Assembly: GCA_020847095.1 (NCBI GenBank)
Contig: JADLCR010000088.1
Span: forward strand, 1 to 46,870
Source of the DNA: Oligoflexia bacterium
GTDB lineage: Bacteria; Bdellovibrionota; Bdellovibrionia; JABDDW01
Direction of reading: 5' to 3'
Length of the DNA stretch: 46,870 nt
The position numbers were made by a program, and so were the translations under genes. Below are positions 1 to 46,870 of the stretch, piece after piece (position 1 is the stretch's first letter; every line of letters starts with the position of its first letter). The notes below the pieces were generated by a model. It saw nothing but the letters and a program-made list of their open reading frames with translations. It had not been told where the DNA came from and did no database searches.

Positions 1-9
1 AAATTCATT

Positions 10-1050
10 TTGAAGAGTCTTGAGATCTTAATCACTCATTTTCGTTCCAAACTAGCTCAAGAGGAAATTATCGTGCGTCAACGAGGGGCCGCCTGGGAAT
101 TGGCGATTGCGGAGTTCTCTCCATCTCGACTGATGGCTTCAATTAGCGCCTCTTGGCCAGAGACTCCGGCCATCGCAGCATTCGCACTCAAGAAGTTGCC
201 GTCAATTGTATGGTTTTACGGATCCAATATGTTTGGGTTTAATTTCGAGCGATCGGAATTCCAAGATCTTGATGTCACTTTTATCAGCCCTGCAGCTCAA
301 GAATTTTGGGTATGGAATGAGGCTTCGATCAAAGCCTGGAGCAGACGTCATTTACTTCCCCAAGACCAGCAACCAAAGTACCGGGTAATAGGCCCCACAA
401 TGTGCGGTGATCGGGCTTGGATCGAATTGAGTGCCAAACAAGCGCGCCAGAAATTCGGAGTCTCTGAAAACAGGAGCGATTTCTTCATTTCAATTTTTGA
501 TGTTCCCACTATGACCGAGGCTGTGCGAGCGGCATATGGAGCCGGTCCAAGCATTTATCCAGTGGAGATGAACGAAAGACTAATTAGAGATTTTTTTCGG
601 ATTGCGACGAGTCATCCCCGAGTACGACTGATGTTCAAACTAAAAAGACCCGCAAATGACCCAACCCGAGAATTTTCAGAAGCAATCAAAGAACTGCTTG
701 GGACACACCAGTCTGCAATAGTAAATGATCGCATCACCTTATTTCCAGCAGATACCGATCCTTATATCCCGATCGCAATGGCGGATCTAGCTGTCGGATT
801 ACCATTTACTTCGCCAGTTTTTGCGGCAGCGTGTTCTGGAAGACATGGATTACACTATGACCCACTGGGAGCTATTCGGATTTTGCCTCACAAAGGCCTT
901 GACGAATTTCTCATTAGTGGGTTCGATCAACTGGAAAAAACTATAGAAAAGATCTTAAATTCTGACTGGCAGATGAATCGCGAGCGAGTACGATCTTACA
1001 TTTCAACGAGACAAAATGAGTTGAACTTTGATAAGGAAATTTCAAAATAA
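10..1050 (+). CDS. Putative polysaccharide/capsule transferase, GT-B-like, probably 5'-truncated by the window edge
   Basis: The frame is open to the first base of the window, and the first possible start is a TTG at base 10 with no room for a ribosome site, so the real start probably lies upstream. The visible 346 residues have the layout of the C-terminal half of a GT-B capsule transferase: a strand and loop around 'MFKLKRP' (about residue 203), a short acidic 'FPADTDPY' (about 245), then 'MADLAVGLPFTSPVFAA', the nucleotide-sugar-binding style segment seen in CDP-glycerol and surface-carbohydrate transferases. It ends tail-to-tail 27 bp from the nucleotide-sugar dehydrogenase. The substrate cannot be read from the sequence. 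The family call is inference from pattern and neighbours. Confidence 0.55.
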   Translation: MKSLEILITHFRSKLAQEEIIVRQRGAAWELAIAEFSPSRLMASISASWPETPAIAAFALKKLPSIVWFYGSNMFGFNFERSEFQDLDVTFISPAAQEFWVWNEASIKAWSRRHLLPQDQQPKYRVIGPTMCGDRAWIELSAKQARQKFGVSENRSDFFISIFDVPTMTEAVRAAYGAGPSIYPVEMNERLIRDFFRIATSHPRVRLMFKLKRPANDPTREFSEAIKELLGTHQSAIVNDRITLFPADTDPYIPIAMADLAVGLPFTSPVFAAACSGRHGLHYDPLGAIRILPHKGLDEFLISGFDQLEKTIEKILNSDWQMNRERVRSYISTRQNELNFDKEISK

Positions 1051-1077
1051 ATTCTAAATTAATTTGAGTTCTAGAAA

Positions 1078-2388
1078 TTAACTTCGAACGACTTTCTCCG
1101 AAGCACTTCGAAAACGACCACGACTATCAACTATCAAGCGACTGTTTCTCAAAATCATTTCGTAATCAAATTCATCATGATCGGTAGCTAAGACTACGCA
1201 GTCCATTGATTGGACCAATTCGGGTGTTAGCCCCACGGCCTTAAGATCAAATGAATGCTCAGGTGTTCCTGTGAAAACCGGAACATAAGGGTCAGCGTAA
1301 GCAATTTCAGCTCCCTTACTTTTTAAGTAGGCCAAAATTTCCACCGATGGGGACTCTCTGAAATCATCGATATTTTTTTTATAACTGATTCCCAACACCA
1401 AAACCTTTGATCCCTTAACGGACTTCTGATGCTGGTTGAGCGCTTCGGAAACTTTTGCACTCACCCACTCAGGCATGGAACGATTAATCTCTCCCGCAAG
1501 TTCAATAAACTTGGTGTGGATACCGTACTCGCGCGCTTTCCAGGTGAGATAGAACGGATCAATGGGGATACAGTGGCCACCAAGCCCTGGACCAGGATAG
1601 AATGGAGTATAACCAAATGGCTTAGTGGCGGCCGCATCGATGACCTCCCAAATATCCACCCCCATTTTATCTGCGACAATCTTGAGTTCATTGACCAAAC
1701 CAATATTGACTGCTCGATATATATTCTCAAGAAGCTTCGTCATTTCGGCTGCCCGTGTGGAACTTACGGGGACCACTTTCTCAATGATGCTGCCATACAG
1801 CTCAACGCCTACCTTTAAACATTCCGAAGTCGAGCCTCCAACCACCTTAGGAATTGTTTTGGTCGAAAATTTTCGATTGCCGGGATCTTCGCGTTCAGGA
1901 GAAAAAACCAAGAAGATGTCTTTTCCAATTTTTAGGCCTCGGGATTCAATTCGCGGTCGAAGCTCTTCTTCGGTTGTTCCAGGATAAGTTGTGCTCTCAA
2001 GACTTATCACCTGGCCTGCCCGCAAGTGGGGCTTTAGTGCGTCCATCGTGTCGATGATGTAGGAGATATCGGGCTCCCGATGGGGATTTAACGGAGTCGG
2101 AACGCAAATGACTATTCCATCACATTGAGAGGCTTGGGCCATGTCGGAAGTTGGAGTCCATCGATTAGTTGCCAAGGCCTCACTGAGCTTCGCCGCCGGA
2201 ATATGCTTGATATAGGTTTGAGCGGATTTAAGTTTTGAAATCTTTGAACTATCGACATCGATGCCCACAACTCTGAAGCCCGACTCGAGTAAACGCAGCA
2301 CAAGAGGAAGGCCCACATATCCGAGCCCCACAACTCCAATTTGCGATTCGCGCTTTTGAATCTTCTCAATCAATAGTTGGCTGTTCAT
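1078..2388 (-). CDS. UDP-glucose/UDP-HexNAc 6-dehydrogenase family (nucleotide-sugar dehydrogenase)
   Basis: This NAD-dependent enzyme oxidises C6 of a UDP-sugar to the uronic acid in two steps, in the cytoplasm, for capsule or O-antigen precursors. With the ATG at 2388 it is 436 residues, the normal size of the WecC/TviB/WbpA group. The N-terminal Rossmann motif GLGYVGLP is at residues 21-28. A central helix '[19 protein letters not shown]' and the catalytic cysteine motif [10 protein letters not shown] (Cys273) are intact, and the C-terminal UDP-binding domain has '[18 protein letters not shown]'-like residues. The frame extends 11 codons upstream, but family proteins start near MNSQLLIEK, so I chose 2388. 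TviB/WbpA-type specificity for UDP-GlcNAc(A) is more likely than plain UDP-glucose, but this is not proven. Confidence 0.92.
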
Positions 2389-2435
2389 ATTGAGAATGAA
2401 ATATGACACAGAACCCCGCAAATCGACTAGAAATT

Positions 2436-3752
2436 TCAGCTTTTTATGGGCGAAGAAATCGACTCAAGGGCCTTAATGACGCGCCATACAAATCCCCGCT
2501 CATCGGTATGCAAAATAAAGTCAGTTGTACTCCGAGCCCAACTTTCCACTCTCGGATCCTTCATCAATCTAAGGAGCTCATGGATTTGACCAATAAAATC
2601 AACTCTCTCAAAGCAGGGCACGAACCATTTACCCATCAAAATCGGATGCAAGTGATTATTAAGCCGTGCGTTATTCCACGAGTAATCGCCATGATTGGGA
2701 TGATCGTAAGCTAGTCCCAATGCAGGAAGTCCCATAAAAGCTCCTTCGAGGACCATGGTCGAAAGTGGGCTGATGAGCCCGTCTGAAGCTTTAAGCAGGG
2801 CGGGATAATCACCCAATCCATTCATCGTCTTTTCGAGAACCTTAATGAATTTGTAGTGAGAAAGAAGGGCCGGTTCGTGTGCACGCTGATGCCGCTTCGG
2901 ATGAGGCTTATAAATAATCAATAGATCTTGAGGAAGCTTCCCTTTTTCGCAAGCCAATTCCAGTTCATTGAGTAACGAAACCTCATCAAAAACAACCCCC
3001 GCGCCCGCAAAAAGTAAAACACGCTTTTCCGGATCAATTCCTAAAGTTTGGCGAGCCTCATCTTTTGAAACTTTGGAATTAACGTAGGTTTCGAACCTTG
3101 GATTCCCGATTGTGAATATTTTTTGCGCGGGCACCCGTTGCATGAGTCGAGCAAACAAATATCCTTGCTCCCCCCAAACCCCCAGCCAATCGGGCTGTTG
3201 AAGAAACACCTTATGGGCAATGTTATCCCAATTAATGGTTACAGTAAGAGACGGAATTCGATGACGTTTACAAAAGCTGACAACGTCATCCCAAAAATAA
3301 TCGTTCATTCCCGAAGGTAAGAGAGCCACATCCAGGCGTTCGTTAAGGTCAATAAAATTGGGCGTTGTCCATCGCAAAAACTTTTCTAACAACCGACTTA
3401 CTGGGCCCGAAAGTCCAAGGTAATAAAACAAATGCACAATGAATTTAATTTTTCCCGATCGCCCACGTTGAAAAACTCGAAGTTTGTCTGGTTGCGTTCG
3501 AATAATAGGCTCATAACCCCAAAGATGTCTTAGGCCAAAAGCAATCATCCAAATTCTGAGTCGCCAATAAGTCATTTGATGAATGGCAATAATTCGCCCA
3601 AAAGAGCTTAAGTCACATTTCTGTTCGGGAGTTGTAATAAACAACAATTCGTAAGATTTTTTGAGTTCGGACAAGATGCCGGTATCGATATAGTCGCGGG
3701 CAGCATAGTCATGTGCAAAGCCAACAAGGAGCTTTTTCTTCGAGGAGCTCAT
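2436..3752 (-). CDS. Putative GT-B glycosyl/glycerophosphotransferase for surface polysaccharide
   Basis: This is a 438-residue protein of the capsule-transferase type. The first half has few landmarks. The second half is a Rossmann-like domain starting near '[14 protein letters not shown]' (about residue 245), followed by '[14 protein letters not shown]' and '[26 protein letters not shown]'. The pattern 'KPHP... S/T-x-M-x-L-E-G... G-x-P' is typical of CDP-glycerol glycerophosphotransferase-like and polysialic-type transferases. The start overlaps the NeuC-like stop by one base (TAATG), so the two are translationally coupled. It probably attaches the sugar made by the neighbouring neuC/neuB/neuA-like genes to an acceptor. 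That assignment is inference. Confidence 0.6.
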
Positions 3753-4909
3753 TAATAGGTCAAACGTTTCTGAAGATTCTTCAATGACATTTCTGCCAAA
3801 TACCCAGCGATGCGAACCCCGGCTTGACCGTCTCCAAAGAGGTTACTCTTTTTGTAGCGTCCGTGTTCGATTTGAGATTTTGCCTTTTGAAAAATATCTT
3901 CGCTATTATAGGTCGCATCGATCACGTTTTCGCCTCGCTCTCTGTTGGTTTGACGGGTGCCGACGTTAACAACAGGGACTCCTAGAAATGATCCTTCTCT
4001 GATTCCACTTGAAGAATTTCCTATCAGGCACTCACTGTTGTTGATGAGCTTAGCGTAATCTTCGACCGAAAAATTTCTGAAAAAATGAATGTACTCGGGA
4101 CGCTCTTTTTCTCTGAATACCCTCAGCCCTTTTGAAATATCATCTGACCCCGCGTCGACGTTAGGCCACAGCCAAACGGTCGGTCGTCGAAGTTTTTTTA
4201 CAGCTTTTAGGGTTTCATTAATTTGATCAAATCCCTGACCATATTCGGTTGTCACCGGGTGCTGCAGAACTACAATATAAGGATTCTTTGGATCTAGTTC
4301 AGGACCTACTCCTCCATAACGTTTAAATAGGTCTGGAGTGTTGGATAAATCCATATCACTAATGGCGTCAATGGCGGGGCAGCCAGTCAATTTGATTCGC
4401 TCAGGCTCTTCTCCCATCTTCACCAACCTCTCCGCTGACAATTTCGTCGCCGGAAAGTGAATATGTGAAAGCTTCGTGATCGCATGGCGAACGCTTTCGT
4501 CAATCGATCCTGTCACCTCACCGCCTTGAGTATGCGCCAATGGTATATTCATATATGAGGCTGCAATGGCCGTGGCCATTGTTTCAAAGCGATCAGCAAC
4601 GGTCAAAACCACATGAGGCCTAAGATTTTCAAATTGTGTCGCAAGCTCCAGAATCCCCATTCCGGTAGATTTTGCCATGGTGGTCGGGTTTTCGCCCTCA
4701 ACAATAGAATAAACTGTTGCCGACGGTTCAAACCCATCCTTTCGAATAACGTCAATAACGTTTCCAAAGCGATGCAGGAGGGCTGACGCCCCAACAATTA
4801 ATTGAAGTTCCAATTGCGGGTGCTTTTTGATCGCATTAAGGACCGACTTAATTCGGCCGTAGTTAGCTCGACTGGCGACAACGACGCAGATGCGACGCTT
4901 TTCGCTCAT
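3752..4909 (-). CDS. neuC: UDP-N-acetylglucosamine 2-epimerase, hydrolysing (NeuC/LegG type)
   Basis: The enzyme converts a UDP-HexNAc into the free 2-epimer (ManNAc or a di-N-acetyl analogue), the substrate for the next gene's PEP condensation. It is 385 residues. The N-terminus 'VVVASRANYGRIKSVLNAI' is the NeuC variant of the GT-B-like epimerase fold. Further motifs are 'TVADRFETMATAIAASYMNIPLAHTQGGEVTGSIDESVRHAITKLSH' (residues about 108-155, shown in pieces: TVADRFE, HTQGGE, DESVRHA) and 'NSSSGIREG' plus 'VVNVGTRQ..RERGENVID' near the C-terminus. I chose the ATG at 4909 because it makes an ATGA overlap with the upstream NeuB-like stop. An in-frame ATG five codons upstream (4924) is the alternative. 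Whether the product is ManNAc or the legionaminic precursor is open. Confidence 0.88.
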   Translation of the reverse strand: MSEKRRICVVVASRANYGRIKSVLNAIKKHPQLELQLIVGASALLHRFGNVIDVIRKDGFEPSATVYSIVEGENPTTMAKSTGMGILELATQFENLRPHVVLTVADRFETMATAIAASYMNIPLAHTQGGEVTGSIDESVRHAITKLSHIHFPATKLSAERLVKMGEEPERIKLTGCPAIDAISDMDLSNTPDLFKRYGGVGPELDPKNPYIVVLQHPVTTEYGQGFDQINETLKAVKKLRRPTVWLWPNVDAGSDDISKGLRVFREKERPEYIHFFRNFSVEDYAKLINNSECLIGNSSSGIREGSFLGVPVVNVGTRQTNRERGENVIDATYNSEDIFQKAKSQIEHGRYKKSNLFGDGQAGVRIAGYLAEMSLKNLQKRLTY

Positions 4910-5718
4910 CGATTGTTCCCCCATTTACCCACGTAAATTTGCCTCATGCGCTCCTCTTCCGAAGAAAGTAAAGGGTTCGCGACTCCATCCATCAACGCGC
5001 ACTTCTGCGCAAAATCGACAAGATCTTTGAAATCCTCGGGCTGCATAGACACTGATTGGTCTTTTCCGGGCAGATTTCGAGAAAACGTATAATGCTTTTC
5101 TAAAATTTCGGCACCCCGAGCGATCGCCATTTTACCCGCTTCTGTACCATGACTATGATCGCTAAACCCGACTCGCACACCGAGAGATCTCAGCCAATCC
5201 ATTCGCTTCATATTCACTTGATCAAGCGGCGTTGGATAAAGCGAAACACAATGCAAGAAAACCACATCGTGACCTCGAGTCACATCGATTGCTTTTTTAA
5301 CCTCCGTTTCGGGAGTCATGCCTGTCGAAACGATGATTCTTTTGAATCGTTTCATAAGGCCTTCTAGCAGTTTAACGCTTCCGCAATCGGGACTCGCCAC
5401 TTTAATCATTTCCAGCCCCAGTTCCGCCAAAAAATCCATTCGATTGAGATCAAAGCAGGTAGTCAAAAATCCCACACCAGCCTTTTTGCAATGTTCTATT
5501 AGGGCGTGGTGATCTTGATCAGAGAGCTGAGATTTCTTGTGGCGAGCTAAAGTGGCATCATATTCAGGAAAATCTTTTCGCAAGCTGTCTGCTGTCCACG
5601 ACTGGAATTTGACCCAATTCACACCAACTTGGGCGGCCACATCGATCATGGCCCTAGCAATATTCATATCGCCCATATGATTCGAAGATACATCTGCAAT
5701 GATCTGTGTATGTGTCAT
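4906..5718 (-). CDS. neuB: NeuB-family sialic/legionaminic acid synthase without SAF domain
   Basis: This TIM-barrel synthase condenses PEP with a ManNAc-like aldose to give a nine-carbon 2-keto-3-deoxy acid. Visible motifs are 'IIADVSSNHMGD' at the N-terminus, 'VNWVKFQSW', 'GLEMIKVASPD', 'IIVSTGM' and the metal-ligand histidines in 'GFSDHSHG' and 'ILEKHYTF'. At 270 residues it stops right after the barrel, whereas family members usually run to about 340 with a C-terminal SAF (antifreeze-like) domain, so that domain is absent. Two ATGs occur in tandem (5721 and 5718). The AAGGGG sequence sits 5 bases before the second, so I chose 5718. It is coupled by ATGA to neuC. Confidence 0.85.
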   Translation of the reverse strand: MTHTQIIADVSSNHMGDMNIARAMIDVAAQVGVNWVKFQSWTADSLRKDFPEYDATLARHKKSQLSDQDHHALIEHCKKAGVGFLTTCFDLNRMDFLAELGLEMIKVASPDCGSVKLLEGLMKRFKRIIVSTGMTPETEVKKAIDVTRGHDVVFLHCVSLYPTPLDQVNMKRMDWLRSLGVRVGFSDHSHGTEAGKMAIARGAEILEKHYTFSRNLPGKDQSVSMQPEDFKDLVDFAQKCALMDGVANPLLSSEEERMRQIYVGKWGNNR

Positions 5719-5721
5719 CAT

Positions 5722-5824
5722 AACCCCTTGGTTTTCATGACAAAACCACTTGGTTTTGGCTCTGTCAAGGCCGTTGACTCACCAAATTATTATGGTAGCT
5801 TTTAGACTTCAAGAGGTAAAAGAA
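5722..5824. promoter_or_regulatory. Divergent intergenic region with 18-bp palindrome and third half-site
   Basis: The 103-bp gap between the leftward NeuB-like and rightward cytidylyltransferase genes contains the palindrome CAAAACCA-CT-TGGTTTTG at 5741-5758, with perfect 8-bp arms. A third TGGTTTT half-site lies at 5729-5735 and can pair with AAAACCA at 5742-5748, so two alternative stems exist beside the leftward Shine-Dalgarno. On the minus strand a perfect TTGACA lies at 5763-5768, and 17 bp downstream a weak -10 (TTTTGT) falls inside the palindrome. On the plus strand TATTAT at 5788-5793 is a possible -10 without a good -35. An operator controlling both directions is the simplest reading, but this is inferred. 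Confidence 0.5.
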
Positions 5825-6559
5825 ATGGTAAGTGGCCACTCTGAATCACACCCTCGTACTGTGGCGTTGATACCAGCGCGATCAGGGAGCAAAGGCGTTC
5901 CAAACAAAAATATGCAAATAATAGACGGAGAAACCCTCATCGCAAGGGCAATACGAACGGCTTTATCGACTCCCGTCTTCTCTCTTGTCGTTGTCAGTTC
6001 TGACGACGAAGTCATCCTTCAGGAGGCCCGAAATCACGGTGCAAAAACAATTTTGCGGCCGAAAGACTTGGCTACTGATAGCTCCCCGATCGCTGAAACT
6101 GTCGCTCATACGTTATCTGAACTCAGAAATGCCGGAATCGCTCCAGATTATCTCATACTGCTTGAGCCATCTTGCCCACTTCGCACCACTCAAATGATCG
6201 AAGAAGTATCGTACTGCCTTCAGAATCATGATCATGTTTTTACAGTGTCGCTCGTAGATCTCAAATTCCATCCAGCAAAACAATTCACATTGAACGATGC
6301 CAGAATTGCCCAAAGGGCTGCGCCTGGACTCCCAAAGGTTGCTAATCGACAAGAGCTTTCGCCCACTTATATTAGAAACGGTGCAGCATATGGAATAAAG
6401 GTTAGCTCATTTGAATCTCAAATGGATTTATTGGGCTCTAATCCATATGCCATTGTCATCGATTCTCCCCTAGTCAACATCGATACCATCAGCGACCTTG
6501 AAATGGCCCGAGGCCTTGCCAGACAACAGAAAATTGATGAGACCTTCTCCGGACCTTGA
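5825..6559 (+). CDS. neuA: Acylneuraminate/nonulosonate cytidylyltransferase (NeuA type)
   Basis: The enzyme activates a nonulosonic acid with CTP to the CMP-sugar used by transferases. It has 244 residues starting at the ATG at 5825, preceded at 7 bases by AGAGGT; the frame extends 25 codons further up without a ribosome site. The N-terminal nucleotide loop 'LIPARSGSKGVPNKNM' (about residues 15-30) is the family signature, with 'VSSDDEVILQEARNHGA' and 'LLEPSCPLR' following, and 'NGAAYGIKVSS' and 'VNIDTISDLEMA' near the end. It is transcribed away from neuB/neuC and is followed by the acetyltransferase. The exact sugar (Neu5Ac, legionaminic or other) is not determined. Confidence 0.85.
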   Translation: MVSGHSESHPRTVALIPARSGSKGVPNKNMQIIDGETLIARAIRTALSTPVFSLVVVSSDDEVILQEARNHGAKTILRPKDLATDSSPIAETVAHTLSELRNAGIAPDYLILLEPSCPLRTTQMIEEVSYCLQNHDHVFTVSLVDLKFHPAKQFTLNDARIAQRAAPGLPKVANRQELSPTYIRNGAAYGIKVSSFESQMDLLGSNPYAIVIDSPLVNIDTISDLEMARGLARQQKIDETFSGP

Positions 6560-6591
6560 CGCTTTTTCTTCTTTCAAGCAGTATCGCCACT

Positions 6592-7137
6592 ATGATTTCT
6601 GAAAAACAAACATCGATTAAATGCTCGATTCAAACTCGAAGACTTTTCATTCGAAATCTCAACGCCGATGATGTTTCGCCTCGTTATCTCTCTTGGCTCA
6701 AAGAGCAATCGATTCAGCAGTTCATTTGCTCAAGAACTCAGAGTATTAAAGATCTCATAATGTATGTAACCGAAAAAGAACGCGACCCGGCCGTCTTATT
6801 TCTTGGAGTCTTCGACAAATCCGCCGGACTGCACTTGGGGAATATTAAATTTGAACCAATTGATTTCAGCGCCAAATGCACTAATTTTGGAATTTTACTT
6901 GCCCCAGAAGCCGGCGGCCAGGGCATTGCGCAAGAAGCATGTCACGCTAGTTTTAAATTCGTTTTTGAGACTCTGGGATTAGAGCAAGTGAACTTATCAC
7001 TGTTTGCCGATAACAAACCGGCCCTAAGGCTTTACGAGAAGTTGAACTTTAAAATCGCAGGAAATCGGGAGTATCAAGATCGGCCAGTCATCGATATGAC
7101 TCTAAATCGAACAAATTTCTATTTTCAAAATGCCTAA
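6592..7137 (+). CDS. GNAT-family N-acetyltransferase (RimJ/RimL-like, possible sugar-amine acetyltransferase)
   Basis: This is a 181-residue acetyl-CoA-dependent acetyltransferase. It begins 'QTRRLFIRNLNADDVS' and has 'LHLGNIKFEPIDFS' for the central strands, 'GILLAPEAGGQGIAQEA' as the acetyl-CoA loop, and 'VNLSLFADNKPALRLYEKLNFKIAG', the classical C-terminal motif. Immediate linkage to a nonulosonate cytidylyltransferase suggests N-acylation of an amino-sugar intermediate, as PseH or LegH do, but this is context-based. The ATG at 6592 gives a normal N-terminus. A TTG at 6556 overlapping the previous stop is an alternative that would add 12 residues. Its last 50 bp overlap tail-to-tail with the next leftward gene. 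Confidence 0.75.
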   Translation: MISEKQTSIKCSIQTRRLFIRNLNADDVSPRYLSWLKEQSIQQFICSRTQSIKDLIMYVTEKERDPAVLFLGVFDKSAGLHLGNIKFEPIDFSAKCTNFGILLAPEAGGQGIAQEACHASFKFVFETLGLEQVNLSLFADNKPALRLYEKLNFKIAGNREYQDRPVIDMTLNRTNFYFQNA

Positions 7138-8941
7138 AAGCAAACCATCGCTCCCCCAATTTTCGCAATTCGTCCTTTTCTAAACTCGAAAGATCTTTAA
7201 GTTTCGCAGTCAATTGACCTTGATCAGAATACTGAAACCTACTTCCGGCAATCGCCTCTAACGGATCATTTGCAAACGATTCTGGCACTTTTAAAACTAG
7301 CGGCAGTACACCCAATAAAAGTGCTTCAATAGCCAAACTTGAGCCCGTCAAGACAGCTAGATCACTGGCTGACAGTAGGTCGTAAGTACTCATTCCAGTA
7401 TCGGCGAGTAAAACAGAGGATTTTTCGTTTGTGACTCTGAGCATTTCCCTTTTTAACTTTTCCCCGAATGTAACTGAAGGATGTGTTTTGATAATTATCC
7501 TTGGAGCCTTGTCAAGGGAAGCTATCAACTTGTCTAAACTTAATACTAGATTCAATGACTCTTCAAAAATGAGTGATGTTCCTACAAAAATCACAAACTC
7601 ATTTTTTCCAATCATGAGCTTTTTGCAGATCTGCTCTTTATTAATTCCATTTGAAATATACTTTTGCAAAGGTTCATAGCGAGCGGGGCCGACTTCTACG
7701 ATTTTGCTCATTTGCCCGTAAGCCCTTCTCAATCTATCCGCAGCATAAGGTCCTACCGTCCAGACAACATCAGGAATTAATTTTTGGTTACCAGCTAATT
7801 CATCTTTTGAGAAGAAGTAAGACAGGAAGTTCTCGCTAAATGCGGCATGTTGATAACCGATGGTTTCAGACTTGCTACCGAGGCACTTCATGATTTGAAA
7901 TTCAAACGGCTGAAATTCCAATCGAAATAGAAACCTTTTCGGCTTTAAAACGTCAGTAGCACGCAACAAAGCACATTCAAGGTATTTAGCTTTAAAGAAT
8001 TCACTATTTCCAAATGATTCAATGAGTTCCAGAGCGATAAGTTGTCGCACATCAATTTGTTGAAATTGAAACTCATTTACTAGCCTCAACCTCGATACCG
8101 CTCCAATTAGGCTGAATAAAATCCCTAACGGATTATTTACCAAGACATCGGAAACTCTTGAAAACGAATTCAACACTACCGAACATTGAGCAAAATCTTC
8201 AAAACGTCCTCTATTTTTGTAAATTTCAATGGGTGCGTTAAGCCACAGCCAAAATCGCCAAGAGTTGGGCGCCGAATTCTGCGCTGGTAAACTCCCAAAA
8301 AACTTTTCACGACGAGAGCTTTCAAATGGTCGATCCCAGAAATCCGGGAAAAAGCTAAACCAAGCAGTTTCGCCTTTTTTAAGATTTAAGTACTCCCTTG
8401 GAGAAAGAAACCATTTGATCAGCACTCCCGCTGACGAAATAATCCACTGTCGAGTACAGACCAATCCAAACTTTATCCAATGCCCCAATGTAATAGAAAG
8501 AGTTGACCCATTATTAGAACACAATGTTTTCGATACAAACTGTTTCAATTCTCGATCATTCACTTCAAACAGAATCTCTTTAATATTTTCTTCTTTCTGG
8601 ATCGCTTGTCGCAATCTCGCAATTGAATAGAGGCGAGAGGGAAGTTTTACTTTCCAGCTGTTTTTTTCTGAAGCACTTAGATACCTCCAATCTGGCGTTA
8701 TCTTTGATTCGATTTTAAAACTCAGATCCAACATCCAATTTCTAACCAATTTACTCGTCTCGGCGTCAAACGGTAATTCAATGAATTGCAGGATCAATGA
8801 AGATTCAACCGTTTTAAGTAGGCTCTTAAGGCTCTGAGACGAAACACCAATTGGAAATATCTTGTATGATACGCTTGGATCGAGAGATTGGATCCAACTC
8901 AGATCAAGGTGGTCAATAACAATAATGGTTACTGGCGTCAT
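7088..8941 (-). CDS. Large putative surface-polysaccharide transferase (617 aa, GT-B-like C-terminus)
   Basis: This protein of unknown function has a recognisable C-terminal half. After about residue 420 it reads 'FVIFVGTSLIFEESLNLVLSL', 'RIIIKTHPSV', 'LLADTGMSTYDLLSASDLAVLTGSSLAIEALLLGVLPLVLKV' (given in pieces), the 'KTHP ... SS-x-A-x-E-A-L' pattern of CDP-glycerol/polysialyl-type transferases. The N-terminal 400 residues are unlike anything I recognise and are rich in Leu, Phe and Ser. By eye the gene is more A+T-rich than its neighbours, which would fit transfer. The ATG at 8941 overlaps the epimerase stop by ATGA, so it is the last gene of the leftward chain starting at the GAPDH-like gene. 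Confidence 0.6.
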   Translation of the reverse strand: MTPVTIIVIDHLDLSWIQSLDPSVSYKIFPIGVSSQSLKSLLKTVESSLILQFIELPFDAETSKLVRNWMLDLSFKIESKITPDWRYLSASEKNSWKVKLPSRLYSIARLRQAIQKEENIKEILFEVNDRELKQFVSKTLCSNNGSTLSITLGHWIKFGLVCTRQWIISSAGVLIKWFLSPREYLNLKKGETAWFSFFPDFWDRPFESSRREKFFGSLPAQNSAPNSWRFWLWLNAPIEIYKNRGRFEDFAQCSVVLNSFSRVSDVLVNNPLGILFSLIGAVSRLRLVNEFQFQQIDVRQLIALELIESFGNSEFFKAKYLECALLRATDVLKPKRFLFRLEFQPFEFQIMKCLGSKSETIGYQHAAFSENFLSYFFSKDELAGNQKLIPDVVWTVGPYAADRLRRAYGQMSKIVEVGPARYEPLQKYISNGINKEQICKKLMIGKNEFVIFVGTSLIFEESLNLVLSLDKLIASLDKAPRIIIKTHPSVTFGEKLKREMLRVTNEKSSVLLADTGMSTYDLLSASDLAVLTGSSLAIEALLLGVLPLVLKVPESFANDPLEAIAGSRFQYSDQGQLTAKLKDLSSLEKDELRKLGERWFAFRHFENRNLFDLESYR

Positions 8942-9879
8942 CTCTTCTGACGATAAGATTCGACGGTCATGTGAATTCCGTCGAAAGGTTTCACTTTGGG
9001 GGAGTAGTCGAGATCACGGGCGGCGGCCGAAAACGAGCCATGAGAAACTGGCGGGTCCCCGGGGGTTCCGGGTTGCACTTCGACTGGGTATTTTTTTGGA
9101 TCGAAGCCCATTTCTTTGATTAGTTCGTCTAAAATTTCGCGAATTGTATACGAAGTTCCAGAACAAAGATTGTAGGTTTTGCCAATTGATCGAGGGGTTG
9201 CTAGGGCACTGAGGATCGCACTGACGACATCACTGACATGAACAATGTCACGCTTTCGCTCTAAAGCCCCTTTTACAACAATGGGCTTTTCTTGAACCAG
9301 GTAGGCCAAATATATACTTAAAAGGCCTTGATCCAGATTTTCTAAATTTTGTCCGCCTCCATAAGTGGTATAGAGCCTGAAAGTCGTTGTTTCGAACCCA
9401 TATTCTCGTGTGAACATGCGTAAGTAATGTTCCGATGCCGCTTTATGAGCACCATATGGTGAATCGGGATTGAGCGGTTCAGACTCGAGTGTTGGAAAGT
9501 TTCTCGGCTGACCGTATGCCGACATAGAACTCGTAAACAGAAAGCGTTTGCAGTCCTGATTTTTTGCAAACTCTAAAAGTTTCATTGTTGAAACTTGGTT
9601 AGCATTTAAATCTAAGTAAGGCTTAAGAAAAGAAATCGCATTGGAGGCCTGGGCGGCTAAATGCAAAATGGCATCGAAGCGATACTGACTCAATTCAAGG
9701 TAAATTTCATTTTGTGAGAGATCGCCACGGATAAATTTAGCACCATCGGGAATATTGCTTTGCTTTCCGTTGGACAAATCATCAGCAATAACAACATTAG
9801 AACCGCTCTTAACGAGCTCCCTGCTCAAATGGGATCCAACAAATCCAGCGCCACCGGTTACCAAATAAGTTTTTTTCAT
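8938..9879 (-). CDS. NAD-dependent sugar epimerase/dehydratase (extended SDR)
   Basis: This is a 313-residue extended short-chain dehydrogenase acting on a nucleotide sugar. The NAD loop 'VTGGAGFVGSHL' is at residues 7-18 and 'DDLSNGKQSN' carries the acidic residue that selects NAD. The catalytic elements are 'LFTSSMSAYGQ' (Ser/Thr) and 'SPYGAHKAASEHY' (Tyr-x3-Lys). 'TTFRLYTTYGGGQN' and 'KRDIVHVSDVV' are standard epimerase features. UDP-glucose 4-epimerase or a related 4-epimerase or dehydratase is likely, but specificity cannot be set. It overlaps both neighbours by ATGA. Confidence 0.88.
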   Translation of the reverse strand: MKKTYLVTGGAGFVGSHLSRELVKSGSNVVIADDLSNGKQSNIPDGAKFIRGDLSQNEIYLELSQYRFDAILHLAAQASNAISFLKPYLDLNANQVSTMKLLEFAKNQDCKRFLFTSSMSAYGQPRNFPTLESEPLNPDSPYGAHKAASEHYLRMFTREYGFETTTFRLYTTYGGGQNLENLDQGLLSIYLAYLVQEKPIVVKGALERKRDIVHVSDVVSAILSALATPRSIGKTYNLCSGTSYTIREILDELIKEMGFDPKKYPVEVQPGTPGDPPVSHGSFSAAARDLDYSPKVKPFDGIHMTVESYRQKR

Positions 9880-10871
9880 ACGTTCACCTGATTGAGTGGC
9901 CTTTCACCTTTTAAAACGCGAAGTGCTTCTTGCGCTGCCTTTGTGCGCATTTCCACCACGGCCTCTTCAGAATAAAACGCACAATGGGGTGTCACCAAGA
10001 GTCGATCGCAACCCTCTTTTTCTCCTGAAAGCCACTTTTTAAAGAACGGATCATTGGGATCTAGCGGCTCTTGTGGCAAGACATCAAAACCTGCTCGCGC
10101 AACGATGCCTGCGTCGAAAGCTTGAGTAAAGCACTTCCAATCCAAAACCGGTCCGCGAGCGGTATTAATCACTGTCATGCCTCGTTTGGCATTCTCCCAA
10201 AATGACGAGTTAATCATACCTTTCGTTTCGGGTGTTAAAGGAACATGGAGACTCACGATATCGCAAGCTCGGGCCAATTCTTCTAGGGAGTCAAACCGGT
10301 TGAGTCCCAAGCTTTTATCCCAACCTTGTGCCTTATACGGGTCATAAAATCCAACCCGAAGGCCAAAAGCTTTTGCTCTTAAGGCCACCGCAGTTCCAAT
10401 TCGCCCCAAACCAACTATACCCATCACTTTGTTAGTTAAACGAAACGTGGGAACCAATCCCCACTTCCAACCAACCGGACTTGTTTTTGAAATTTCATTA
10501 TGGCCATTTAGCCCGCGCGCAAGGGCCAGCAAAAGAGCCATGGCATGATCGGCTACGTCATGAGTTCCGTAATCAGGGACGTTACTGACTGTGATTCCCA
10601 TTTCTTTGGCTGCGGCCAAGTCGACGTTATCAAACCCAGCTCCCACGCGCACGATGGACTTACAGTTTTTAAGACTGCGTAATGTCTCTTTATCCCAAAT
10701 CAAGTCATGCCAGGCCAAAATGGCATGAGCGTCTTCAATCTTACCCTTGAACTCCGCATTGGTTTTGACGTTGAGACATCGTACTTCTCTCGCAGCACTT
10801 CCAAAAATGTCTTTTTCAATTTTACCTTGGTCAGACACTCGATCTGGAATCACAACGACCCATTGACTCAT
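9876..10871 (-). CDS. D-2-hydroxyacid dehydrogenase (SerA/PdxB/CtBP-like)
   Basis: This is a 331-residue NAD-dependent oxidoreductase interconverting a D-2-hydroxy acid and a 2-keto acid. Substrate-domain residues 'IVRVGAGFDNVDLAAAKEMGI' and 'VPDYGTHDVADHAMALLLAL' resemble the CtBP branch. The NAD loop is 'GIVGLGRIGTAVALRA'. The catalytic triad is visible as Arg in 'NTARGPVLD', Glu in 'DVLPQEPLDP' and His in 'VTPHCAFYSEEA'. It lacks the ACT domain of long SerA proteins. ATGA overlaps on both sides place it inside the sugar-acid cluster, so a phosphorylated or free aldonic acid is a likelier substrate than serine precursors. That is inference. Confidence 0.88.
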   Translation of the reverse strand: MSQWVVVIPDRVSDQGKIEKDIFGSAAREVRCLNVKTNAEFKGKIEDAHAILAWHDLIWDKETLRSLKNCKSIVRVGAGFDNVDLAAAKEMGITVSNVPDYGTHDVADHAMALLLALARGLNGHNEISKTSPVGWKWGLVPTFRLTNKVMGIVGLGRIGTAVALRAKAFGLRVGFYDPYKAQGWDKSLGLNRFDSLEELARACDIVSLHVPLTPETKGMINSSFWENAKRGMTVINTARGPVLDWKCFTQAFDAGIVARAGFDVLPQEPLDPNDPFFKKWLSGEKEGCDRLLVTPHCAFYSEEAVVEMRTKAAQEALRVLKGERPLNQVNV

Positions 10872-11689
10872 AGTAAATTCTCCGTGACATAAGAATTTCT
10901 TAAATCCCCAAGCCCCTCAATAGACAAAACCACCTCATCACCAGCCTTCACTTGCGATTGCTTAGCACCCTTCGGCGTTCCAGTGAGAATGACGTCACCG
11001 GGCTCGAGGGTCATGAGACTTGATATAAACAGCACTGAGTCCGCAGAGTCCAAGACTCTGTTACTCGTATTAGATTTTTGCGTGACCTTTGAATTAATCG
11101 TAGTCTGTAAATCAACCTCTTCAAATCCAAGCCCCGCAACCAGATCCGACCCAAATGGGCAGTACCCGTCTAAGCTTTTACTTCGCGCCAGATGCCAGTC
11201 TCTTGAAAAGACGTTGGTGGACGATACGTCGTTGGCAAGGACGCAGCCAAAAATAGCATTTTGCGCTTCTAGTCGCGACTTGGCATTCTTGATTTTCTTG
11301 CCAATGACAACTGCCAGCTCCACCTCAACCCATAAATCTTTCACCAATCGAGAAATCGTAATTGTATCCTGGGGGCCCGCAATGCAATTGGCTGCTTTTA
11401 AGAAAACAACCGGCTCAAAACCTAACTCCCCATAGGTTGGTTCTTCAGGCTTCACTCGACTTTGAGAATCTTCAAAAAGATCTTTATAATTATAACCCAT
11501 GGCCAAGATTTTGGTGGGCTCAACCGGCGCTAACAATTTAAGGTCGCGCATTGCCACTAACGGACCGACGGCCTGACTTCCCTCTTTCCAGGGTGCATGG
11601 TTGAGGGGCTTTACAAACCCGCCTTGACGCTCACCCCATTGAGGCTGTCCTTTTTCATTGATGAATTTCACAAAACGCTTTTGCGCCAT
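10868..11689 (-). CDS. Fumarylacetoacetate hydrolase (FAH) family protein
   Basis: The 273-residue protein has the FAH fold that handles acylpyruvates and 2-keto-3-deoxy acids (hydrolysis, decarboxylation or isomerisation) with a divalent metal. A short N-terminal part leads to 'KILAMGYNYKDLFEDS' and then 'PVVFLKAANCIAGPQDTI'. The metal residues are in 'VEVELAVVIGKKIKNA' and 'GCVLANDVSST'. 'SLDGYCPFGSDLVAG', 'SSLMTLEPGDVILTGTP' and 'VKAGDEVVLSIEGLGDLRN' complete the family pattern. It lies 3 bp after the upstream cytidylyltransferase stop. FAH enzymes are uncommon in glycan loci, and the fold's preference for 2-keto-3-deoxy acids matches the likely product of the NeuB enzymes here. Confidence 0.87.
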   Translation of the reverse strand: MAQKRFVKFINEKGQPQWGERQGGFVKPLNHAPWKEGSQAVGPLVAMRDLKLLAPVEPTKILAMGYNYKDLFEDSQSRVKPEEPTYGELGFEPVVFLKAANCIAGPQDTITISRLVKDLWVEVELAVVIGKKIKNAKSRLEAQNAIFGCVLANDVSSTNVFSRDWHLARSKSLDGYCPFGSDLVAGLGFEEVDLQTTINSKVTQKSNTSNRVLDSADSVLFISSLMTLEPGDVILTGTPKGAKQSQVKAGDEVVLSIEGLGDLRNSYVTENLL

Positions 11690-11692
11690 TCG

Positions 11693-12427
11693 TCACTTTC
11701 CGTAGGGCGTTTGAGTTTCTGAAAATCCGTGTGATTTTAACCAATGCTCAACCATAGCAAACTGCCATTCAAAATCGATGTCGCATCCGCCTTCTTGATA
11801 GAGTGGGTGCACCTTACGGCCAATCCAACGAAAGGGGACCTCGCCCTTTGAGTAATCAAAGCACCGCGTTCTTAAAACAAATACAGAGCAGTCTACAAAG
11901 TAGGTATCACCCTGACTATCACGGTCGCAGGTCGCATTATCAAATAGTTTCGGATCTACAAATGGCTTCACTAATCCGTCTTCAATTTTGCGAGCTCGTA
12001 AAGCGCTAAACATATTGTATTTGCTCACCGTCACCGCAGAATCAAGGTCGGGATGCTTTCTTAAAAACTCAATCCCCTCATCGATAATTCCTGGTGTGAT
12101 GGTGGCTCCATTTGCAAAAAGCAAAACCACGAACTCAGGGTCGGCATTCTTAATCGACTTAATGGCTTCAAATCCATGTTTGAAGGCATCTTCAGCTAAG
12201 GCTTCGTTAGTCGCCAGGTAAGCGGGCCGCTCGATGTATTGACATTTGTTTTTCAACGCTAGATCACGAATTTTAGGACAATCTGTTGAAACAAAAATAT
12301 CCGTCGCAAGTCTGGAGTTTTGCGCCGCCATTATGGGATACATCACCAACGGGCGCCCCAAAAGCGGAGTTACATTTTTATCTTTAACGCGACTGCCTTT
12401 GCGACCAATGATCAAAACAGGAATCAT
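11693..12427 (-). CDS. Cytidylyltransferase of the acylneuraminate/CMP-sugar-acid family
   Basis: This 244-residue nucleotidyltransferase has the family loop in a modified form, 'LIIGRKGSRVKDKNVTPLLGRPLV' (residues about 4-27), followed by 'DIFVSTDCPKIRDLALKN' and 'VVLLFANGATITPGIIDEGI', then 'ALRARKIEDGLVKPF' and 'TYFVDCSVFVLR'. It would activate an acid sugar with CTP. It is the second of three such enzymes within 11 kb and differs clearly from the one at 5825. ATGA overlap with the HAD gene upstream suggests the HAD product is its substrate. Confidence 0.8.
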   Translation of the reverse strand: MIPVLIIGRKGSRVKDKNVTPLLGRPLVMYPIMAAQNSRLATDIFVSTDCPKIRDLALKNKCQYIERPAYLATNEALAEDAFKHGFEAIKSIKNADPEFVVLLFANGATITPGIIDEGIEFLRKHPDLDSAVTVSKYNMFSALRARKIEDGLVKPFVDPKLFDNATCDRDSQGDTYFVDCSVFVLRTRCFDYSKGEVPFRWIGRKVHPLYQEGGCDIDFEWQFAMVEHWLKSHGFSETQTPYGK

Positions 12428-13188
12428 GCGCCTTTCCTCTCAATAAAACTTCCTAATTCGTCGATTTTAAGTTGGGGTATATTCAACGCCAGCGCCTCTC
12501 GCCGATCCTCTTCGCCCAAATACCCCCAAGTCGACAGGGCCACATCAAACCCCAATTCTTGAGCGGGCGCAAGGTGATGCACATAATCATCGATAAATAG
12601 AATTTCGTTGGGTTCAAGGCCTGTCCGCTTTGCGGTTTCTTGCAAACGCATCGCTTTTGTCTGTCCATGGGGAGGCTTTGGAATGATCAAGCCGGGGTCC
12701 AATTTTATACCTACCACGGCATCAAAAATTCGATGAATGGAGCTTTCGTCCCGAGATGAAAGAATCCAAGCTCGGTCTTGATTCACCAGTTTTAGAAATA
12801 ACTGAAGTGGCTTTTCAAAGGCGCGGACGTTCTGAGTCCAATGACTTGAATTCAAAGATAGGCGCTCACGGGTTTTGTAATAGTCATCACTGAAATCGAT
12901 AAACTCAGATTGATACTTTTCCGCGACCTTCAAAAACTCATGGGATGTTTCTGGAAGCTGAGCCTTAGCCAGAAGTTTTAATAAGACCGCGTACTGCCAA
13001 GGCGGGCCTACAAAATAACGCTTTTCTAAAAACCGCGGAGCCAGGTCTTCATCTGAGAGCGTGTCGATATTGATCAGAGATTTCCATTTAGGCAGCCGCG
13101 CTGTATTGACAGCCACAGCAAAACACTCCCGTGCCGATTCAAATAAAACGCCATCGAAATCAAAAATGAACTTTTTAGTGGTTGCCAC
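12424..13188 (-). CDS. HAD-superfamily phosphatase
   Basis: This is a 254-residue haloacid-dehalogenase-type hydrolase. Motif I is 'FIFDFDGVLFES' at residues 7-18 (Asp10 and Asp12), motif II is the serine of 'AWILSSRDES', and motif IV is 'ILFIDDYVHHLAPAQELGFD' near the C-terminus. A helical cap lies between. I chose the GTG at 13188, which overlaps the upstream GAPDH-like stop by 14 bases and places motif I at the usual distance from the N-terminus. Longer in-frame starts lie deep within the upstream gene. In context it may dephosphorylate a sugar-acid phosphate before CMP activation, as NeuB-type pathways for KDN and Kdo do. This is inference. Confidence 0.8.
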   Translation of the reverse strand: MATTKKFIFDFDGVLFESARECFAVAVNTARLPKWKSLINIDTLSDEDLAPRFLEKRYFVGPPWQYAVLLKLLAKAQLPETSHEFLKVAEKYQSEFIDFSDDYYKTRERLSLNSSHWTQNVRAFEKPLQLFLKLVNQDRAWILSSRDESSIHRIFDAVVGIKLDPGLIIPKPPHGQTKAMRLQETAKRTGLEPNEILFIDDYVHHLAPAQELGFDVALSTWGYLGEEDRREALALNIPQLKIDELGSFIERKGA

Positions 13189-14212
13189 GAGAAATGAGAT
13201 CCAAGGTATCAACAACCCGAGCCGAGTAGCCCCACTCGTTGTCATACCAGAGCACAAGCTTCAATGAGCGAGCGTTATTAATCATCACCCAGCGTAAATC
13301 AATTATGGAAGAGTGTTCATCGCGAATGTAGTCGACCGAGGTCAGGGGCTCATCGCAAAGTCTCATCGTCTTGAAAGGAGACTTCTCGATTTGTTTTTTG
13401 AATGCTTGAGTCAAAGATTCCAAAGTGACATCTCGCTCTAGATCCAAAGTAAGATCGGCCGTTGAAACAATCGAAGTGGGCACTCGATAGGAAAAACACT
13501 GCAGACGACTTTTTAAATCTGGCAGCACTCGCTCGCAGGCACTCACCACCGTCGTTGGTTTTGGGATGATATTGCCAATAGACGATCGGCCCAAAGCGTA
13601 ATGGGAGTAAGTTGCGCCCGGATAAGATTGGGACCGAGACGGACCGTCCATTAAATTTTGATAACTCAGCCAAGGATGAAGTGTGGTCACAAAACCATGA
13701 TTAATGCCGAAGCTATCTTTGATGACTTTTAAGACCGGGGCACAAGCATTAGCGTCACAAATACTCGTTGATACCAACTTATGAGTTTTCGGATCAAACT
13801 GATCTTCGTTAACACCAAATACCAAGGTAAAATCCGATTGCCCCGCCATTTGGGTGACGAGCACATGCAATTTGTTTGTCAGCCCACGGGCATGAGTTTC
13901 GTTATTTTTTACTCCTGTTGATTCGATAACGACGTCACAGCCGCTTTCAATCCAAGGGACCTTGTCGATTTCTGGATGGTGAGTGACCCGAATGTTGTGA
14001 CTCCCGACAGTTAAACCAGATTCAGTCACTTGAGAATCAAGCTCCAGGCGTCCGTATGTCGTGTCGTACTGCAATAAGTATTTGAGATTAGCCCGGTCTG
14101 GGTTGATGTCGTTGATATGAGTGATTTCGTGCTTATCAGATTGCAAAAGATGGCGTGCAACCGCCCGGCCTATCCTACCAAAACCATTGATTCCGACTTT
14201 CAGTTTGCGCAT
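13175..14212 (-). CDS. Divergent GAPDH-like dehydrogenase in the sugar-acid cluster
   Basis: The 345-residue protein has the full GAPDH fold. The NAD loop is '[13 protein letters not shown]' (residues 6-18), 'INDINPDRANLKYLLQYDTTYGR' follows (pieces: NDINPD, YDTTYGR), the nucleophile is Cys152 in 'STSICDANACAP', His179 is in 'TTLHPWLSYQ', and 'WYDNEWGYSARVVD' is at the end. Compared with the housekeeping gap at 31296, residues flanking the active site are changed: SCTTNC has become ICDANA, HSYTNDQ has become HPWLSYQ, and TTTGAAK has become KPTTVVS. These are positions that bind the two phosphates in GAPDH. A different substrate is therefore likely. ATG 14212 is preferred to an in-frame GTG at 14218. 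It is the first gene of the leftward chain. Confidence 0.85.
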   Translation of the reverse strand: MRKLKVGINGFGRIGRAVARHLLQSDKHEITHINDINPDRANLKYLLQYDTTYGRLELDSQVTESGLTVGSHNIRVTHHPEIDKVPWIESGCDVVIESTGVKNNETHARGLTNKLHVLVTQMAGQSDFTLVFGVNEDQFDPKTHKLVSTSICDANACAPVLKVIKDSFGINHGFVTTLHPWLSYQNLMDGPSRSQSYPGATYSHYALGRSSIGNIIPKPTTVVSACERVLPDLKSRLQCFSYRVPTSIVSTADLTLDLERDVTLESLTQAFKKQIEKSPFKTMRLCDEPLTSVDYIRDEHSSIIDLRWVMINNARSLKLVLWYDNEWGYSARVVDTLDLISRGNH

Positions 14213-14285
14213 TGACACGACGTGAATTATTAATAGAAGTCGAAAAAGGTGTCACGTAGAATCATCTCTCAAAAAGGTGGGTAAA

Positions 14286-15266
14286 ATGAGTTCGAAGCTT
14301 CCTTATGTTGTGGCCGAAGTTGCTCAAGGGTATGAGGGGCAAAAGCGCCTTGTTGAACTATACTGCGCCGCAGCAAATGCCACTCAAGCCGACGCTATTA
14401 AATTTCAAATCTTTGCGGCCGATGAATTAGCCCTGGAAGACTACAAGTACTACTCACTTTTTAAAGGTCTTGAACTCCCCATGGAGGTTTGGAAGTCCGC
14501 CGTTGAATCGATTCATCAGGCCGGAAAAGAATTTTATTCAGACGTTTTTGGCCTCCAGTCTCTGGAGGAGCTACACGGAATTGGCGTCGACGGTTTTAAG
14601 GTCCATTCGACCGATGTTAATAACTTGGTGCTTTTGAAACGCATTGCTTCCACAAAAAAGAAGGTTTTGCTTTCAACTGGAGGCACTGAGCCAAATGTCA
14701 TTGACCGAGCCGTTGAAGTGCTTGGTTCATGCCCGATTACCCTGATGCATGGGTTTCAAGCCGAACCTACGGACATCGCCGATAACCACTTGCTTCGGAT
14801 CAAAACGATCAAAGCCCGCTACGGTCTTCCGGTTGGGTTTCAAGATCATACCGACGGCGAACATCCCCTCGCCCACTCTTTGCCCTTTTTAGCCATGGGC
14901 TTGGGCGCCACATTGATTGAAAAACATTTCACTTTAAGCCGAGTCGCCAAGATCGAAGATTACGTGTCTGCGCTCACGGCTGAAGAGTTTAAAAATTGGT
15001 GCGCCCAAATTAAAGAGGCAGGATTCTCGCTTGGACAAGAAGAGTGGAAGCTGACCGATAAAGAGCTAAAATACAAATCTCAAGTAAGACGCGCAGTATG
15101 CACCACACGCTCTCTGCAACCAGGGCACACCATACAAATTGAAGACGTCACCCTAAAGCGATCAGGAAATGAAAACGCCATTTATGATGTCGCCGAAGTT
15201 GTTGGTCGCAAGGTTCAAAAGCCCGTTGACCACAATCGAGTTATTGAAAAGGGAGTTCTGACATGA
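14286..15266 (+). CDS. Second NeuB-family synthase, with C-terminal SAF domain
   Basis: This 326-residue synthase has a TIM barrel with 'YVVAEVAQGYEGQKRL', 'ADAIKFQIFAADEL', 'DGFKVHSTDVNNL', 'VLLSTGG' and the metal histidines in 'GFQDHTDGEHP' and 'LIEKHFTLSR'. A complete SAF domain follows from about residue 270: 'RRAVCTTRSLQPGHTIQIED' and 'VVGRKVQKPVDHNRVIEKG'. The usual N-H of the NeuB loop (INHNG) is replaced by G-Y (QGYEG), unlike the paralogue at 5718. The ATG at 14286 has AAGGTGG 5 bases upstream; a GTG at 14277 is less likely. It is coupled by ATGA to the SpsF-like gene and diverges from the GAPDH-like gene. Confidence 0.85.
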   Translation: MSSKLPYVVAEVAQGYEGQKRLVELYCAAANATQADAIKFQIFAADELALEDYKYYSLFKGLELPMEVWKSAVESIHQAGKEFYSDVFGLQSLEELHGIGVDGFKVHSTDVNNLVLLKRIASTKKKVLLSTGGTEPNVIDRAVEVLGSCPITLMHGFQAEPTDIADNHLLRIKTIKARYGLPVGFQDHTDGEHPLAHSLPFLAMGLGATLIEKHFTLSRVAKIEDYVSALTAEEFKNWCAQIKEAGFSLGQEEWKLTDKELKYKSQVRRAVCTTRSLQPGHTIQIEDVTLKRSGNENAIYDVAEVVGRKVQKPVDHNRVIEKGVLT

Positions 15267-16018
15267 GTCAGGCCTTTGACGCCATTCTTGCCTGCCGGCT
15301 AAAGGGCACTCGCCTTTATGGCAAACCCCTTCAGCTAATTGACATTGAAAAAGAGATTTCGATTCTCGAATACTGTGTTCGGTACCTCAAAGAGACTTCG
15401 AGCGTAAGACATATATGTCTTGCGATATCTGATGAGCCCGAAAACCAAGCGTTTGTGCCTTTGGCTGAAAAGCATGGCTGGCATTATGTTTTTGGCGACC
15501 CCAAAGATGTTTTGGGTCGGATCCTCAAGGCGACAACATCACTCAACACTGAACACGTTTTGCGCGTGACATCGGAATGCCCTTTTGTGGCCAACGAACA
15601 AATCGACGAATTGTTCTCCAAACACCTCAGTCACGGTGCGGATTATTCTTCATTTGAAAAGCTACCCGAAGGTACAAGCTTCGAAATTATCAAAACCACC
15701 GCTCTTCAAAAATCTCATGATCGAGGCAATGACAGAAATCGCAGTGAGTTGGTGACCAGTTATATTTTTGAAAATCAAAAAGAATTTAAAATCTTGCGCC
15801 CCGCTTTACCCGACGCTCTTTCGCGAAACGAAGTTCGGGTGACCGTTGACTACCCCGAGGATCTGATTTTTTGCCGAAAAATCTACCGCGATCTTAAAGG
15901 GCGTTCTCGGCTTATTCCGGTAACCGACATTATAAAATATTGGGACGAACAGCCTCAAACTCGCAAAATGGTCGAAGACATCGGCATCGATTGGGGCACC
16001 GGCCGTATATGGGAATAA
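15263..16018 (+). CDS. SpsF/CMP-Kdo-synthetase-like cytidylyltransferase
   Basis: This 251-residue nucleotidyltransferase has the loop 'AILACRLKGTRLYGKPLQLI' (residues 7-26), a variant of the SpsF/KdsB motif. It continues with 'HICLAISDEPENQAF', 'FGDPKDVLGRILKA', 'HVLRVTSECPFV' and 'VRVTVDYPEDLIFCRKIY', all typical of spore-coat-polysaccharide SpsF proteins. It overlaps the SAF-type NeuB by ATGA, so the pair probably makes and activates one sugar acid. It is the third cytidylyltransferase of the locus and the most divergent. It converges on the FkbM gene with an 18-bp gap. Confidence 0.85.
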   Translation: MSQAFDAILACRLKGTRLYGKPLQLIDIEKEISILEYCVRYLKETSSVRHICLAISDEPENQAFVPLAEKHGWHYVFGDPKDVLGRILKATTSLNTEHVLRVTSECPFVANEQIDELFSKHLSHGADYSSFEKLPEGTSFEIIKTTALQKSHDRGNDRNRSELVTSYIFENQKEFKILRPALPDALSRNEVRVTVDYPEDLIFCRKIYRDLKGRSRLIPVTDIIKYWDEQPQTRKMVEDIGIDWGTGRIWE

Positions 16019-16036
16019 ATTGCCTTAAACTTTAAT

Positions 16037-16861
16037 TTAGTGATCCCTAGAGAATAGGTAGTTTTTTGAAGTCATTCCTGCAGCCGAATATGACCATTGA
16101 CTCTCAAGTCGTTTCTTAAAACCCAAATTAAGAATTCGGTGCATTTGGGAATCCAAATGGCCTTTGTCCCTAAAGCTAAGTTCGACCAACAAACTCCTTA
16201 CCCGACCCGAAAGCAAAATTGACTTGGCACCGTCAAGAATTTGCTCTTCTAATCCATCAACATCAAGTTTGATGAGTTGAGGACAAGGCAGCCCTAATTT
16301 ATTTACTGCATCATCCAACGTGAAAGCTATGGTTCCCTGTTGAATCATTGCTCGACCATTTTCAGCAAAATCACTCACTTTTCCAAACGAATGCATCGAT
16401 GACCCAACATCACCAGCCGAAACAAAGAATTTATTGTATCCCGAATGATCAGCTAATGCGAAATTACATGGGACTACATTTTGAATTTGATTAACGACAA
16501 TGTTTCGACAAATCCGTGCAAAGTTCTGTGCTTCAGGCTCGAATGCATACACCTGACCTTTGGAATTCCGCTTGGCGGCGTAAAGGGTATATATTCCAAT
16601 ATTGGCTCCAATATCGAATAAAACATCTCCTGGGCCAAAGTTTTCATCAATCCAATCAAGCGTCTCCGGCTCTTTATGTTCATAACTATCTATTCGATAA
16701 CGCTCAATCTCTGATGCGCAACCCAAAGAAATTTGGATCCCCCGAACTCGAACTTGGATCAGTGGATCAACCCATCTTCGCAGTGGGTATACGAAAAATG
16801 ATCTGAAAAGAAATTTCAACCGCCCTATTACCTTTTGAAAAAACGTTCGTTTGATTGCCAT
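16037..16861 (-). CDS. FkbM-family S-adenosylmethionine methyltransferase
   Basis: The protein has 274 residues from ATG 16861. The SAM-binding motif is 'DVLFDIGANIGIYTLYAA', with 'VYAFEPEAQNFARICRNI' for the ribose-binding acid and 'VPCNFALADHSG' next. 'PQLIKLDVDGLEEQILDGA' and 'LLVELSFRD' complete the FkbM fold. In glycan loci these enzymes O-methylate sugars. The frame opens at 16921, but that region holds the terminator hairpin of the upstream gene, so starts at 16861 (or 16891) are more credible. There is no clear ribosome site. The sequence looks A+T-rich relative to the heme region. Confidence 0.82.
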   Translation of the reverse strand: MAIKRTFFQKVIGRLKFLFRSFFVYPLRRWVDPLIQVRVRGIQISLGCASEIERYRIDSYEHKEPETLDWIDENFGPGDVLFDIGANIGIYTLYAAKRNSKGQVYAFEPEAQNFARICRNIVVNQIQNVVPCNFALADHSGYNKFFVSAGDVGSSMHSFGKVSDFAENGRAMIQQGTIAFTLDDAVNKLGLPCPQLIKLDVDGLEEQILDGAKSILLSGRVRSLLVELSFRDKGHLDSQMHRILNLGFKKRLESQWSYSAAGMTSKNYLFSRDH

Positions 16862-16906
16862 GTGAACTAAAGAAATATGAGACACCGCGGCCATTTGCAA
16901 GGGAAA

Positions 16907-16935
16907 CAGAAAAGGGGGCATTCACCCCCTTTCTG
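16907..16935 (-). terminator. Rho-independent terminator of the leftward 498-aa gene
   Basis: A strong hairpin has left arm CAGAAAAGGGGG (16907-16918), a 6-base loop, and right arm CCCCCTTTCTG (16925-16935), with one bulged base. It starts 29 bases after the stop codon at 16964. Read on the minus strand, the G/C stem is followed by a T-rich tail (CTTTTCTGTTTCCC). The tail is not a pure T run, so efficiency is uncertain. Confidence 0.7.
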
Positions 16936-16963
16936 TCATAAGTTCATTGTCAATTCTTTCGAC

Positions 16964-18460
16964 TCACTGAAGCGGAATGAAAGACGAATAAAATCCCAAG
17001 AGGGCGCGCTCATCCAGAGCACCTTTGTAGAATTGATTTCGATGGGAAACAACTTTGGGATCTTTTGCATTAATCATGGTTTCAAGTGATTCATACAAGA
17101 GATTCATATCAGCGTTCGAATGGCTCCAAATACCCCAACCGCTATTGATGACTGTCCCTGATAAGAGCGACGGTCCAATGCCCGCTGGTTTGCGGTCTTG
17201 TTTCTGATACCAACCATCTGAGCCATCAAAGAAGTTTGAAAATTTAGGTAGCTTCGTGTTCTTGTTGAAGGCCGCATACAAAAGTTGATTGCTGAGAGCG
17301 GCCATCGTTTCTTTGTTCGGAAAATCAACCCTCGACTCTAAGTTCTTCTTAGTCTGATAGAGACTCGTTAGAGTGGGCACAATATCATGAGCTTGAATGA
17401 GCGAAATGCTCACCGAAACCGGTCCCTGACTAGAAGCAATGGCTCTAGAAGGAAATTCCTTTTCAATAACACCCGCATAGCGAAAATCAGGATGTTCCTT
17501 CCACAGCCCCGGATCTGGCAAAAGTCCTACGACCTGATCGCCAATAAAAGATTTAAGCACAATAGGTTGGAGATGCTTACGTATCAGTTCCACGCCCGAA
17601 TTGACATAATTCCGCAGAGCCTTTTCTTGAGATGCATTGAGACCAAAGATTTCTGGTTCCGACTCATGAACGGCCAGAATTTCTCCACCGGATGAAATGA
17701 GGTAGAGATCAAATGGCCTTAGAGCATTGCAATAAGGTCTTTTTTCATCCAACTCCCGATTTGTTTTTTGAAGAACTATTTCAGCATGGGGATATTCGCC
17801 GTCTTCGCAACCCCAGTCGCCAACATTAAAGGGTCGATCGGCTACTCCCTCGGCTTTTAACGGCCCCGCTCCCACCCATTTTACAAAATGATGCTGCCAA
17901 ACGACATTGGAATAGCTTTTTACAAACTTTTGCATGGCGTCGCTGCGAAGGCCGACGGGTAACGCATGCACAAGTCGAATCATGCGTGAGACCATAAAAA
18001 TCATGGGCACTGATAGTTCTGGATCTTCGTCTCCTTTTGCATTTTCCCACTCAATAAAGCCATCTTGAGAAGTTTTTAGATAGGTGCGCGCGCTTTCTAA
18101 AACTCTAATAATGTCTTCCATAGATGCTCTAAATTCTGGGTGGCCTTTCGTGCGATGGAGGCAGTTTGCAACAAAAAGTAAGTAAGGCATGAGCGATCTT
18201 TTGAGCTCACCCAACGCTTCCGTATTTCCATTAAAGAGCTGTTGATGGGAAAGATTGCTAAGCCCAAACTTTGATTTTTCGATCTTATCCCAAAGTTCCT
18301 GAGCCTTTTTTGCCTTATCTCCAAAACAAACCTGGGCCACTTCGGAGGATTCGTCGCCGGCGCCCATGGGTTTTTCAAAGTTTTGAAATAGAAAGACGAG
18401 GCCGACCCCTGCCGCTGCCAGGGCCCAAATCGTTAAAAGACGACGATTTCCCAAAACCAT
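16964..18460 (-). CDS. Membrane-anchored protein of unknown function (498 aa)
   Basis: I do not recognise the family. The ATG at 18460 has a consensus GGAGG 5 bases upstream and gives 498 residues, although the frame continues higher. The N-terminus 'NRRLLTIWALAAAGVGLVFLF' is a single membrane anchor or uncleaved signal, so the bulk should lie outside the cytoplasm. The rest is helix-rich with many Trp and His: 'WQHHFVKWVGAG', 'NVGDWGCEDGEYPHAEI', 'PDPGLWKEHPDFRYAG', 'FFDGSDGWYQKQD' and 'SGWGIWSHSNADM'. Such a pattern could be an alpha/alpha-toroid carbohydrate enzyme, but I see no decisive motif. It is a single-gene unit ending in the hairpin at 16907-16935. Confidence 0.75.
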   Translation of the reverse strand: MVLGNRRLLTIWALAAAGVGLVFLFQNFEKPMGAGDESSEVAQVCFGDKAKKAQELWDKIEKSKFGLSNLSHQQLFNGNTEALGELKRSLMPYLLFVANCLHRTKGHPEFRASMEDIIRVLESARTYLKTSQDGFIEWENAKGDEDPELSVPMIFMVSRMIRLVHALPVGLRSDAMQKFVKSYSNVVWQHHFVKWVGAGPLKAEGVADRPFNVGDWGCEDGEYPHAEIVLQKTNRELDEKRPYCNALRPFDLYLISSGGEILAVHESEPEIFGLNASQEKALRNYVNSGVELIRKHLQPIVLKSFIGDQVVGLLPDPGLWKEHPDFRYAGVIEKEFPSRAIASSQGPVSVSISLIQAHDIVPTLTSLYQTKKNLESRVDFPNKETMAALSNQLLYAAFNKNTKLPKFSNFFDGSDGWYQKQDRKPAGIGPSLLSGTVINSGWGIWSHSNADMNLLYESLETMINAKDPKVVSHRNQFYKGALDERALLGFYSSFIPLQ

Positions 18461-18580
18461 AAAATCCTCCGCACGTCCTGCCAATTCACTTTTCGGAAGA
18501 CCGAGAGCAATTCTCAAGTTTTCGCCTAAGTGTCGTACAGGACCAAATACCTGGGTGATTTCAACAAGTTACTGCCAACG

Positions 18581-18608
18581 CCTAAACCCATGGTTTAACC
18601 CCTAAACC
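18581..18608. promoter_or_regulatory. Inverted and direct repeats upstream of the lipoprotein gene
   Basis: The 190-bp divergent gap holds CCTAAACC twice, at 18581-18588 and 18601-18608 (20-bp phase), and an inverted repeat TAAACC-CAT-GGTTTA at 18583-18597. Spacing by two helical turns suits a dimeric regulator. I could not place a convincing -35/-10 pair next to it. Nothing else is visible in this gap apart from the ribosome site at 18466-18470. Confidence 0.35.
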
Positions 18609-18651
18609 TCGGTGCTTTTGAGCCAACCTTGTGCTATGTCCTTTCGTCAAT

Positions 18652-19107
18652 ATGGCCAAAATTCAAAGACTTAAGACTCTAATTGTTTTGATCATGACCA
18701 CGATCTCGGTAAGCGGTTGCATGCGCGAAACCAATGACCGCTTAGGCGGCATGGATGAAAATACCCAATTGGTCGCGAAGCAAACCGAGCTTATGAATAA
18801 TCAAATGGAGCTACTCAATCGCGAATTAGAGCTATTGGCTAAAGAAATTCAGATTCTAAATAGCAATACGGGTCGCATGGCCAGTCAGCTTGAGGGGTAT
18901 CAAGATTTCATTCGTGTTTTGACCGAAGAGTTTCAAAAGATCTCCAAAACGGCTCAAAATTTAGATGCACTTTCTCAGCAAGTATTGCTCTTGATTGGAA
19001 AAAGTCTTGAAGAAAAGGTCCCTCCGGGTAAAACGCCCGATTTGGATGACCTTCTCGGGGCACCGCAAGTAGCTGACGACAAAACGGGGAAAACAAAGGG
19101 GGAATAG
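18652..19107 (+). CDS. Coiled-coil lipoprotein
   Basis: The product has 151 residues from ATG 18652. A basic start and hydrophobic stretch 'LIVLIMTTISVSGC' end in a lipobox-like V-S-G-C, so Cys is lipidated after signal peptidase II cleavage. The mature part has heptad repeats of the form 'TELMNNQMELLNRELELL' and 'IQILNSNTGRMASQLEG', a long coiled coil reminiscent of Lpp-like or outer-membrane spacer proteins. The tail is Pro- and Asp-rich. An upstream in-frame ATG at 18631 would put extra residues before the signal peptide and is unlikely. It overlaps the next gene by one base and probably forms a functional pair with it. The function is unknown. Confidence 0.8.
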   Translation: MAKIQRLKTLIVLIMTTISVSGCMRETNDRLGGMDENTQLVAKQTELMNNQMELLNRELELLAKEIQILNSNTGRMASQLEGYQDFIRVLTEEFQKISKTAQNLDALSQQVLLLIGKSLEEKVPPGKTPDLDDLLGAPQVADDKTGKTKGE

Positions 19108-19790
19108 TGAAATCAATCATCATCTTGATCGCCTTGCTTGCCGGGCAAGCCAGGGCCGCGGACGTTTCTATTTCAAACAATCGGTGTGTTTTATATAACG
19201 CCGATACCGTTCACAAACGCATAGTCGATTATGACTCCTATAAAGATCTCGATGATGGCATCGTCTTCGATTTGAACCTCAACGCCAATGCCAATGGGCT
19301 CATTAAAATTCCCGCTATCGATATGGTCAAAAGCCAATCTCGTTTTGAAACCGTACCGGGACGTAATACCCTAGCGAAAGTTTTGGTGACTCTCCAACCT
19401 ATGAATGTGAGCGACGGCTCCGTTTACCCTCGCTTTGTCATGCAATGCCAATCCACTTGGGTCTCTGATACGAGCTTTAATCACCAATGCGATATTTTGC
19501 CCCAATACCCTACTTACGGGCTTGTTGGGTTTAGCTCTCGGCTGAGCGTGATCGAAAAACCCGGTTCTTGTGCGAACGGAAGTCATCTCGATTATTCTCT
19601 TTTGTTGAGAAGTGAATCCTCGCACATCACGGCAATTAAAGGAGCTGTGACTCAGGAACTAAAAAAGAAGTTTGCGATTTTGCCAGCTAATGTTTTACGC
19701 GGAGCTGTTGACCGTCTTTTTGACGAGGAGACTTTTTTTAAGTCTTACTATACGGAATTTTACAACCGCTGGCTATCGAGCCTTAGATAG
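19107..19790 (+). CDS. Exported protein of unknown function
   Basis: The start is a GTG at 19107 sharing its base with the lipoprotein stop (TAGTG), with GGGGG 4 bases upstream. The 227-residue product begins with a short signal peptide, 'MKSIIILIALLAGQARA', with an Ala-x-Ala cleavage site. The mature protein has four cysteines spaced in two likely disulphide pairs (in 'NNRCVLY', 'VMQCQST', 'NHQCDIL' and 'PGSCANG'), consistent with the periplasm. I see no known domain. Its last 31 bases overlap the hemH 3' end from the other strand. Confidence 0.75.
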   Translation: MKSIIILIALLAGQARAADVSISNNRCVLYNADTVHKRIVDYDSYKDLDDGIVFDLNLNANANGLIKIPAIDMVKSQSRFETVPGRNTLAKVLVTLQPMNVSDGSVYPRFVMQCQSTWVSDTSFNHQCDILPQYPTYGLVGFSSRLSVIEKPGSCANGSHLDYSLLLRSESSHITAIKGAVTQELKKKFAILPANVLRGAVDRLFDEETFFKSYYTEFYNRWLSSLR

Positions 19791-20815
19791 CGTGGACGCA
19801 CAACCAAATCCGATACGACCCGAATCCACGGGTCGTCTGAATTTAGACTAGGGACTAAACTAAATTTCGTGCCGCCTTCAGATAGAAACCGATCTCGCGC
19901 CCGGATTCCCAACTCCTCAAGGGTCTCAAGACAATCAGCCACAAATGACGGGCTCACGACGACTAGGTTTTTAATGCCATTTTGAGCAAGTTTAATAAGC
20001 CGATCTTCTGTATAAGGTTCGATCCAACGAGTTCCGCCAAGTCGACTCTGAAAACCAATGGAATACTGCGAATCTTCGAGTCCCAATTTCTGAGCGATCA
20101 ACTGTGCCGTTGCCAAGCAATGAGCCCGGTAACACAATTCATTAACAGAACTTAGTGTTTGGCAACATCCGGGGGATTGCATGCAGTGACTCCCGGTTTT
20201 GTCTTCTTTGATCAGTTGCCTTACGGGAAGTCCATGAAACGAAAACAAAATATGATCGGGCTTTTCACTTTCAATCATAGTCGAGAGTTTAGCAGCCCAA
20301 AGCTCGATAAAATCTGGGTGGTTAAAAAATGGAGCGATAAGCCTTATCTCTCCCGTAAAACCCAATAACGCTGCCACTTGTTTGAGTTTTTCAAAGCTAG
20401 ATCTTACGGTGGCGGACGCGAACTGGGGATATAGAGGCAAAAACCGAATTTCTGAAACGCCTTGAGACATTAAATCTTTAACGCCGCTTTCAAGACTTGG
20501 ATTACCGTAACGCATGGCCAGAGCCACCGCATAAGCGCTACCTAAATTGTCTTTCAATTTTCGATAGAGTCTTTTGCTATGAACCATCAAGGGCGATCCA
20601 TCGGAGGTCCAAATTTGAGCGTAGGCATGAGCCGAAAGCTTTGGCCTTCGCCACAGAATAACCCCATAAACAAGAAGGACTCGCAATATCCATGGAATAT
20701 CGATGATGTATTTATCCATTAAGAATTCAGCTAAATATTTGCGAACAGGTAGCTCTTCAGGACTGTCAGGTGTTCCCAGATTAGATACCAAAATCCCAAT
20801 TTTTGGTTCAGCCAT
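19760..20815 (-). CDS. hemH: Ferrochelatase
   Basis: The enzyme inserts iron into protoporphyrin IX, the last step of heme synthesis, and is 351 residues long. 'GILVSNLGTPDSPEELPVRKYLAEFLMD' motifs open it (pieces: NLGTPDSP, FLMDKYIID). The catalytic His194 is in 'LFSFHGLPVR' and the metal-path Glu lies in 'GGTRWIEPYTED'. After the catalytic His there is a cysteine-rich stretch with Cys211, 217, 218, 228 and 233, more than most ferrochelatases have there. An iron-sulphur cluster, known in some bacterial ferrochelatases, is possible. It is the last gene of the heme chain and overlaps the oxidase stop by 8 bases. Confidence 0.93.
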   Translation of the reverse strand: MAEPKIGILVSNLGTPDSPEELPVRKYLAEFLMDKYIIDIPWILRVLLVYGVILWRRPKLSAHAYAQIWTSDGSPLMVHSKRLYRKLKDNLGSAYAVALAMRYGNPSLESGVKDLMSQGVSEIRFLPLYPQFASATVRSSFEKLKQVAALLGFTGEIRLIAPFFNHPDFIELWAAKLSTMIESEKPDHILFSFHGLPVRQLIKEDKTGSHCMQSPGCCQTLSSVNELCYRAHCLATAQLIAQKLGLEDSQYSIGFQSRLGGTRWIEPYTEDRLIKLAQNGIKNLVVVSPSFVADCLETLEELGIRARDRFLSEGGTKFSLVPSLNSDDPWIRVVSDLVVRPRYLRLDSQRL

Positions 20816-22052
20816 TAATCATCCTTTGGACGAGCTGTTCAGATCTTTCAAGGATACGCGATAAACCAATTTGTCCCAAATAATTTCCGTTGATAAAAAG
20901 ACCGTGCTTTTCCAAATTCGACAACGGCAAATTTCTGAGAATCCTTTCAAGATTCAAATCGTAATGGGGAATAGCCCGATCCCTTCTTGTGATTTCAACA
21001 TGCTTTGGTTGAGCACTTGGCGACTTATTCAGGGTCGTTCGATCCTTCAAGAGCATTTCAACTATTTCGGCGTCCCCCGCTTTTGTGATCTCTCTATCAA
21101 AGGCCCCTCCGAAGATCCAAGTTTCAGATCGCAATTGAGAGCGGTTATCCCAAATATCTGAGTTAAACAATACTCCCAAGGCGCGCACTCCTTGGTTTCG
21201 AGAAAATAGGCATCCGAAACCGGAGAGGTCTGGGCCAGGCTCAAAGTAGGCCGTGGCTGTTACAATCGGCAATACTTCGACTTGCTTCAATAAATTGGAA
21301 AGTTCAGCGATCTCAGAACCCGCGCTTGAGCCAAGCCCCATGAGACCTGAAGCTTGATACGCAGAAGTGCAGACAATCAAGGGCCTCTCTCTACTCCATT
21401 CGGGCAAAGTCACCGGTTCACCAAATTTAAAATCAACCCCGTGCTTTTTTAGCCAAATGACGAGACTCGCGATGAGCTCACCCATTCCGAGACTCGGACT
21501 GACCGTACCTCGGTACTTTTCATTTTTAACTTTTGGCTCGAAGAATCTACCGAAGATAAGCGAGGCGCTCATGACCTTAGGGTCACCGGAATAAATGCCC
21601 AATAACGCCGTGCCAATCACTCGCTCAGTCATTTTCTCCCCAAAAAGCCGAAGCCCCCATTGCCAAACGGTTTCATCGGTCCTTGGCTTTCGTTTGCTAA
21701 AATTGAAAACAAACTTCATGAAGGCATAAAAAGTTTCACAAATATCTAATGGCCACCGGCGAGGGGTCGAATTCCAAAAAAAGTATCGCTTTTTTGCCGT
21801 AGCCTTTGGCGCCAAAAGCCCAACTCCGATTTGGCGAGCAAGATCTTCCATTTGTTTTGTGAAAATCAATCCGTTTGCGGCCCGCTCAGCCAAACCATGT
21901 GGTGTTTCAATAGTTCCTATTAGCCCACCTGGTATCGCTGATTGTTCGTAAACGGTAACTGAAATTTCGGGGCGATATTTCTTGATCCAGTAAGCCGCAA
22001 ATAGCCCCGAGGCTCCAGCACCGATAATTTTAACTTCTTTAATTGGGTTCAT
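20808..22052 (-). CDS. hemG: Protoporphyrinogen oxidase, HemY/PPOX type (FAD)
   Basis: This FAD flavoprotein oxidises protoporphyrinogen IX with molecular oxygen. The dinucleotide motif is 'VKIIGAGASGLFAAYW' (residues 7-22), followed by 'VYEQSAIPGGLIGTIETPHGL' style residues (EQSAIPGGLIG, PHGLAERAANG). Later segments are 'LFGEKMTERVIGTALLGIYSGDP', a PPOX hallmark (MTERVI, GIYSGDP), and 'NGNYLGQIGLSRILERSE' at the C-terminus. The length of 414 is slightly under the usual 450-470. The symbol hemG is used for PPOX generally, but structurally this is the HemY type, not the flavodoxin-like HemG. It has an ATGA overlap with hemN. Confidence 0.9.
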   Translation of the reverse strand: MNPIKEVKIIGAGASGLFAAYWIKKYRPEISVTVYEQSAIPGGLIGTIETPHGLAERAANGLIFTKQMEDLARQIGVGLLAPKATAKKRYFFWNSTPRRWPLDICETFYAFMKFVFNFSKRKPRTDETVWQWGLRLFGEKMTERVIGTALLGIYSGDPKVMSASLIFGRFFEPKVKNEKYRGTVSPSLGMGELIASLVIWLKKHGVDFKFGEPVTLPEWSRERPLIVCTSAYQASGLMGLGSSAGSEIAELSNLLKQVEVLPIVTATAYFEPGPDLSGFGCLFSRNQGVRALGVLFNSDIWDNRSQLRSETWIFGGAFDREITKAGDAEIVEMLLKDRTTLNKSPSAQPKHVEITRRDRAIPHYDLNLERILRNLPLSNLEKHGLFINGNYLGQIGLSRILERSEQLVQRMING

Positions 22053-23395
22053 ACACTTTGCGAAAAGATACGAGTCTCGGGTTGCTTATTTTGAAGCCTA
22101 CGATCAAAAGCCACACAAGCGTTGCGCAAAAATGGGCGCCCCTGCTCTTCAATTAATACTTCGGTTTCAGTTAATTGAGCCAACCCATCATCAATCATGG
22201 GCTTAAGCATTGTCGCAACGGAGCTTCGATCGGTCGGAGAAATCGAAGTTCGCATTTTGGTTATCAGATTAAGGATTTGCTCTCGAGCTCGTCGGTCTTC
22301 GTCGGTCAGTAAATGCCCTCTGAGCGTTGGAATCTTTTGTTCACCAATATCGCGCTCATAAAGTTGCAGCACCTTTTGATTTTGATGAAAAGCCGTTGGA
22401 GTTTCTGAAATAGCGCTCACCCCTAGTCCAAGCAATATGTTCGTGCGGCGATGGGTATATCCCATAAAATTGCGATGGAGCTGGCCTTTAGATGCGGATT
22501 GACTCAAAGAATCTGTTGGCAACGCAAAATGATCCAGGCCAATTTCTTGATAACCAGAATTTAAGAGCTCAACTCGCGCCAACTCATATAGTCTGCGCTT
22601 TTCTGCTCCTTTAGGAAGGTCATCTTCGGTAAACAAGCGCTGAGCGGGCTTGATCCAAGGTACATGGGCATAACTATACAAGGCAATTCGATCTGGTCTT
22701 AATTCAATCGTTTTACGAGCCGAATCAAGCATCAATTCGGCGGTTTGTTTCGGAAGCCCAAAAATCAAATCAAAATTCACGCTCTTAAATCCTAACTCCC
22801 GAGCCCAATGAGTGACGTCGCGAGTTACCTCAAATGGTTGAATGCGATTAATAAGGCGTTGTACTTCAGGGTTGAAATCCTGTACCCCCAGTGAAACGCG
22901 TTCGTATCCAAGCTCTCTTAAGGTTTCCAGTTGTTCTCGTTTGACTCTCCGGGGATCGATTTCGATGGAGCATTCTGGGCTCCACGCCGGATTACTTCCT
23001 AAAATACCCTTAGTGAGCCGGCGCAATTCGCCAGATGATAAAAAAGTCGGGGTTCCGCCCCCCAGGTGCAACTCTAAAGCTGGAATGTTTTTAAGCTCAG
23101 GCACCATTTTTAAATAGGCTTCAAACTCCCGAAGCACCAAATCCACATAGGGCGCTTCTTTGGAATGATCTTTTGTTATCGATGAATTGCACCCGCAAAA
23201 TGTACAAAGACTCTCGCAAAAAGGAACGTGGACATAAAACGCAAGACTGGCCTGATTCAAATGGCAAGCCATTCTCAGTTGATCGATCCAAGTGTCGGTG
23301 GTCAGGTTATCTTCCCAATAGGGAACTGTTGGGTAACTGGTGTACCGAGGAATCGACACATCATATTTGGAAATCAATTCCGTTAGACGACTCAT
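22049..23395 (-). CDS. hemN: Oxygen-independent coproporphyrinogen III oxidase (radical SAM)
   Basis: The protein of 448 residues decarboxylates coproporphyrinogen III to protoporphyrinogen IX without oxygen. The 4Fe-4S radical-SAM motif is 'PFCESLCTFCGCNSSIT' with Cys60, Cys64 and Cys67, plus the extra Cys69 characteristic of true HemN. 'LHLGGGTPTFLSSGELRRL', 'SIEIDPRRV' and 'LGVQDFNPEVQRLINRIQ' follow. Full length and the GCN sequence separate it from HemW. Both ends overlap neighbours by ATGA. Confidence 0.95.
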   Translation of the reverse strand: MSRLTELISKYDVSIPRYTSYPTVPYWEDNLTTDTWIDQLRMACHLNQASLAFYVHVPFCESLCTFCGCNSSITKDHSKEAPYVDLVLREFEAYLKMVPELKNIPALELHLGGGTPTFLSSGELRRLTKGILGSNPAWSPECSIEIDPRRVKREQLETLRELGYERVSLGVQDFNPEVQRLINRIQPFEVTRDVTHWARELGFKSVNFDLIFGLPKQTAELMLDSARKTIELRPDRIALYSYAHVPWIKPAQRLFTEDDLPKGAEKRRLYELARVELLNSGYQEIGLDHFALPTDSLSQSASKGQLHRNFMGYTHRRTNILLGLGVSAISETPTAFHQNQKVLQLYERDIGEQKIPTLRGHLLTDEDRRAREQILNLITKMRTSISPTDRSSVATMLKPMIDDGLAQLTETEVLIEEQGRPFLRNACVAFDRRLQNKQPETRIFSQSV

Positions 23396-24414
23396 GCAAA
23401 GCTCTCTCTCACGATGTTCACAAATGCTTTCACGTTAACTTCAGGTGTATGTTGTAAAACTCCATGGCCAAGCCCACATACCCACCCTCTTCGTTCATTC
23501 AGATCTAAGGATCTTAACGGCTCTAAATATTCTTTCAATGCCACCTTTAGCTCATCGGAACTCAAATGCAAAAGTGCCTGATCAAAATTGCCCTGAACAA
23601 ATCCCGGCTGCTTCGAAGTTAAAAGCCGCTTAAGAGACCATCGATGATCAAAACCAAGACCAGCCCATGGTGCGTTCCAGAACTCTTGATTGAAATGATC
23701 ATCAGAGGTCAGTTTTGAATAATAGCCAAGCTTACCCGGATACGTCCGACATAGTTCCAAAAGCTTAGGCAAGACCAGGCTTTTGAATGTGATCGGGTCG
23801 AGCTCTCCTGCTGAGGTATCAAACACCATCACAACTTCCGCACCGCCCTCAATTTGAAGGGCAATATTCTTGATCAACAGTTGAGTTAGGACTTCTGAAA
23901 ACTGAGGCCATAGGGACAAATTCTTTTTGGCCTTTAACAGTCCGCCTTCATGCGCACCTTGTGTTGCGTAAGCAAATAGTGTCCAAGGACCGCCCACAAA
24001 GCCAATAAGACTCTTTGTATCCGGCAGTCGCTCCCTTGTGTGTTTAACGGCTTGTTTCTGAAATTCTAAAGCCAGGACGGCCTCATCAATCGAACGCAGC
24101 TTGGACAAACTCGAGGGGCTTTCGAGATGCCACCCGAGCACTGGGCCAGGGCTGTATTGCAATCCCATCCCCAACGCCTCAAGCGGAAAGAGCAGATCAC
24201 TAAACAGTATGGCCACATCAAAATCAAAATCTTGAATGGGGCCCATCGCCACTTCGGCTGCCAACTCAGGAACTTTGCAAAGCTCCATAAAAGAATGCTT
24301 AGCTTTAAGTGCTTGGTAATGAGCGTGATATCGGCCTGCCTGGCGCATCATCCAAATGGGTGGACATTTTTGAGGGACTCGCTTTAGGGCATTTTGAAAC
24401 TTCAAATTACTCAC
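23392..24414 (-). CDS. hemE: Uroporphyrinogen III decarboxylase
   Basis: The enzyme removes four acetate carboxyls from uroporphyrinogen III to give coproporphyrinogen III. It has 340 residues, the usual length. The signature 'PPIWMMRQAGRYHAHYQ' is near residue 19, with the catalytic region 'DVAILFSDLLFPLEALGMG' (Asp) and 'GFVGGPWTLFAYATQG', and 'YYSKLTSDDHF' and 'GNFDQALLHLS' further on. It overlaps the response-regulator stop by 8 bases and hemN by ATGA, so it is translated as part of the heme chain. Confidence 0.95.
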   Translation of the reverse strand: MSNLKFQNALKRVPQKCPPIWMMRQAGRYHAHYQALKAKHSFMELCKVPELAAEVAMGPIQDFDFDVAILFSDLLFPLEALGMGLQYSPGPVLGWHLESPSSLSKLRSIDEAVLALEFQKQAVKHTRERLPDTKSLIGFVGGPWTLFAYATQGAHEGGLLKAKKNLSLWPQFSEVLTQLLIKNIALQIEGGAEVVMVFDTSAGELDPITFKSLVLPKLLELCRTYPGKLGYYSKLTSDDHFNQEFWNAPWAGLGFDHRWSLKRLLTSKQPGFVQGNFDQALLHLSSDELKVALKEYLEPLRSLDLNERRGWVCGLGHGVLQHTPEVNVKAFVNIVRESFA

Positions 24415-25075
24415 GTTGTGACTCCGGTAACCACTGATAACCTACCCCGCGAACCGATTTTACCCAATTGCCATACCCACCTAACGAGGCTCGGATCCTT
24501 ACAATGATATTATCAACGGTACGATTGCTTGGAAATTGTTCGGGCCCCCAAACTCTATCCAAAATTTCGTCGCGGCTGACCACTCTTGGCGATTCATCGA
24601 CCAAAAGTGTCAGCAACTCAAAATCCTTTTGAGCCAATACTTCGCGCCGCCCTTGGTCGTCAATTATCGATCTTGCCCCTCGATCTAACTTGAACGTACC
24701 TACTTGAGTCGGCGGAATATGGTTTGCGGCGACATGTTGAATGCGCAAAAACAATTCCTTAAGGTGGAAAGGCTTTGGAATGAATTCCTCAGCTCCCGCC
24801 TCAAATCCGCGAAGCCTACTTTCGGCGTTTGATTGGGCTGTCAAAAAGATGATCGGAGTTTTTGTGGATCGGTTCACATCATGAGCAAAATCAAATCCCG
24901 AGCCATCCGGAAGCCCCACATCCAAAACGATCAAATCAGGCCCAAAATCCTCAAGCAAATTCTTCGCATCTCTTAAACTTTGCGCCCACTTGACTTCATA
25001 AGCCTGTTTAGTCAGCCGCTCAGCCAAAGTCGCCCCCAAAGAAGAATCGTCTTCGACCAGCAAAATCCTAGTCAT
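24407..25075 (-). CDS. OmpR/PhoB-family response regulator inside the heme operon
   Basis: This is a 222-residue DNA-binding response regulator. The receiver domain has Asp9-Asp10, phospho-acceptor Asp52 in 'LIVLDVGLPDGSG', Thr in 'PIIFLTAQS', and Lys in 'EFIPKPFHLKEL'. A winged-helix effector from about residue 125 contains 'EVLAQKDFELLTLLVDESPRVVSRDEILDRVWG' elements (KDFELLTLL, SRDEILDRVWG) and 'RTVDNIIVRIRASLGG'. It is coupled by ATGA to the kinase upstream and overlaps hemE by 8 bases. Placement suggests it controls heme genes or responds to heme or iron state, but its target is not shown. A candidate 11-bp-phased site is at 30581-30598. Confidence 0.9.
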   Translation of the reverse strand: MTRILLVEDDSSLGATLAERLTKQAYEVKWAQSLRDAKNLLEDFGPDLIVLDVGLPDGSGFDFAHDVNRSTKTPIIFLTAQSNAESRLRGFEAGAEEFIPKPFHLKELFLRIQHVAANHIPPTQVGTFKLDRGARSIIDDQGRREVLAQKDFELLTLLVDESPRVVSRDEILDRVWGPEQFPSNRTVDNIIVRIRASLGGYGNWVKSVRGVGYQWLPESQRE

Positions 25076-25965
25076 CGTGCCCCCGAGTCAGGCAGGGAGA
25101 TTTTGGCGCAAAATCCCTTGCCCGAGGATGGAGTCACGAACTCGAGAGAGCCATTCATTTGCTCTAAAAGCCTTCGGCTCAAATAAAGTCCAATGCCGCT
25201 TCCACTTCGTGTTTGCGGTCGATAGAAAATGGTTTTCCCCAATGAACCAAAGTTACCTTCAAATCCCCGACCTGGATCCGTTACCTCGATAATCGTCTTT
25301 CCATTTTTGGTGCTTCCTCGGATGACGACTTCATTGGCCTTTCCGTGAACGGCCGCGTTTTGAATCAAATTTTTCAGCACTCCATCAAACGCACGGATAT
25401 CGGTTTTGATTTTTACATCGCCGTCGATTTTAATCTGCAGTTGCGGCCATTGTATCTTCAATCGCTGAACCAATTCGCCTAACGAAACGAGCTCCTTGTG
25501 AAGTTGATTTTGGGATCGAAGGCCCGCAATAAACAGTGCGTTTTCGAGTTGAAGCTCCAACCTCACCGAGTCATTTAAGAGCCTCGTCAATAAAGGGTTT
25601 GGTTCTTTATCTCTGTTGTCTTCAATGAGACTTTCAACCTGAAGTCTCAGGCTTGCGAGAGGAGTCTTTAATTCATGGGTCAGCACCGCAAAGAATTCTT
25701 CAATCTGCCGACTTCTTTTACGCTCTCGATGAACGAGATAAATAAGCGCAACCCCACCCAATATTAATAATCCAATGAGTGTGGCCCCCTCAAAATAGAG
25801 CATGCGATTTGCGCGAATAATGTCTTGGGGCAACTCATGACCAGATAACTTTTGATTGGTGGACAAGGCATAAATCATCCACCAACTGGTGAGCGAGACT
25901 GTTAAGGCTAACCACAACCAAGTTAAAACTCCCAAAATGCGGTAGCGATGCTTAAGCCAACTCAC
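25072..25965 (-). CDS. Sensor histidine kinase inside the heme operon
   Basis: This 297-residue kinase has two membrane segments (about residues 11-32 and 60-78) separated by a periplasmic loop of only about 28 residues, so it lacks a large extracytoplasmic sensor domain. It may sense through the membrane. The phospho-acceptor is His97 in '[16 protein letters not shown]'. The ATP-binding domain shows '[16 protein letters not shown]' (N box), '[10 protein letters not shown]' (G1) and '[18 protein letters not shown]' (G2). There is no HAMP or PAS domain. It overlaps hemL by 14 bases and the regulator by ATGA. Confidence 0.9.
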
Positions 25966-27238
25966 GAAATACCTTTGCTACGGCATCAAGGGTTTTATTT
26001 AAAATTTCGTCGGAGTGTGCAAGAGACAAAAAACTTACCTCAAAGCCCGAAGGAGCCAGATACACCTGATTATTTAATAACCCATGAAACATTTTATTAA
26101 ACAACGGCTTATGGTTTGCTGGAATTTGACTCACTGAGCGAATCGACATTTCGCCTTTATAATGAATCCAAAGCAATGACTCAAAGCATGTCACTTCTAG
26201 GGGCAGCCCATTGGAATTGGCCAAGGCTTCAATGGATTTCTTGAGTAGGGCGCCACGACCACGAAGAGTCTCGCGCACTTTTTCTCGTTCGATCTTTTTG
26301 AGAGTGGCCAGACCGGCGCGCATGCCGATGGGATTGGCACTCAAAGTGCCGGCTTGATACACAGGACCTTGGGGGGCCACTAAATCCATTAAATCGCGAC
26401 GCCCACCGTAGGCACCGACAGGGAACCCACCACCGATAACTTTTCCGTAGGTGACAAGATCAGGCTTGATTCCTAGTTTTTCAGCCATTCCGCCTACTGC
26501 GACCCTGAACCCACTGATGACTTCATCAAAAATGACAAGCGCTCCGTGCCGACGCGCAAGCTCAACGCCCTTTTTTATAAATTCCTCTCGCTGAATCAAT
26601 AACCCGTAGTTAGCTGGCAAAGGCTCTAAGATCCACGCGGCAATTTCATGACCATGGCGAGCCCAAACTTCTTCAAGGGCCTTATCGTCGTTCAAACTCA
26701 CGACTAAAGTTTCTTGAGAATGAAGCGCTGTGACTCCAGCGCTGTCAGACGATGCTTCACCAGCTAGGCCACTGCCCGCTTTGACAAGTAACGAATCCAC
26801 GTGGCCGTGGTAACAGCCATCAAATTTTAGAATTTTCGTGCGTCCTGTGGCTGCTCTGGCGACCCGAAGCGCGCTCATCACAGCTTCGGTTCCGGAACAT
26901 ACGAAGCGAAGCTTTTCAACCCAGGGCACGTGGGAGGTGATCCACTCGGCCAATTCCAAAGAATAAGGTTCGGCGGCGCCAAAACTCCACGCCATAGAAA
27001 CCGTCTGCTTAACAACCTCTTCGATGTCTGGATCTCGATGCCCCAACATCAGTGGTCCAAAGCTTTGGCAATAGTCAATAAACGTCTCACCATCGACTGA
27101 TTTGAGGTACGGCCCTTGGGCTTCCGTGAAAAAAATCGGAGTTCCATCAACACTTCGAAATGATCGTACGGGACTATGAACGCCACCAGGGGCAACTTTT
27201 TTTGATCGCTCAAACAGCTCTCTACTTTTTTCTCTCAT
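25952..27238 (-). CDS. hemL: Glutamate-1-semialdehyde 2,1-aminomutase
   Basis: The PLP enzyme converts glutamate-1-semialdehyde to 5-aminolevulinate. It is 428 residues. The N-terminus '[16 protein letters not shown]' is characteristic, '[22 protein letters not shown]' binds the cofactor phosphate, '[11 protein letters not shown]' holds the PLP-contacting Asp, and the Schiff-base Lys266 is in '[17 protein letters not shown]'. It overlaps hemB by ATGA. Together with hemA it shows that the C5 pathway from glutamyl-tRNA is used, not ALA synthase. Confidence 0.96.
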
Positions 27239-28194
27239 CCTCGTACTCCCAATTGACGGCCAAACCGCGCTCCATAAGTGATGATGAATTGCGCTCCCGC
27301 TCGCTTAAAAACTTGCCAAGTTTCTTGAAGGGCCTTTTCAAAATTAATGAGCCCCTCTTTTTCAAGTAACACAAGCGAAGCGTATTCCCCGCTGACCTGA
27401 TAAGCCCCCACGGCAAGGCCCGTTTGTTCGTGAATCGGCTTTATCAAATCGATAGCGGTCATCCCGGGCTTGACCATTAACAAATCCGCTCCCTCTTCGG
27501 CACAGCGCCGACTTGCCGCAATTGCGTCATTTCGGTTTCGCACATCAATTTGGTATTGGGTGCGATCGCCAAATTGAGGAGCACTATCGGCCGCGGCTCG
27601 AAACGGCCCATAAAATTGACTCGAAAACTTTGTGCTGTAACTCATTATGGGAGTGTCTTCAAAACCCGCTTGATCTAAAGCGGAGCGAATTTTTGCCACA
27701 CGCCCGTCCATCATGTCGCTCGGTGAAATCCCGTCGGCTCCTGCCGAGGCCAATTCGAGAGCCATTGTCTCAAGGGCCTTTAATGTGCCAACGTGATCGC
27801 GACTTCCTGATTGATGAAAAACGCAACAGTGGCCGTGATCAGTGTAAGAACACAAGCAGGTGTCCACCCACAGATTGGCAGCGCCTCCAAACCTGGATTT
27901 AATTTCTTTAACTGTTTGGGCCGTTGACTGGAAGGATCGAGGTGTTCCCATTTTCGCTTGCGGCACACCGAACAAGATAAAATTCCTAACACCAGCTTCT
28001 AAATCCGATTCCACTTGCTTGAGAGAACTTTGCAGGGTCAATCGACGATTACCTTTTAGGCCCGGAATGTCTTGATCTTGGGACAAGCCCTCGACCACAA
28101 AAAGTGGTTGAATCAGCTGCGCCACATTGAATTCAGTGGTTGCGGTCAAGTCTCGGGTCCATTGGTTTTTTCTTAATCGCTGAAGGCGTTTCAT
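27235..28194 (-). CDS. hemB: Delta-aminolevulinic acid dehydratase (porphobilinogen synthase), zinc type
   Basis: The enzyme condenses two 5-aminolevulinate molecules to porphobilinogen. The ATG at 28194 overlaps the hemC stop by ATGA and gives 319 residues, the usual length; a frame extension of 8 codons upstream is ignored. The zinc site '[13 protein letters not shown]' has Cys113, Cys115 and Cys123, so this is the Zn-dependent rather than the Mg-only form. The Schiff-base lysines are in '[14 protein letters not shown]' and 'LLMVKPGM'. '[15 protein letters not shown]' is also conserved. Confidence 0.96.
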
Positions 28195-29678
28195 TTGCTC
28201 ACCGTTAGTTCGAGCCAAGCTTCGTAGCTTGGAAATACCTCTGGGCGCTGTTCTTGACCCAGTTGATCACTTATAACGCGGTACGTATTTCCAGGTCCAC
28301 AGCAATGACGCCTTGACCGGATCTCGGGAAACCGACGAACCGCCTCTAAAAATGTCGATCCACTGGACCAATAAAAATTCGTTTTCTCGTTAAGATCTCC
28401 GCTGGGCCATTTATTAAGCTTTAATTCATAGGTAGGTAAAAGTTTCACACCCTCTTGGATATATCCCTCGCCGTGGCCTAGCTTGATCCAATCTAAATCG
28501 CCATCCGGCCAATGCTTGAGAGGCGTTTCGGTTATTTCACCCAACCCGTCAGAGCTTCCCGCCACCCAAACCCCTCTAGCCGCCAAACGCTTCCAAGTTT
28601 TAAGGCCGGCCACCCAAATCTGATCATTCCAATCTGCGTCCCAATCCACAGGCCAAGCTTCAGCCCGCGACACCCAAAAAGCACAGTTTTTGGGCTTCTT
28701 TACCACGAGAGGAATTCGATCCCATTGGGGCGTTTCCAAATCTACGGGCCACGATGACCTCGTCGAGGATTTTTCGATATTTCGATTAGTCGAAAAGAGA
28801 TCACAGTCAACCCCGCGCCCTTGAGGATCCACACCTCTCACGGTCGTGAGGACACCAAACCCATGAGTTCGTTGAGTCACCCCAATTTTGAGATGGCAAC
28901 CTCCGCCATGTGATTTCAAAATTCGTCGCTCGTTCATCACATCTTCAAAATCTGATGGGGAATTTATTTGTGTCAGAAGTTTTTTGAGTTCAGTTCGACT
29001 ACTCTTTATTTCAATGGCAAGAGCGCCTTGTGCAGCCGCGGCAGGATTAATGGAGATCGGCAAGACCATCCAATGAGAAGCTTTGAGGCCACTTCTGACA
29101 ACCTCTCGGGCCGAGCGAAACTCTTCTTGAGACGAAGTCAAGATTCTATCAACAGCAGCCTTTGCTAAAACCAAACCTTGATGATCGGATTTCAGCCATT
29201 TATCGATTCGCGTTGGGATGTTTCCCCTGATGGGTTCAAACCCAATAAATTCTGTTTCAAACGGAAGCAAATCCTTCAAGGATTTTTGAAGGTTATGCTC
29301 ACGTCTTGGGGACGAAGAGAATATTTTGAGGCCTGAATGGGCTCGAACACCTTTCTTAATGAGCAAAAGATCCCGGCAATCCTCTCTTTTAAGGGTGGCG
29401 ACGATTTCTGTTCCCGGCGGTTGTTCAATCGGAAGGTCTTTCCAAGAATGCACAACGAGATCTACTTTCTCGGCCATGAGATCTTCATAAAAATCTTGGG
29501 TAAACACTCCCTTTTCAGGCATTTTCCACAACGGATCGGTAAGATTCTTGTCTCCTAGGGATTCTCTAAAATGAAAGATAATTTCAAGCTGGGGAAATGC
29601 TTCCGACAAAACTTGCCCGACTTGATGGGCCTGAATGCGAGCTAAATCACTTTTTCTGGAGGCCAATACTAGCCGCAC
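28191..29678 (-). CDS. hemC: Hydroxymethylbilane synthase fused to a HemD-like uroporphyrinogen III synthase domain
   Basis: The protein is 495 residues, about 190 longer than a normal HemC. Residues 1-310 are porphobilinogen deaminase: 'LASRKSDLARIQA', 'KGVFTQDFYEDL', the catalytic Asp81 in 'VVHSWKDLPIEQPPG', 'RGNIPTRIDKWL' and the dipyrromethane-cofactor Cys261 in 'HGGGCHLKIGV'. From about 330 the sequence has the weak pattern of uroporphyrinogen III synthase: 'FYWSSGSTFLEAVRRFPE', 'HCCGPGNTYRVISDQLG' and 'EVFPSYEAWLELTV'. No separate hemD is seen in the otherwise complete pathway, which supports the fusion. It overlaps hemA by 10 bases and hemB by ATGA. Confidence 0.88.
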   Translation of the reverse strand: MRLVLASRKSDLARIQAHQVGQVLSEAFPQLEIIFHFRESLGDKNLTDPLWKMPEKGVFTQDFYEDLMAEKVDLVVHSWKDLPIEQPPGTEIVATLKREDCRDLLLIKKGVRAHSGLKIFSSSPRREHNLQKSLKDLLPFETEFIGFEPIRGNIPTRIDKWLKSDHQGLVLAKAAVDRILTSSQEEFRSAREVVRSGLKASHWMVLPISINPAAAAQGALAIEIKSSRTELKKLLTQINSPSDFEDVMNERRILKSHGGGCHLKIGVTQRTHGFGVLTTVRGVDPQGRGVDCDLFSTNRNIEKSSTRSSWPVDLETPQWDRIPLVVKKPKNCAFWVSRAEAWPVDWDADWNDQIWVAGLKTWKRLAARGVWVAGSSDGLGEITETPLKHWPDGDLDWIKLGHGEGYIQEGVKLLPTYELKLNKWPSGDLNEKTNFYWSSGSTFLEAVRRFPEIRSRRHCCGPGNTYRVISDQLGQEQRPEVFPSYEAWLELTVSK

Positions 29679-30547
29679 AAATCTTCCCAGCCAAACGGCC
29701 GCACTTCTAAACGCATGCGGTACTGCATGGCCAAGCGCGAGGCCTCCGACCGAGCCTCCTGAATTTTCAAATCGGAAGTTTCACTGACTTTTTGCGCATC
29801 AGTAAACAAGTCATTTAGTGTCAAAACCCTTCTCGCATTGAATCGCCCACTAGATGACTTTGCAGATTCACGAAGATCAATCAAGGTTTCGCATCCGCCT
29901 CTCAGTTCAAGCCACTGAATTAATTCTGAATCACTCAGAGGCGCTGCAATCAAAACAGCTTCTAGGGGTGAGTCTGACTCTTGAATGGCCAAAACTCTAA
30001 GATTTGAAAAATCCCTTAGCGCCTCTTTTGCAACTTCGGGCCGTCTTGCCATGACAGTCACGCGTTCGGATTCTTTTAATATCCACGGTAAAAGCTCTCG
30101 CGTTAAATGTCCGGCCCCAATCAATGTGCATTTTTTAGAGCCTCGAATCTGTTTTCGCACCCAACTGCCGTAACTTCGCGATCCAATTCCACGTAAGTGT
30201 TTTTCTCGAATCTTTTTTGCATCTGAAAATACTGACTCTAAAATTCTCAGCAAAGGACCCTTTGCAGAAAAGTGAGAAACCTTAATTTTATCCATGAACT
30301 CGCGAAACTGCCCCATCACTTCGGTCTCACCCAAAACCGGAGAATTCAATCCGCAAACAGTCTCTAATAGAAATTCGTAAGCTTGTTCGCCATGGATCCA
30401 ATTTTCACTTTCTGACAAGGGAGGCTGACTGCTGAGTTGAAAAAAGATTCGTCGCAAGCAGGTTTCCCAAACCAGCGCATCGGCGGCCTGGATTTCAGCT
30501 GCAAACGAACCCTTAAGTTGATGAAGTACAAAAAGATTATCCAGCAT
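29669..30547 (-). CDS. hemA: Glutamyl-tRNA reductase, short form
   Basis: The enzyme reduces glutamyl-tRNA to glutamate-1-semialdehyde, the entry step of the pathway. The catalytic Cys30 is in 'LVWETCLRRIF', equivalent to the STCNRTE motif but strongly modified. 'VCGLNSPVLGETEVMGQFREF' matches the GLDSxVLGExQIxGQ signature, and the NADPH domain has 'CTLIGAGHLTRELLPW'. At 292 residues it is over 100 shorter than normal (about 420): the N-terminus is cut by about 20 and most of the C-terminal dimerisation helix bundle is missing. It is the first gene of the heme chain, with no clear ribosome site. The frame is intact, so it looks like a real short form and not a pseudogene. Confidence 0.85.
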   Translation of the reverse strand: MLDNLFVLHQLKGSFAAEIQAADALVWETCLRRIFFQLSSQPPLSESENWIHGEQAYEFLLETVCGLNSPVLGETEVMGQFREFMDKIKVSHFSAKGPLLRILESVFSDAKKIREKHLRGIGSRSYGSWVRKQIRGSKKCTLIGAGHLTRELLPWILKESERVTVMARRPEVAKEALRDFSNLRVLAIQESDSPLEAVLIAAPLSDSELIQWLELRGGCETLIDLRESAKSSSGRFNARRVLTLNDLFTDAQKVSETSDLKIQEARSEASRLAMQYRMRLEVRPFGWEDLCG

Positions 30548-30580
30548 ATATTTATATTCTAAACGTGCGCGTTCAGGGAA

Positions 30581-30598
30581 TTGTCATAGAAATGTCAT
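30581..30598. promoter_or_regulatory. 11-bp-phased direct repeat resembling a PhoB-type box upstream of hemA
   Basis: TTGTCAT (30581-30587), a 4-base spacer AGAA, then ATGTCAT (30592-30598) match the layout of a PhoB box (two CTGTCAT units 11 bp apart, A/T spacer). It lies 34-51 bp upstream of the hemA start and overlaps the stop of the preceding gene. OmpR/PhoB-family regulators bind such repeats, and one is encoded in this operon. The orientation is opposite to hemA transcription, which weakens the case. Confidence 0.4.
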
Positions 30599-31185
30599 CG
30601 CATCTCATTTAGGAAAAACGATTCAAAAGCCGAAGATCTTTCTAAATCCCCAGGGCTTAAGCCCCATTTTCCCTGCGGAGGCGCTCGCCCTAGCGCTCTG
30701 GCCCATTCCGCAGTCCAGGGTCGAAATTCCATGGGAACCGGTTGAAGCGGTGTTTCGGTTCCGAAAACAGACAAGAACACAAAATAGATCAACTCACTGC
30801 AGTAAAGCCGATCGGCTCCAAAGTGAAATTGCTCATCGTATGGAAGCCCAACAAAGCCACGGGCTGCCGCTGATAACTCTGCCCGCTGAAAGCTCGCCAC
30901 TGACTTTAATCTCAACACAAGGGGCGTTTCTCGAGAGTGCTTGATCAAAAAATCAACATCGACCTCTGATACCGTTGGGCTAGCGGCTTGAACGGCCACC
31001 GGCCGCCCATTTTTGTTTTCAACCACAATGGCCGCATGGCTATAGCGAGTTTTGCCAGTTTTTTGTATGAGCCCACAAAGGTAACAGGGAGGATGGGTTA
31101 AAATGACGTCGCCAGGAAGCAGTGACGACGAAGCCTTTGAACTTAGACCATAGAATAAGACGGTGATAATTAAAATCCAACGCAC
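30595..31185 (-). CDS. Exported YiiX/YebB-like permuted papain-fold cysteine hydrolase
   Basis: This 196-residue protein starts with a signal peptide (to about residue 20, 'ILIITVLFYGLSSKASS'). The mature part fits the YiiX-like NlpC/P60-related family (formerly DUF830): 'LLPGDVILTHPP', the His in 'TRYSHAAIVVENKNG', and the Cys in 'DRLYCSELIYFVF', in the permuted His-then-Cys order. Two extra cysteines, 'PPCYLCGLIQ', lie early. Such proteins cleave or bind peptidoglycan peptides or lipids, and the substrate is unknown. It ends 47 bp before hemA on the same strand and may be co-transcribed with the heme genes. Confidence 0.8.
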   Translation of the reverse strand: MRWILIITVLFYGLSSKASSSLLPGDVILTHPPCYLCGLIQKTGKTRYSHAAIVVENKNGRPVAVQAASPTVSEVDVDFLIKHSRETPLVLRLKSVASFQRAELSAAARGFVGLPYDEQFHFGADRLYCSELIYFVFLSVFGTETPLQPVPMEFRPWTAEWARALGRAPPQGKWGLSPGDLERSSAFESFFLNEMR

Positions 31186-31232
31186 CGAGCCTAACTAGCA
31201 CTGTTCCCTAGCAATTTCAAATGTTTCGAGTC

Positions 31233-31261
31233 TTGACCAAGAGATGAGCCGAAGCTAGATT
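31233..31261 (+). promoter_or_regulatory. Sigma-70-type promoter of the gap operon
   Basis: TTGACC at 31233-31238 and TAGATT at 31256-31261 are separated by 17 bp, giving 5/6 and 4/6 matches. The expected start of transcription is near 31268, leaving a leader of about 28 bases with AAGGAG 5 bases before the gap ATG at 31296. It is the best-looking promoter in the window. Confidence 0.65.
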
Positions 31262-31295
31262 GGGACATCCAAATTTCGATTTAAAAGGAGTCCGT

Positions 31296-32306
31296 ATGGG
31301 TATGCGTCCAAAAGTTGGGATCAATGGGTTCGGCCGAATTGGTCGGGTTTTGTTTCGTGCGGGCTTCGAACGTCTCGATGTCTGCGCTATCAACGACACA
31401 TCAGATGTTAATACGATTGCTCACTTGCTCAAATACGATAGCATTCATGGCCGCTTTCCAGGAAAAGTCGAAGCTAAAGATGGCAAACTCATCGTCAATG
31501 GAAAGACCATTCCCGTTTACTCAACAAAAGATCCGGGGGCGATTCCTTGGAAAGAGTTTGGAGTCGACCTTGTTCTTGAATGTACGGGAGCCATGAAGAA
31601 AAAAGAAGATGCCGCCAAACACATTCAAAACGGCGGAGCTAAGCGGGTGATGATTTCCGCTCCCGCCGATGATTCTGACCTTACAATTGTAATGGGGGTC
31701 AACCACAAGCAATATGATCCCAAAAAACACACCATCGTCAGCAACGCGAGCTGCACAACCAATTGTTTGGCGCCCATTGCCAAAGTATTAAACGAAAACT
31801 TTGGCATCGAGCACGGACTCATGACCACCGTCCACTCTTATACCAACGATCAACGCATTATGGATTCAGGCCACAAAGATCTTCGCCGGGCGCGCGCAGC
31901 GGCGTTGAGCATGATTCCAACGACAACGGGAGCGGCCAAAACCGTTGGCAAGGTTATTCCTGAACTAAAGGGCAAAATTGACGGCACAAGTGTTCGAGTA
32001 CCGACTCCCAATGTCAGCCTCGTCGACTTCGTTGCCAATATTAAAAAAGACACCACCGTCGAGCAGATAAATGAAGTTCTAAAGAAAGCAGCCTCACAGG
32101 ATCTTAAAAACATTATGGTTTGTGAAGAAGACGAACTTGTGAGCACGGATTTTAATGGCAATGCCGCTTCTAGCGTCATTGACCTTCCCAGTACCATGGT
32201 CATTGGCAACCGTATGATTAAAGTCATGGCGTGGTACGACAATGAGACCGGTTTTAGTAATCGCATGGTTGATCTTGCTCTTTATATGTCTGAGCTCGGA
32301 CTATGA
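31296..32306 (+). CDS. gap: Glyceraldehyde-3-phosphate dehydrogenase, type I
   Basis: This is the housekeeping glycolytic enzyme: glyceraldehyde-3-phosphate plus NAD and phosphate gives 1,3-bisphosphoglycerate. It is 336 residues from the ATG with AAGGAG 5 bases upstream (a second ATG two codons on is possible). '[12 protein letters not shown]' binds NAD, Cys153 lies in '[12 protein letters not shown]', His180 in '[10 protein letters not shown]', and the phosphate sites '[10 protein letters not shown]' and '[13 protein letters not shown]' are canonical. '[15 protein letters not shown]' is at the end. Its stop overlaps pgk (ATGA). Confidence 0.97.
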
Positions 32307-33514
32307 GTGGACTGCGCGGTATTCGAACGATCGAACAAATTGATCTTGCCGATCGAAGATTGTTTTTGAGGCTCGATCTCAATGTCCCCACTAAATCGGG
32401 ACAGATAACCGACGACACGCGCATTCGAGCAGCACTCCCCACGATCAAATACGCCTTGGCAAAAGGCGCGAAGATTATTCTCGCGAGCCACATGGGCCGC
32501 CCTAAAAAACCGGAAGATCGCTCCAAATATTCACTTCTTCCAGTTGGGCAAAGGCTGAGTGAGCTTTTAGGCGTTGAAGTTTTACTATTTGAAGAACCCA
32601 CCGGCGATGGCATCAAAGGATTGATTTCTGATTTAGGGCCTAAGAAGATTTTGCTTCTAGAAAATACTCGGTTTGCCGACGGTGAAGAAAAGAATTCCAT
32701 GGAGATGGCGTCCCATTACGCCTCTTTTACCGACGTCTATATCGACGACGCCTTTGGGGCCATTCACCGCGCCCACTGCACTGTGGCCGCCCTCCCCAGT
32801 CTGATCAGAGAACGAGGCATTGGCTTTTTGATTAAAAAAGAAGTCGAAATGCTCGACCGCCTTCTGCATAAAACAGAACATCCCTTTGTAGCGATTTTGG
32901 GCGGATCCAAAGTCAGCGATAAAATTGGAGTCATCGACAACCTGATGGAGCGTGTTGATACGTTCATTATCGGGGGAGCCATGGCCTATACTTTTTTAGC
33001 CGCTCAAAAATTTGAAACCGGCAGTTCGCTCGTTGAAAAAGATAAGCTGACCTTGGCTGCAGATCTTTTGGAGAGGTTCAAAAATCGAAAAAAGAATTTG
33101 ATTTTGCCCGTCGATCACGTCATTGCCGATGGCTTAAAAGAAAATGCCAGCACTTCGGTTACTCCGACCCAGGCGATTCCGGTTGGGAAAATGGGATTGG
33201 ACATCGGACCAAAAACCATCGAACTGATTAATGATTGCTTAAAGTCGGCTAAAACCGTTTTTTGGAATGGCCCCTTAGGAGCGTTCGAAACCAAGCCCTT
33301 TGAAAAAGGGACCTTTGCCATTGCCCTCGGCTTGGCTGAACTTAAAGCAATGACCATCGTTGGCGGTGGCGATTCAGTGACCGCCATAGAAGCGGCGGGG
33401 GTGGCCGATCGCATGGGACATATTTCAACTGGTGGTGGAGCAAGCCTTGAATATTTAGAGGGTAAAGCGCTTCCTGGCCTAGAAGTCCTTCGCGAAAAAT
33501 CGGGAAAAGCATGA
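32303..33514 (+). CDS. pgk: Phosphoglycerate kinase
   Basis: The enzyme transfers phosphate from 1,3-bisphosphoglycerate to ADP. It has 403 residues, the usual length. Motifs are '[23 protein letters not shown]' (pieces: RLDLNVP, DDTRI), '[13 protein letters not shown]', '[13 protein letters not shown]', '[16 protein letters not shown]', '[18 protein letters not shown]', '[11 protein letters not shown]' and the nucleotide-binding '[13 protein letters not shown]', all intact. It is coupled to gap and tpiA by 4-base overlaps. Confidence 0.97.
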
Positions 33515-34254
33515 AACGTATTATTGCCGGCAACTGGAAAATGAACTTGGGACCCAATCAAGCCCGAGTTTTTTTGAGTGAACTGACGAAGCAAGACCTT
33601 TCCAAAAAAGCCGAGTGGGTCGTGTTTCCTCCGTTTGTGAGTCTCGCCGAAACACAAAAAGCCCTGACCGGAACCTCCATAAGCTGGGGCGCCCAGAACG
33701 CGTACCCGGCCGAAAAAGGAGCTTTCACCGGCGAAGTTGCAGTACCGATGCTCATCGATCTCGGCTGTCGATACCTTCTGATTGGACACTCCGAAAGAAG
33801 ACAGTTTTTTGGCGAAACAAACGATTCATGCGCCCTGAAAGTTCAAACAGCCCAGGCTTTTGGGCTCATTCCTATGCTCTGTGTGGGAGAAACGCTCGCC
33901 CAGAGGGACTCAAATGCCACCCAAGAAGTTGTGACCGAGCAACTCGAAAAAGGCCTTTCTGAGGCCCATAAAGACAAGCCTCTCACCATTGCTTACGAAC
34001 CCGTTTGGGCTATTGGCACGGGCAAGGTTGCAACTCCCGAGCAAGCGCAGAGCGTGCATTTGGCCATTCGAAAGGTCCTCGAGCGCCTATTAGGACCTGC
34101 AAAAGCCAAGGAAACGGCCATCTTATACGGGGGAAGCGTGAAGGCCGATAATGCGGCCGAATTGGCCAAACAGGCCGATATTAACGGTTTTTTGGTCGGA
34201 GGAGCATCGCTTGAACCAAAATCATTTGCTCAGATTGGCTCCGTTCCGCTATAG
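33511..34254 (+). CDS. tpiA: Triosephosphate isomerase
   Basis: The enzyme interconverts dihydroxyacetone phosphate and glyceraldehyde-3-phosphate. It is 247 residues. The catalytic residues are visible in order: Lys in 'AGNWKMNLG', His in '[13 protein letters not shown]' and Glu in '[13 protein letters not shown]'; the phosphate gripper loops '[14 protein letters not shown]' and 'GFLVGGASL' follow. It is the third glycolytic gene of the operon, with secG 33 bp downstream. Confidence 0.97.
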
Positions 34255-34287
34255 TGGCCCAGCTCAAATACAAGGAGTAATTTTTCA

Positions 34288-34653
34288 ATGGAACAAAGCA
34301 TTACCTTGATTTCGATTATACACGTATTCGCAGCCCTATTTTTGATTGTGGTTGTATTGCTTCAGGACAGCAAAGGCGGCGGAATTGGTGGGGCCTTCGG
34401 CGCCGGCGGGGCCAGTCAGTCGTTGTTTGGAGCTTCGGGTGGAGCCAACTTTTTGGTGAAAGTAACTCGCGTCGTGGCGGTTGTTTTTATGCTGACTTGC
34501 ATTGGTCTTACTTACATCTTGTCGCGAACCCATTCGCGCTCGGTCATTGACCAGTTGCCGACAGCTCCTGCAACAACCAACAACGCCGTCGCACCTTCGG
34601 GCTCCGCGGCACCAGCTCAAGCAGCGCCCAATCAACCAGCGCCCTCACCCTAA
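34288..34653 (+). CDS. secG: Preprotein translocase subunit SecG
   Basis: SecG is a small subunit of the SecYEG channel in the inner membrane. Two membrane helices (about residues 4-22 and 54-76) flank the conserved 'LLQDSKGGGIGGAFGAGGASQSLFG' loop (pieces: QDSKGGG, GAFGAGG, SLFG). The 121 residues end in an Ala/Pro-rich tail. The position after tpiA is found in many proteobacteria. AAGGAG lies 10 bases upstream. Confidence 0.94.
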   Translation: MEQSITLISIIHVFAALFLIVVVLLQDSKGGGIGGAFGAGGASQSLFGASGGANFLVKVTRVVAVVFMLTCIGLTYILSRTHSRSVIDQLPTAPATTNNAVAPSGSAAPAQAAPNQPAPSP

Positions 34654-34671
34654 TTAGAAATCGGAGCGATC

Positions 34672-35535
34672 TTGGGAAATCGCAAAATTCAAAACATTAT
34701 TGCGATTATTCTTATATTGCTCGGACTATTGGGGCTCTTGTTTCAAGAGCAGATGTGGGATTTTTGGCAAAGAATTAAAATTGCCAATGACCCACGGCCA
34801 ACTCTCGCCCACGTGGTCTCTTTGAATGGAAATGTTAAATTCCGACTCCCCGAAAGCTTAACCTATTTTAAAGCCCGATCGGAAATGCCTTTAAGGGCGA
34901 AAGACACCATTGCGACTGATCCCTCTAGCACCGCGATCATTGAATTCAAAACAGGACTTAAAGTTGAACTTGAACCTAATTCTTTAATCGTCATTGAAGA
35001 CTATGGGTCAGGCTCAGGAAGTCTTGAGCTGACTTTTTTGCAAGGGGGAATCCGAGTCCTTAATGAAGGCAAGGGCCAGAAGCTAAACTTGTCCGGCGAT
35101 CGCCTAAAGCGAGATCAAGCGGTAAAACTTGACCTCTCGGCTATTGAGAATGCGGCTCGCGCAACTCCTACTCCCGGCTTAGATACCATCAAGCTTGATG
35201 AAAAAGCAGAGCAAGAACGACGTCGAAAAGCGCGCAAAAAGGACGCCAAAGAGTCTCTCCCCGACTCTTACATTACGTCGATTATCAAAGGCCAACGCAC
35301 TTTTCTAAATCGCTGCTACGCTCAGCATTTAAGATTAAATCCAGATGCCCGAGGCCGCATTGATACATCCCTCACCATTGAACCCGATGGAAGTATCAGC
35401 ACCGCCCGAGTCATCGGCAGCACGATCGCCGACCCTAGTTTGCAGCAATGTGTGGTGACGACACTTCTCCGCACGAGGTTTCGATCATTCAAAGGGGATC
35501 CGATTATAGTCAACTACCCTATCAACTTTGAATAA
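34672..35535 (+). CDS. FecR-like plus AgmX/PglI-domain envelope protein
   Basis: The start is a TTG at 34672 with GGAG 5 bases upstream, giving 287 residues. The N-terminus has one membrane helix ('NIIAIILILLGLLGLLF'). Residues about 40-150 resemble a FecR domain: 'HVVSLNGNVKFR', 'MPLRAKDTIATDPSSTAIIEF' and 'LELEPNSLIVI'-like strands. A basic linker (RRRKARKKDAKE) leads to a C-terminal AgmX/PglI-type domain: 'RTFLNRCYAQHLRLNP', 'GRIDTSLTIEPDGSIS' and 'LQQCVVTTLLRTRFRSF', which is TonB-C-like and known from myxobacterial gliding and deltaproteobacterial envelope proteins. It converges tail-to-tail on the APP1-like gene. Confidence 0.78.
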   Translation: MGNRKIQNIIAIILILLGLLGLLFQEQMWDFWQRIKIANDPRPTLAHVVSLNGNVKFRLPESLTYFKARSEMPLRAKDTIATDPSSTAIIEFKTGLKVELEPNSLIVIEDYGSGSGSLELTFLQGGIRVLNEGKGQKLNLSGDRLKRDQAVKLDLSAIENAARATPTPGLDTIKLDEKAEQERRRKARKKDAKESLPDSYITSIIKGQRTFLNRCYAQHLRLNPDARGRIDTSLTIEPDGSISTARVIGSTIADPSLQQCVVTTLLRTRFRSFKGDPIIVNYPINFE

Positions 35536-35538
35536 CAA

Positions 35539-36594
35539 CTATCTGAAATCATTAAGATAATCGATGCGATCGGGCACCCAGGGGTCATCCATTTTATTGA
35601 TCGGGAGAAGTTTTTCACCTAGCTTTTGCAAAGCCTTCAGCGGGCTGTAAGTGGGGGCATATTCACTGGGTAAAATTCCGTTTTCGATCAATGGACCAAG
35701 GATTTTGGAAAACGTATCGTCGGATATGAATCCGCGCTTTCGCAAATCCTCTATATTCTTCGCTAACTCCTCTTGGGTGAACCCATAATTTGAAAGCATG
35801 TCTTGGCCCACCATCACTAACTCTTCGAAATTTAGATGTTGAGATTGGTAAAGGTCCAATGCCGATTGGAAAGTCGTAAAGGTCGCTAAAACTCTTCGAC
35901 CAAACTTAGCGTAGTAATCAGGGTCGGTGTCTGACACCAAGTTGATGTAGATTTTTTGAACCGGATCGTAAATGGGAATGAGCTCTTGAAGTTTCAAAAT
36001 TCTCCGGCGCTGTTCGGGCTGAACATGTAGCGCCTCAAGCAGACTTGAGACTTCAGCTCTCGGCATCCGACGAGCGCAGATATCGCTAAACAACGAATAC
36101 ACCACCGCATCGCTCTCACTATCATCACCAAACAAAATAAATTGCGACGGCCTATTCAGGTAAACAGCAAGTTCAAGTAGCGACTGAAGCTTAAATCCAA
36201 CCTGTTGGCGCAATCGCTTAAACTTTCGCGGCCGAAAGTTTTTGAGATTATCTTTCAACGCCATTCCCACGGGGAATATCCGATCAATGCGCATTTTTTG
36301 GTAAATTTTTGGTTCCATTTGAGGCGGAGAAGCCGAAATAAAAAACAATGCCTTATTTGATTCTTTGTGGGTGGGCGAAACCAGGGCTCGAATGAGACTG
36401 GCGCTTCCTGGTACGTTTACCTTCTGAAATGCCTTTTCAAAAGCGGTTCGAAGCAAGCCCCTCAAAGAATCGAAGTTGGTGTTTAAGTAGGTCTTATCAA
36501 TATCCCAAATATAAACGAGATCACACACGGGCGGCTTGTCAGTGTAGGTGAAAAAGAAAACGTCGCCAATTTGCTGTGGAGGGGATTTAGACAA
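35539..36594 (-). CDS. APP1/DUF2183-like HAD phosphatase
   Basis: The 351-residue protein has HAD motifs arranged as in the catalytic domain of phosphatidate phosphatase APP1: motif I 'VYIWDIDKTYLNTN' (Asp31, Asp33), motif II 'ALFFISASPP' and motif IV 'FILFGDDSESDAVVYS'. The remainder is helical with 'IYINLVSDTDPDYYAKFG'. The start is a TTG with AAGGAG 6 bases upstream. The N-terminal C2-like lipid domain of APP1 is absent, so a lipid substrate is not certain. It has its own promoter (36613-36641) and is divergent from the unknown/SPL pair. Confidence 0.72.
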   Translation of the reverse strand: MSKSPPQQIGDVFFFTYTDKPPVCDLVYIWDIDKTYLNTNFDSLRGLLRTAFEKAFQKVNVPGSASLIRALVSPTHKESNKALFFISASPPQMEPKIYQKMRIDRIFPVGMALKDNLKNFRPRKFKRLRQQVGFKLQSLLELAVYLNRPSQFILFGDDSESDAVVYSLFSDICARRMPRAEVSSLLEALHVQPEQRRRILKLQELIPIYDPVQKIYINLVSDTDPDYYAKFGRRVLATFTTFQSALDLYQSQHLNFEELVMVGQDMLSNYGFTQEELAKNIEDLRKRGFISDDTFSKILGPLIENGILPSEYAPTYSPLKALQKLGEKLLPINKMDDPWVPDRIDYLNDFR

Positions 36595-36612
36595 GGCCTT
36601 CTCCTTAATATT

Positions 36613-36643
36613 ATTCTATGGCTTGGCAACTGGGTTGCCAAGC
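36613..36643 (-). promoter_or_regulatory. Leftward promoter overlapped by a perfect 10-bp inverted repeat (operator-like)
   Basis: On the minus strand TTGGCA (36636-36641) and TAGAAT (36613-36618) are separated by 17 bp, with the APP1-like ribosome site AAGGAG just downstream. A perfect inverted repeat, GCTTGGCAAC (36621-36630)-TGG-GTTGCCAAGC (36634-36643), covers the -35 and the spacer. A repressor bound there would block the promoter. On the plus strand a weaker promoter (TAGACA at 36588 with TATTAT near 36609) would start next to the same repeat. Confidence 0.6.
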
Positions 36644-36670
36644 ATGACCCATCATGTTACGACCACGCCT

Positions 36671-37417
36671 ATGAAAGTCCTCATAAAAAATGCACAAGAT
36701 TTAGATTGGGCATTGAATTTTCATCCCCGACGCCCCTGGCCGAAACCCCTTCCAATCGTTGTGGGCCGAAATGACCTTGTGGTTGCTGGTTTTGACAGAC
36801 CTCGCGATCAGGTCGCCGTTTCCATACTTCAAATTGATGAAGAGCCGATGGCCTTATTGAATCAACTTTACGACACCAACGAACTAGCTCCCCTCGAACG
36901 GCTCAGGTTTATGAAACTTTCCGGGGCGCCCATAGAATTGAATTTAGAACCGTGGTCTCTTGAATTTCAAAATTACCTTGATAATCGCAATCTTGGATTG
37001 AGGGTTCTCCAACCCCTTGATCACCTGATCGACTGGAAGGAGTCGTTGGAAAATACGCTCATGAAGCTCAGGCTTTCAGCCTCTCAATGTCGCGAGGCCA
37101 TAGATATACTCGCAGATCTTAAATTTTTGGGTCGCGACCGTACGTCCTGGCAAGATCTTAATACCGAAAACCCCGAATCTTGGATTCGATCTCTAAGACA
37201 GCTGAGATTTCCGAAAACTGCGAACCAAGATCAGCAACGACAACAAAAGCTCGATTCTTTGCCATGGCCTCGTGGAGTCCAAGCCAAGTGGGATCGACAG
37301 GGAGATCAAGGGGTATTGGTATTACAATCTCGTATTGGTGGACCAGACGAACTTAAAAAGGCACTCAGCCGGCTTCAAGACATGTCGTTAGATAAAGAAA
37401 TGTGGGAAAAGCAATGA
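36671..37417 (+). CDS. Unknown protein coupled to the SPL-like gene
   Basis: I do not recognise a family. With the ATG at 36671 it has 248 residues, starting 'MKVLIKNAQDLDWALNFHPR'. An ATG at 36644 would add 9 residues but begins immediately after a 10-bp hairpin, so I prefer 36671; neither has a clear ribosome site. It contains 'MKLSGAPIELNLEPWSLEF', 'LSASQCREAIDILADLKFLG' and a Gln/Arg-rich stretch 'NQDQQRQQKLDSLPWPRG'. There is no signal peptide or membrane segment, so it should be cytoplasmic. It overlaps the radical SAM gene by ATGA, which implies a joint function. Confidence 0.7.
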   Translation: MKVLIKNAQDLDWALNFHPRRPWPKPLPIVVGRNDLVVAGFDRPRDQVAVSILQIDEEPMALLNQLYDTNELAPLERLRFMKLSGAPIELNLEPWSLEFQNYLDNRNLGLRVLQPLDHLIDWKESLENTLMKLRLSASQCREAIDILADLKFLGRDRTSWQDLNTENPESWIRSLRQLRFPKTANQDQQRQQKLDSLPWPRGVQAKWDRQGDQGVLVLQSRIGGPDELKKALSRLQDMSLDKEMWEKQ

Positions 37418-38517
37418 CTCAATTTGAAGAGTTATTCGTTCACCCTAAAAGTCTGAATTCCGAAATTACAAAACGGGTCATAGAACATACGGGTCTAACC
37501 CCGATGATTACCGATCGACGCCCGTATTCGAGCCTCGAGGGCCGATTAACGGGCGAGGAATTTTCTAAATCTAAGAAAAGGCTTTATCTGCTTCCCCATG
37601 AAGGACACTTCTTTAGAAAATGCCCGGGCACAACAGGTGCGGCATGCTGCAATTACTTTGTTTTAAACTTAGGTGTTCATTGCAACATGAATTGCAGCTA
37701 TTGCTACCTCCAAGGTTACATCAATTCACCGGTCACACAGATCTACACCAATATCGATGACGCATTCGCTGAATTAACTGAAATGATTCGTGAAAATCCC
37801 ACGGCGGAATTTCGCGTGGGAACTGGCGAAACAATTGACTCACTCAGCCTTGATCACTTGACCCTCTATTCGATTGAGTTGATTAGTTTTTTTGCAAAAC
37901 ATCGCCACTTGATCTGTGAATTCAAAACCAAGACTGATCAAGTTGATCATTTTATCAAAACTCCGCACTCAGGAAACGTCATCGTAAGCTGGTCAGTAAA
38001 CCCGCAAAAAATCGTATCCGAAGAGGAACACGGGACGGCGACTTTAGATAATCGCCTCAGTGCGGCCCGACGCTGTGCCGACCATGGATTCCCCGTGGCG
38101 TTTCATATCGATCCCATGATTTATTTTGATGAATGGCGAATTCACTACGAAGATTTAGTTGATCAAATTTGCTCTCGTTTTAAACCAAACGAAGTAAAAT
38201 GGATCAGCGTTGGAGCACTTCGCTACCCGCCAACGATGAAGCACATCTTGCGCCAGAGATTGACTGAGAGCAAACGGGTTCTGACTTCGGAATTGTTTTT
38301 AGGAACTGACGGTAAACTTCGTTATGACCATGACCTCAGAAATGAAATGTTTAAATCAGTGGTCAAACGCTTTAGCGATCATTCTTCCGAGTACCCCCTA
38401 CTGCTCTGCATGGAAACTGGTGCGTCTTGGCAAACCACCTTTGAACAAACACCCCGTCAAATTCAGGGAGTGAAAGAACTTTTTGACCCTATCGTCACCA
38501 CAAGGCCCGCCCTGTAG
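37414..38517 (+). CDS. Spore-photoproduct-lyase-like radical SAM protein lacking the H-donor cysteine
   Basis: The 367-residue protein carries the radical-SAM cluster motif 'GVHCNMNCSYCYLQGYIN' with Cys90, Cys94 and Cys97, the same numbers I recall for Bacillus SPL. 'EFRVGTGETIDSLSLDHLT' (131-149) aligns without gaps to the SPL segment holding Cys141, but Glu or Thr is there, and there is no Cys between 97 and 168. 'EFKTKTDQVDHF' and 'VIVSWSVNPQKI' are SPL-family features. The bacterial group implied here does not sporulate, so repair of spore photoproduct is unlikely. A related DNA-lesion or nucleotide chemistry is possible but unproven. Confidence 0.82.
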   Translation: MTQFEELFVHPKSLNSEITKRVIEHTGLTPMITDRRPYSSLEGRLTGEEFSKSKKRLYLLPHEGHFFRKCPGTTGAACCNYFVLNLGVHCNMNCSYCYLQGYINSPVTQIYTNIDDAFAELTEMIRENPTAEFRVGTGETIDSLSLDHLTLYSIELISFFAKHRHLICEFKTKTDQVDHFIKTPHSGNVIVSWSVNPQKIVSEEEHGTATLDNRLSAARRCADHGFPVAFHIDPMIYFDEWRIHYEDLVDQICSRFKPNEVKWISVGALRYPPTMKHILRQRLTESKRVLTSELFLGTDGKLRYDHDLRNEMFKSVVKRFSDHSSEYPLLLCMETGASWQTTFEQTPRQIQGVKELFDPIVTTRPAL

Positions 38518-38541
38518 CATAAGAAAAGCTGCAAATCTGAC

Positions 38542-38569
38542 TTGCCAATAGCCATCTAAAAGCTAAACT
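38542..38569 (+). promoter_or_regulatory. Possible promoter of the 38576 gene
   Basis: TTGCCA (38542-38547) and TAAACT (38564-38569) are 16 bp apart. Transcription would begin almost on the ATG at 38576, which also lacks a ribosome site, so the message could be leaderless. The evidence is thin. Confidence 0.3.
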
Positions 38570-38575
38570 TTAACT

Positions 38576-39526
38576 ATGAAATTTCAGATTCTTTCTCTAG
38601 CGTTCATGATTGCCTCAATAGCGCCAAGCGCGTTTGGGGCCGAACTCAACTACCTTAGACGATGGGTCGTTTTTCCATTTGAAGTTTCGGACCCAGCCCT
38701 TAGACACTCAGCTGACGATGCCTGGTGGCACATGCGTGAAAAACTCACCGAGAGAAAGAGATTTTTGGTCGCCAGCAAGCAATTCATGGAACAAAAAGAT
38801 GTATTCCAACCACGTAAAAGACTTTCGGCCGATGATGTAAAGCTTTTGGCCCAGCTTCTTGATGCGGACGCTTTAGTTACCGGCTATATCGAACACCGAC
38901 GGCTCTTTATTCAAATTTATTATGGCCCAACGGGCACACTGTTTTGGAGTAAATCGTTAGCTTTTCATCCAACACTCAAAGCCCATGAGCAATTGCGCGT
39001 GACCAATGAAAAGTTAACTCAAGAGATGCTTTATTCCATTCCCTATCAAGGATTTACTGTAACAGACCCTCTCATTGGAAAGTCCGTATACGAAGAAACC
39101 GGAAAAAAATTTGCTGTAGTCGATGTGGGAACCACCGACGGGGTCACGACTGGAATGCCCATTCAGTGGGTGCAAATCAAGATTCCAGAGACCGTAAAAG
39201 AGGGCGAAATCGCTCTTTCAGGCTCTACGCTTGAAGTTCTCGCGGAAGGCCGTGTCGCCAAGGTTAAACGAGGAGTTTTTGTTGCCGAAATTCAAAGGGC
39301 CAAGACTGTCGATCTCATTAAAAATGGAACCCTTGTTCGTATTCCGTCAGAAATTCAAAAGACCGAGGCCTACGTTAAAAGTGATATTCAAAGCGAAAAG
39401 GTTGGTCCTGAAATCCTACCAACATTAATAAATCCGGTTTCCCCGGACTCTCAAAACATTAAACGCCAAACAGTAGTCTTCGGTTCCATATTTAGTATTC
39501 TCGGTCTACTGGCTCTCGCATTTTGA
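38576..39526 (+). CDS. Exported membrane-anchored protein of unknown function
   Basis: The protein has 316 residues. A signal peptide ends near 'APSAFGA' (residue 22). A segment 'RRWVVFPFEVSDPALRHSADDAWW' followed by 'LAQLLDADALVTGYIEHRRLFIQIYY' resembles the nucleotide-independent alpha/beta domain of TolB-N or FlgT/CsgG-like envelope proteins ('DADALVTG' is the common phrase), but the similarity is weak. The second half has beta-rich repeats 'VVDVGTTDGVTTGMPIQW' and 'GRVAKVKRGVFVAEI', like carboxypeptidase-associated or FlgT-C folds. A C-terminal hydrophobic tail 'VVFGSIFSILGLLALAF' may anchor it. The role is unknown. Confidence 0.72.
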   Translation: MKFQILSLAFMIASIAPSAFGAELNYLRRWVVFPFEVSDPALRHSADDAWWHMREKLTERKRFLVASKQFMEQKDVFQPRKRLSADDVKLLAQLLDADALVTGYIEHRRLFIQIYYGPTGTLFWSKSLAFHPTLKAHEQLRVTNEKLTQEMLYSIPYQGFTVTDPLIGKSVYEETGKKFAVVDVGTTDGVTTGMPIQWVQIKIPETVKEGEIALSGSTLEVLAEGRVAKVKRGVFVAEIQRAKTVDLIKNGTLVRIPSEIQKTEAYVKSDIQSEKVGPEILPTLINPVSPDSQNIKRQTVVFGSIFSILGLLALAF

Positions 39527-39589
39527 AATTACTTCAATCGAATAGTTTGGCGTCATATGATAGATTCGCTGCTACTAAAGGACCTAAAA

Positions 39590-40318
39590 ATGAAGCGCAA
39601 AGTTTGTCTTTTTCTCCTATTAATCACACTCACAAGCCTGAATGCGTTTGGATCCAGGCAGGGTGTTCCCACGGAAGTAATCGTCAAGGGTTCAATTGAA
39701 CCGGGACAGGAAACTCAAGTCACGGCCATTCGGTTTGAAAGAGACTCTCTTTGGAAGCCTATTCCATTTTCAGTTAATAGATCTTATACGCTGACAGTGA
39801 ATCGACCCGAAATGTTGCCTTCCGGGGCGTATATTCTTAATTATCGTGGATCCGTTTATAAAATCGATTTGAAAGGCGGTAGCCTCACAGTTCCGTTAGC
39901 TAAGATTGACCTTGCCGAGTACGCAAAAGGTGCTCGCCTATTTCGAGACCTGACCCAATCCATGGAAAACTCAAAGCGAGCACTGGAAGCTTATGTGGCA
40001 AAGCCCGGAACTTTTGGATTTGAGAAAATTTGCGTGACTATGACTCAGGCCTATAATCAAAACCTTTGCCAAGCATTTAAAGAAAAAAACCCCATGTACC
40101 TCATCGGAACTTTGATCAAGTTTGACCCCGAAGCTCACTTTCTCACCTATGATCCCGTTTTGGGCGAGCGCCCTGAGCTTTTGTACAACTGGGGACGACT
40201 CTACGTCGGTGATTCTACCCTGGAAAAGTCAGTCAGCGTATTGCCTGGCGTATACGGCGTTGAATTTGAAGATCAAACTGGTTCAAAAAAATTCAAATTT
40301 GGAATCACAGCACCTTAG
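39590..40318 (+). CDS. Exported protein of unknown function
   Basis: The ATG at 39590 has AAGGA 7 bases upstream; the frame extends 11 codons higher. The 242-residue product has a signal peptide ending near 'LNAFGS'. The mature part reads as a beta-rich domain ('EVIVKGSIEPGQETQVTAI', 'YILNYRGSVYKIDLKGG'), then a helical stretch with two cysteines ('EKICVTMTQAYNQNLCQAF') and a final beta segment. It lies 63 bp after the previous exported gene, and joint transcription is likely. It converges on the DUF429 gene. Confidence 0.7.
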   Translation: MKRKVCLFLLLITLTSLNAFGSRQGVPTEVIVKGSIEPGQETQVTAIRFERDSLWKPIPFSVNRSYTLTVNRPEMLPSGAYILNYRGSVYKIDLKGGSLTVPLAKIDLAEYAKGARLFRDLTQSMENSKRALEAYVAKPGTFGFEKICVTMTQAYNQNLCQAFKEKNPMYLIGTLIKFDPEAHFLTYDPVLGERPELLYNWGRLYVGDSTLEKSVSVLPGVYGVEFEDQTGSKKFKFGITAP

Positions 40319-40351
40319 GGCGTGCACTCATTTCGAAAATTTGCTGCGAAA

Positions 40352-41242
40352 TCAAATCTTAGAATCAGAAGCCGGAATTTCAATCCACCCTTCGGATTTT
40401 GGAAAATCTTTTGGACGCTCATCGCATTGCCCCTTGAATTTCAGATAACCAGTCAAGGCACAAATAAAGGCGTCAAAACTATGGGGATTTTCGACAAGCT
40501 TGGCGAAGTCTTGTTGGTAAATAAAAATTGAATCGCGCCGCAAGAGCGCGGATAAAATGGCATCCCTACTTTCAGCTCCGGTCACGGGATTTTTGTAATG
40601 AAGAAGATGACTACGATTCACACGTAGAGAGTGTCCTATCCGCAAAACCGAGAGTCTTGGATAAATTTCTAGCAGAGAGATCGTTTGACTTAGCCGACGA
40701 ATCAGAAAATGGGCACGAGCTGTTAAAGGAGCGATGTTGGCGCCCAGAGTTTCCATGGGGTGCATCTCTTCGCTGAGCTCATGGGAAATAAACATTTCGG
40801 AAGCCCTTTGGGTGTAGGGTGTAAAAAGTCGAACGCGAGACTTCTTCTTTTTTGCCTTGCGGTGCTCTTTCCACATCCAGAGGATCTCAGGCTCTTTGCA
40901 CTTTTCAAATCCCGGACACTTGAGTTTACATCGAATGCATTTTGGAAGCTGCAAAGGGGCATCGATGCATAAATGCTCCAGGCCCTGCTCATGCTCTTTT
41001 ACAATTCCATATAGAACTTGATCGCCTGAGACTTCCCCTTCGGACTGAATATGGTCGTAAACATGAGTTAAAAAAAGTTTGCTTTGGCTGGGATAATACT
41101 CAAGGACAGCAAGACTGGTTTTATCGTTTTTGCCTCCGGTAAGGTCAATACCGAGAAACCGATGACATTTTAATTTGCGATGACTTCTAGCCCCACCCTT
41201 GTGGGTTGCGCGCGAAGCACTTGAAACCCTTGCTTTTGGCAT
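40352..41242 (-). CDS. DUF429 (RNase H-fold) protein with a four-cysteine insert
   Basis: The 296-residue protein has the DUF429 core: 'FLGIDLTGGKNDKTSLAVLEY' (residue 29 on, shown as GIDLTGGKND), 'LCIDAPLQLP' (Asp94), and 'AFICALTGYL' near the end. These acidic positions resemble the RNase H/Holliday-resolvase fold. Between them is a cysteine group at 102, 105, 109 and 115, followed by a Lys/Arg cluster (KAKKKKSR), which could bind metal and nucleic acid. The ATG at 41242 has GGAG 5 bases upstream but lies 73 bases inside the GHMP kinase gene. No later in-frame start exists before the core. The function is unknown. Confidence 0.75.
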   Translation of the reverse strand: MPKARVSSASRATHKGGARSHRKLKCHRFLGIDLTGGKNDKTSLAVLEYYPSQSKLFLTHVYDHIQSEGEVSGDQVLYGIVKEHEQGLEHLCIDAPLQLPKCIRCKLKCPGFEKCKEPEILWMWKEHRKAKKKKSRVRLFTPYTQRASEMFISHELSEEMHPMETLGANIAPLTARAHFLIRRLSQTISLLEIYPRLSVLRIGHSLRVNRSHLLHYKNPVTGAESRDAILSALLRRDSIFIYQQDFAKLVENPHSFDAFICALTGYLKFKGQCDERPKDFPKSEGWIEIPASDSKI

Positions 41243-42186
41243 TCGCTCTCCACGGTTTGCCTACGCTCTGGCGGACACCAGAGGAAAACGCATCCTCCGC
41301 CACCGGCACCACAAATTTTAAGCGCTTCCGCTCCTGCCTTCAACGATACATTTCTTAATCGCTCAATTTCAGGGCTAGAAAATACTGGGCTTAAAGCAAC
41401 TCTTGCTTGAAACTCGTCGTCAAATAGTTTACCAAAATCCGCCCATTTTCTGTTCTGACAGGCATCCCACATTTTGGCAGATACGACCTTCAGCCGTTCA
41501 AAACATTCGGAAACATGAGCGCGACCATCAATATGGTCCTTAAAAATCTGCCAGTTATTGAGCCCCGAATGGTGCGGACGGCCCGAATAAATTAAAACAA
41601 AATGTTTTTTAAACTCTTCAAAATCAATATCCAGTCCTTGGCGTCGAGGACCCAGTGGTGTCAATTCGATCAAATTGAGACCGCCAAAAAGTGCTGGAAA
41701 ATAATCTTGGCAGCCAGTGGGTGTTTGAATCACTCGAGCTTCAAGATTTCCAGCCAAGGTGACCGTTTCTTCTACGGTCAAGTTTCTGCCTGTTAGTTTC
41801 GAAAACGCTCCGCACAAGGCAATATTGAGGCTGCTGCTTGCGGCGATACCGGCCCCGACCGGACTCTCGCTCTTGGTCTCTAATTCAAACCCACAGTGAG
41901 GACGCCAAAACTCAGCATGCACCCTTAAAAGATGCAAATCATGGCCCGCACCCTCGGGCACTTGGCTGACATCGCTGTACTCCAACCGCTTTTTTGTATC
42001 TTTGCTGTATAATACGATTTTTGAATCGCTGCGCGGAATGAGCGTTACATGAGTCATGATATCAATGGCCAAATTCACCGTAACACAATCTTTATGAAAC
42101 AAGTAAAGAGGCCAAAGATCTAATGTGCCGCCGGCAAGGTCAACGCGCGTGGGGCTTCGGGCTTCAATGCGCTTGAACTGGCTCAC
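41170..42186 (-). CDS. GHMP-family sugar kinase (heptose/fucose/galactose-kinase-like)
   Basis: The GTG at 42186 has GGGAGAG upstream and gives 338 residues; a TTG 7 codons earlier is possible. The N-terminus 'IEARSPTRVDLAGGTLDLWPL' is the substrate-binding motif of HddA and fucose-type kinases. The ATP loop is 'SPVGAGIAASSSLNIALCGA', and 'LKICGAGGGGCVFLWCP' is GHMP motif 3. 'QTPTGCQDYFPALFGGLNLIEL' holds the catalytic Asp region. D-glycero-D-manno-heptose-7-phosphate kinase is the closest I can name. It overlaps the DUF4340 gene by 23 bases and sits downstream of an ABC system, an odd place for it. Confidence 0.82.
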   Translation of the reverse strand: MSQFKRIEARSPTRVDLAGGTLDLWPLYLFHKDCVTVNLAIDIMTHVTLIPRSDSKIVLYSKDTKKRLEYSDVSQVPEGAGHDLHLLRVHAEFWRPHCGFELETKSESPVGAGIAASSSLNIALCGAFSKLTGRNLTVEETVTLAGNLEARVIQTPTGCQDYFPALFGGLNLIELTPLGPRRQGLDIDFEEFKKHFVLIYSGRPHHSGLNNWQIFKDHIDGRAHVSECFERLKVVSAKMWDACQNRKWADFGKLFDDEFQARVALSPVFSSPEIERLRNVSLKAGAEALKICGAGGGGCVFLWCPPERRQTVESECQKQGFQVLRAQPTRVGLEVIAN

Positions 42187-43537
42187 TCTTCTCTCCCTTG
42201 CTTTCAACTAGAGTCTGGCCAGGTAAACCATCAATTTGAATCGATTCAACGCCAAACGGTTTTGATTCTTTATTGGTCTTAACATAATAGCTTTTTGACG
42301 ACTTGGTTTTCTCTCCCCACTCCAAATTTAAGACGGTCTCGCCTTTTGCATTTTTCAAAGTGATCGAGCCGCGCGGGGGCTGCAGTCCTTTTGGCGATTC
42401 ATTTTCAAGAAATTCTGAAACTTTTAAATCTTGGAGCCTCTCTAACAGATTGGCCACTTGCACCTGAGAAACCGAACGTTTTTCATCGGTTTCGGGCAAA
42501 ACCCAATCCGCCCCCTTCTTAAGCAAACTCAAGTCGGTTAATGAATTTTTAAATTTAATTTCTGATACTTCTTCCTTGGCAAAGGCCAGCGGACCCTTTT
42601 TATCTCTCAAATCAGAAAGCTTTAAGGCAGCTGGATCGACAGCCGATGCGAAAATTTGGTACACAGTGCCTTCGGATTTTGTCTTTGCAAAGGCATTCAT
42701 ATCCCTTTTCGCCCCCATCAGGAGCTGTTCGACCAATTTGCCTTCTTTTTCGTAGAAACTAACGGTCACTTCTGGACGATCAAGGCCAAATTGACTTAAA
42801 GGCTTTTTGGAATCGCCAAAATCGTTTGCGCGCATGTTCTCCACGCTCTCGAACAGTCGGCGTACCATCTCTTCGTCGGCCTTTTGATTGACAGGCTTTG
42901 AAATCACCCAGCCTTTTTCACCTTTTTCCAAAGTTGCTCGGGTGACAACGTCTTTTCGTTTAACATCTAGTTCGATACGCTGAATATTCGCTAACGACGC
43001 CTTTACAACCTTCTTATTTCGAAGGTCCTTTTCACTCTTCTCAACTTGAAACTTCACATTGCTGGGTCCAAACAACACCCGTTTATCACCGTCTTTTTTC
43101 AAATAGAGTTTTCCGACTACCGCGCCTTCATCTCCGACAAAAAGTTTCTCCACCTTTCCGTCTTTTGAAGTAAGCGCCACCCAAGTTTTTGGCGCATCCA
43201 AACCATAGATTTTTAGATCCATGTTTTCGTCATCGATAAAATCGTCATACTTTTCAGACGTCAGAGCATTTAATAGCCCGGTTACCGTTGGCTCATCGGC
43301 ACTATCTTCTGTGGGCGATATCAACTGCCAACCGTTGTCCTTTTTTTCTAAAACAAAAGAACCCGATTTACTGACGAGCTCGATTTTATTGATTGTTGCT
43401 TCTTGAAGTGAAAAGAGCTTCGCCTCGGCCTCTTTTGCCTTTTCCTCTTGCTCAACCTTTTTGATCTCGAAAAAGTAAATATAGCCACCCAGCGCGAGAC
43501 TCGCGGCTAAAAGTAGCCAAGTGCCTCGGAACTTCAT
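42164..43537 (-). CDS. DUF4340 envelope protein of the Gld-like ABC system
   Basis: This is a 457-residue protein. One membrane helix near the N-terminus ('TWLLLAASLALGGYIYFFEI') is followed by a coiled-coil piece 'KKVEQEEKAKEAEAKL', then repeated beta-rich DUF4340 units, each with the pattern 'LEKKDNGWQLISP', 'LEKGEKGWVISKPVNQKAD' and 'LLKKGADWVLPETDEKRSV', and 'GLDAPKTWVAL' or 'GLDRPEVTVSF' between them. This gives at least three copies. The ATG at 43537 overlaps the GldG-like stop (ATGA) with AGGAGG 8 bases upstream. DUF4340 proteins regularly accompany GldG-like genes. Confidence 0.85.
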   Translation of the reverse strand: MKFRGTWLLLAASLALGGYIYFFEIKKVEQEEKAKEAEAKLFSLQEATINKIELVSKSGSFVLEKKDNGWQLISPTEDSADEPTVTGLLNALTSEKYDDFIDDENMDLKIYGLDAPKTWVALTSKDGKVEKLFVGDEGAVVGKLYLKKDGDKRVLFGPSNVKFQVEKSEKDLRNKKVVKASLANIQRIELDVKRKDVVTRATLEKGEKGWVISKPVNQKADEEMVRRLFESVENMRANDFGDSKKPLSQFGLDRPEVTVSFYEKEGKLVEQLLMGAKRDMNAFAKTKSEGTVYQIFASAVDPAALKLSDLRDKKGPLAFAKEEVSEIKFKNSLTDLSLLKKGADWVLPETDEKRSVSQVQVANLLERLQDLKVSEFLENESPKGLQPPRGSITLKNAKGETVLNLEWGEKTKSSKSYYVKTNKESKPFGVESIQIDGLPGQTLVESKGEKSEPVQAH

Positions 43538-45111
43538 GCTGCACGCCTCCTCAGCCAAACAGTTCCACCGGCAGCCAGCAGCATTAGAGGAATCACAAGT
43601 ACAAATCCCCAAAACATGAGGTTGGCTTGAATTTGAGTGAAGATTAAATTCGAACCGTCAGTTTCTTTGGTGCGAATACTGACAAGATCCTTATCCGATG
43701 CCAATTGGGCGATCGAATTTAAAATCAAGTCGTGATTCAGCTGAAATTCAATTAGGTAATTGGTTAGAAAATCACTATCCCCAACTACAACTGCTTGAAA
43801 ATCTTGTGGCGCACCTTTACCAGGTTTTTCAACAAGCTTTCCACTGCTTTGAATCGCAAGGACCAACGGTCCGCGATCACTTTTAGCATCTGCCTTTAAA
43901 GTCTTTTTCCCTTGGGGATCGGCCAGATCTTTCTGAGCAATCGCCGCTTCGTTCGTCTTAACGAGATCCTCCAGAACGACAGTTGCAGGTCTATCGGATG
44001 CTTGAGCCAAAGCGCTAGCCAGCTGAAATCCGGTCATCATCCCACCGAACTTCTTTGTGATTTCACTAGTCGGTGAATATCCGAGCCCAATGGCTACAGT
44101 GGCTGAACCAGCAAGTGCTTGGCCGGCCGGATCCAACACGTAGTTGTCACGAAATTCAACACCAAGGCTTCGGACAAACTTTGAAATATTGCTGCGAGAC
44201 CCCGGATCTAGGGCGATAAAAAATTTGCCGCCATTGTAGGCATAGTCGCTCAGAGCGGCCAGCTCACCATCAAGAAAGGCCTGCTTGGGGCCCGCGATGA
44301 CAAGAAGAGCGGCGTCGGCTGGGATTTTACTCTGCTGTGCCAAACTCAGCGACTTAACCTCGTAGGAAGAATCCGTAAGGTATTTTTTCAACCCTTGAAG
44401 CCCGTCGGAGCTTGTCCCATCTAGCTCTCGTTCACCGTGACCGGAGAGAAAGTAAATGACCTTGTTTTGATCACGTCGAATTTTAATAATTGAATTTGTA
44501 ATGGCCTGTTCGGTGAATTCTTCCGTTTTGGTGTTTCGGCCCTTGTAATCAAATTTGATTGTTCCCGCCATGGTAATACCGTGTTCTTTACCCAAATCTG
44601 GCCGACGTTTAATATCGACATAAGTCACTTTAACAAACTTAGATTCCGCAGAATAAAGATCGATAAGCTCTTTAAATTGTTGTTTCACGTCACGGTTTTG
44701 AGCATCTCGAAAACGAAGGGCGTTTTCATCGTAAAAGAACATGACTTTCAAATCCTCGTCTAACGCGTGCAAGACCGTTCGCGTTTGATCTGAAAGTGAA
44801 TTGATTTTGTTTTTCGTTAAATCAAATTTTTTCACCCTTTTTACCGCGATAAAGTTGACCCCAACCAATAGGGCTGTGACGAGCACCACCACAACTCCCA
44901 AATTGAGACCGTGCTTAGTGGTTCGCATGCCTGCCACTTCTCGAAAAAATGGGGCGTCAATGAAAAGGGCCGCAATAAACGAAGCAACCGCCAACCCTAC
45001 AAAAGCCCAAGGAAAGGGCATGGGGTTATCGGCCACAATTCTAAACGAAACAAACCCAAGTATGAGACAGACAAAACCAAAAATGAGCAGAACCTTAGTT
45101 AATCGCTTCAT
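43534..45111 (-). CDS. GldG-like ABC-associated membrane protein
   Basis: This is a 525-residue protein. Three membrane helices are visible in the first 90 residues ('VLLIFGFVCLILGFVSF', 'FVGLAVASFIAALFI', 'LGVVVVLVTALLVGVNFI'), followed by a long extracytoplasmic part with 'LKVMFFYDENALRF', 'KVTYVDIKRRPDLGKEHG', 'VIYFLSGHGERELDG' and 'FFIALDPGSRSN', the ABC-type uncharacterised auxiliary domain of GldG. A terminal helix 'FWGFVLVIPLMLLAAGG' closes it. The ATG at 45111 has GGAGGT 4 bases upstream. In Bacteroidetes GldG works with GldA and GldF in gliding, but in this lineage the role is unproven. Confidence 0.85.
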   Translation of the reverse strand: MKRLTKVLLIFGFVCLILGFVSFRIVADNPMPFPWAFVGLAVASFIAALFIDAPFFREVAGMRTTKHGLNLGVVVVLVTALLVGVNFIAVKRVKKFDLTKNKINSLSDQTRTVLHALDEDLKVMFFYDENALRFRDAQNRDVKQQFKELIDLYSAESKFVKVTYVDIKRRPDLGKEHGITMAGTIKFDYKGRNTKTEEFTEQAITNSIIKIRRDQNKVIYFLSGHGERELDGTSSDGLQGLKKYLTDSSYEVKSLSLAQQSKIPADAALLVIAGPKQAFLDGELAALSDYAYNGGKFFIALDPGSRSNISKFVRSLGVEFRDNYVLDPAGQALAGSATVAIGLGYSPTSEITKKFGGMMTGFQLASALAQASDRPATVVLEDLVKTNEAAIAQKDLADPQGKKTLKADAKSDRGPLVLAIQSSGKLVEKPGKGAPQDFQAVVVGDSDFLTNYLIEFQLNHDLILNSIAQLASDKDLVSIRTKETDGSNLIFTQIQANLMFWGFVLVIPLMLLAAGGTVWLRRRAA

Positions 45112-45113
45112 GA

Positions 45114-45863
45114 CTACCTCCACCTTGCGCTTTCAACGACACGATGTGTGAGAAAACAGAACAAGAAGATCAGGGACACGTAATAGACTACTGCGCTCGT
45201 ATCAATGGTTCCTCGGGCAAAATTACTAAAATGATTTGAGATCGATAAATGGTTGAACACGGTTTGAGTCACTTGACTTTCTGAGCCCATTCCCGCCCAA
45301 CCAACAACCCACATAAAAAGACTGAGAGCCAGGCCGGTGAAAAACGCCACGATAATGCTTTCTGTTAGAGCAGAGGCGAACAATCCAATGGCCACATAAA
45401 CACCACTCAATAACATCAACCCAATAAGACTTGTTAAAACTGGGCCCGCATCGAAACTACCCACCGCACGCAATGCCAGCGGGTGGAGGGCAACAAGGGC
45501 AATCATGGTCCAGACGATTAAGAGACCGGCGAAAAACTTTCCTAAGACAATCTCAGTTGCTGTGATAGGAGCGGTCAAAAGCAAATCCATGGTACGCCCC
45601 TTATACTCTTCAGAAAAGAGTCTCATCGTCAGGGCCGGTATCAAAATAAGTAAAACCACATTGGTATTTCCGAAGTGCGAACCAAAAACCGTTTGAGCGA
45701 GATCGAATTTCTGCCCAGTGAATGATGCTCTTCTGTACGCTTCAACGATCATCATAAACATGAAACTCATCAAGCCCATGAATAGCGCCATGATGGCGTA
45801 CGCTGTAAATCCTTGAAAATAACCCCGATATTCTTTAAGTGCGATTGTCGTGATTTTCTTCAT
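45114..45863 (-). CDS. ABC-2-type permease (GldF-like)
   Basis: This is a 249-residue integral membrane protein with about six helices. 'LKEYRGYFQGFTAYAIMALF' and 'LLILIPALTMRLFSEEYKGRTMDLLLTAPI' (shown as MRLFSEEYKGRTMDLLL) are the standard permease features of the ABC-2 family, where the loop before the last phrase contacts the ATPase. It is coupled to the ATPase upstream by ATGA. It would form the transmembrane channel of the GldA/F/G-type complex. Confidence 0.88.
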   Translation of the reverse strand: MKKITTIALKEYRGYFQGFTAYAIMALFMGLMSFMFMMIVEAYRRASFTGQKFDLAQTVFGSHFGNTNVVLLILIPALTMRLFSEEYKGRTMDLLLTAPITATEIVLGKFFAGLLIVWTMIALVALHPLALRAVGSFDAGPVLTSLIGLMLLSGVYVAIGLFASALTESIIVAFFTGLALSLFMWVVGWAGMGSESQVTQTVFNHLSISNHFSNFARGTIDTSAVVYYVSLIFLFCFLTHRVVESARWR

Positions 45864-46807
45864 GACTGAGCTCCTAACTGTGCAGCGTGATCTGTGGTTG
45901 TCAGTTTAAGGAAAATATCCTCAAGACTTACGTCGATCGAGCGAAACTCCATTAGGCCCGCCCCCGATTTCACAACAGTTTCCGCCAATACCTCATTGGC
46001 TTCATCGGTTCGATCAAGCTCCACTTCAAATGAATGACCATCTTCCATCTTCTTGAAAGACTTAATTCCTTTGAGCGAGCGCACTTGGGATTCAACTCCC
46101 TGTGGTCGACGCACTTTAATAAAGAAGCGCCGAGCATCGGTCATGCGATGGCCAAGCCCCTCAAGAGTATCTTCCGCGGCAATCTGCCCTTTATTAATAA
46201 TAATCACGCGTTTGCAGGTTGCTTGCACCTCGGGCAAAATATGCGTGGATAAAATAACGGTGAGCTGTCCGGCAAGTTTTTGAATCAGGTGACGGACTTC
46301 AATGACTTGTTTGGGATCTAGCCCAACCGTTGGCTCGTCAAGCACCAAAACCTGAGGACTATGCACAATGGCTTGAGCCAACCCTACTCGCTGTCTAAAT
46401 CCTTTCGAAAGATTTCCAATTATTCTATTTCGCACAGGGCCCAAACTGGTTTTTTCAATGGCATCGTTAACGGCCACCGTTAGTTTGGATTTTGGTACGT
46501 CTTTGAGTTCCGCCACGTACTTAAGATAATCAGAAACCCGCATGTCCATATAGAGCGGCGGTGTTTCGGGCAAATACCCGATTCGCTTTTTCACTTCAAT
46601 CGGATTTTCAAACACATCAAAGCCCGCAACTTTAACTGACCCCGACGTTGGAGCCATAAACCCCGTTATGATTTTCATCGTGGTTGTTTTGCCGGCGCCA
46701 TTGGGGCCGAGAAATCCAACGACCTCACCCTTTCCTATAGAAAAGTTGAGATTCTGAATGGCCGAAATAGGCCCATAGCGTTTTGAAAGCTGTGATATCT
46801 CTATCAT
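45860..46807 (-). CDS. ABC transporter ATP-binding protein (GldA-like)
   Basis: This is a 315-residue ATPase. Walker A 'GPNGAGKTT' is at residues 34-42, the signature 'LSKGFRQRVGLAQA' at about 133-146, Walker B 'VLVLDEPTVGLDP' at about 153-165 and the H loop 'ILSTHILPE' follows. A C-terminal domain of about 90 residues (from 'RFFIKVRRPQG') is typical of ABC-2 subfamily ATPases that regulate permease turnover. GAGGTG lies 4 bases before the ATG. It is the first gene of the leftward chain; the 63 bases above it to the window edge contain no clear promoter. Confidence 0.92.
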   Translation of the reverse strand: MIEISQLSKRYGPISAIQNLNFSIGKGEVVGFLGPNGAGKTTTMKIITGFMAPTSGSVKVAGFDVFENPIEVKKRIGYLPETPPLYMDMRVSDYLKYVAELKDVPKSKLTVAVNDAIEKTSLGPVRNRIIGNLSKGFRQRVGLAQAIVHSPQVLVLDEPTVGLDPKQVIEVRHLIQKLAGQLTVILSTHILPEVQATCKRVIIINKGQIAAEDTLEGLGHRMTDARRFFIKVRRPQGVESQVRSLKGIKSFKKMEDGHSFEVELDRTDEANEVLAETVVKSGAGLMEFRSIDVSLEDIFLKLTTTDHAAQLGAQS

Positions 46808-46870
46808 TTTTCACCTCGGTTGATGAAATCCCTACTCTGTAACGAATGAGAATAAACTGTTGAATTGAGG

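Follow-up and report, generated by a model that had tools for sequence, protein, structure and literature searches.

A conserved set of GAPDH-like, FAH, hydroxyacid dehydrogenase and cytidylyltransferase genes in an Oligoflexia bacterium and a possible NeuB-independent route to CMP-activated acid sugars

A GAPDH-like dehydrogenase (GAPDH2), an FAH-fold enzyme (FAH), a D-2-hydroxyacid dehydrogenase (HDH) and a cytidylyltransferase (CTP1), encoded in one leftward operon of an Oligoflexia bacterium, form a real conserved biosynthetic set whose members belong together. The same four-gene core recurs in eight distant loci and therefore the cluster is more than chance.

Operon layout and conservation of the four-gene core

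The window analysed is the whole 46,870-nucleotide stretch of contig JADLCR010000088.1, in which the relevant features are:

7088-8941, minus strand: 617-aa transferase-like protein, closing gene of the leftward operon, with a weak BFO_1060 glycosyltransferase domain
8938-9879, minus strand: GalE-like extended SDR, possible epimerase
9876-10871, minus strand: HDH, D-2-hydroxyacid dehydrogenase with GxGxxG and an Arg/Glu/His triad
10868-11689, minus strand: FAH-fold Mg/2-oxoacid enzyme that retains its metal ligands but has Leu71 in place of the hydrolytic His
11693-12427, minus strand: CTP1 cytidylyltransferase, PF02348, CMP-NeuAc/Kdo synthetase superfamily
12424-13188, minus strand: HAD phosphatase, GTG start (the mechanically called ORF begins at 13257), with DFDG, SS, K and DD motifs
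13175-14218, minus strand: GAPDH2, new subfamily of GAPDH superfamily dehydrogenases, distinguished by SICD and HPWLSYQN
14219-14276, no strand: divergent intergenic region of 58 bases between the GAPDH2 and NeuB2 operons
14277-15266, plus strand: NeuB2, NeuB synthase with an SAF domain
15263-16018, plus strand: CTP2, SpsF-type cytidylyltransferase, partner of NeuB2

A sequence-only reading of this DNA had placed eight of these ORFs, and all of its positions and families were borne out. The junction sizes it gave also stand: GAPDH2 and HAD overlap by 14 bases, HAD/CTP1, FAH/HDH and HDH/SDR by 4 bases each, and CTP1 and FAH are separated by a 3-base gap. It had counted six leftward genes; all six are present, but the operon is larger, as the gene for the 617-aa protein is a seventh that overlaps the SDR gene by 4 bases (8938-8941). 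A NeuC-NeuB1-NeuA1 cluster adjoins as a third acid-sugar unit beside the leftward operon and NeuB2-CTP2.

GAPDH-like, FAH, CTP1 and the specific HDH genes occur together in all eight close CTP1 loci, which span five phyla, versus none of 72 more distant CTP1 loci (Fisher 3e-11), these 72 being the best-scoring part of 187 candidates. Moreover, the CTP1s of the module loci form one clade (support 100/99). The linkage that the earlier reading had proposed thus holds for these four genes, but not for NeuB, which is a neighbour. Around the core the gene content varies. A HAD orthologue is found in 4/8 module loci and a different HAD in two more; a search for HAD in the remaining two (L015 and L016) found none. 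The SDR is 69% identical to its copy in locus L013, the only module locus where a close orthologue was seen. GalE-like SDRs related to it (about 40-44%) lie close to CTP1 in other loci. CTP1 relatives in four genomes of the same phylum were rejected as orthologues, as they come without GAPDH2 or FAH and belong to the wider CTP1 set. In plasmid and phage records CTP1 had distant matches only (≤34% identity).

Active sites of the module enzymes

Nine copies were compared, namely the window and the eight other module loci. GAPDH2 carries a unique active site, SICD plus HPWLSYQN, in all nine, and this signature was found in 4 of 859 genomes, each time inside the module. It shares 42-61% identity with its eight orthologues and 37% with the housekeeping GAPDH of the window, which sits at 31260-32306; GAPDH2 as the housekeeping enzyme is therefore ruled out. 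The Foldseek matches listed are GAPDHs (TM about 0.82-0.90), placing the protein within the GAPDH fold. It nevertheless scores under the cut-off of every NCBIfam GAPDH/Epd model, including type I GAPDH (TIGR01534; 263 bits, curated cut-off 367) and erythrose-4-phosphate dehydrogenase (TIGR01532; 213.6 bits, cut-off 530.6). Cys154 and His181, both invariant, and Arg245 are kept, whilst phosphate-site residues are lost (S148 to I, T150 to D, T179 to L, D181 to Y, G209 to T). The SCTTN motif is missing and IPKxT has Gly209 replaced. SCTT is retained in the canonical GAPDH and in viral-contig GAPDHs; the nine viral-contig matches checked all had SCT-type motifs and none had SICD, and among the plasmid matches listed there were only ordinary GAPDHs (≤40%). 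GAPDH2 represents a new subfamily of the GAPDH superfamily and is predicted to oxidise an aldose phosphate to the acid.

FAH shares its fold and 2-oxo-acid Mg site with the FAH superfamily (acylpyruvase FAHD1, HpcE, 2-keto-3-deoxy-D-arabinonate dehydratase). The Mg ligands E122, E124 and D154 are invariant and ExE..D..K is kept, and its structural neighbours, including 2-keto-3-deoxyarabinonate dehydratase, bind 2-oxo acids on Mg. The hydrolytic dyad of FAHD1 is His30-Glu33 (PMC8398924); in contrast, the histidine of this dyad, present in the aligned solved relatives, is Leu71 in nine of nine module copies. The earlier suggestion that the pathway trims its sugar is therefore unlikely to apply to FAH.

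HDH (PF02826) retains GxGxxG and the catalytic Arg/Glu/His in all nine copies; its best NCBIfam model is phosphoglycerate dehydrogenase, and it could work as a reductase instead of an oxidase. The catalytic motifs of HAD are intact. CTP1 scores 41.4 bits against PF02348, above the gathering score of 22.6, and 66.3 bits against PseF (TIGR03584), below the curated cut-off of 205.7. Among proteins of solved structure, the synthetases of CMP-NeuAc and CMP-Kdo are closest to it; these use anomeric hydroxyls as acceptors, although the target of CTP1 could be a phosphate group in place of the anomeric hydroxyl. The 617-aa protein belongs to the same family as the proteins of about 600 aa in most CTP1 loci and is likely the user of the CMP-activated sugar.

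A candidate oxidative route and its sister operons

Most of these enzymes fit 2-keto-acid chemistry ahead of CMP transfer, in keeping with the acid-sugar reading first given to the locus. We put it at just short of an even chance that the leftward operon is a self-contained, NeuB-independent route to a CMP-activated 2-keto acid sugar (ulosonic acid), followed by transfer to a surface glycan. The comparison establishes which genes are present, how they are ordered and conserved, how their clades are structured and which signatures their active sites carry; the reactions, their order, the substrate and the product we infer. GAPDH2 would oxidise an aldose phosphate at its aldehyde, straight to the acid form (an aldonate phosphate) and using no inorganic phosphate. 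HDH would oxidise this product at C2 to a 2-keto acid, in the way of PdxB and of the 2-ketogluconate-type enzymes within the HDH family, or it may run in reverse. FAH may enolise the 2-oxo acid on Mg, with isomerisation, epimerisation or dehydration and no hydrolysis. HAD would remove the phosphate, CTP1 would transfer CMP to yield a CMP-ulosonate, the SDR may adjust stereochemistry and the 617-aa protein would move the sugar onto a glycan.

The wider CTP1 operons, apparently unnamed, share CTP1, HDH, the HAD phosphatase and the transferase-like protein of about 600 aa with the module. However, they carry an SDR and a lactonase in place of GAPDH2 and FAH, mostly with a radical SAM protein, and this combination is not found in the module; their listed genes are SDR, 6-phosphogluconolactonase or cyclase, HDH, HAD, CTP1, radical SAM and HisC-like or SDR. 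An SDR takes the place of GAPDH2 in 55 of the 72 sister loci versus 0/8 module loci, and comes either with a 6-phosphogluconolactonase, in the order PGL-HDH-SDR-HAD-CTP1, or with a PF04199 cyclase. The 6-phosphogluconolactonase is bona fide (TIGR01198, 138 against a cut-off of 124). Amongst GAPDH2-type loci, lactonase and radical SAM are each found in 1/8. The observed co-occurrence suggests that SDR/lactonase and GAPDH2/FAH replace each other. The sister loci would proceed from aldose phosphate through lactone and aldonate phosphate to a 2-keto acid, supporting the oxidative reading of the module.

More tentatively, and with the odds somewhat against it, both gene sets may represent an undescribed route to CMP-2-ulosonic acids that is free of an aldol-type PEP synthase, and in which C1 and C2 are oxidised before activation. 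One form, in many bacteria and methanogen-related archaea, would rely on an SDR with a lactonase; the other, that of the module, on a new non-phosphorylating GAPDH subfamily together with a non-hydrolytic FAH. If true, this would be a second biochemical logic by which bacteria and archaea build the acid sugars on their surfaces. It would also account for a gene set present in five or more phyla and for a sister set in many others, and the textbook GAPDH fold would gain a new role in biosynthesis, recognisable from its active site.

The four-gene set matched no pathway among the families and papers searched, in line with the earlier view of it as new, and neither gene set was described in the literature searched (gene combination, CMP-hexulosonic acids, pentulosonic acids, GAPDH-like polysaccharide genes). 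Brachyspira plasmid genes (PMC4267127) were considered and are not the same set. Sialic, legionaminic and pseudaminic acid pathways likewise end in a CMP-acid-sugar synthetase and a transferase within a polysaccharide island. There the acid arises by PEP condensation, whereas that of the module would come from sugar oxidation; a NeuB unit adjoins the module, but the core is without NeuB. Going by the title of Dengler 1988, as cited in a paper on E. coli group 3 capsules (PMC10433991), the E. coli K3 antigen contains 4-deoxy-2-hexulosonic acid, which shows that ulosonic acids other than nonulosonates occur in capsules.

Alternative readings of the locus

CTP1 might instead activate a small phosphorylated acid, such as a phospho-aldonate or phospho-glycerate, to a CDP-linked acid, from which the 617-aa protein would form a phosphodiester in the manner of CDP-glycerol systems. 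Enzymes of the GAPDH/PGDH type act on C3-C4 phospho-acids, phosphoglycerate dehydrogenase is the top NCBIfam score of HDH, and the transferase-like protein of locus L019 weakly matches CDP-glycerol glycerophosphotransferase, under the cut-off. However, the anomeric-hydroxyl chemistry of the closest solved CTP1 relatives, the phosphatase within the operon and the 6-phosphogluconolactonase of the sister operons, which points to longer sugars, make this alternative unlikely.

Poorer still are the prospects of a single eight-gene pathway, in which the leftward enzymes would make or trim an aldehyde for NeuB2 to condense with PEP. The divergent adjacent layout, with its 58-base gap, is kept in L013 and would suit such a pathway. 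Yet a NeuB2 orthologue with CTP2 adjoins only this one of the eight other module loci and is absent from seven, whilst genomes G125 and G217 carry NeuB2-CTP2 as its own two-gene unit without the GAPDH2 signature. Therefore the module does not need NeuB2, NeuB2 as a required partner is rejected, and the proposal in the sequence-only reading that NeuB-SAF supplies the substrate of the module is not supported. Moreover, each NeuB has its own cytidylyltransferase beside it. NeuB2-CTP2 is a separate conserved unit, probably serving a separate pathway.

To our knowledge, the only textbook case in which a GAPDH paralogue is paired with a D-2-hydroxyacid dehydrogenase is that of Epd and PdxB, which open the DXP-dependent route to vitamin B6. 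They resemble the module in that the one forms an aldonate phosphate and the other a 2-keto acid. On this precedent the product of GAPDH2 and HDH would be a 2-oxo-3-hydroxy-4-phospho acid, destined for vitamin B6 or for a precursor of amino sugars, with CTP1 unrelated. This we consider very improbable: both proteins score far below these families (GAPDH2 213 against 530 for Epd, HDH 95 against 434 for PdxB) and differ in active-site residues, CTP1 always accompanies GAPDH2 and HDH, and the module has a cytidylyltransferase, not SerC, and no aminotransferase. Lastly, genes are freely shuffled in polysaccharide islands, but that unrelated enzymes merely came together by chance in this one is scarcely credible, and for the core it is refuted by presence in five phyla, a shared clade and unique signatures.

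Operon layout and a conserved module

All eight ORFs that the sequence-only reading had placed in 8938-16018 were borne out by ORF and family checks. The leftward genes encode a GAPDH-like protein (GAPDH2), HAD, a cytidylyltransferase (CTP1), FAH, a D-2-hydroxyacid dehydrogenase (HDH) and an SDR, and are as that reading named them; it omitted, however, a seventh gene into which the run continues by another 4-base overlap. Overlaps of 4 bases also occur at the HAD/CTP1, FAH/HDH and HDH/SDR junctions, with a 3-base gap at CTP1/FAH and, provided that HAD starts at GTG 13188, a 14-base overlap at GAPDH2/HAD. The divergent rightward pair, SAF-type NeuB2 and SpsF-like CTP2, overlaps by 4 bases, and the GAPDH2 and NeuB2 operon start sites lie 58 bases apart. 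The window lies at the end of a 126.7-kb contig in a 2.7-Mb draft genome. Further features are:

7088-8941, leftward, 617-aa protein
16037-16921, convergent to CTP2, FkbM-type methyltransferase
31260-32306, true glycolytic GAPDH, 37% identical to GAPDH2

The methyltransferase has a 53% homologue at the same place in locus L013 and may methylate one of the products.

A CTP1 alignment was scanned against 84,980 species genomes and the best 80 of 187 loci were taken. GAPDH2, FAH, CTP1 and the same HDH type are present in all of the closest 8 (L012-L019; CTP1 identity 57-81%), which span Bdellovibrionota, Myxococcota, Elusimicrobiota, Omnitrophota and KSB1, establishing the content, order and recurrence of this module. 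The genes are co-directional and close together in 7/8, L016 being spread across a few more kilobases; in L015 they are divided between strands. Neither GAPDH2, FAH nor this HDH type was the best match in any of the remaining 72 of these 80 loci (GAPDH2 presence, Fisher 3e-11). Moreover, the nine GAPDH2-type CTP1s form one clade in a maximum-likelihood tree (support 100/99), establishing their single origin. The GAPDH2 signature HPWLSYQN, written as a DNA pattern that does not depend on CTP1 and run on 859 genomes sampled from three phyla, matched in four (1/241, 2/334 and 1/284 by phylum), all in module loci known already. This sample held no GAPDH2 outside the module and no new carrier, and it therefore constrains, but does not prove, exclusivity to the module.

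GAPDH2 and its operon partners

GAPDH2 is a new GAPDH subfamily. Its predicted fold is that of GAPDH (AlphaFold2 pLDDT 83.9, with confidence dropping only near residues 184-214) and the Foldseek matches listed are GAPDHs, but its score reaches none of the NCBIfam cut-offs for GAPDH or Epd. Its active-site signatures are established: SICD in 9/9 copies versus SCTT in canonical enzymes, and HPWLSYQNL in 9/9 versus canonical HxxTxxQ, followed immediately by an insertion of ~10 residues. Numbered as in standard GAPDH, the protein retains Cys149, His176 and Arg231, while Ser148, Thr150, Thr179, Asp181 and Gly209, which form the GAPDH phosphate sites, are changed; inorganic phosphate is therefore inferred to be an unlikely second substrate.

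Catalytic motifs are complete in HDH and HAD. The HDH family takes in PdxB, phosphoglycerate dehydrogenase and 2-ketogluconate reductases, as in the NCBIfam list. FAH retains the Mg ligands and conserved Lys, and its structural neighbours include entries with bound oxalate, pyruvate or 2-oxobutyrate. In FAHD1, His and Glu33 form the hydrolytic dyad (PMC8398924); all nine FAH copies have Leu at the position of this His. Two profile-search rounds placed the 617-aa protein in a family of ~600-aa transferase-like proteins found in most CTP1 loci, and it is therefore likely to be the acceptor-side enzyme.

Sister CTP1 loci and proposed chemistry

The wider CTP1 set carries a recurrent operon of PGL or cyclase, HDH, SDR, HAD, CTP1, radical SAM, then a HisC-like gene or short SDR. 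Such a CTP1 operon, with lactonase, HDH, SDR, HAD, SPASM radical SAM and HisC-like aminotransferase (L051, L067, L070, L086 and ~70 more loci), is widespread, in many bacterial phyla and methanogen-related archaea, and apparently unnamed. The L051 PGL is a genuine 6-phosphogluconolactonase by curated cut-off (138 versus 124 bits). Of the 49 loci that span 16 kb or more, SDR, HDH and HAD occur together in 29, and with lactonase in 16; HisC-like genes occur in 21 and short SDRs in 17, never both. The sister-type SDR is found in 0/8 GAPDH2-type loci versus 55/72 others (Fisher 4e-5), and the former also almost entirely lack lactonase and radical SAM.

A sister SDR, sugar lactonase, 2-hydroxyacid dehydrogenase and phosphatase are what would be expected, acting in that order, for aldose phosphate to lactone to aldonate phosphate to 2-keto-aldonate, to which CTP1 would add CMP. 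In the GAPDH2 type the acid would be made directly from the open-chain aldehyde by GAPDH2, without the sister-type SDR. We tentatively favour this oxidative CMP-ulosonate route, whose individual reactions, HDH direction, kind of FAH step, starting substrate and end product we infer, as we do a CMP linkage in place of a CDP one; that CTP1 instead yields a CDP-phospho-acid seems unlikely. The module would then represent nucleotide-activated acid-sugar synthesis, known in kind, with a new GAPDH subfamily. No description of the set was found among the families, structures or open-licence articles searched, though a subscription paper could exist.

Four loci (L025, L033, L043, L044) have a second CTP1-like gene (~34-36% identity), which suggests paired or successive CMP activation. 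Upstream of GAPDH2 in L017 and L019 lie NeuA-like, short SDR, HisF/HisH-like and amidotransferase-like genes, named by sequence resemblance only; this layout calls amidated acid sugars to mind.

NeuB2-CTP2 and a third set

A single NeuB pathway for all eight genes, as originally proposed, is improbable, since the expected linkage of GAPDH-like and NeuB-SAF genes recurs in only one of the eight module loci (L013; NeuB2 and CTP2 70 and 72% identical). Outside L013, a NeuB2 search of the eight module genomes gave only distant matches (<=30% identity). Adjacent NeuB2-CTP2 pairs occur without the GAPDH2 signature in two genomes of the same phylum, G125 (40/41% identity) and G217 (32/30%). NeuB2-CTP2 is, from these comparisons, a unit separate from the module, and its independence is established. 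A third set is also present:

3752-6559, NeuC, NeuB1 and NeuA1, with NeuC identified by TIGR03568 (score 398 versus cut-off 236)

NeuB1 (4906-5721) is only 271 aa and without a SAF/antifreeze-like domain, despite the bona fide NeuC and NeuA alongside. With NeuB2-CTP2 separate and this third set, three cytidylyltransferases thus lie beside three acid-sugar units.
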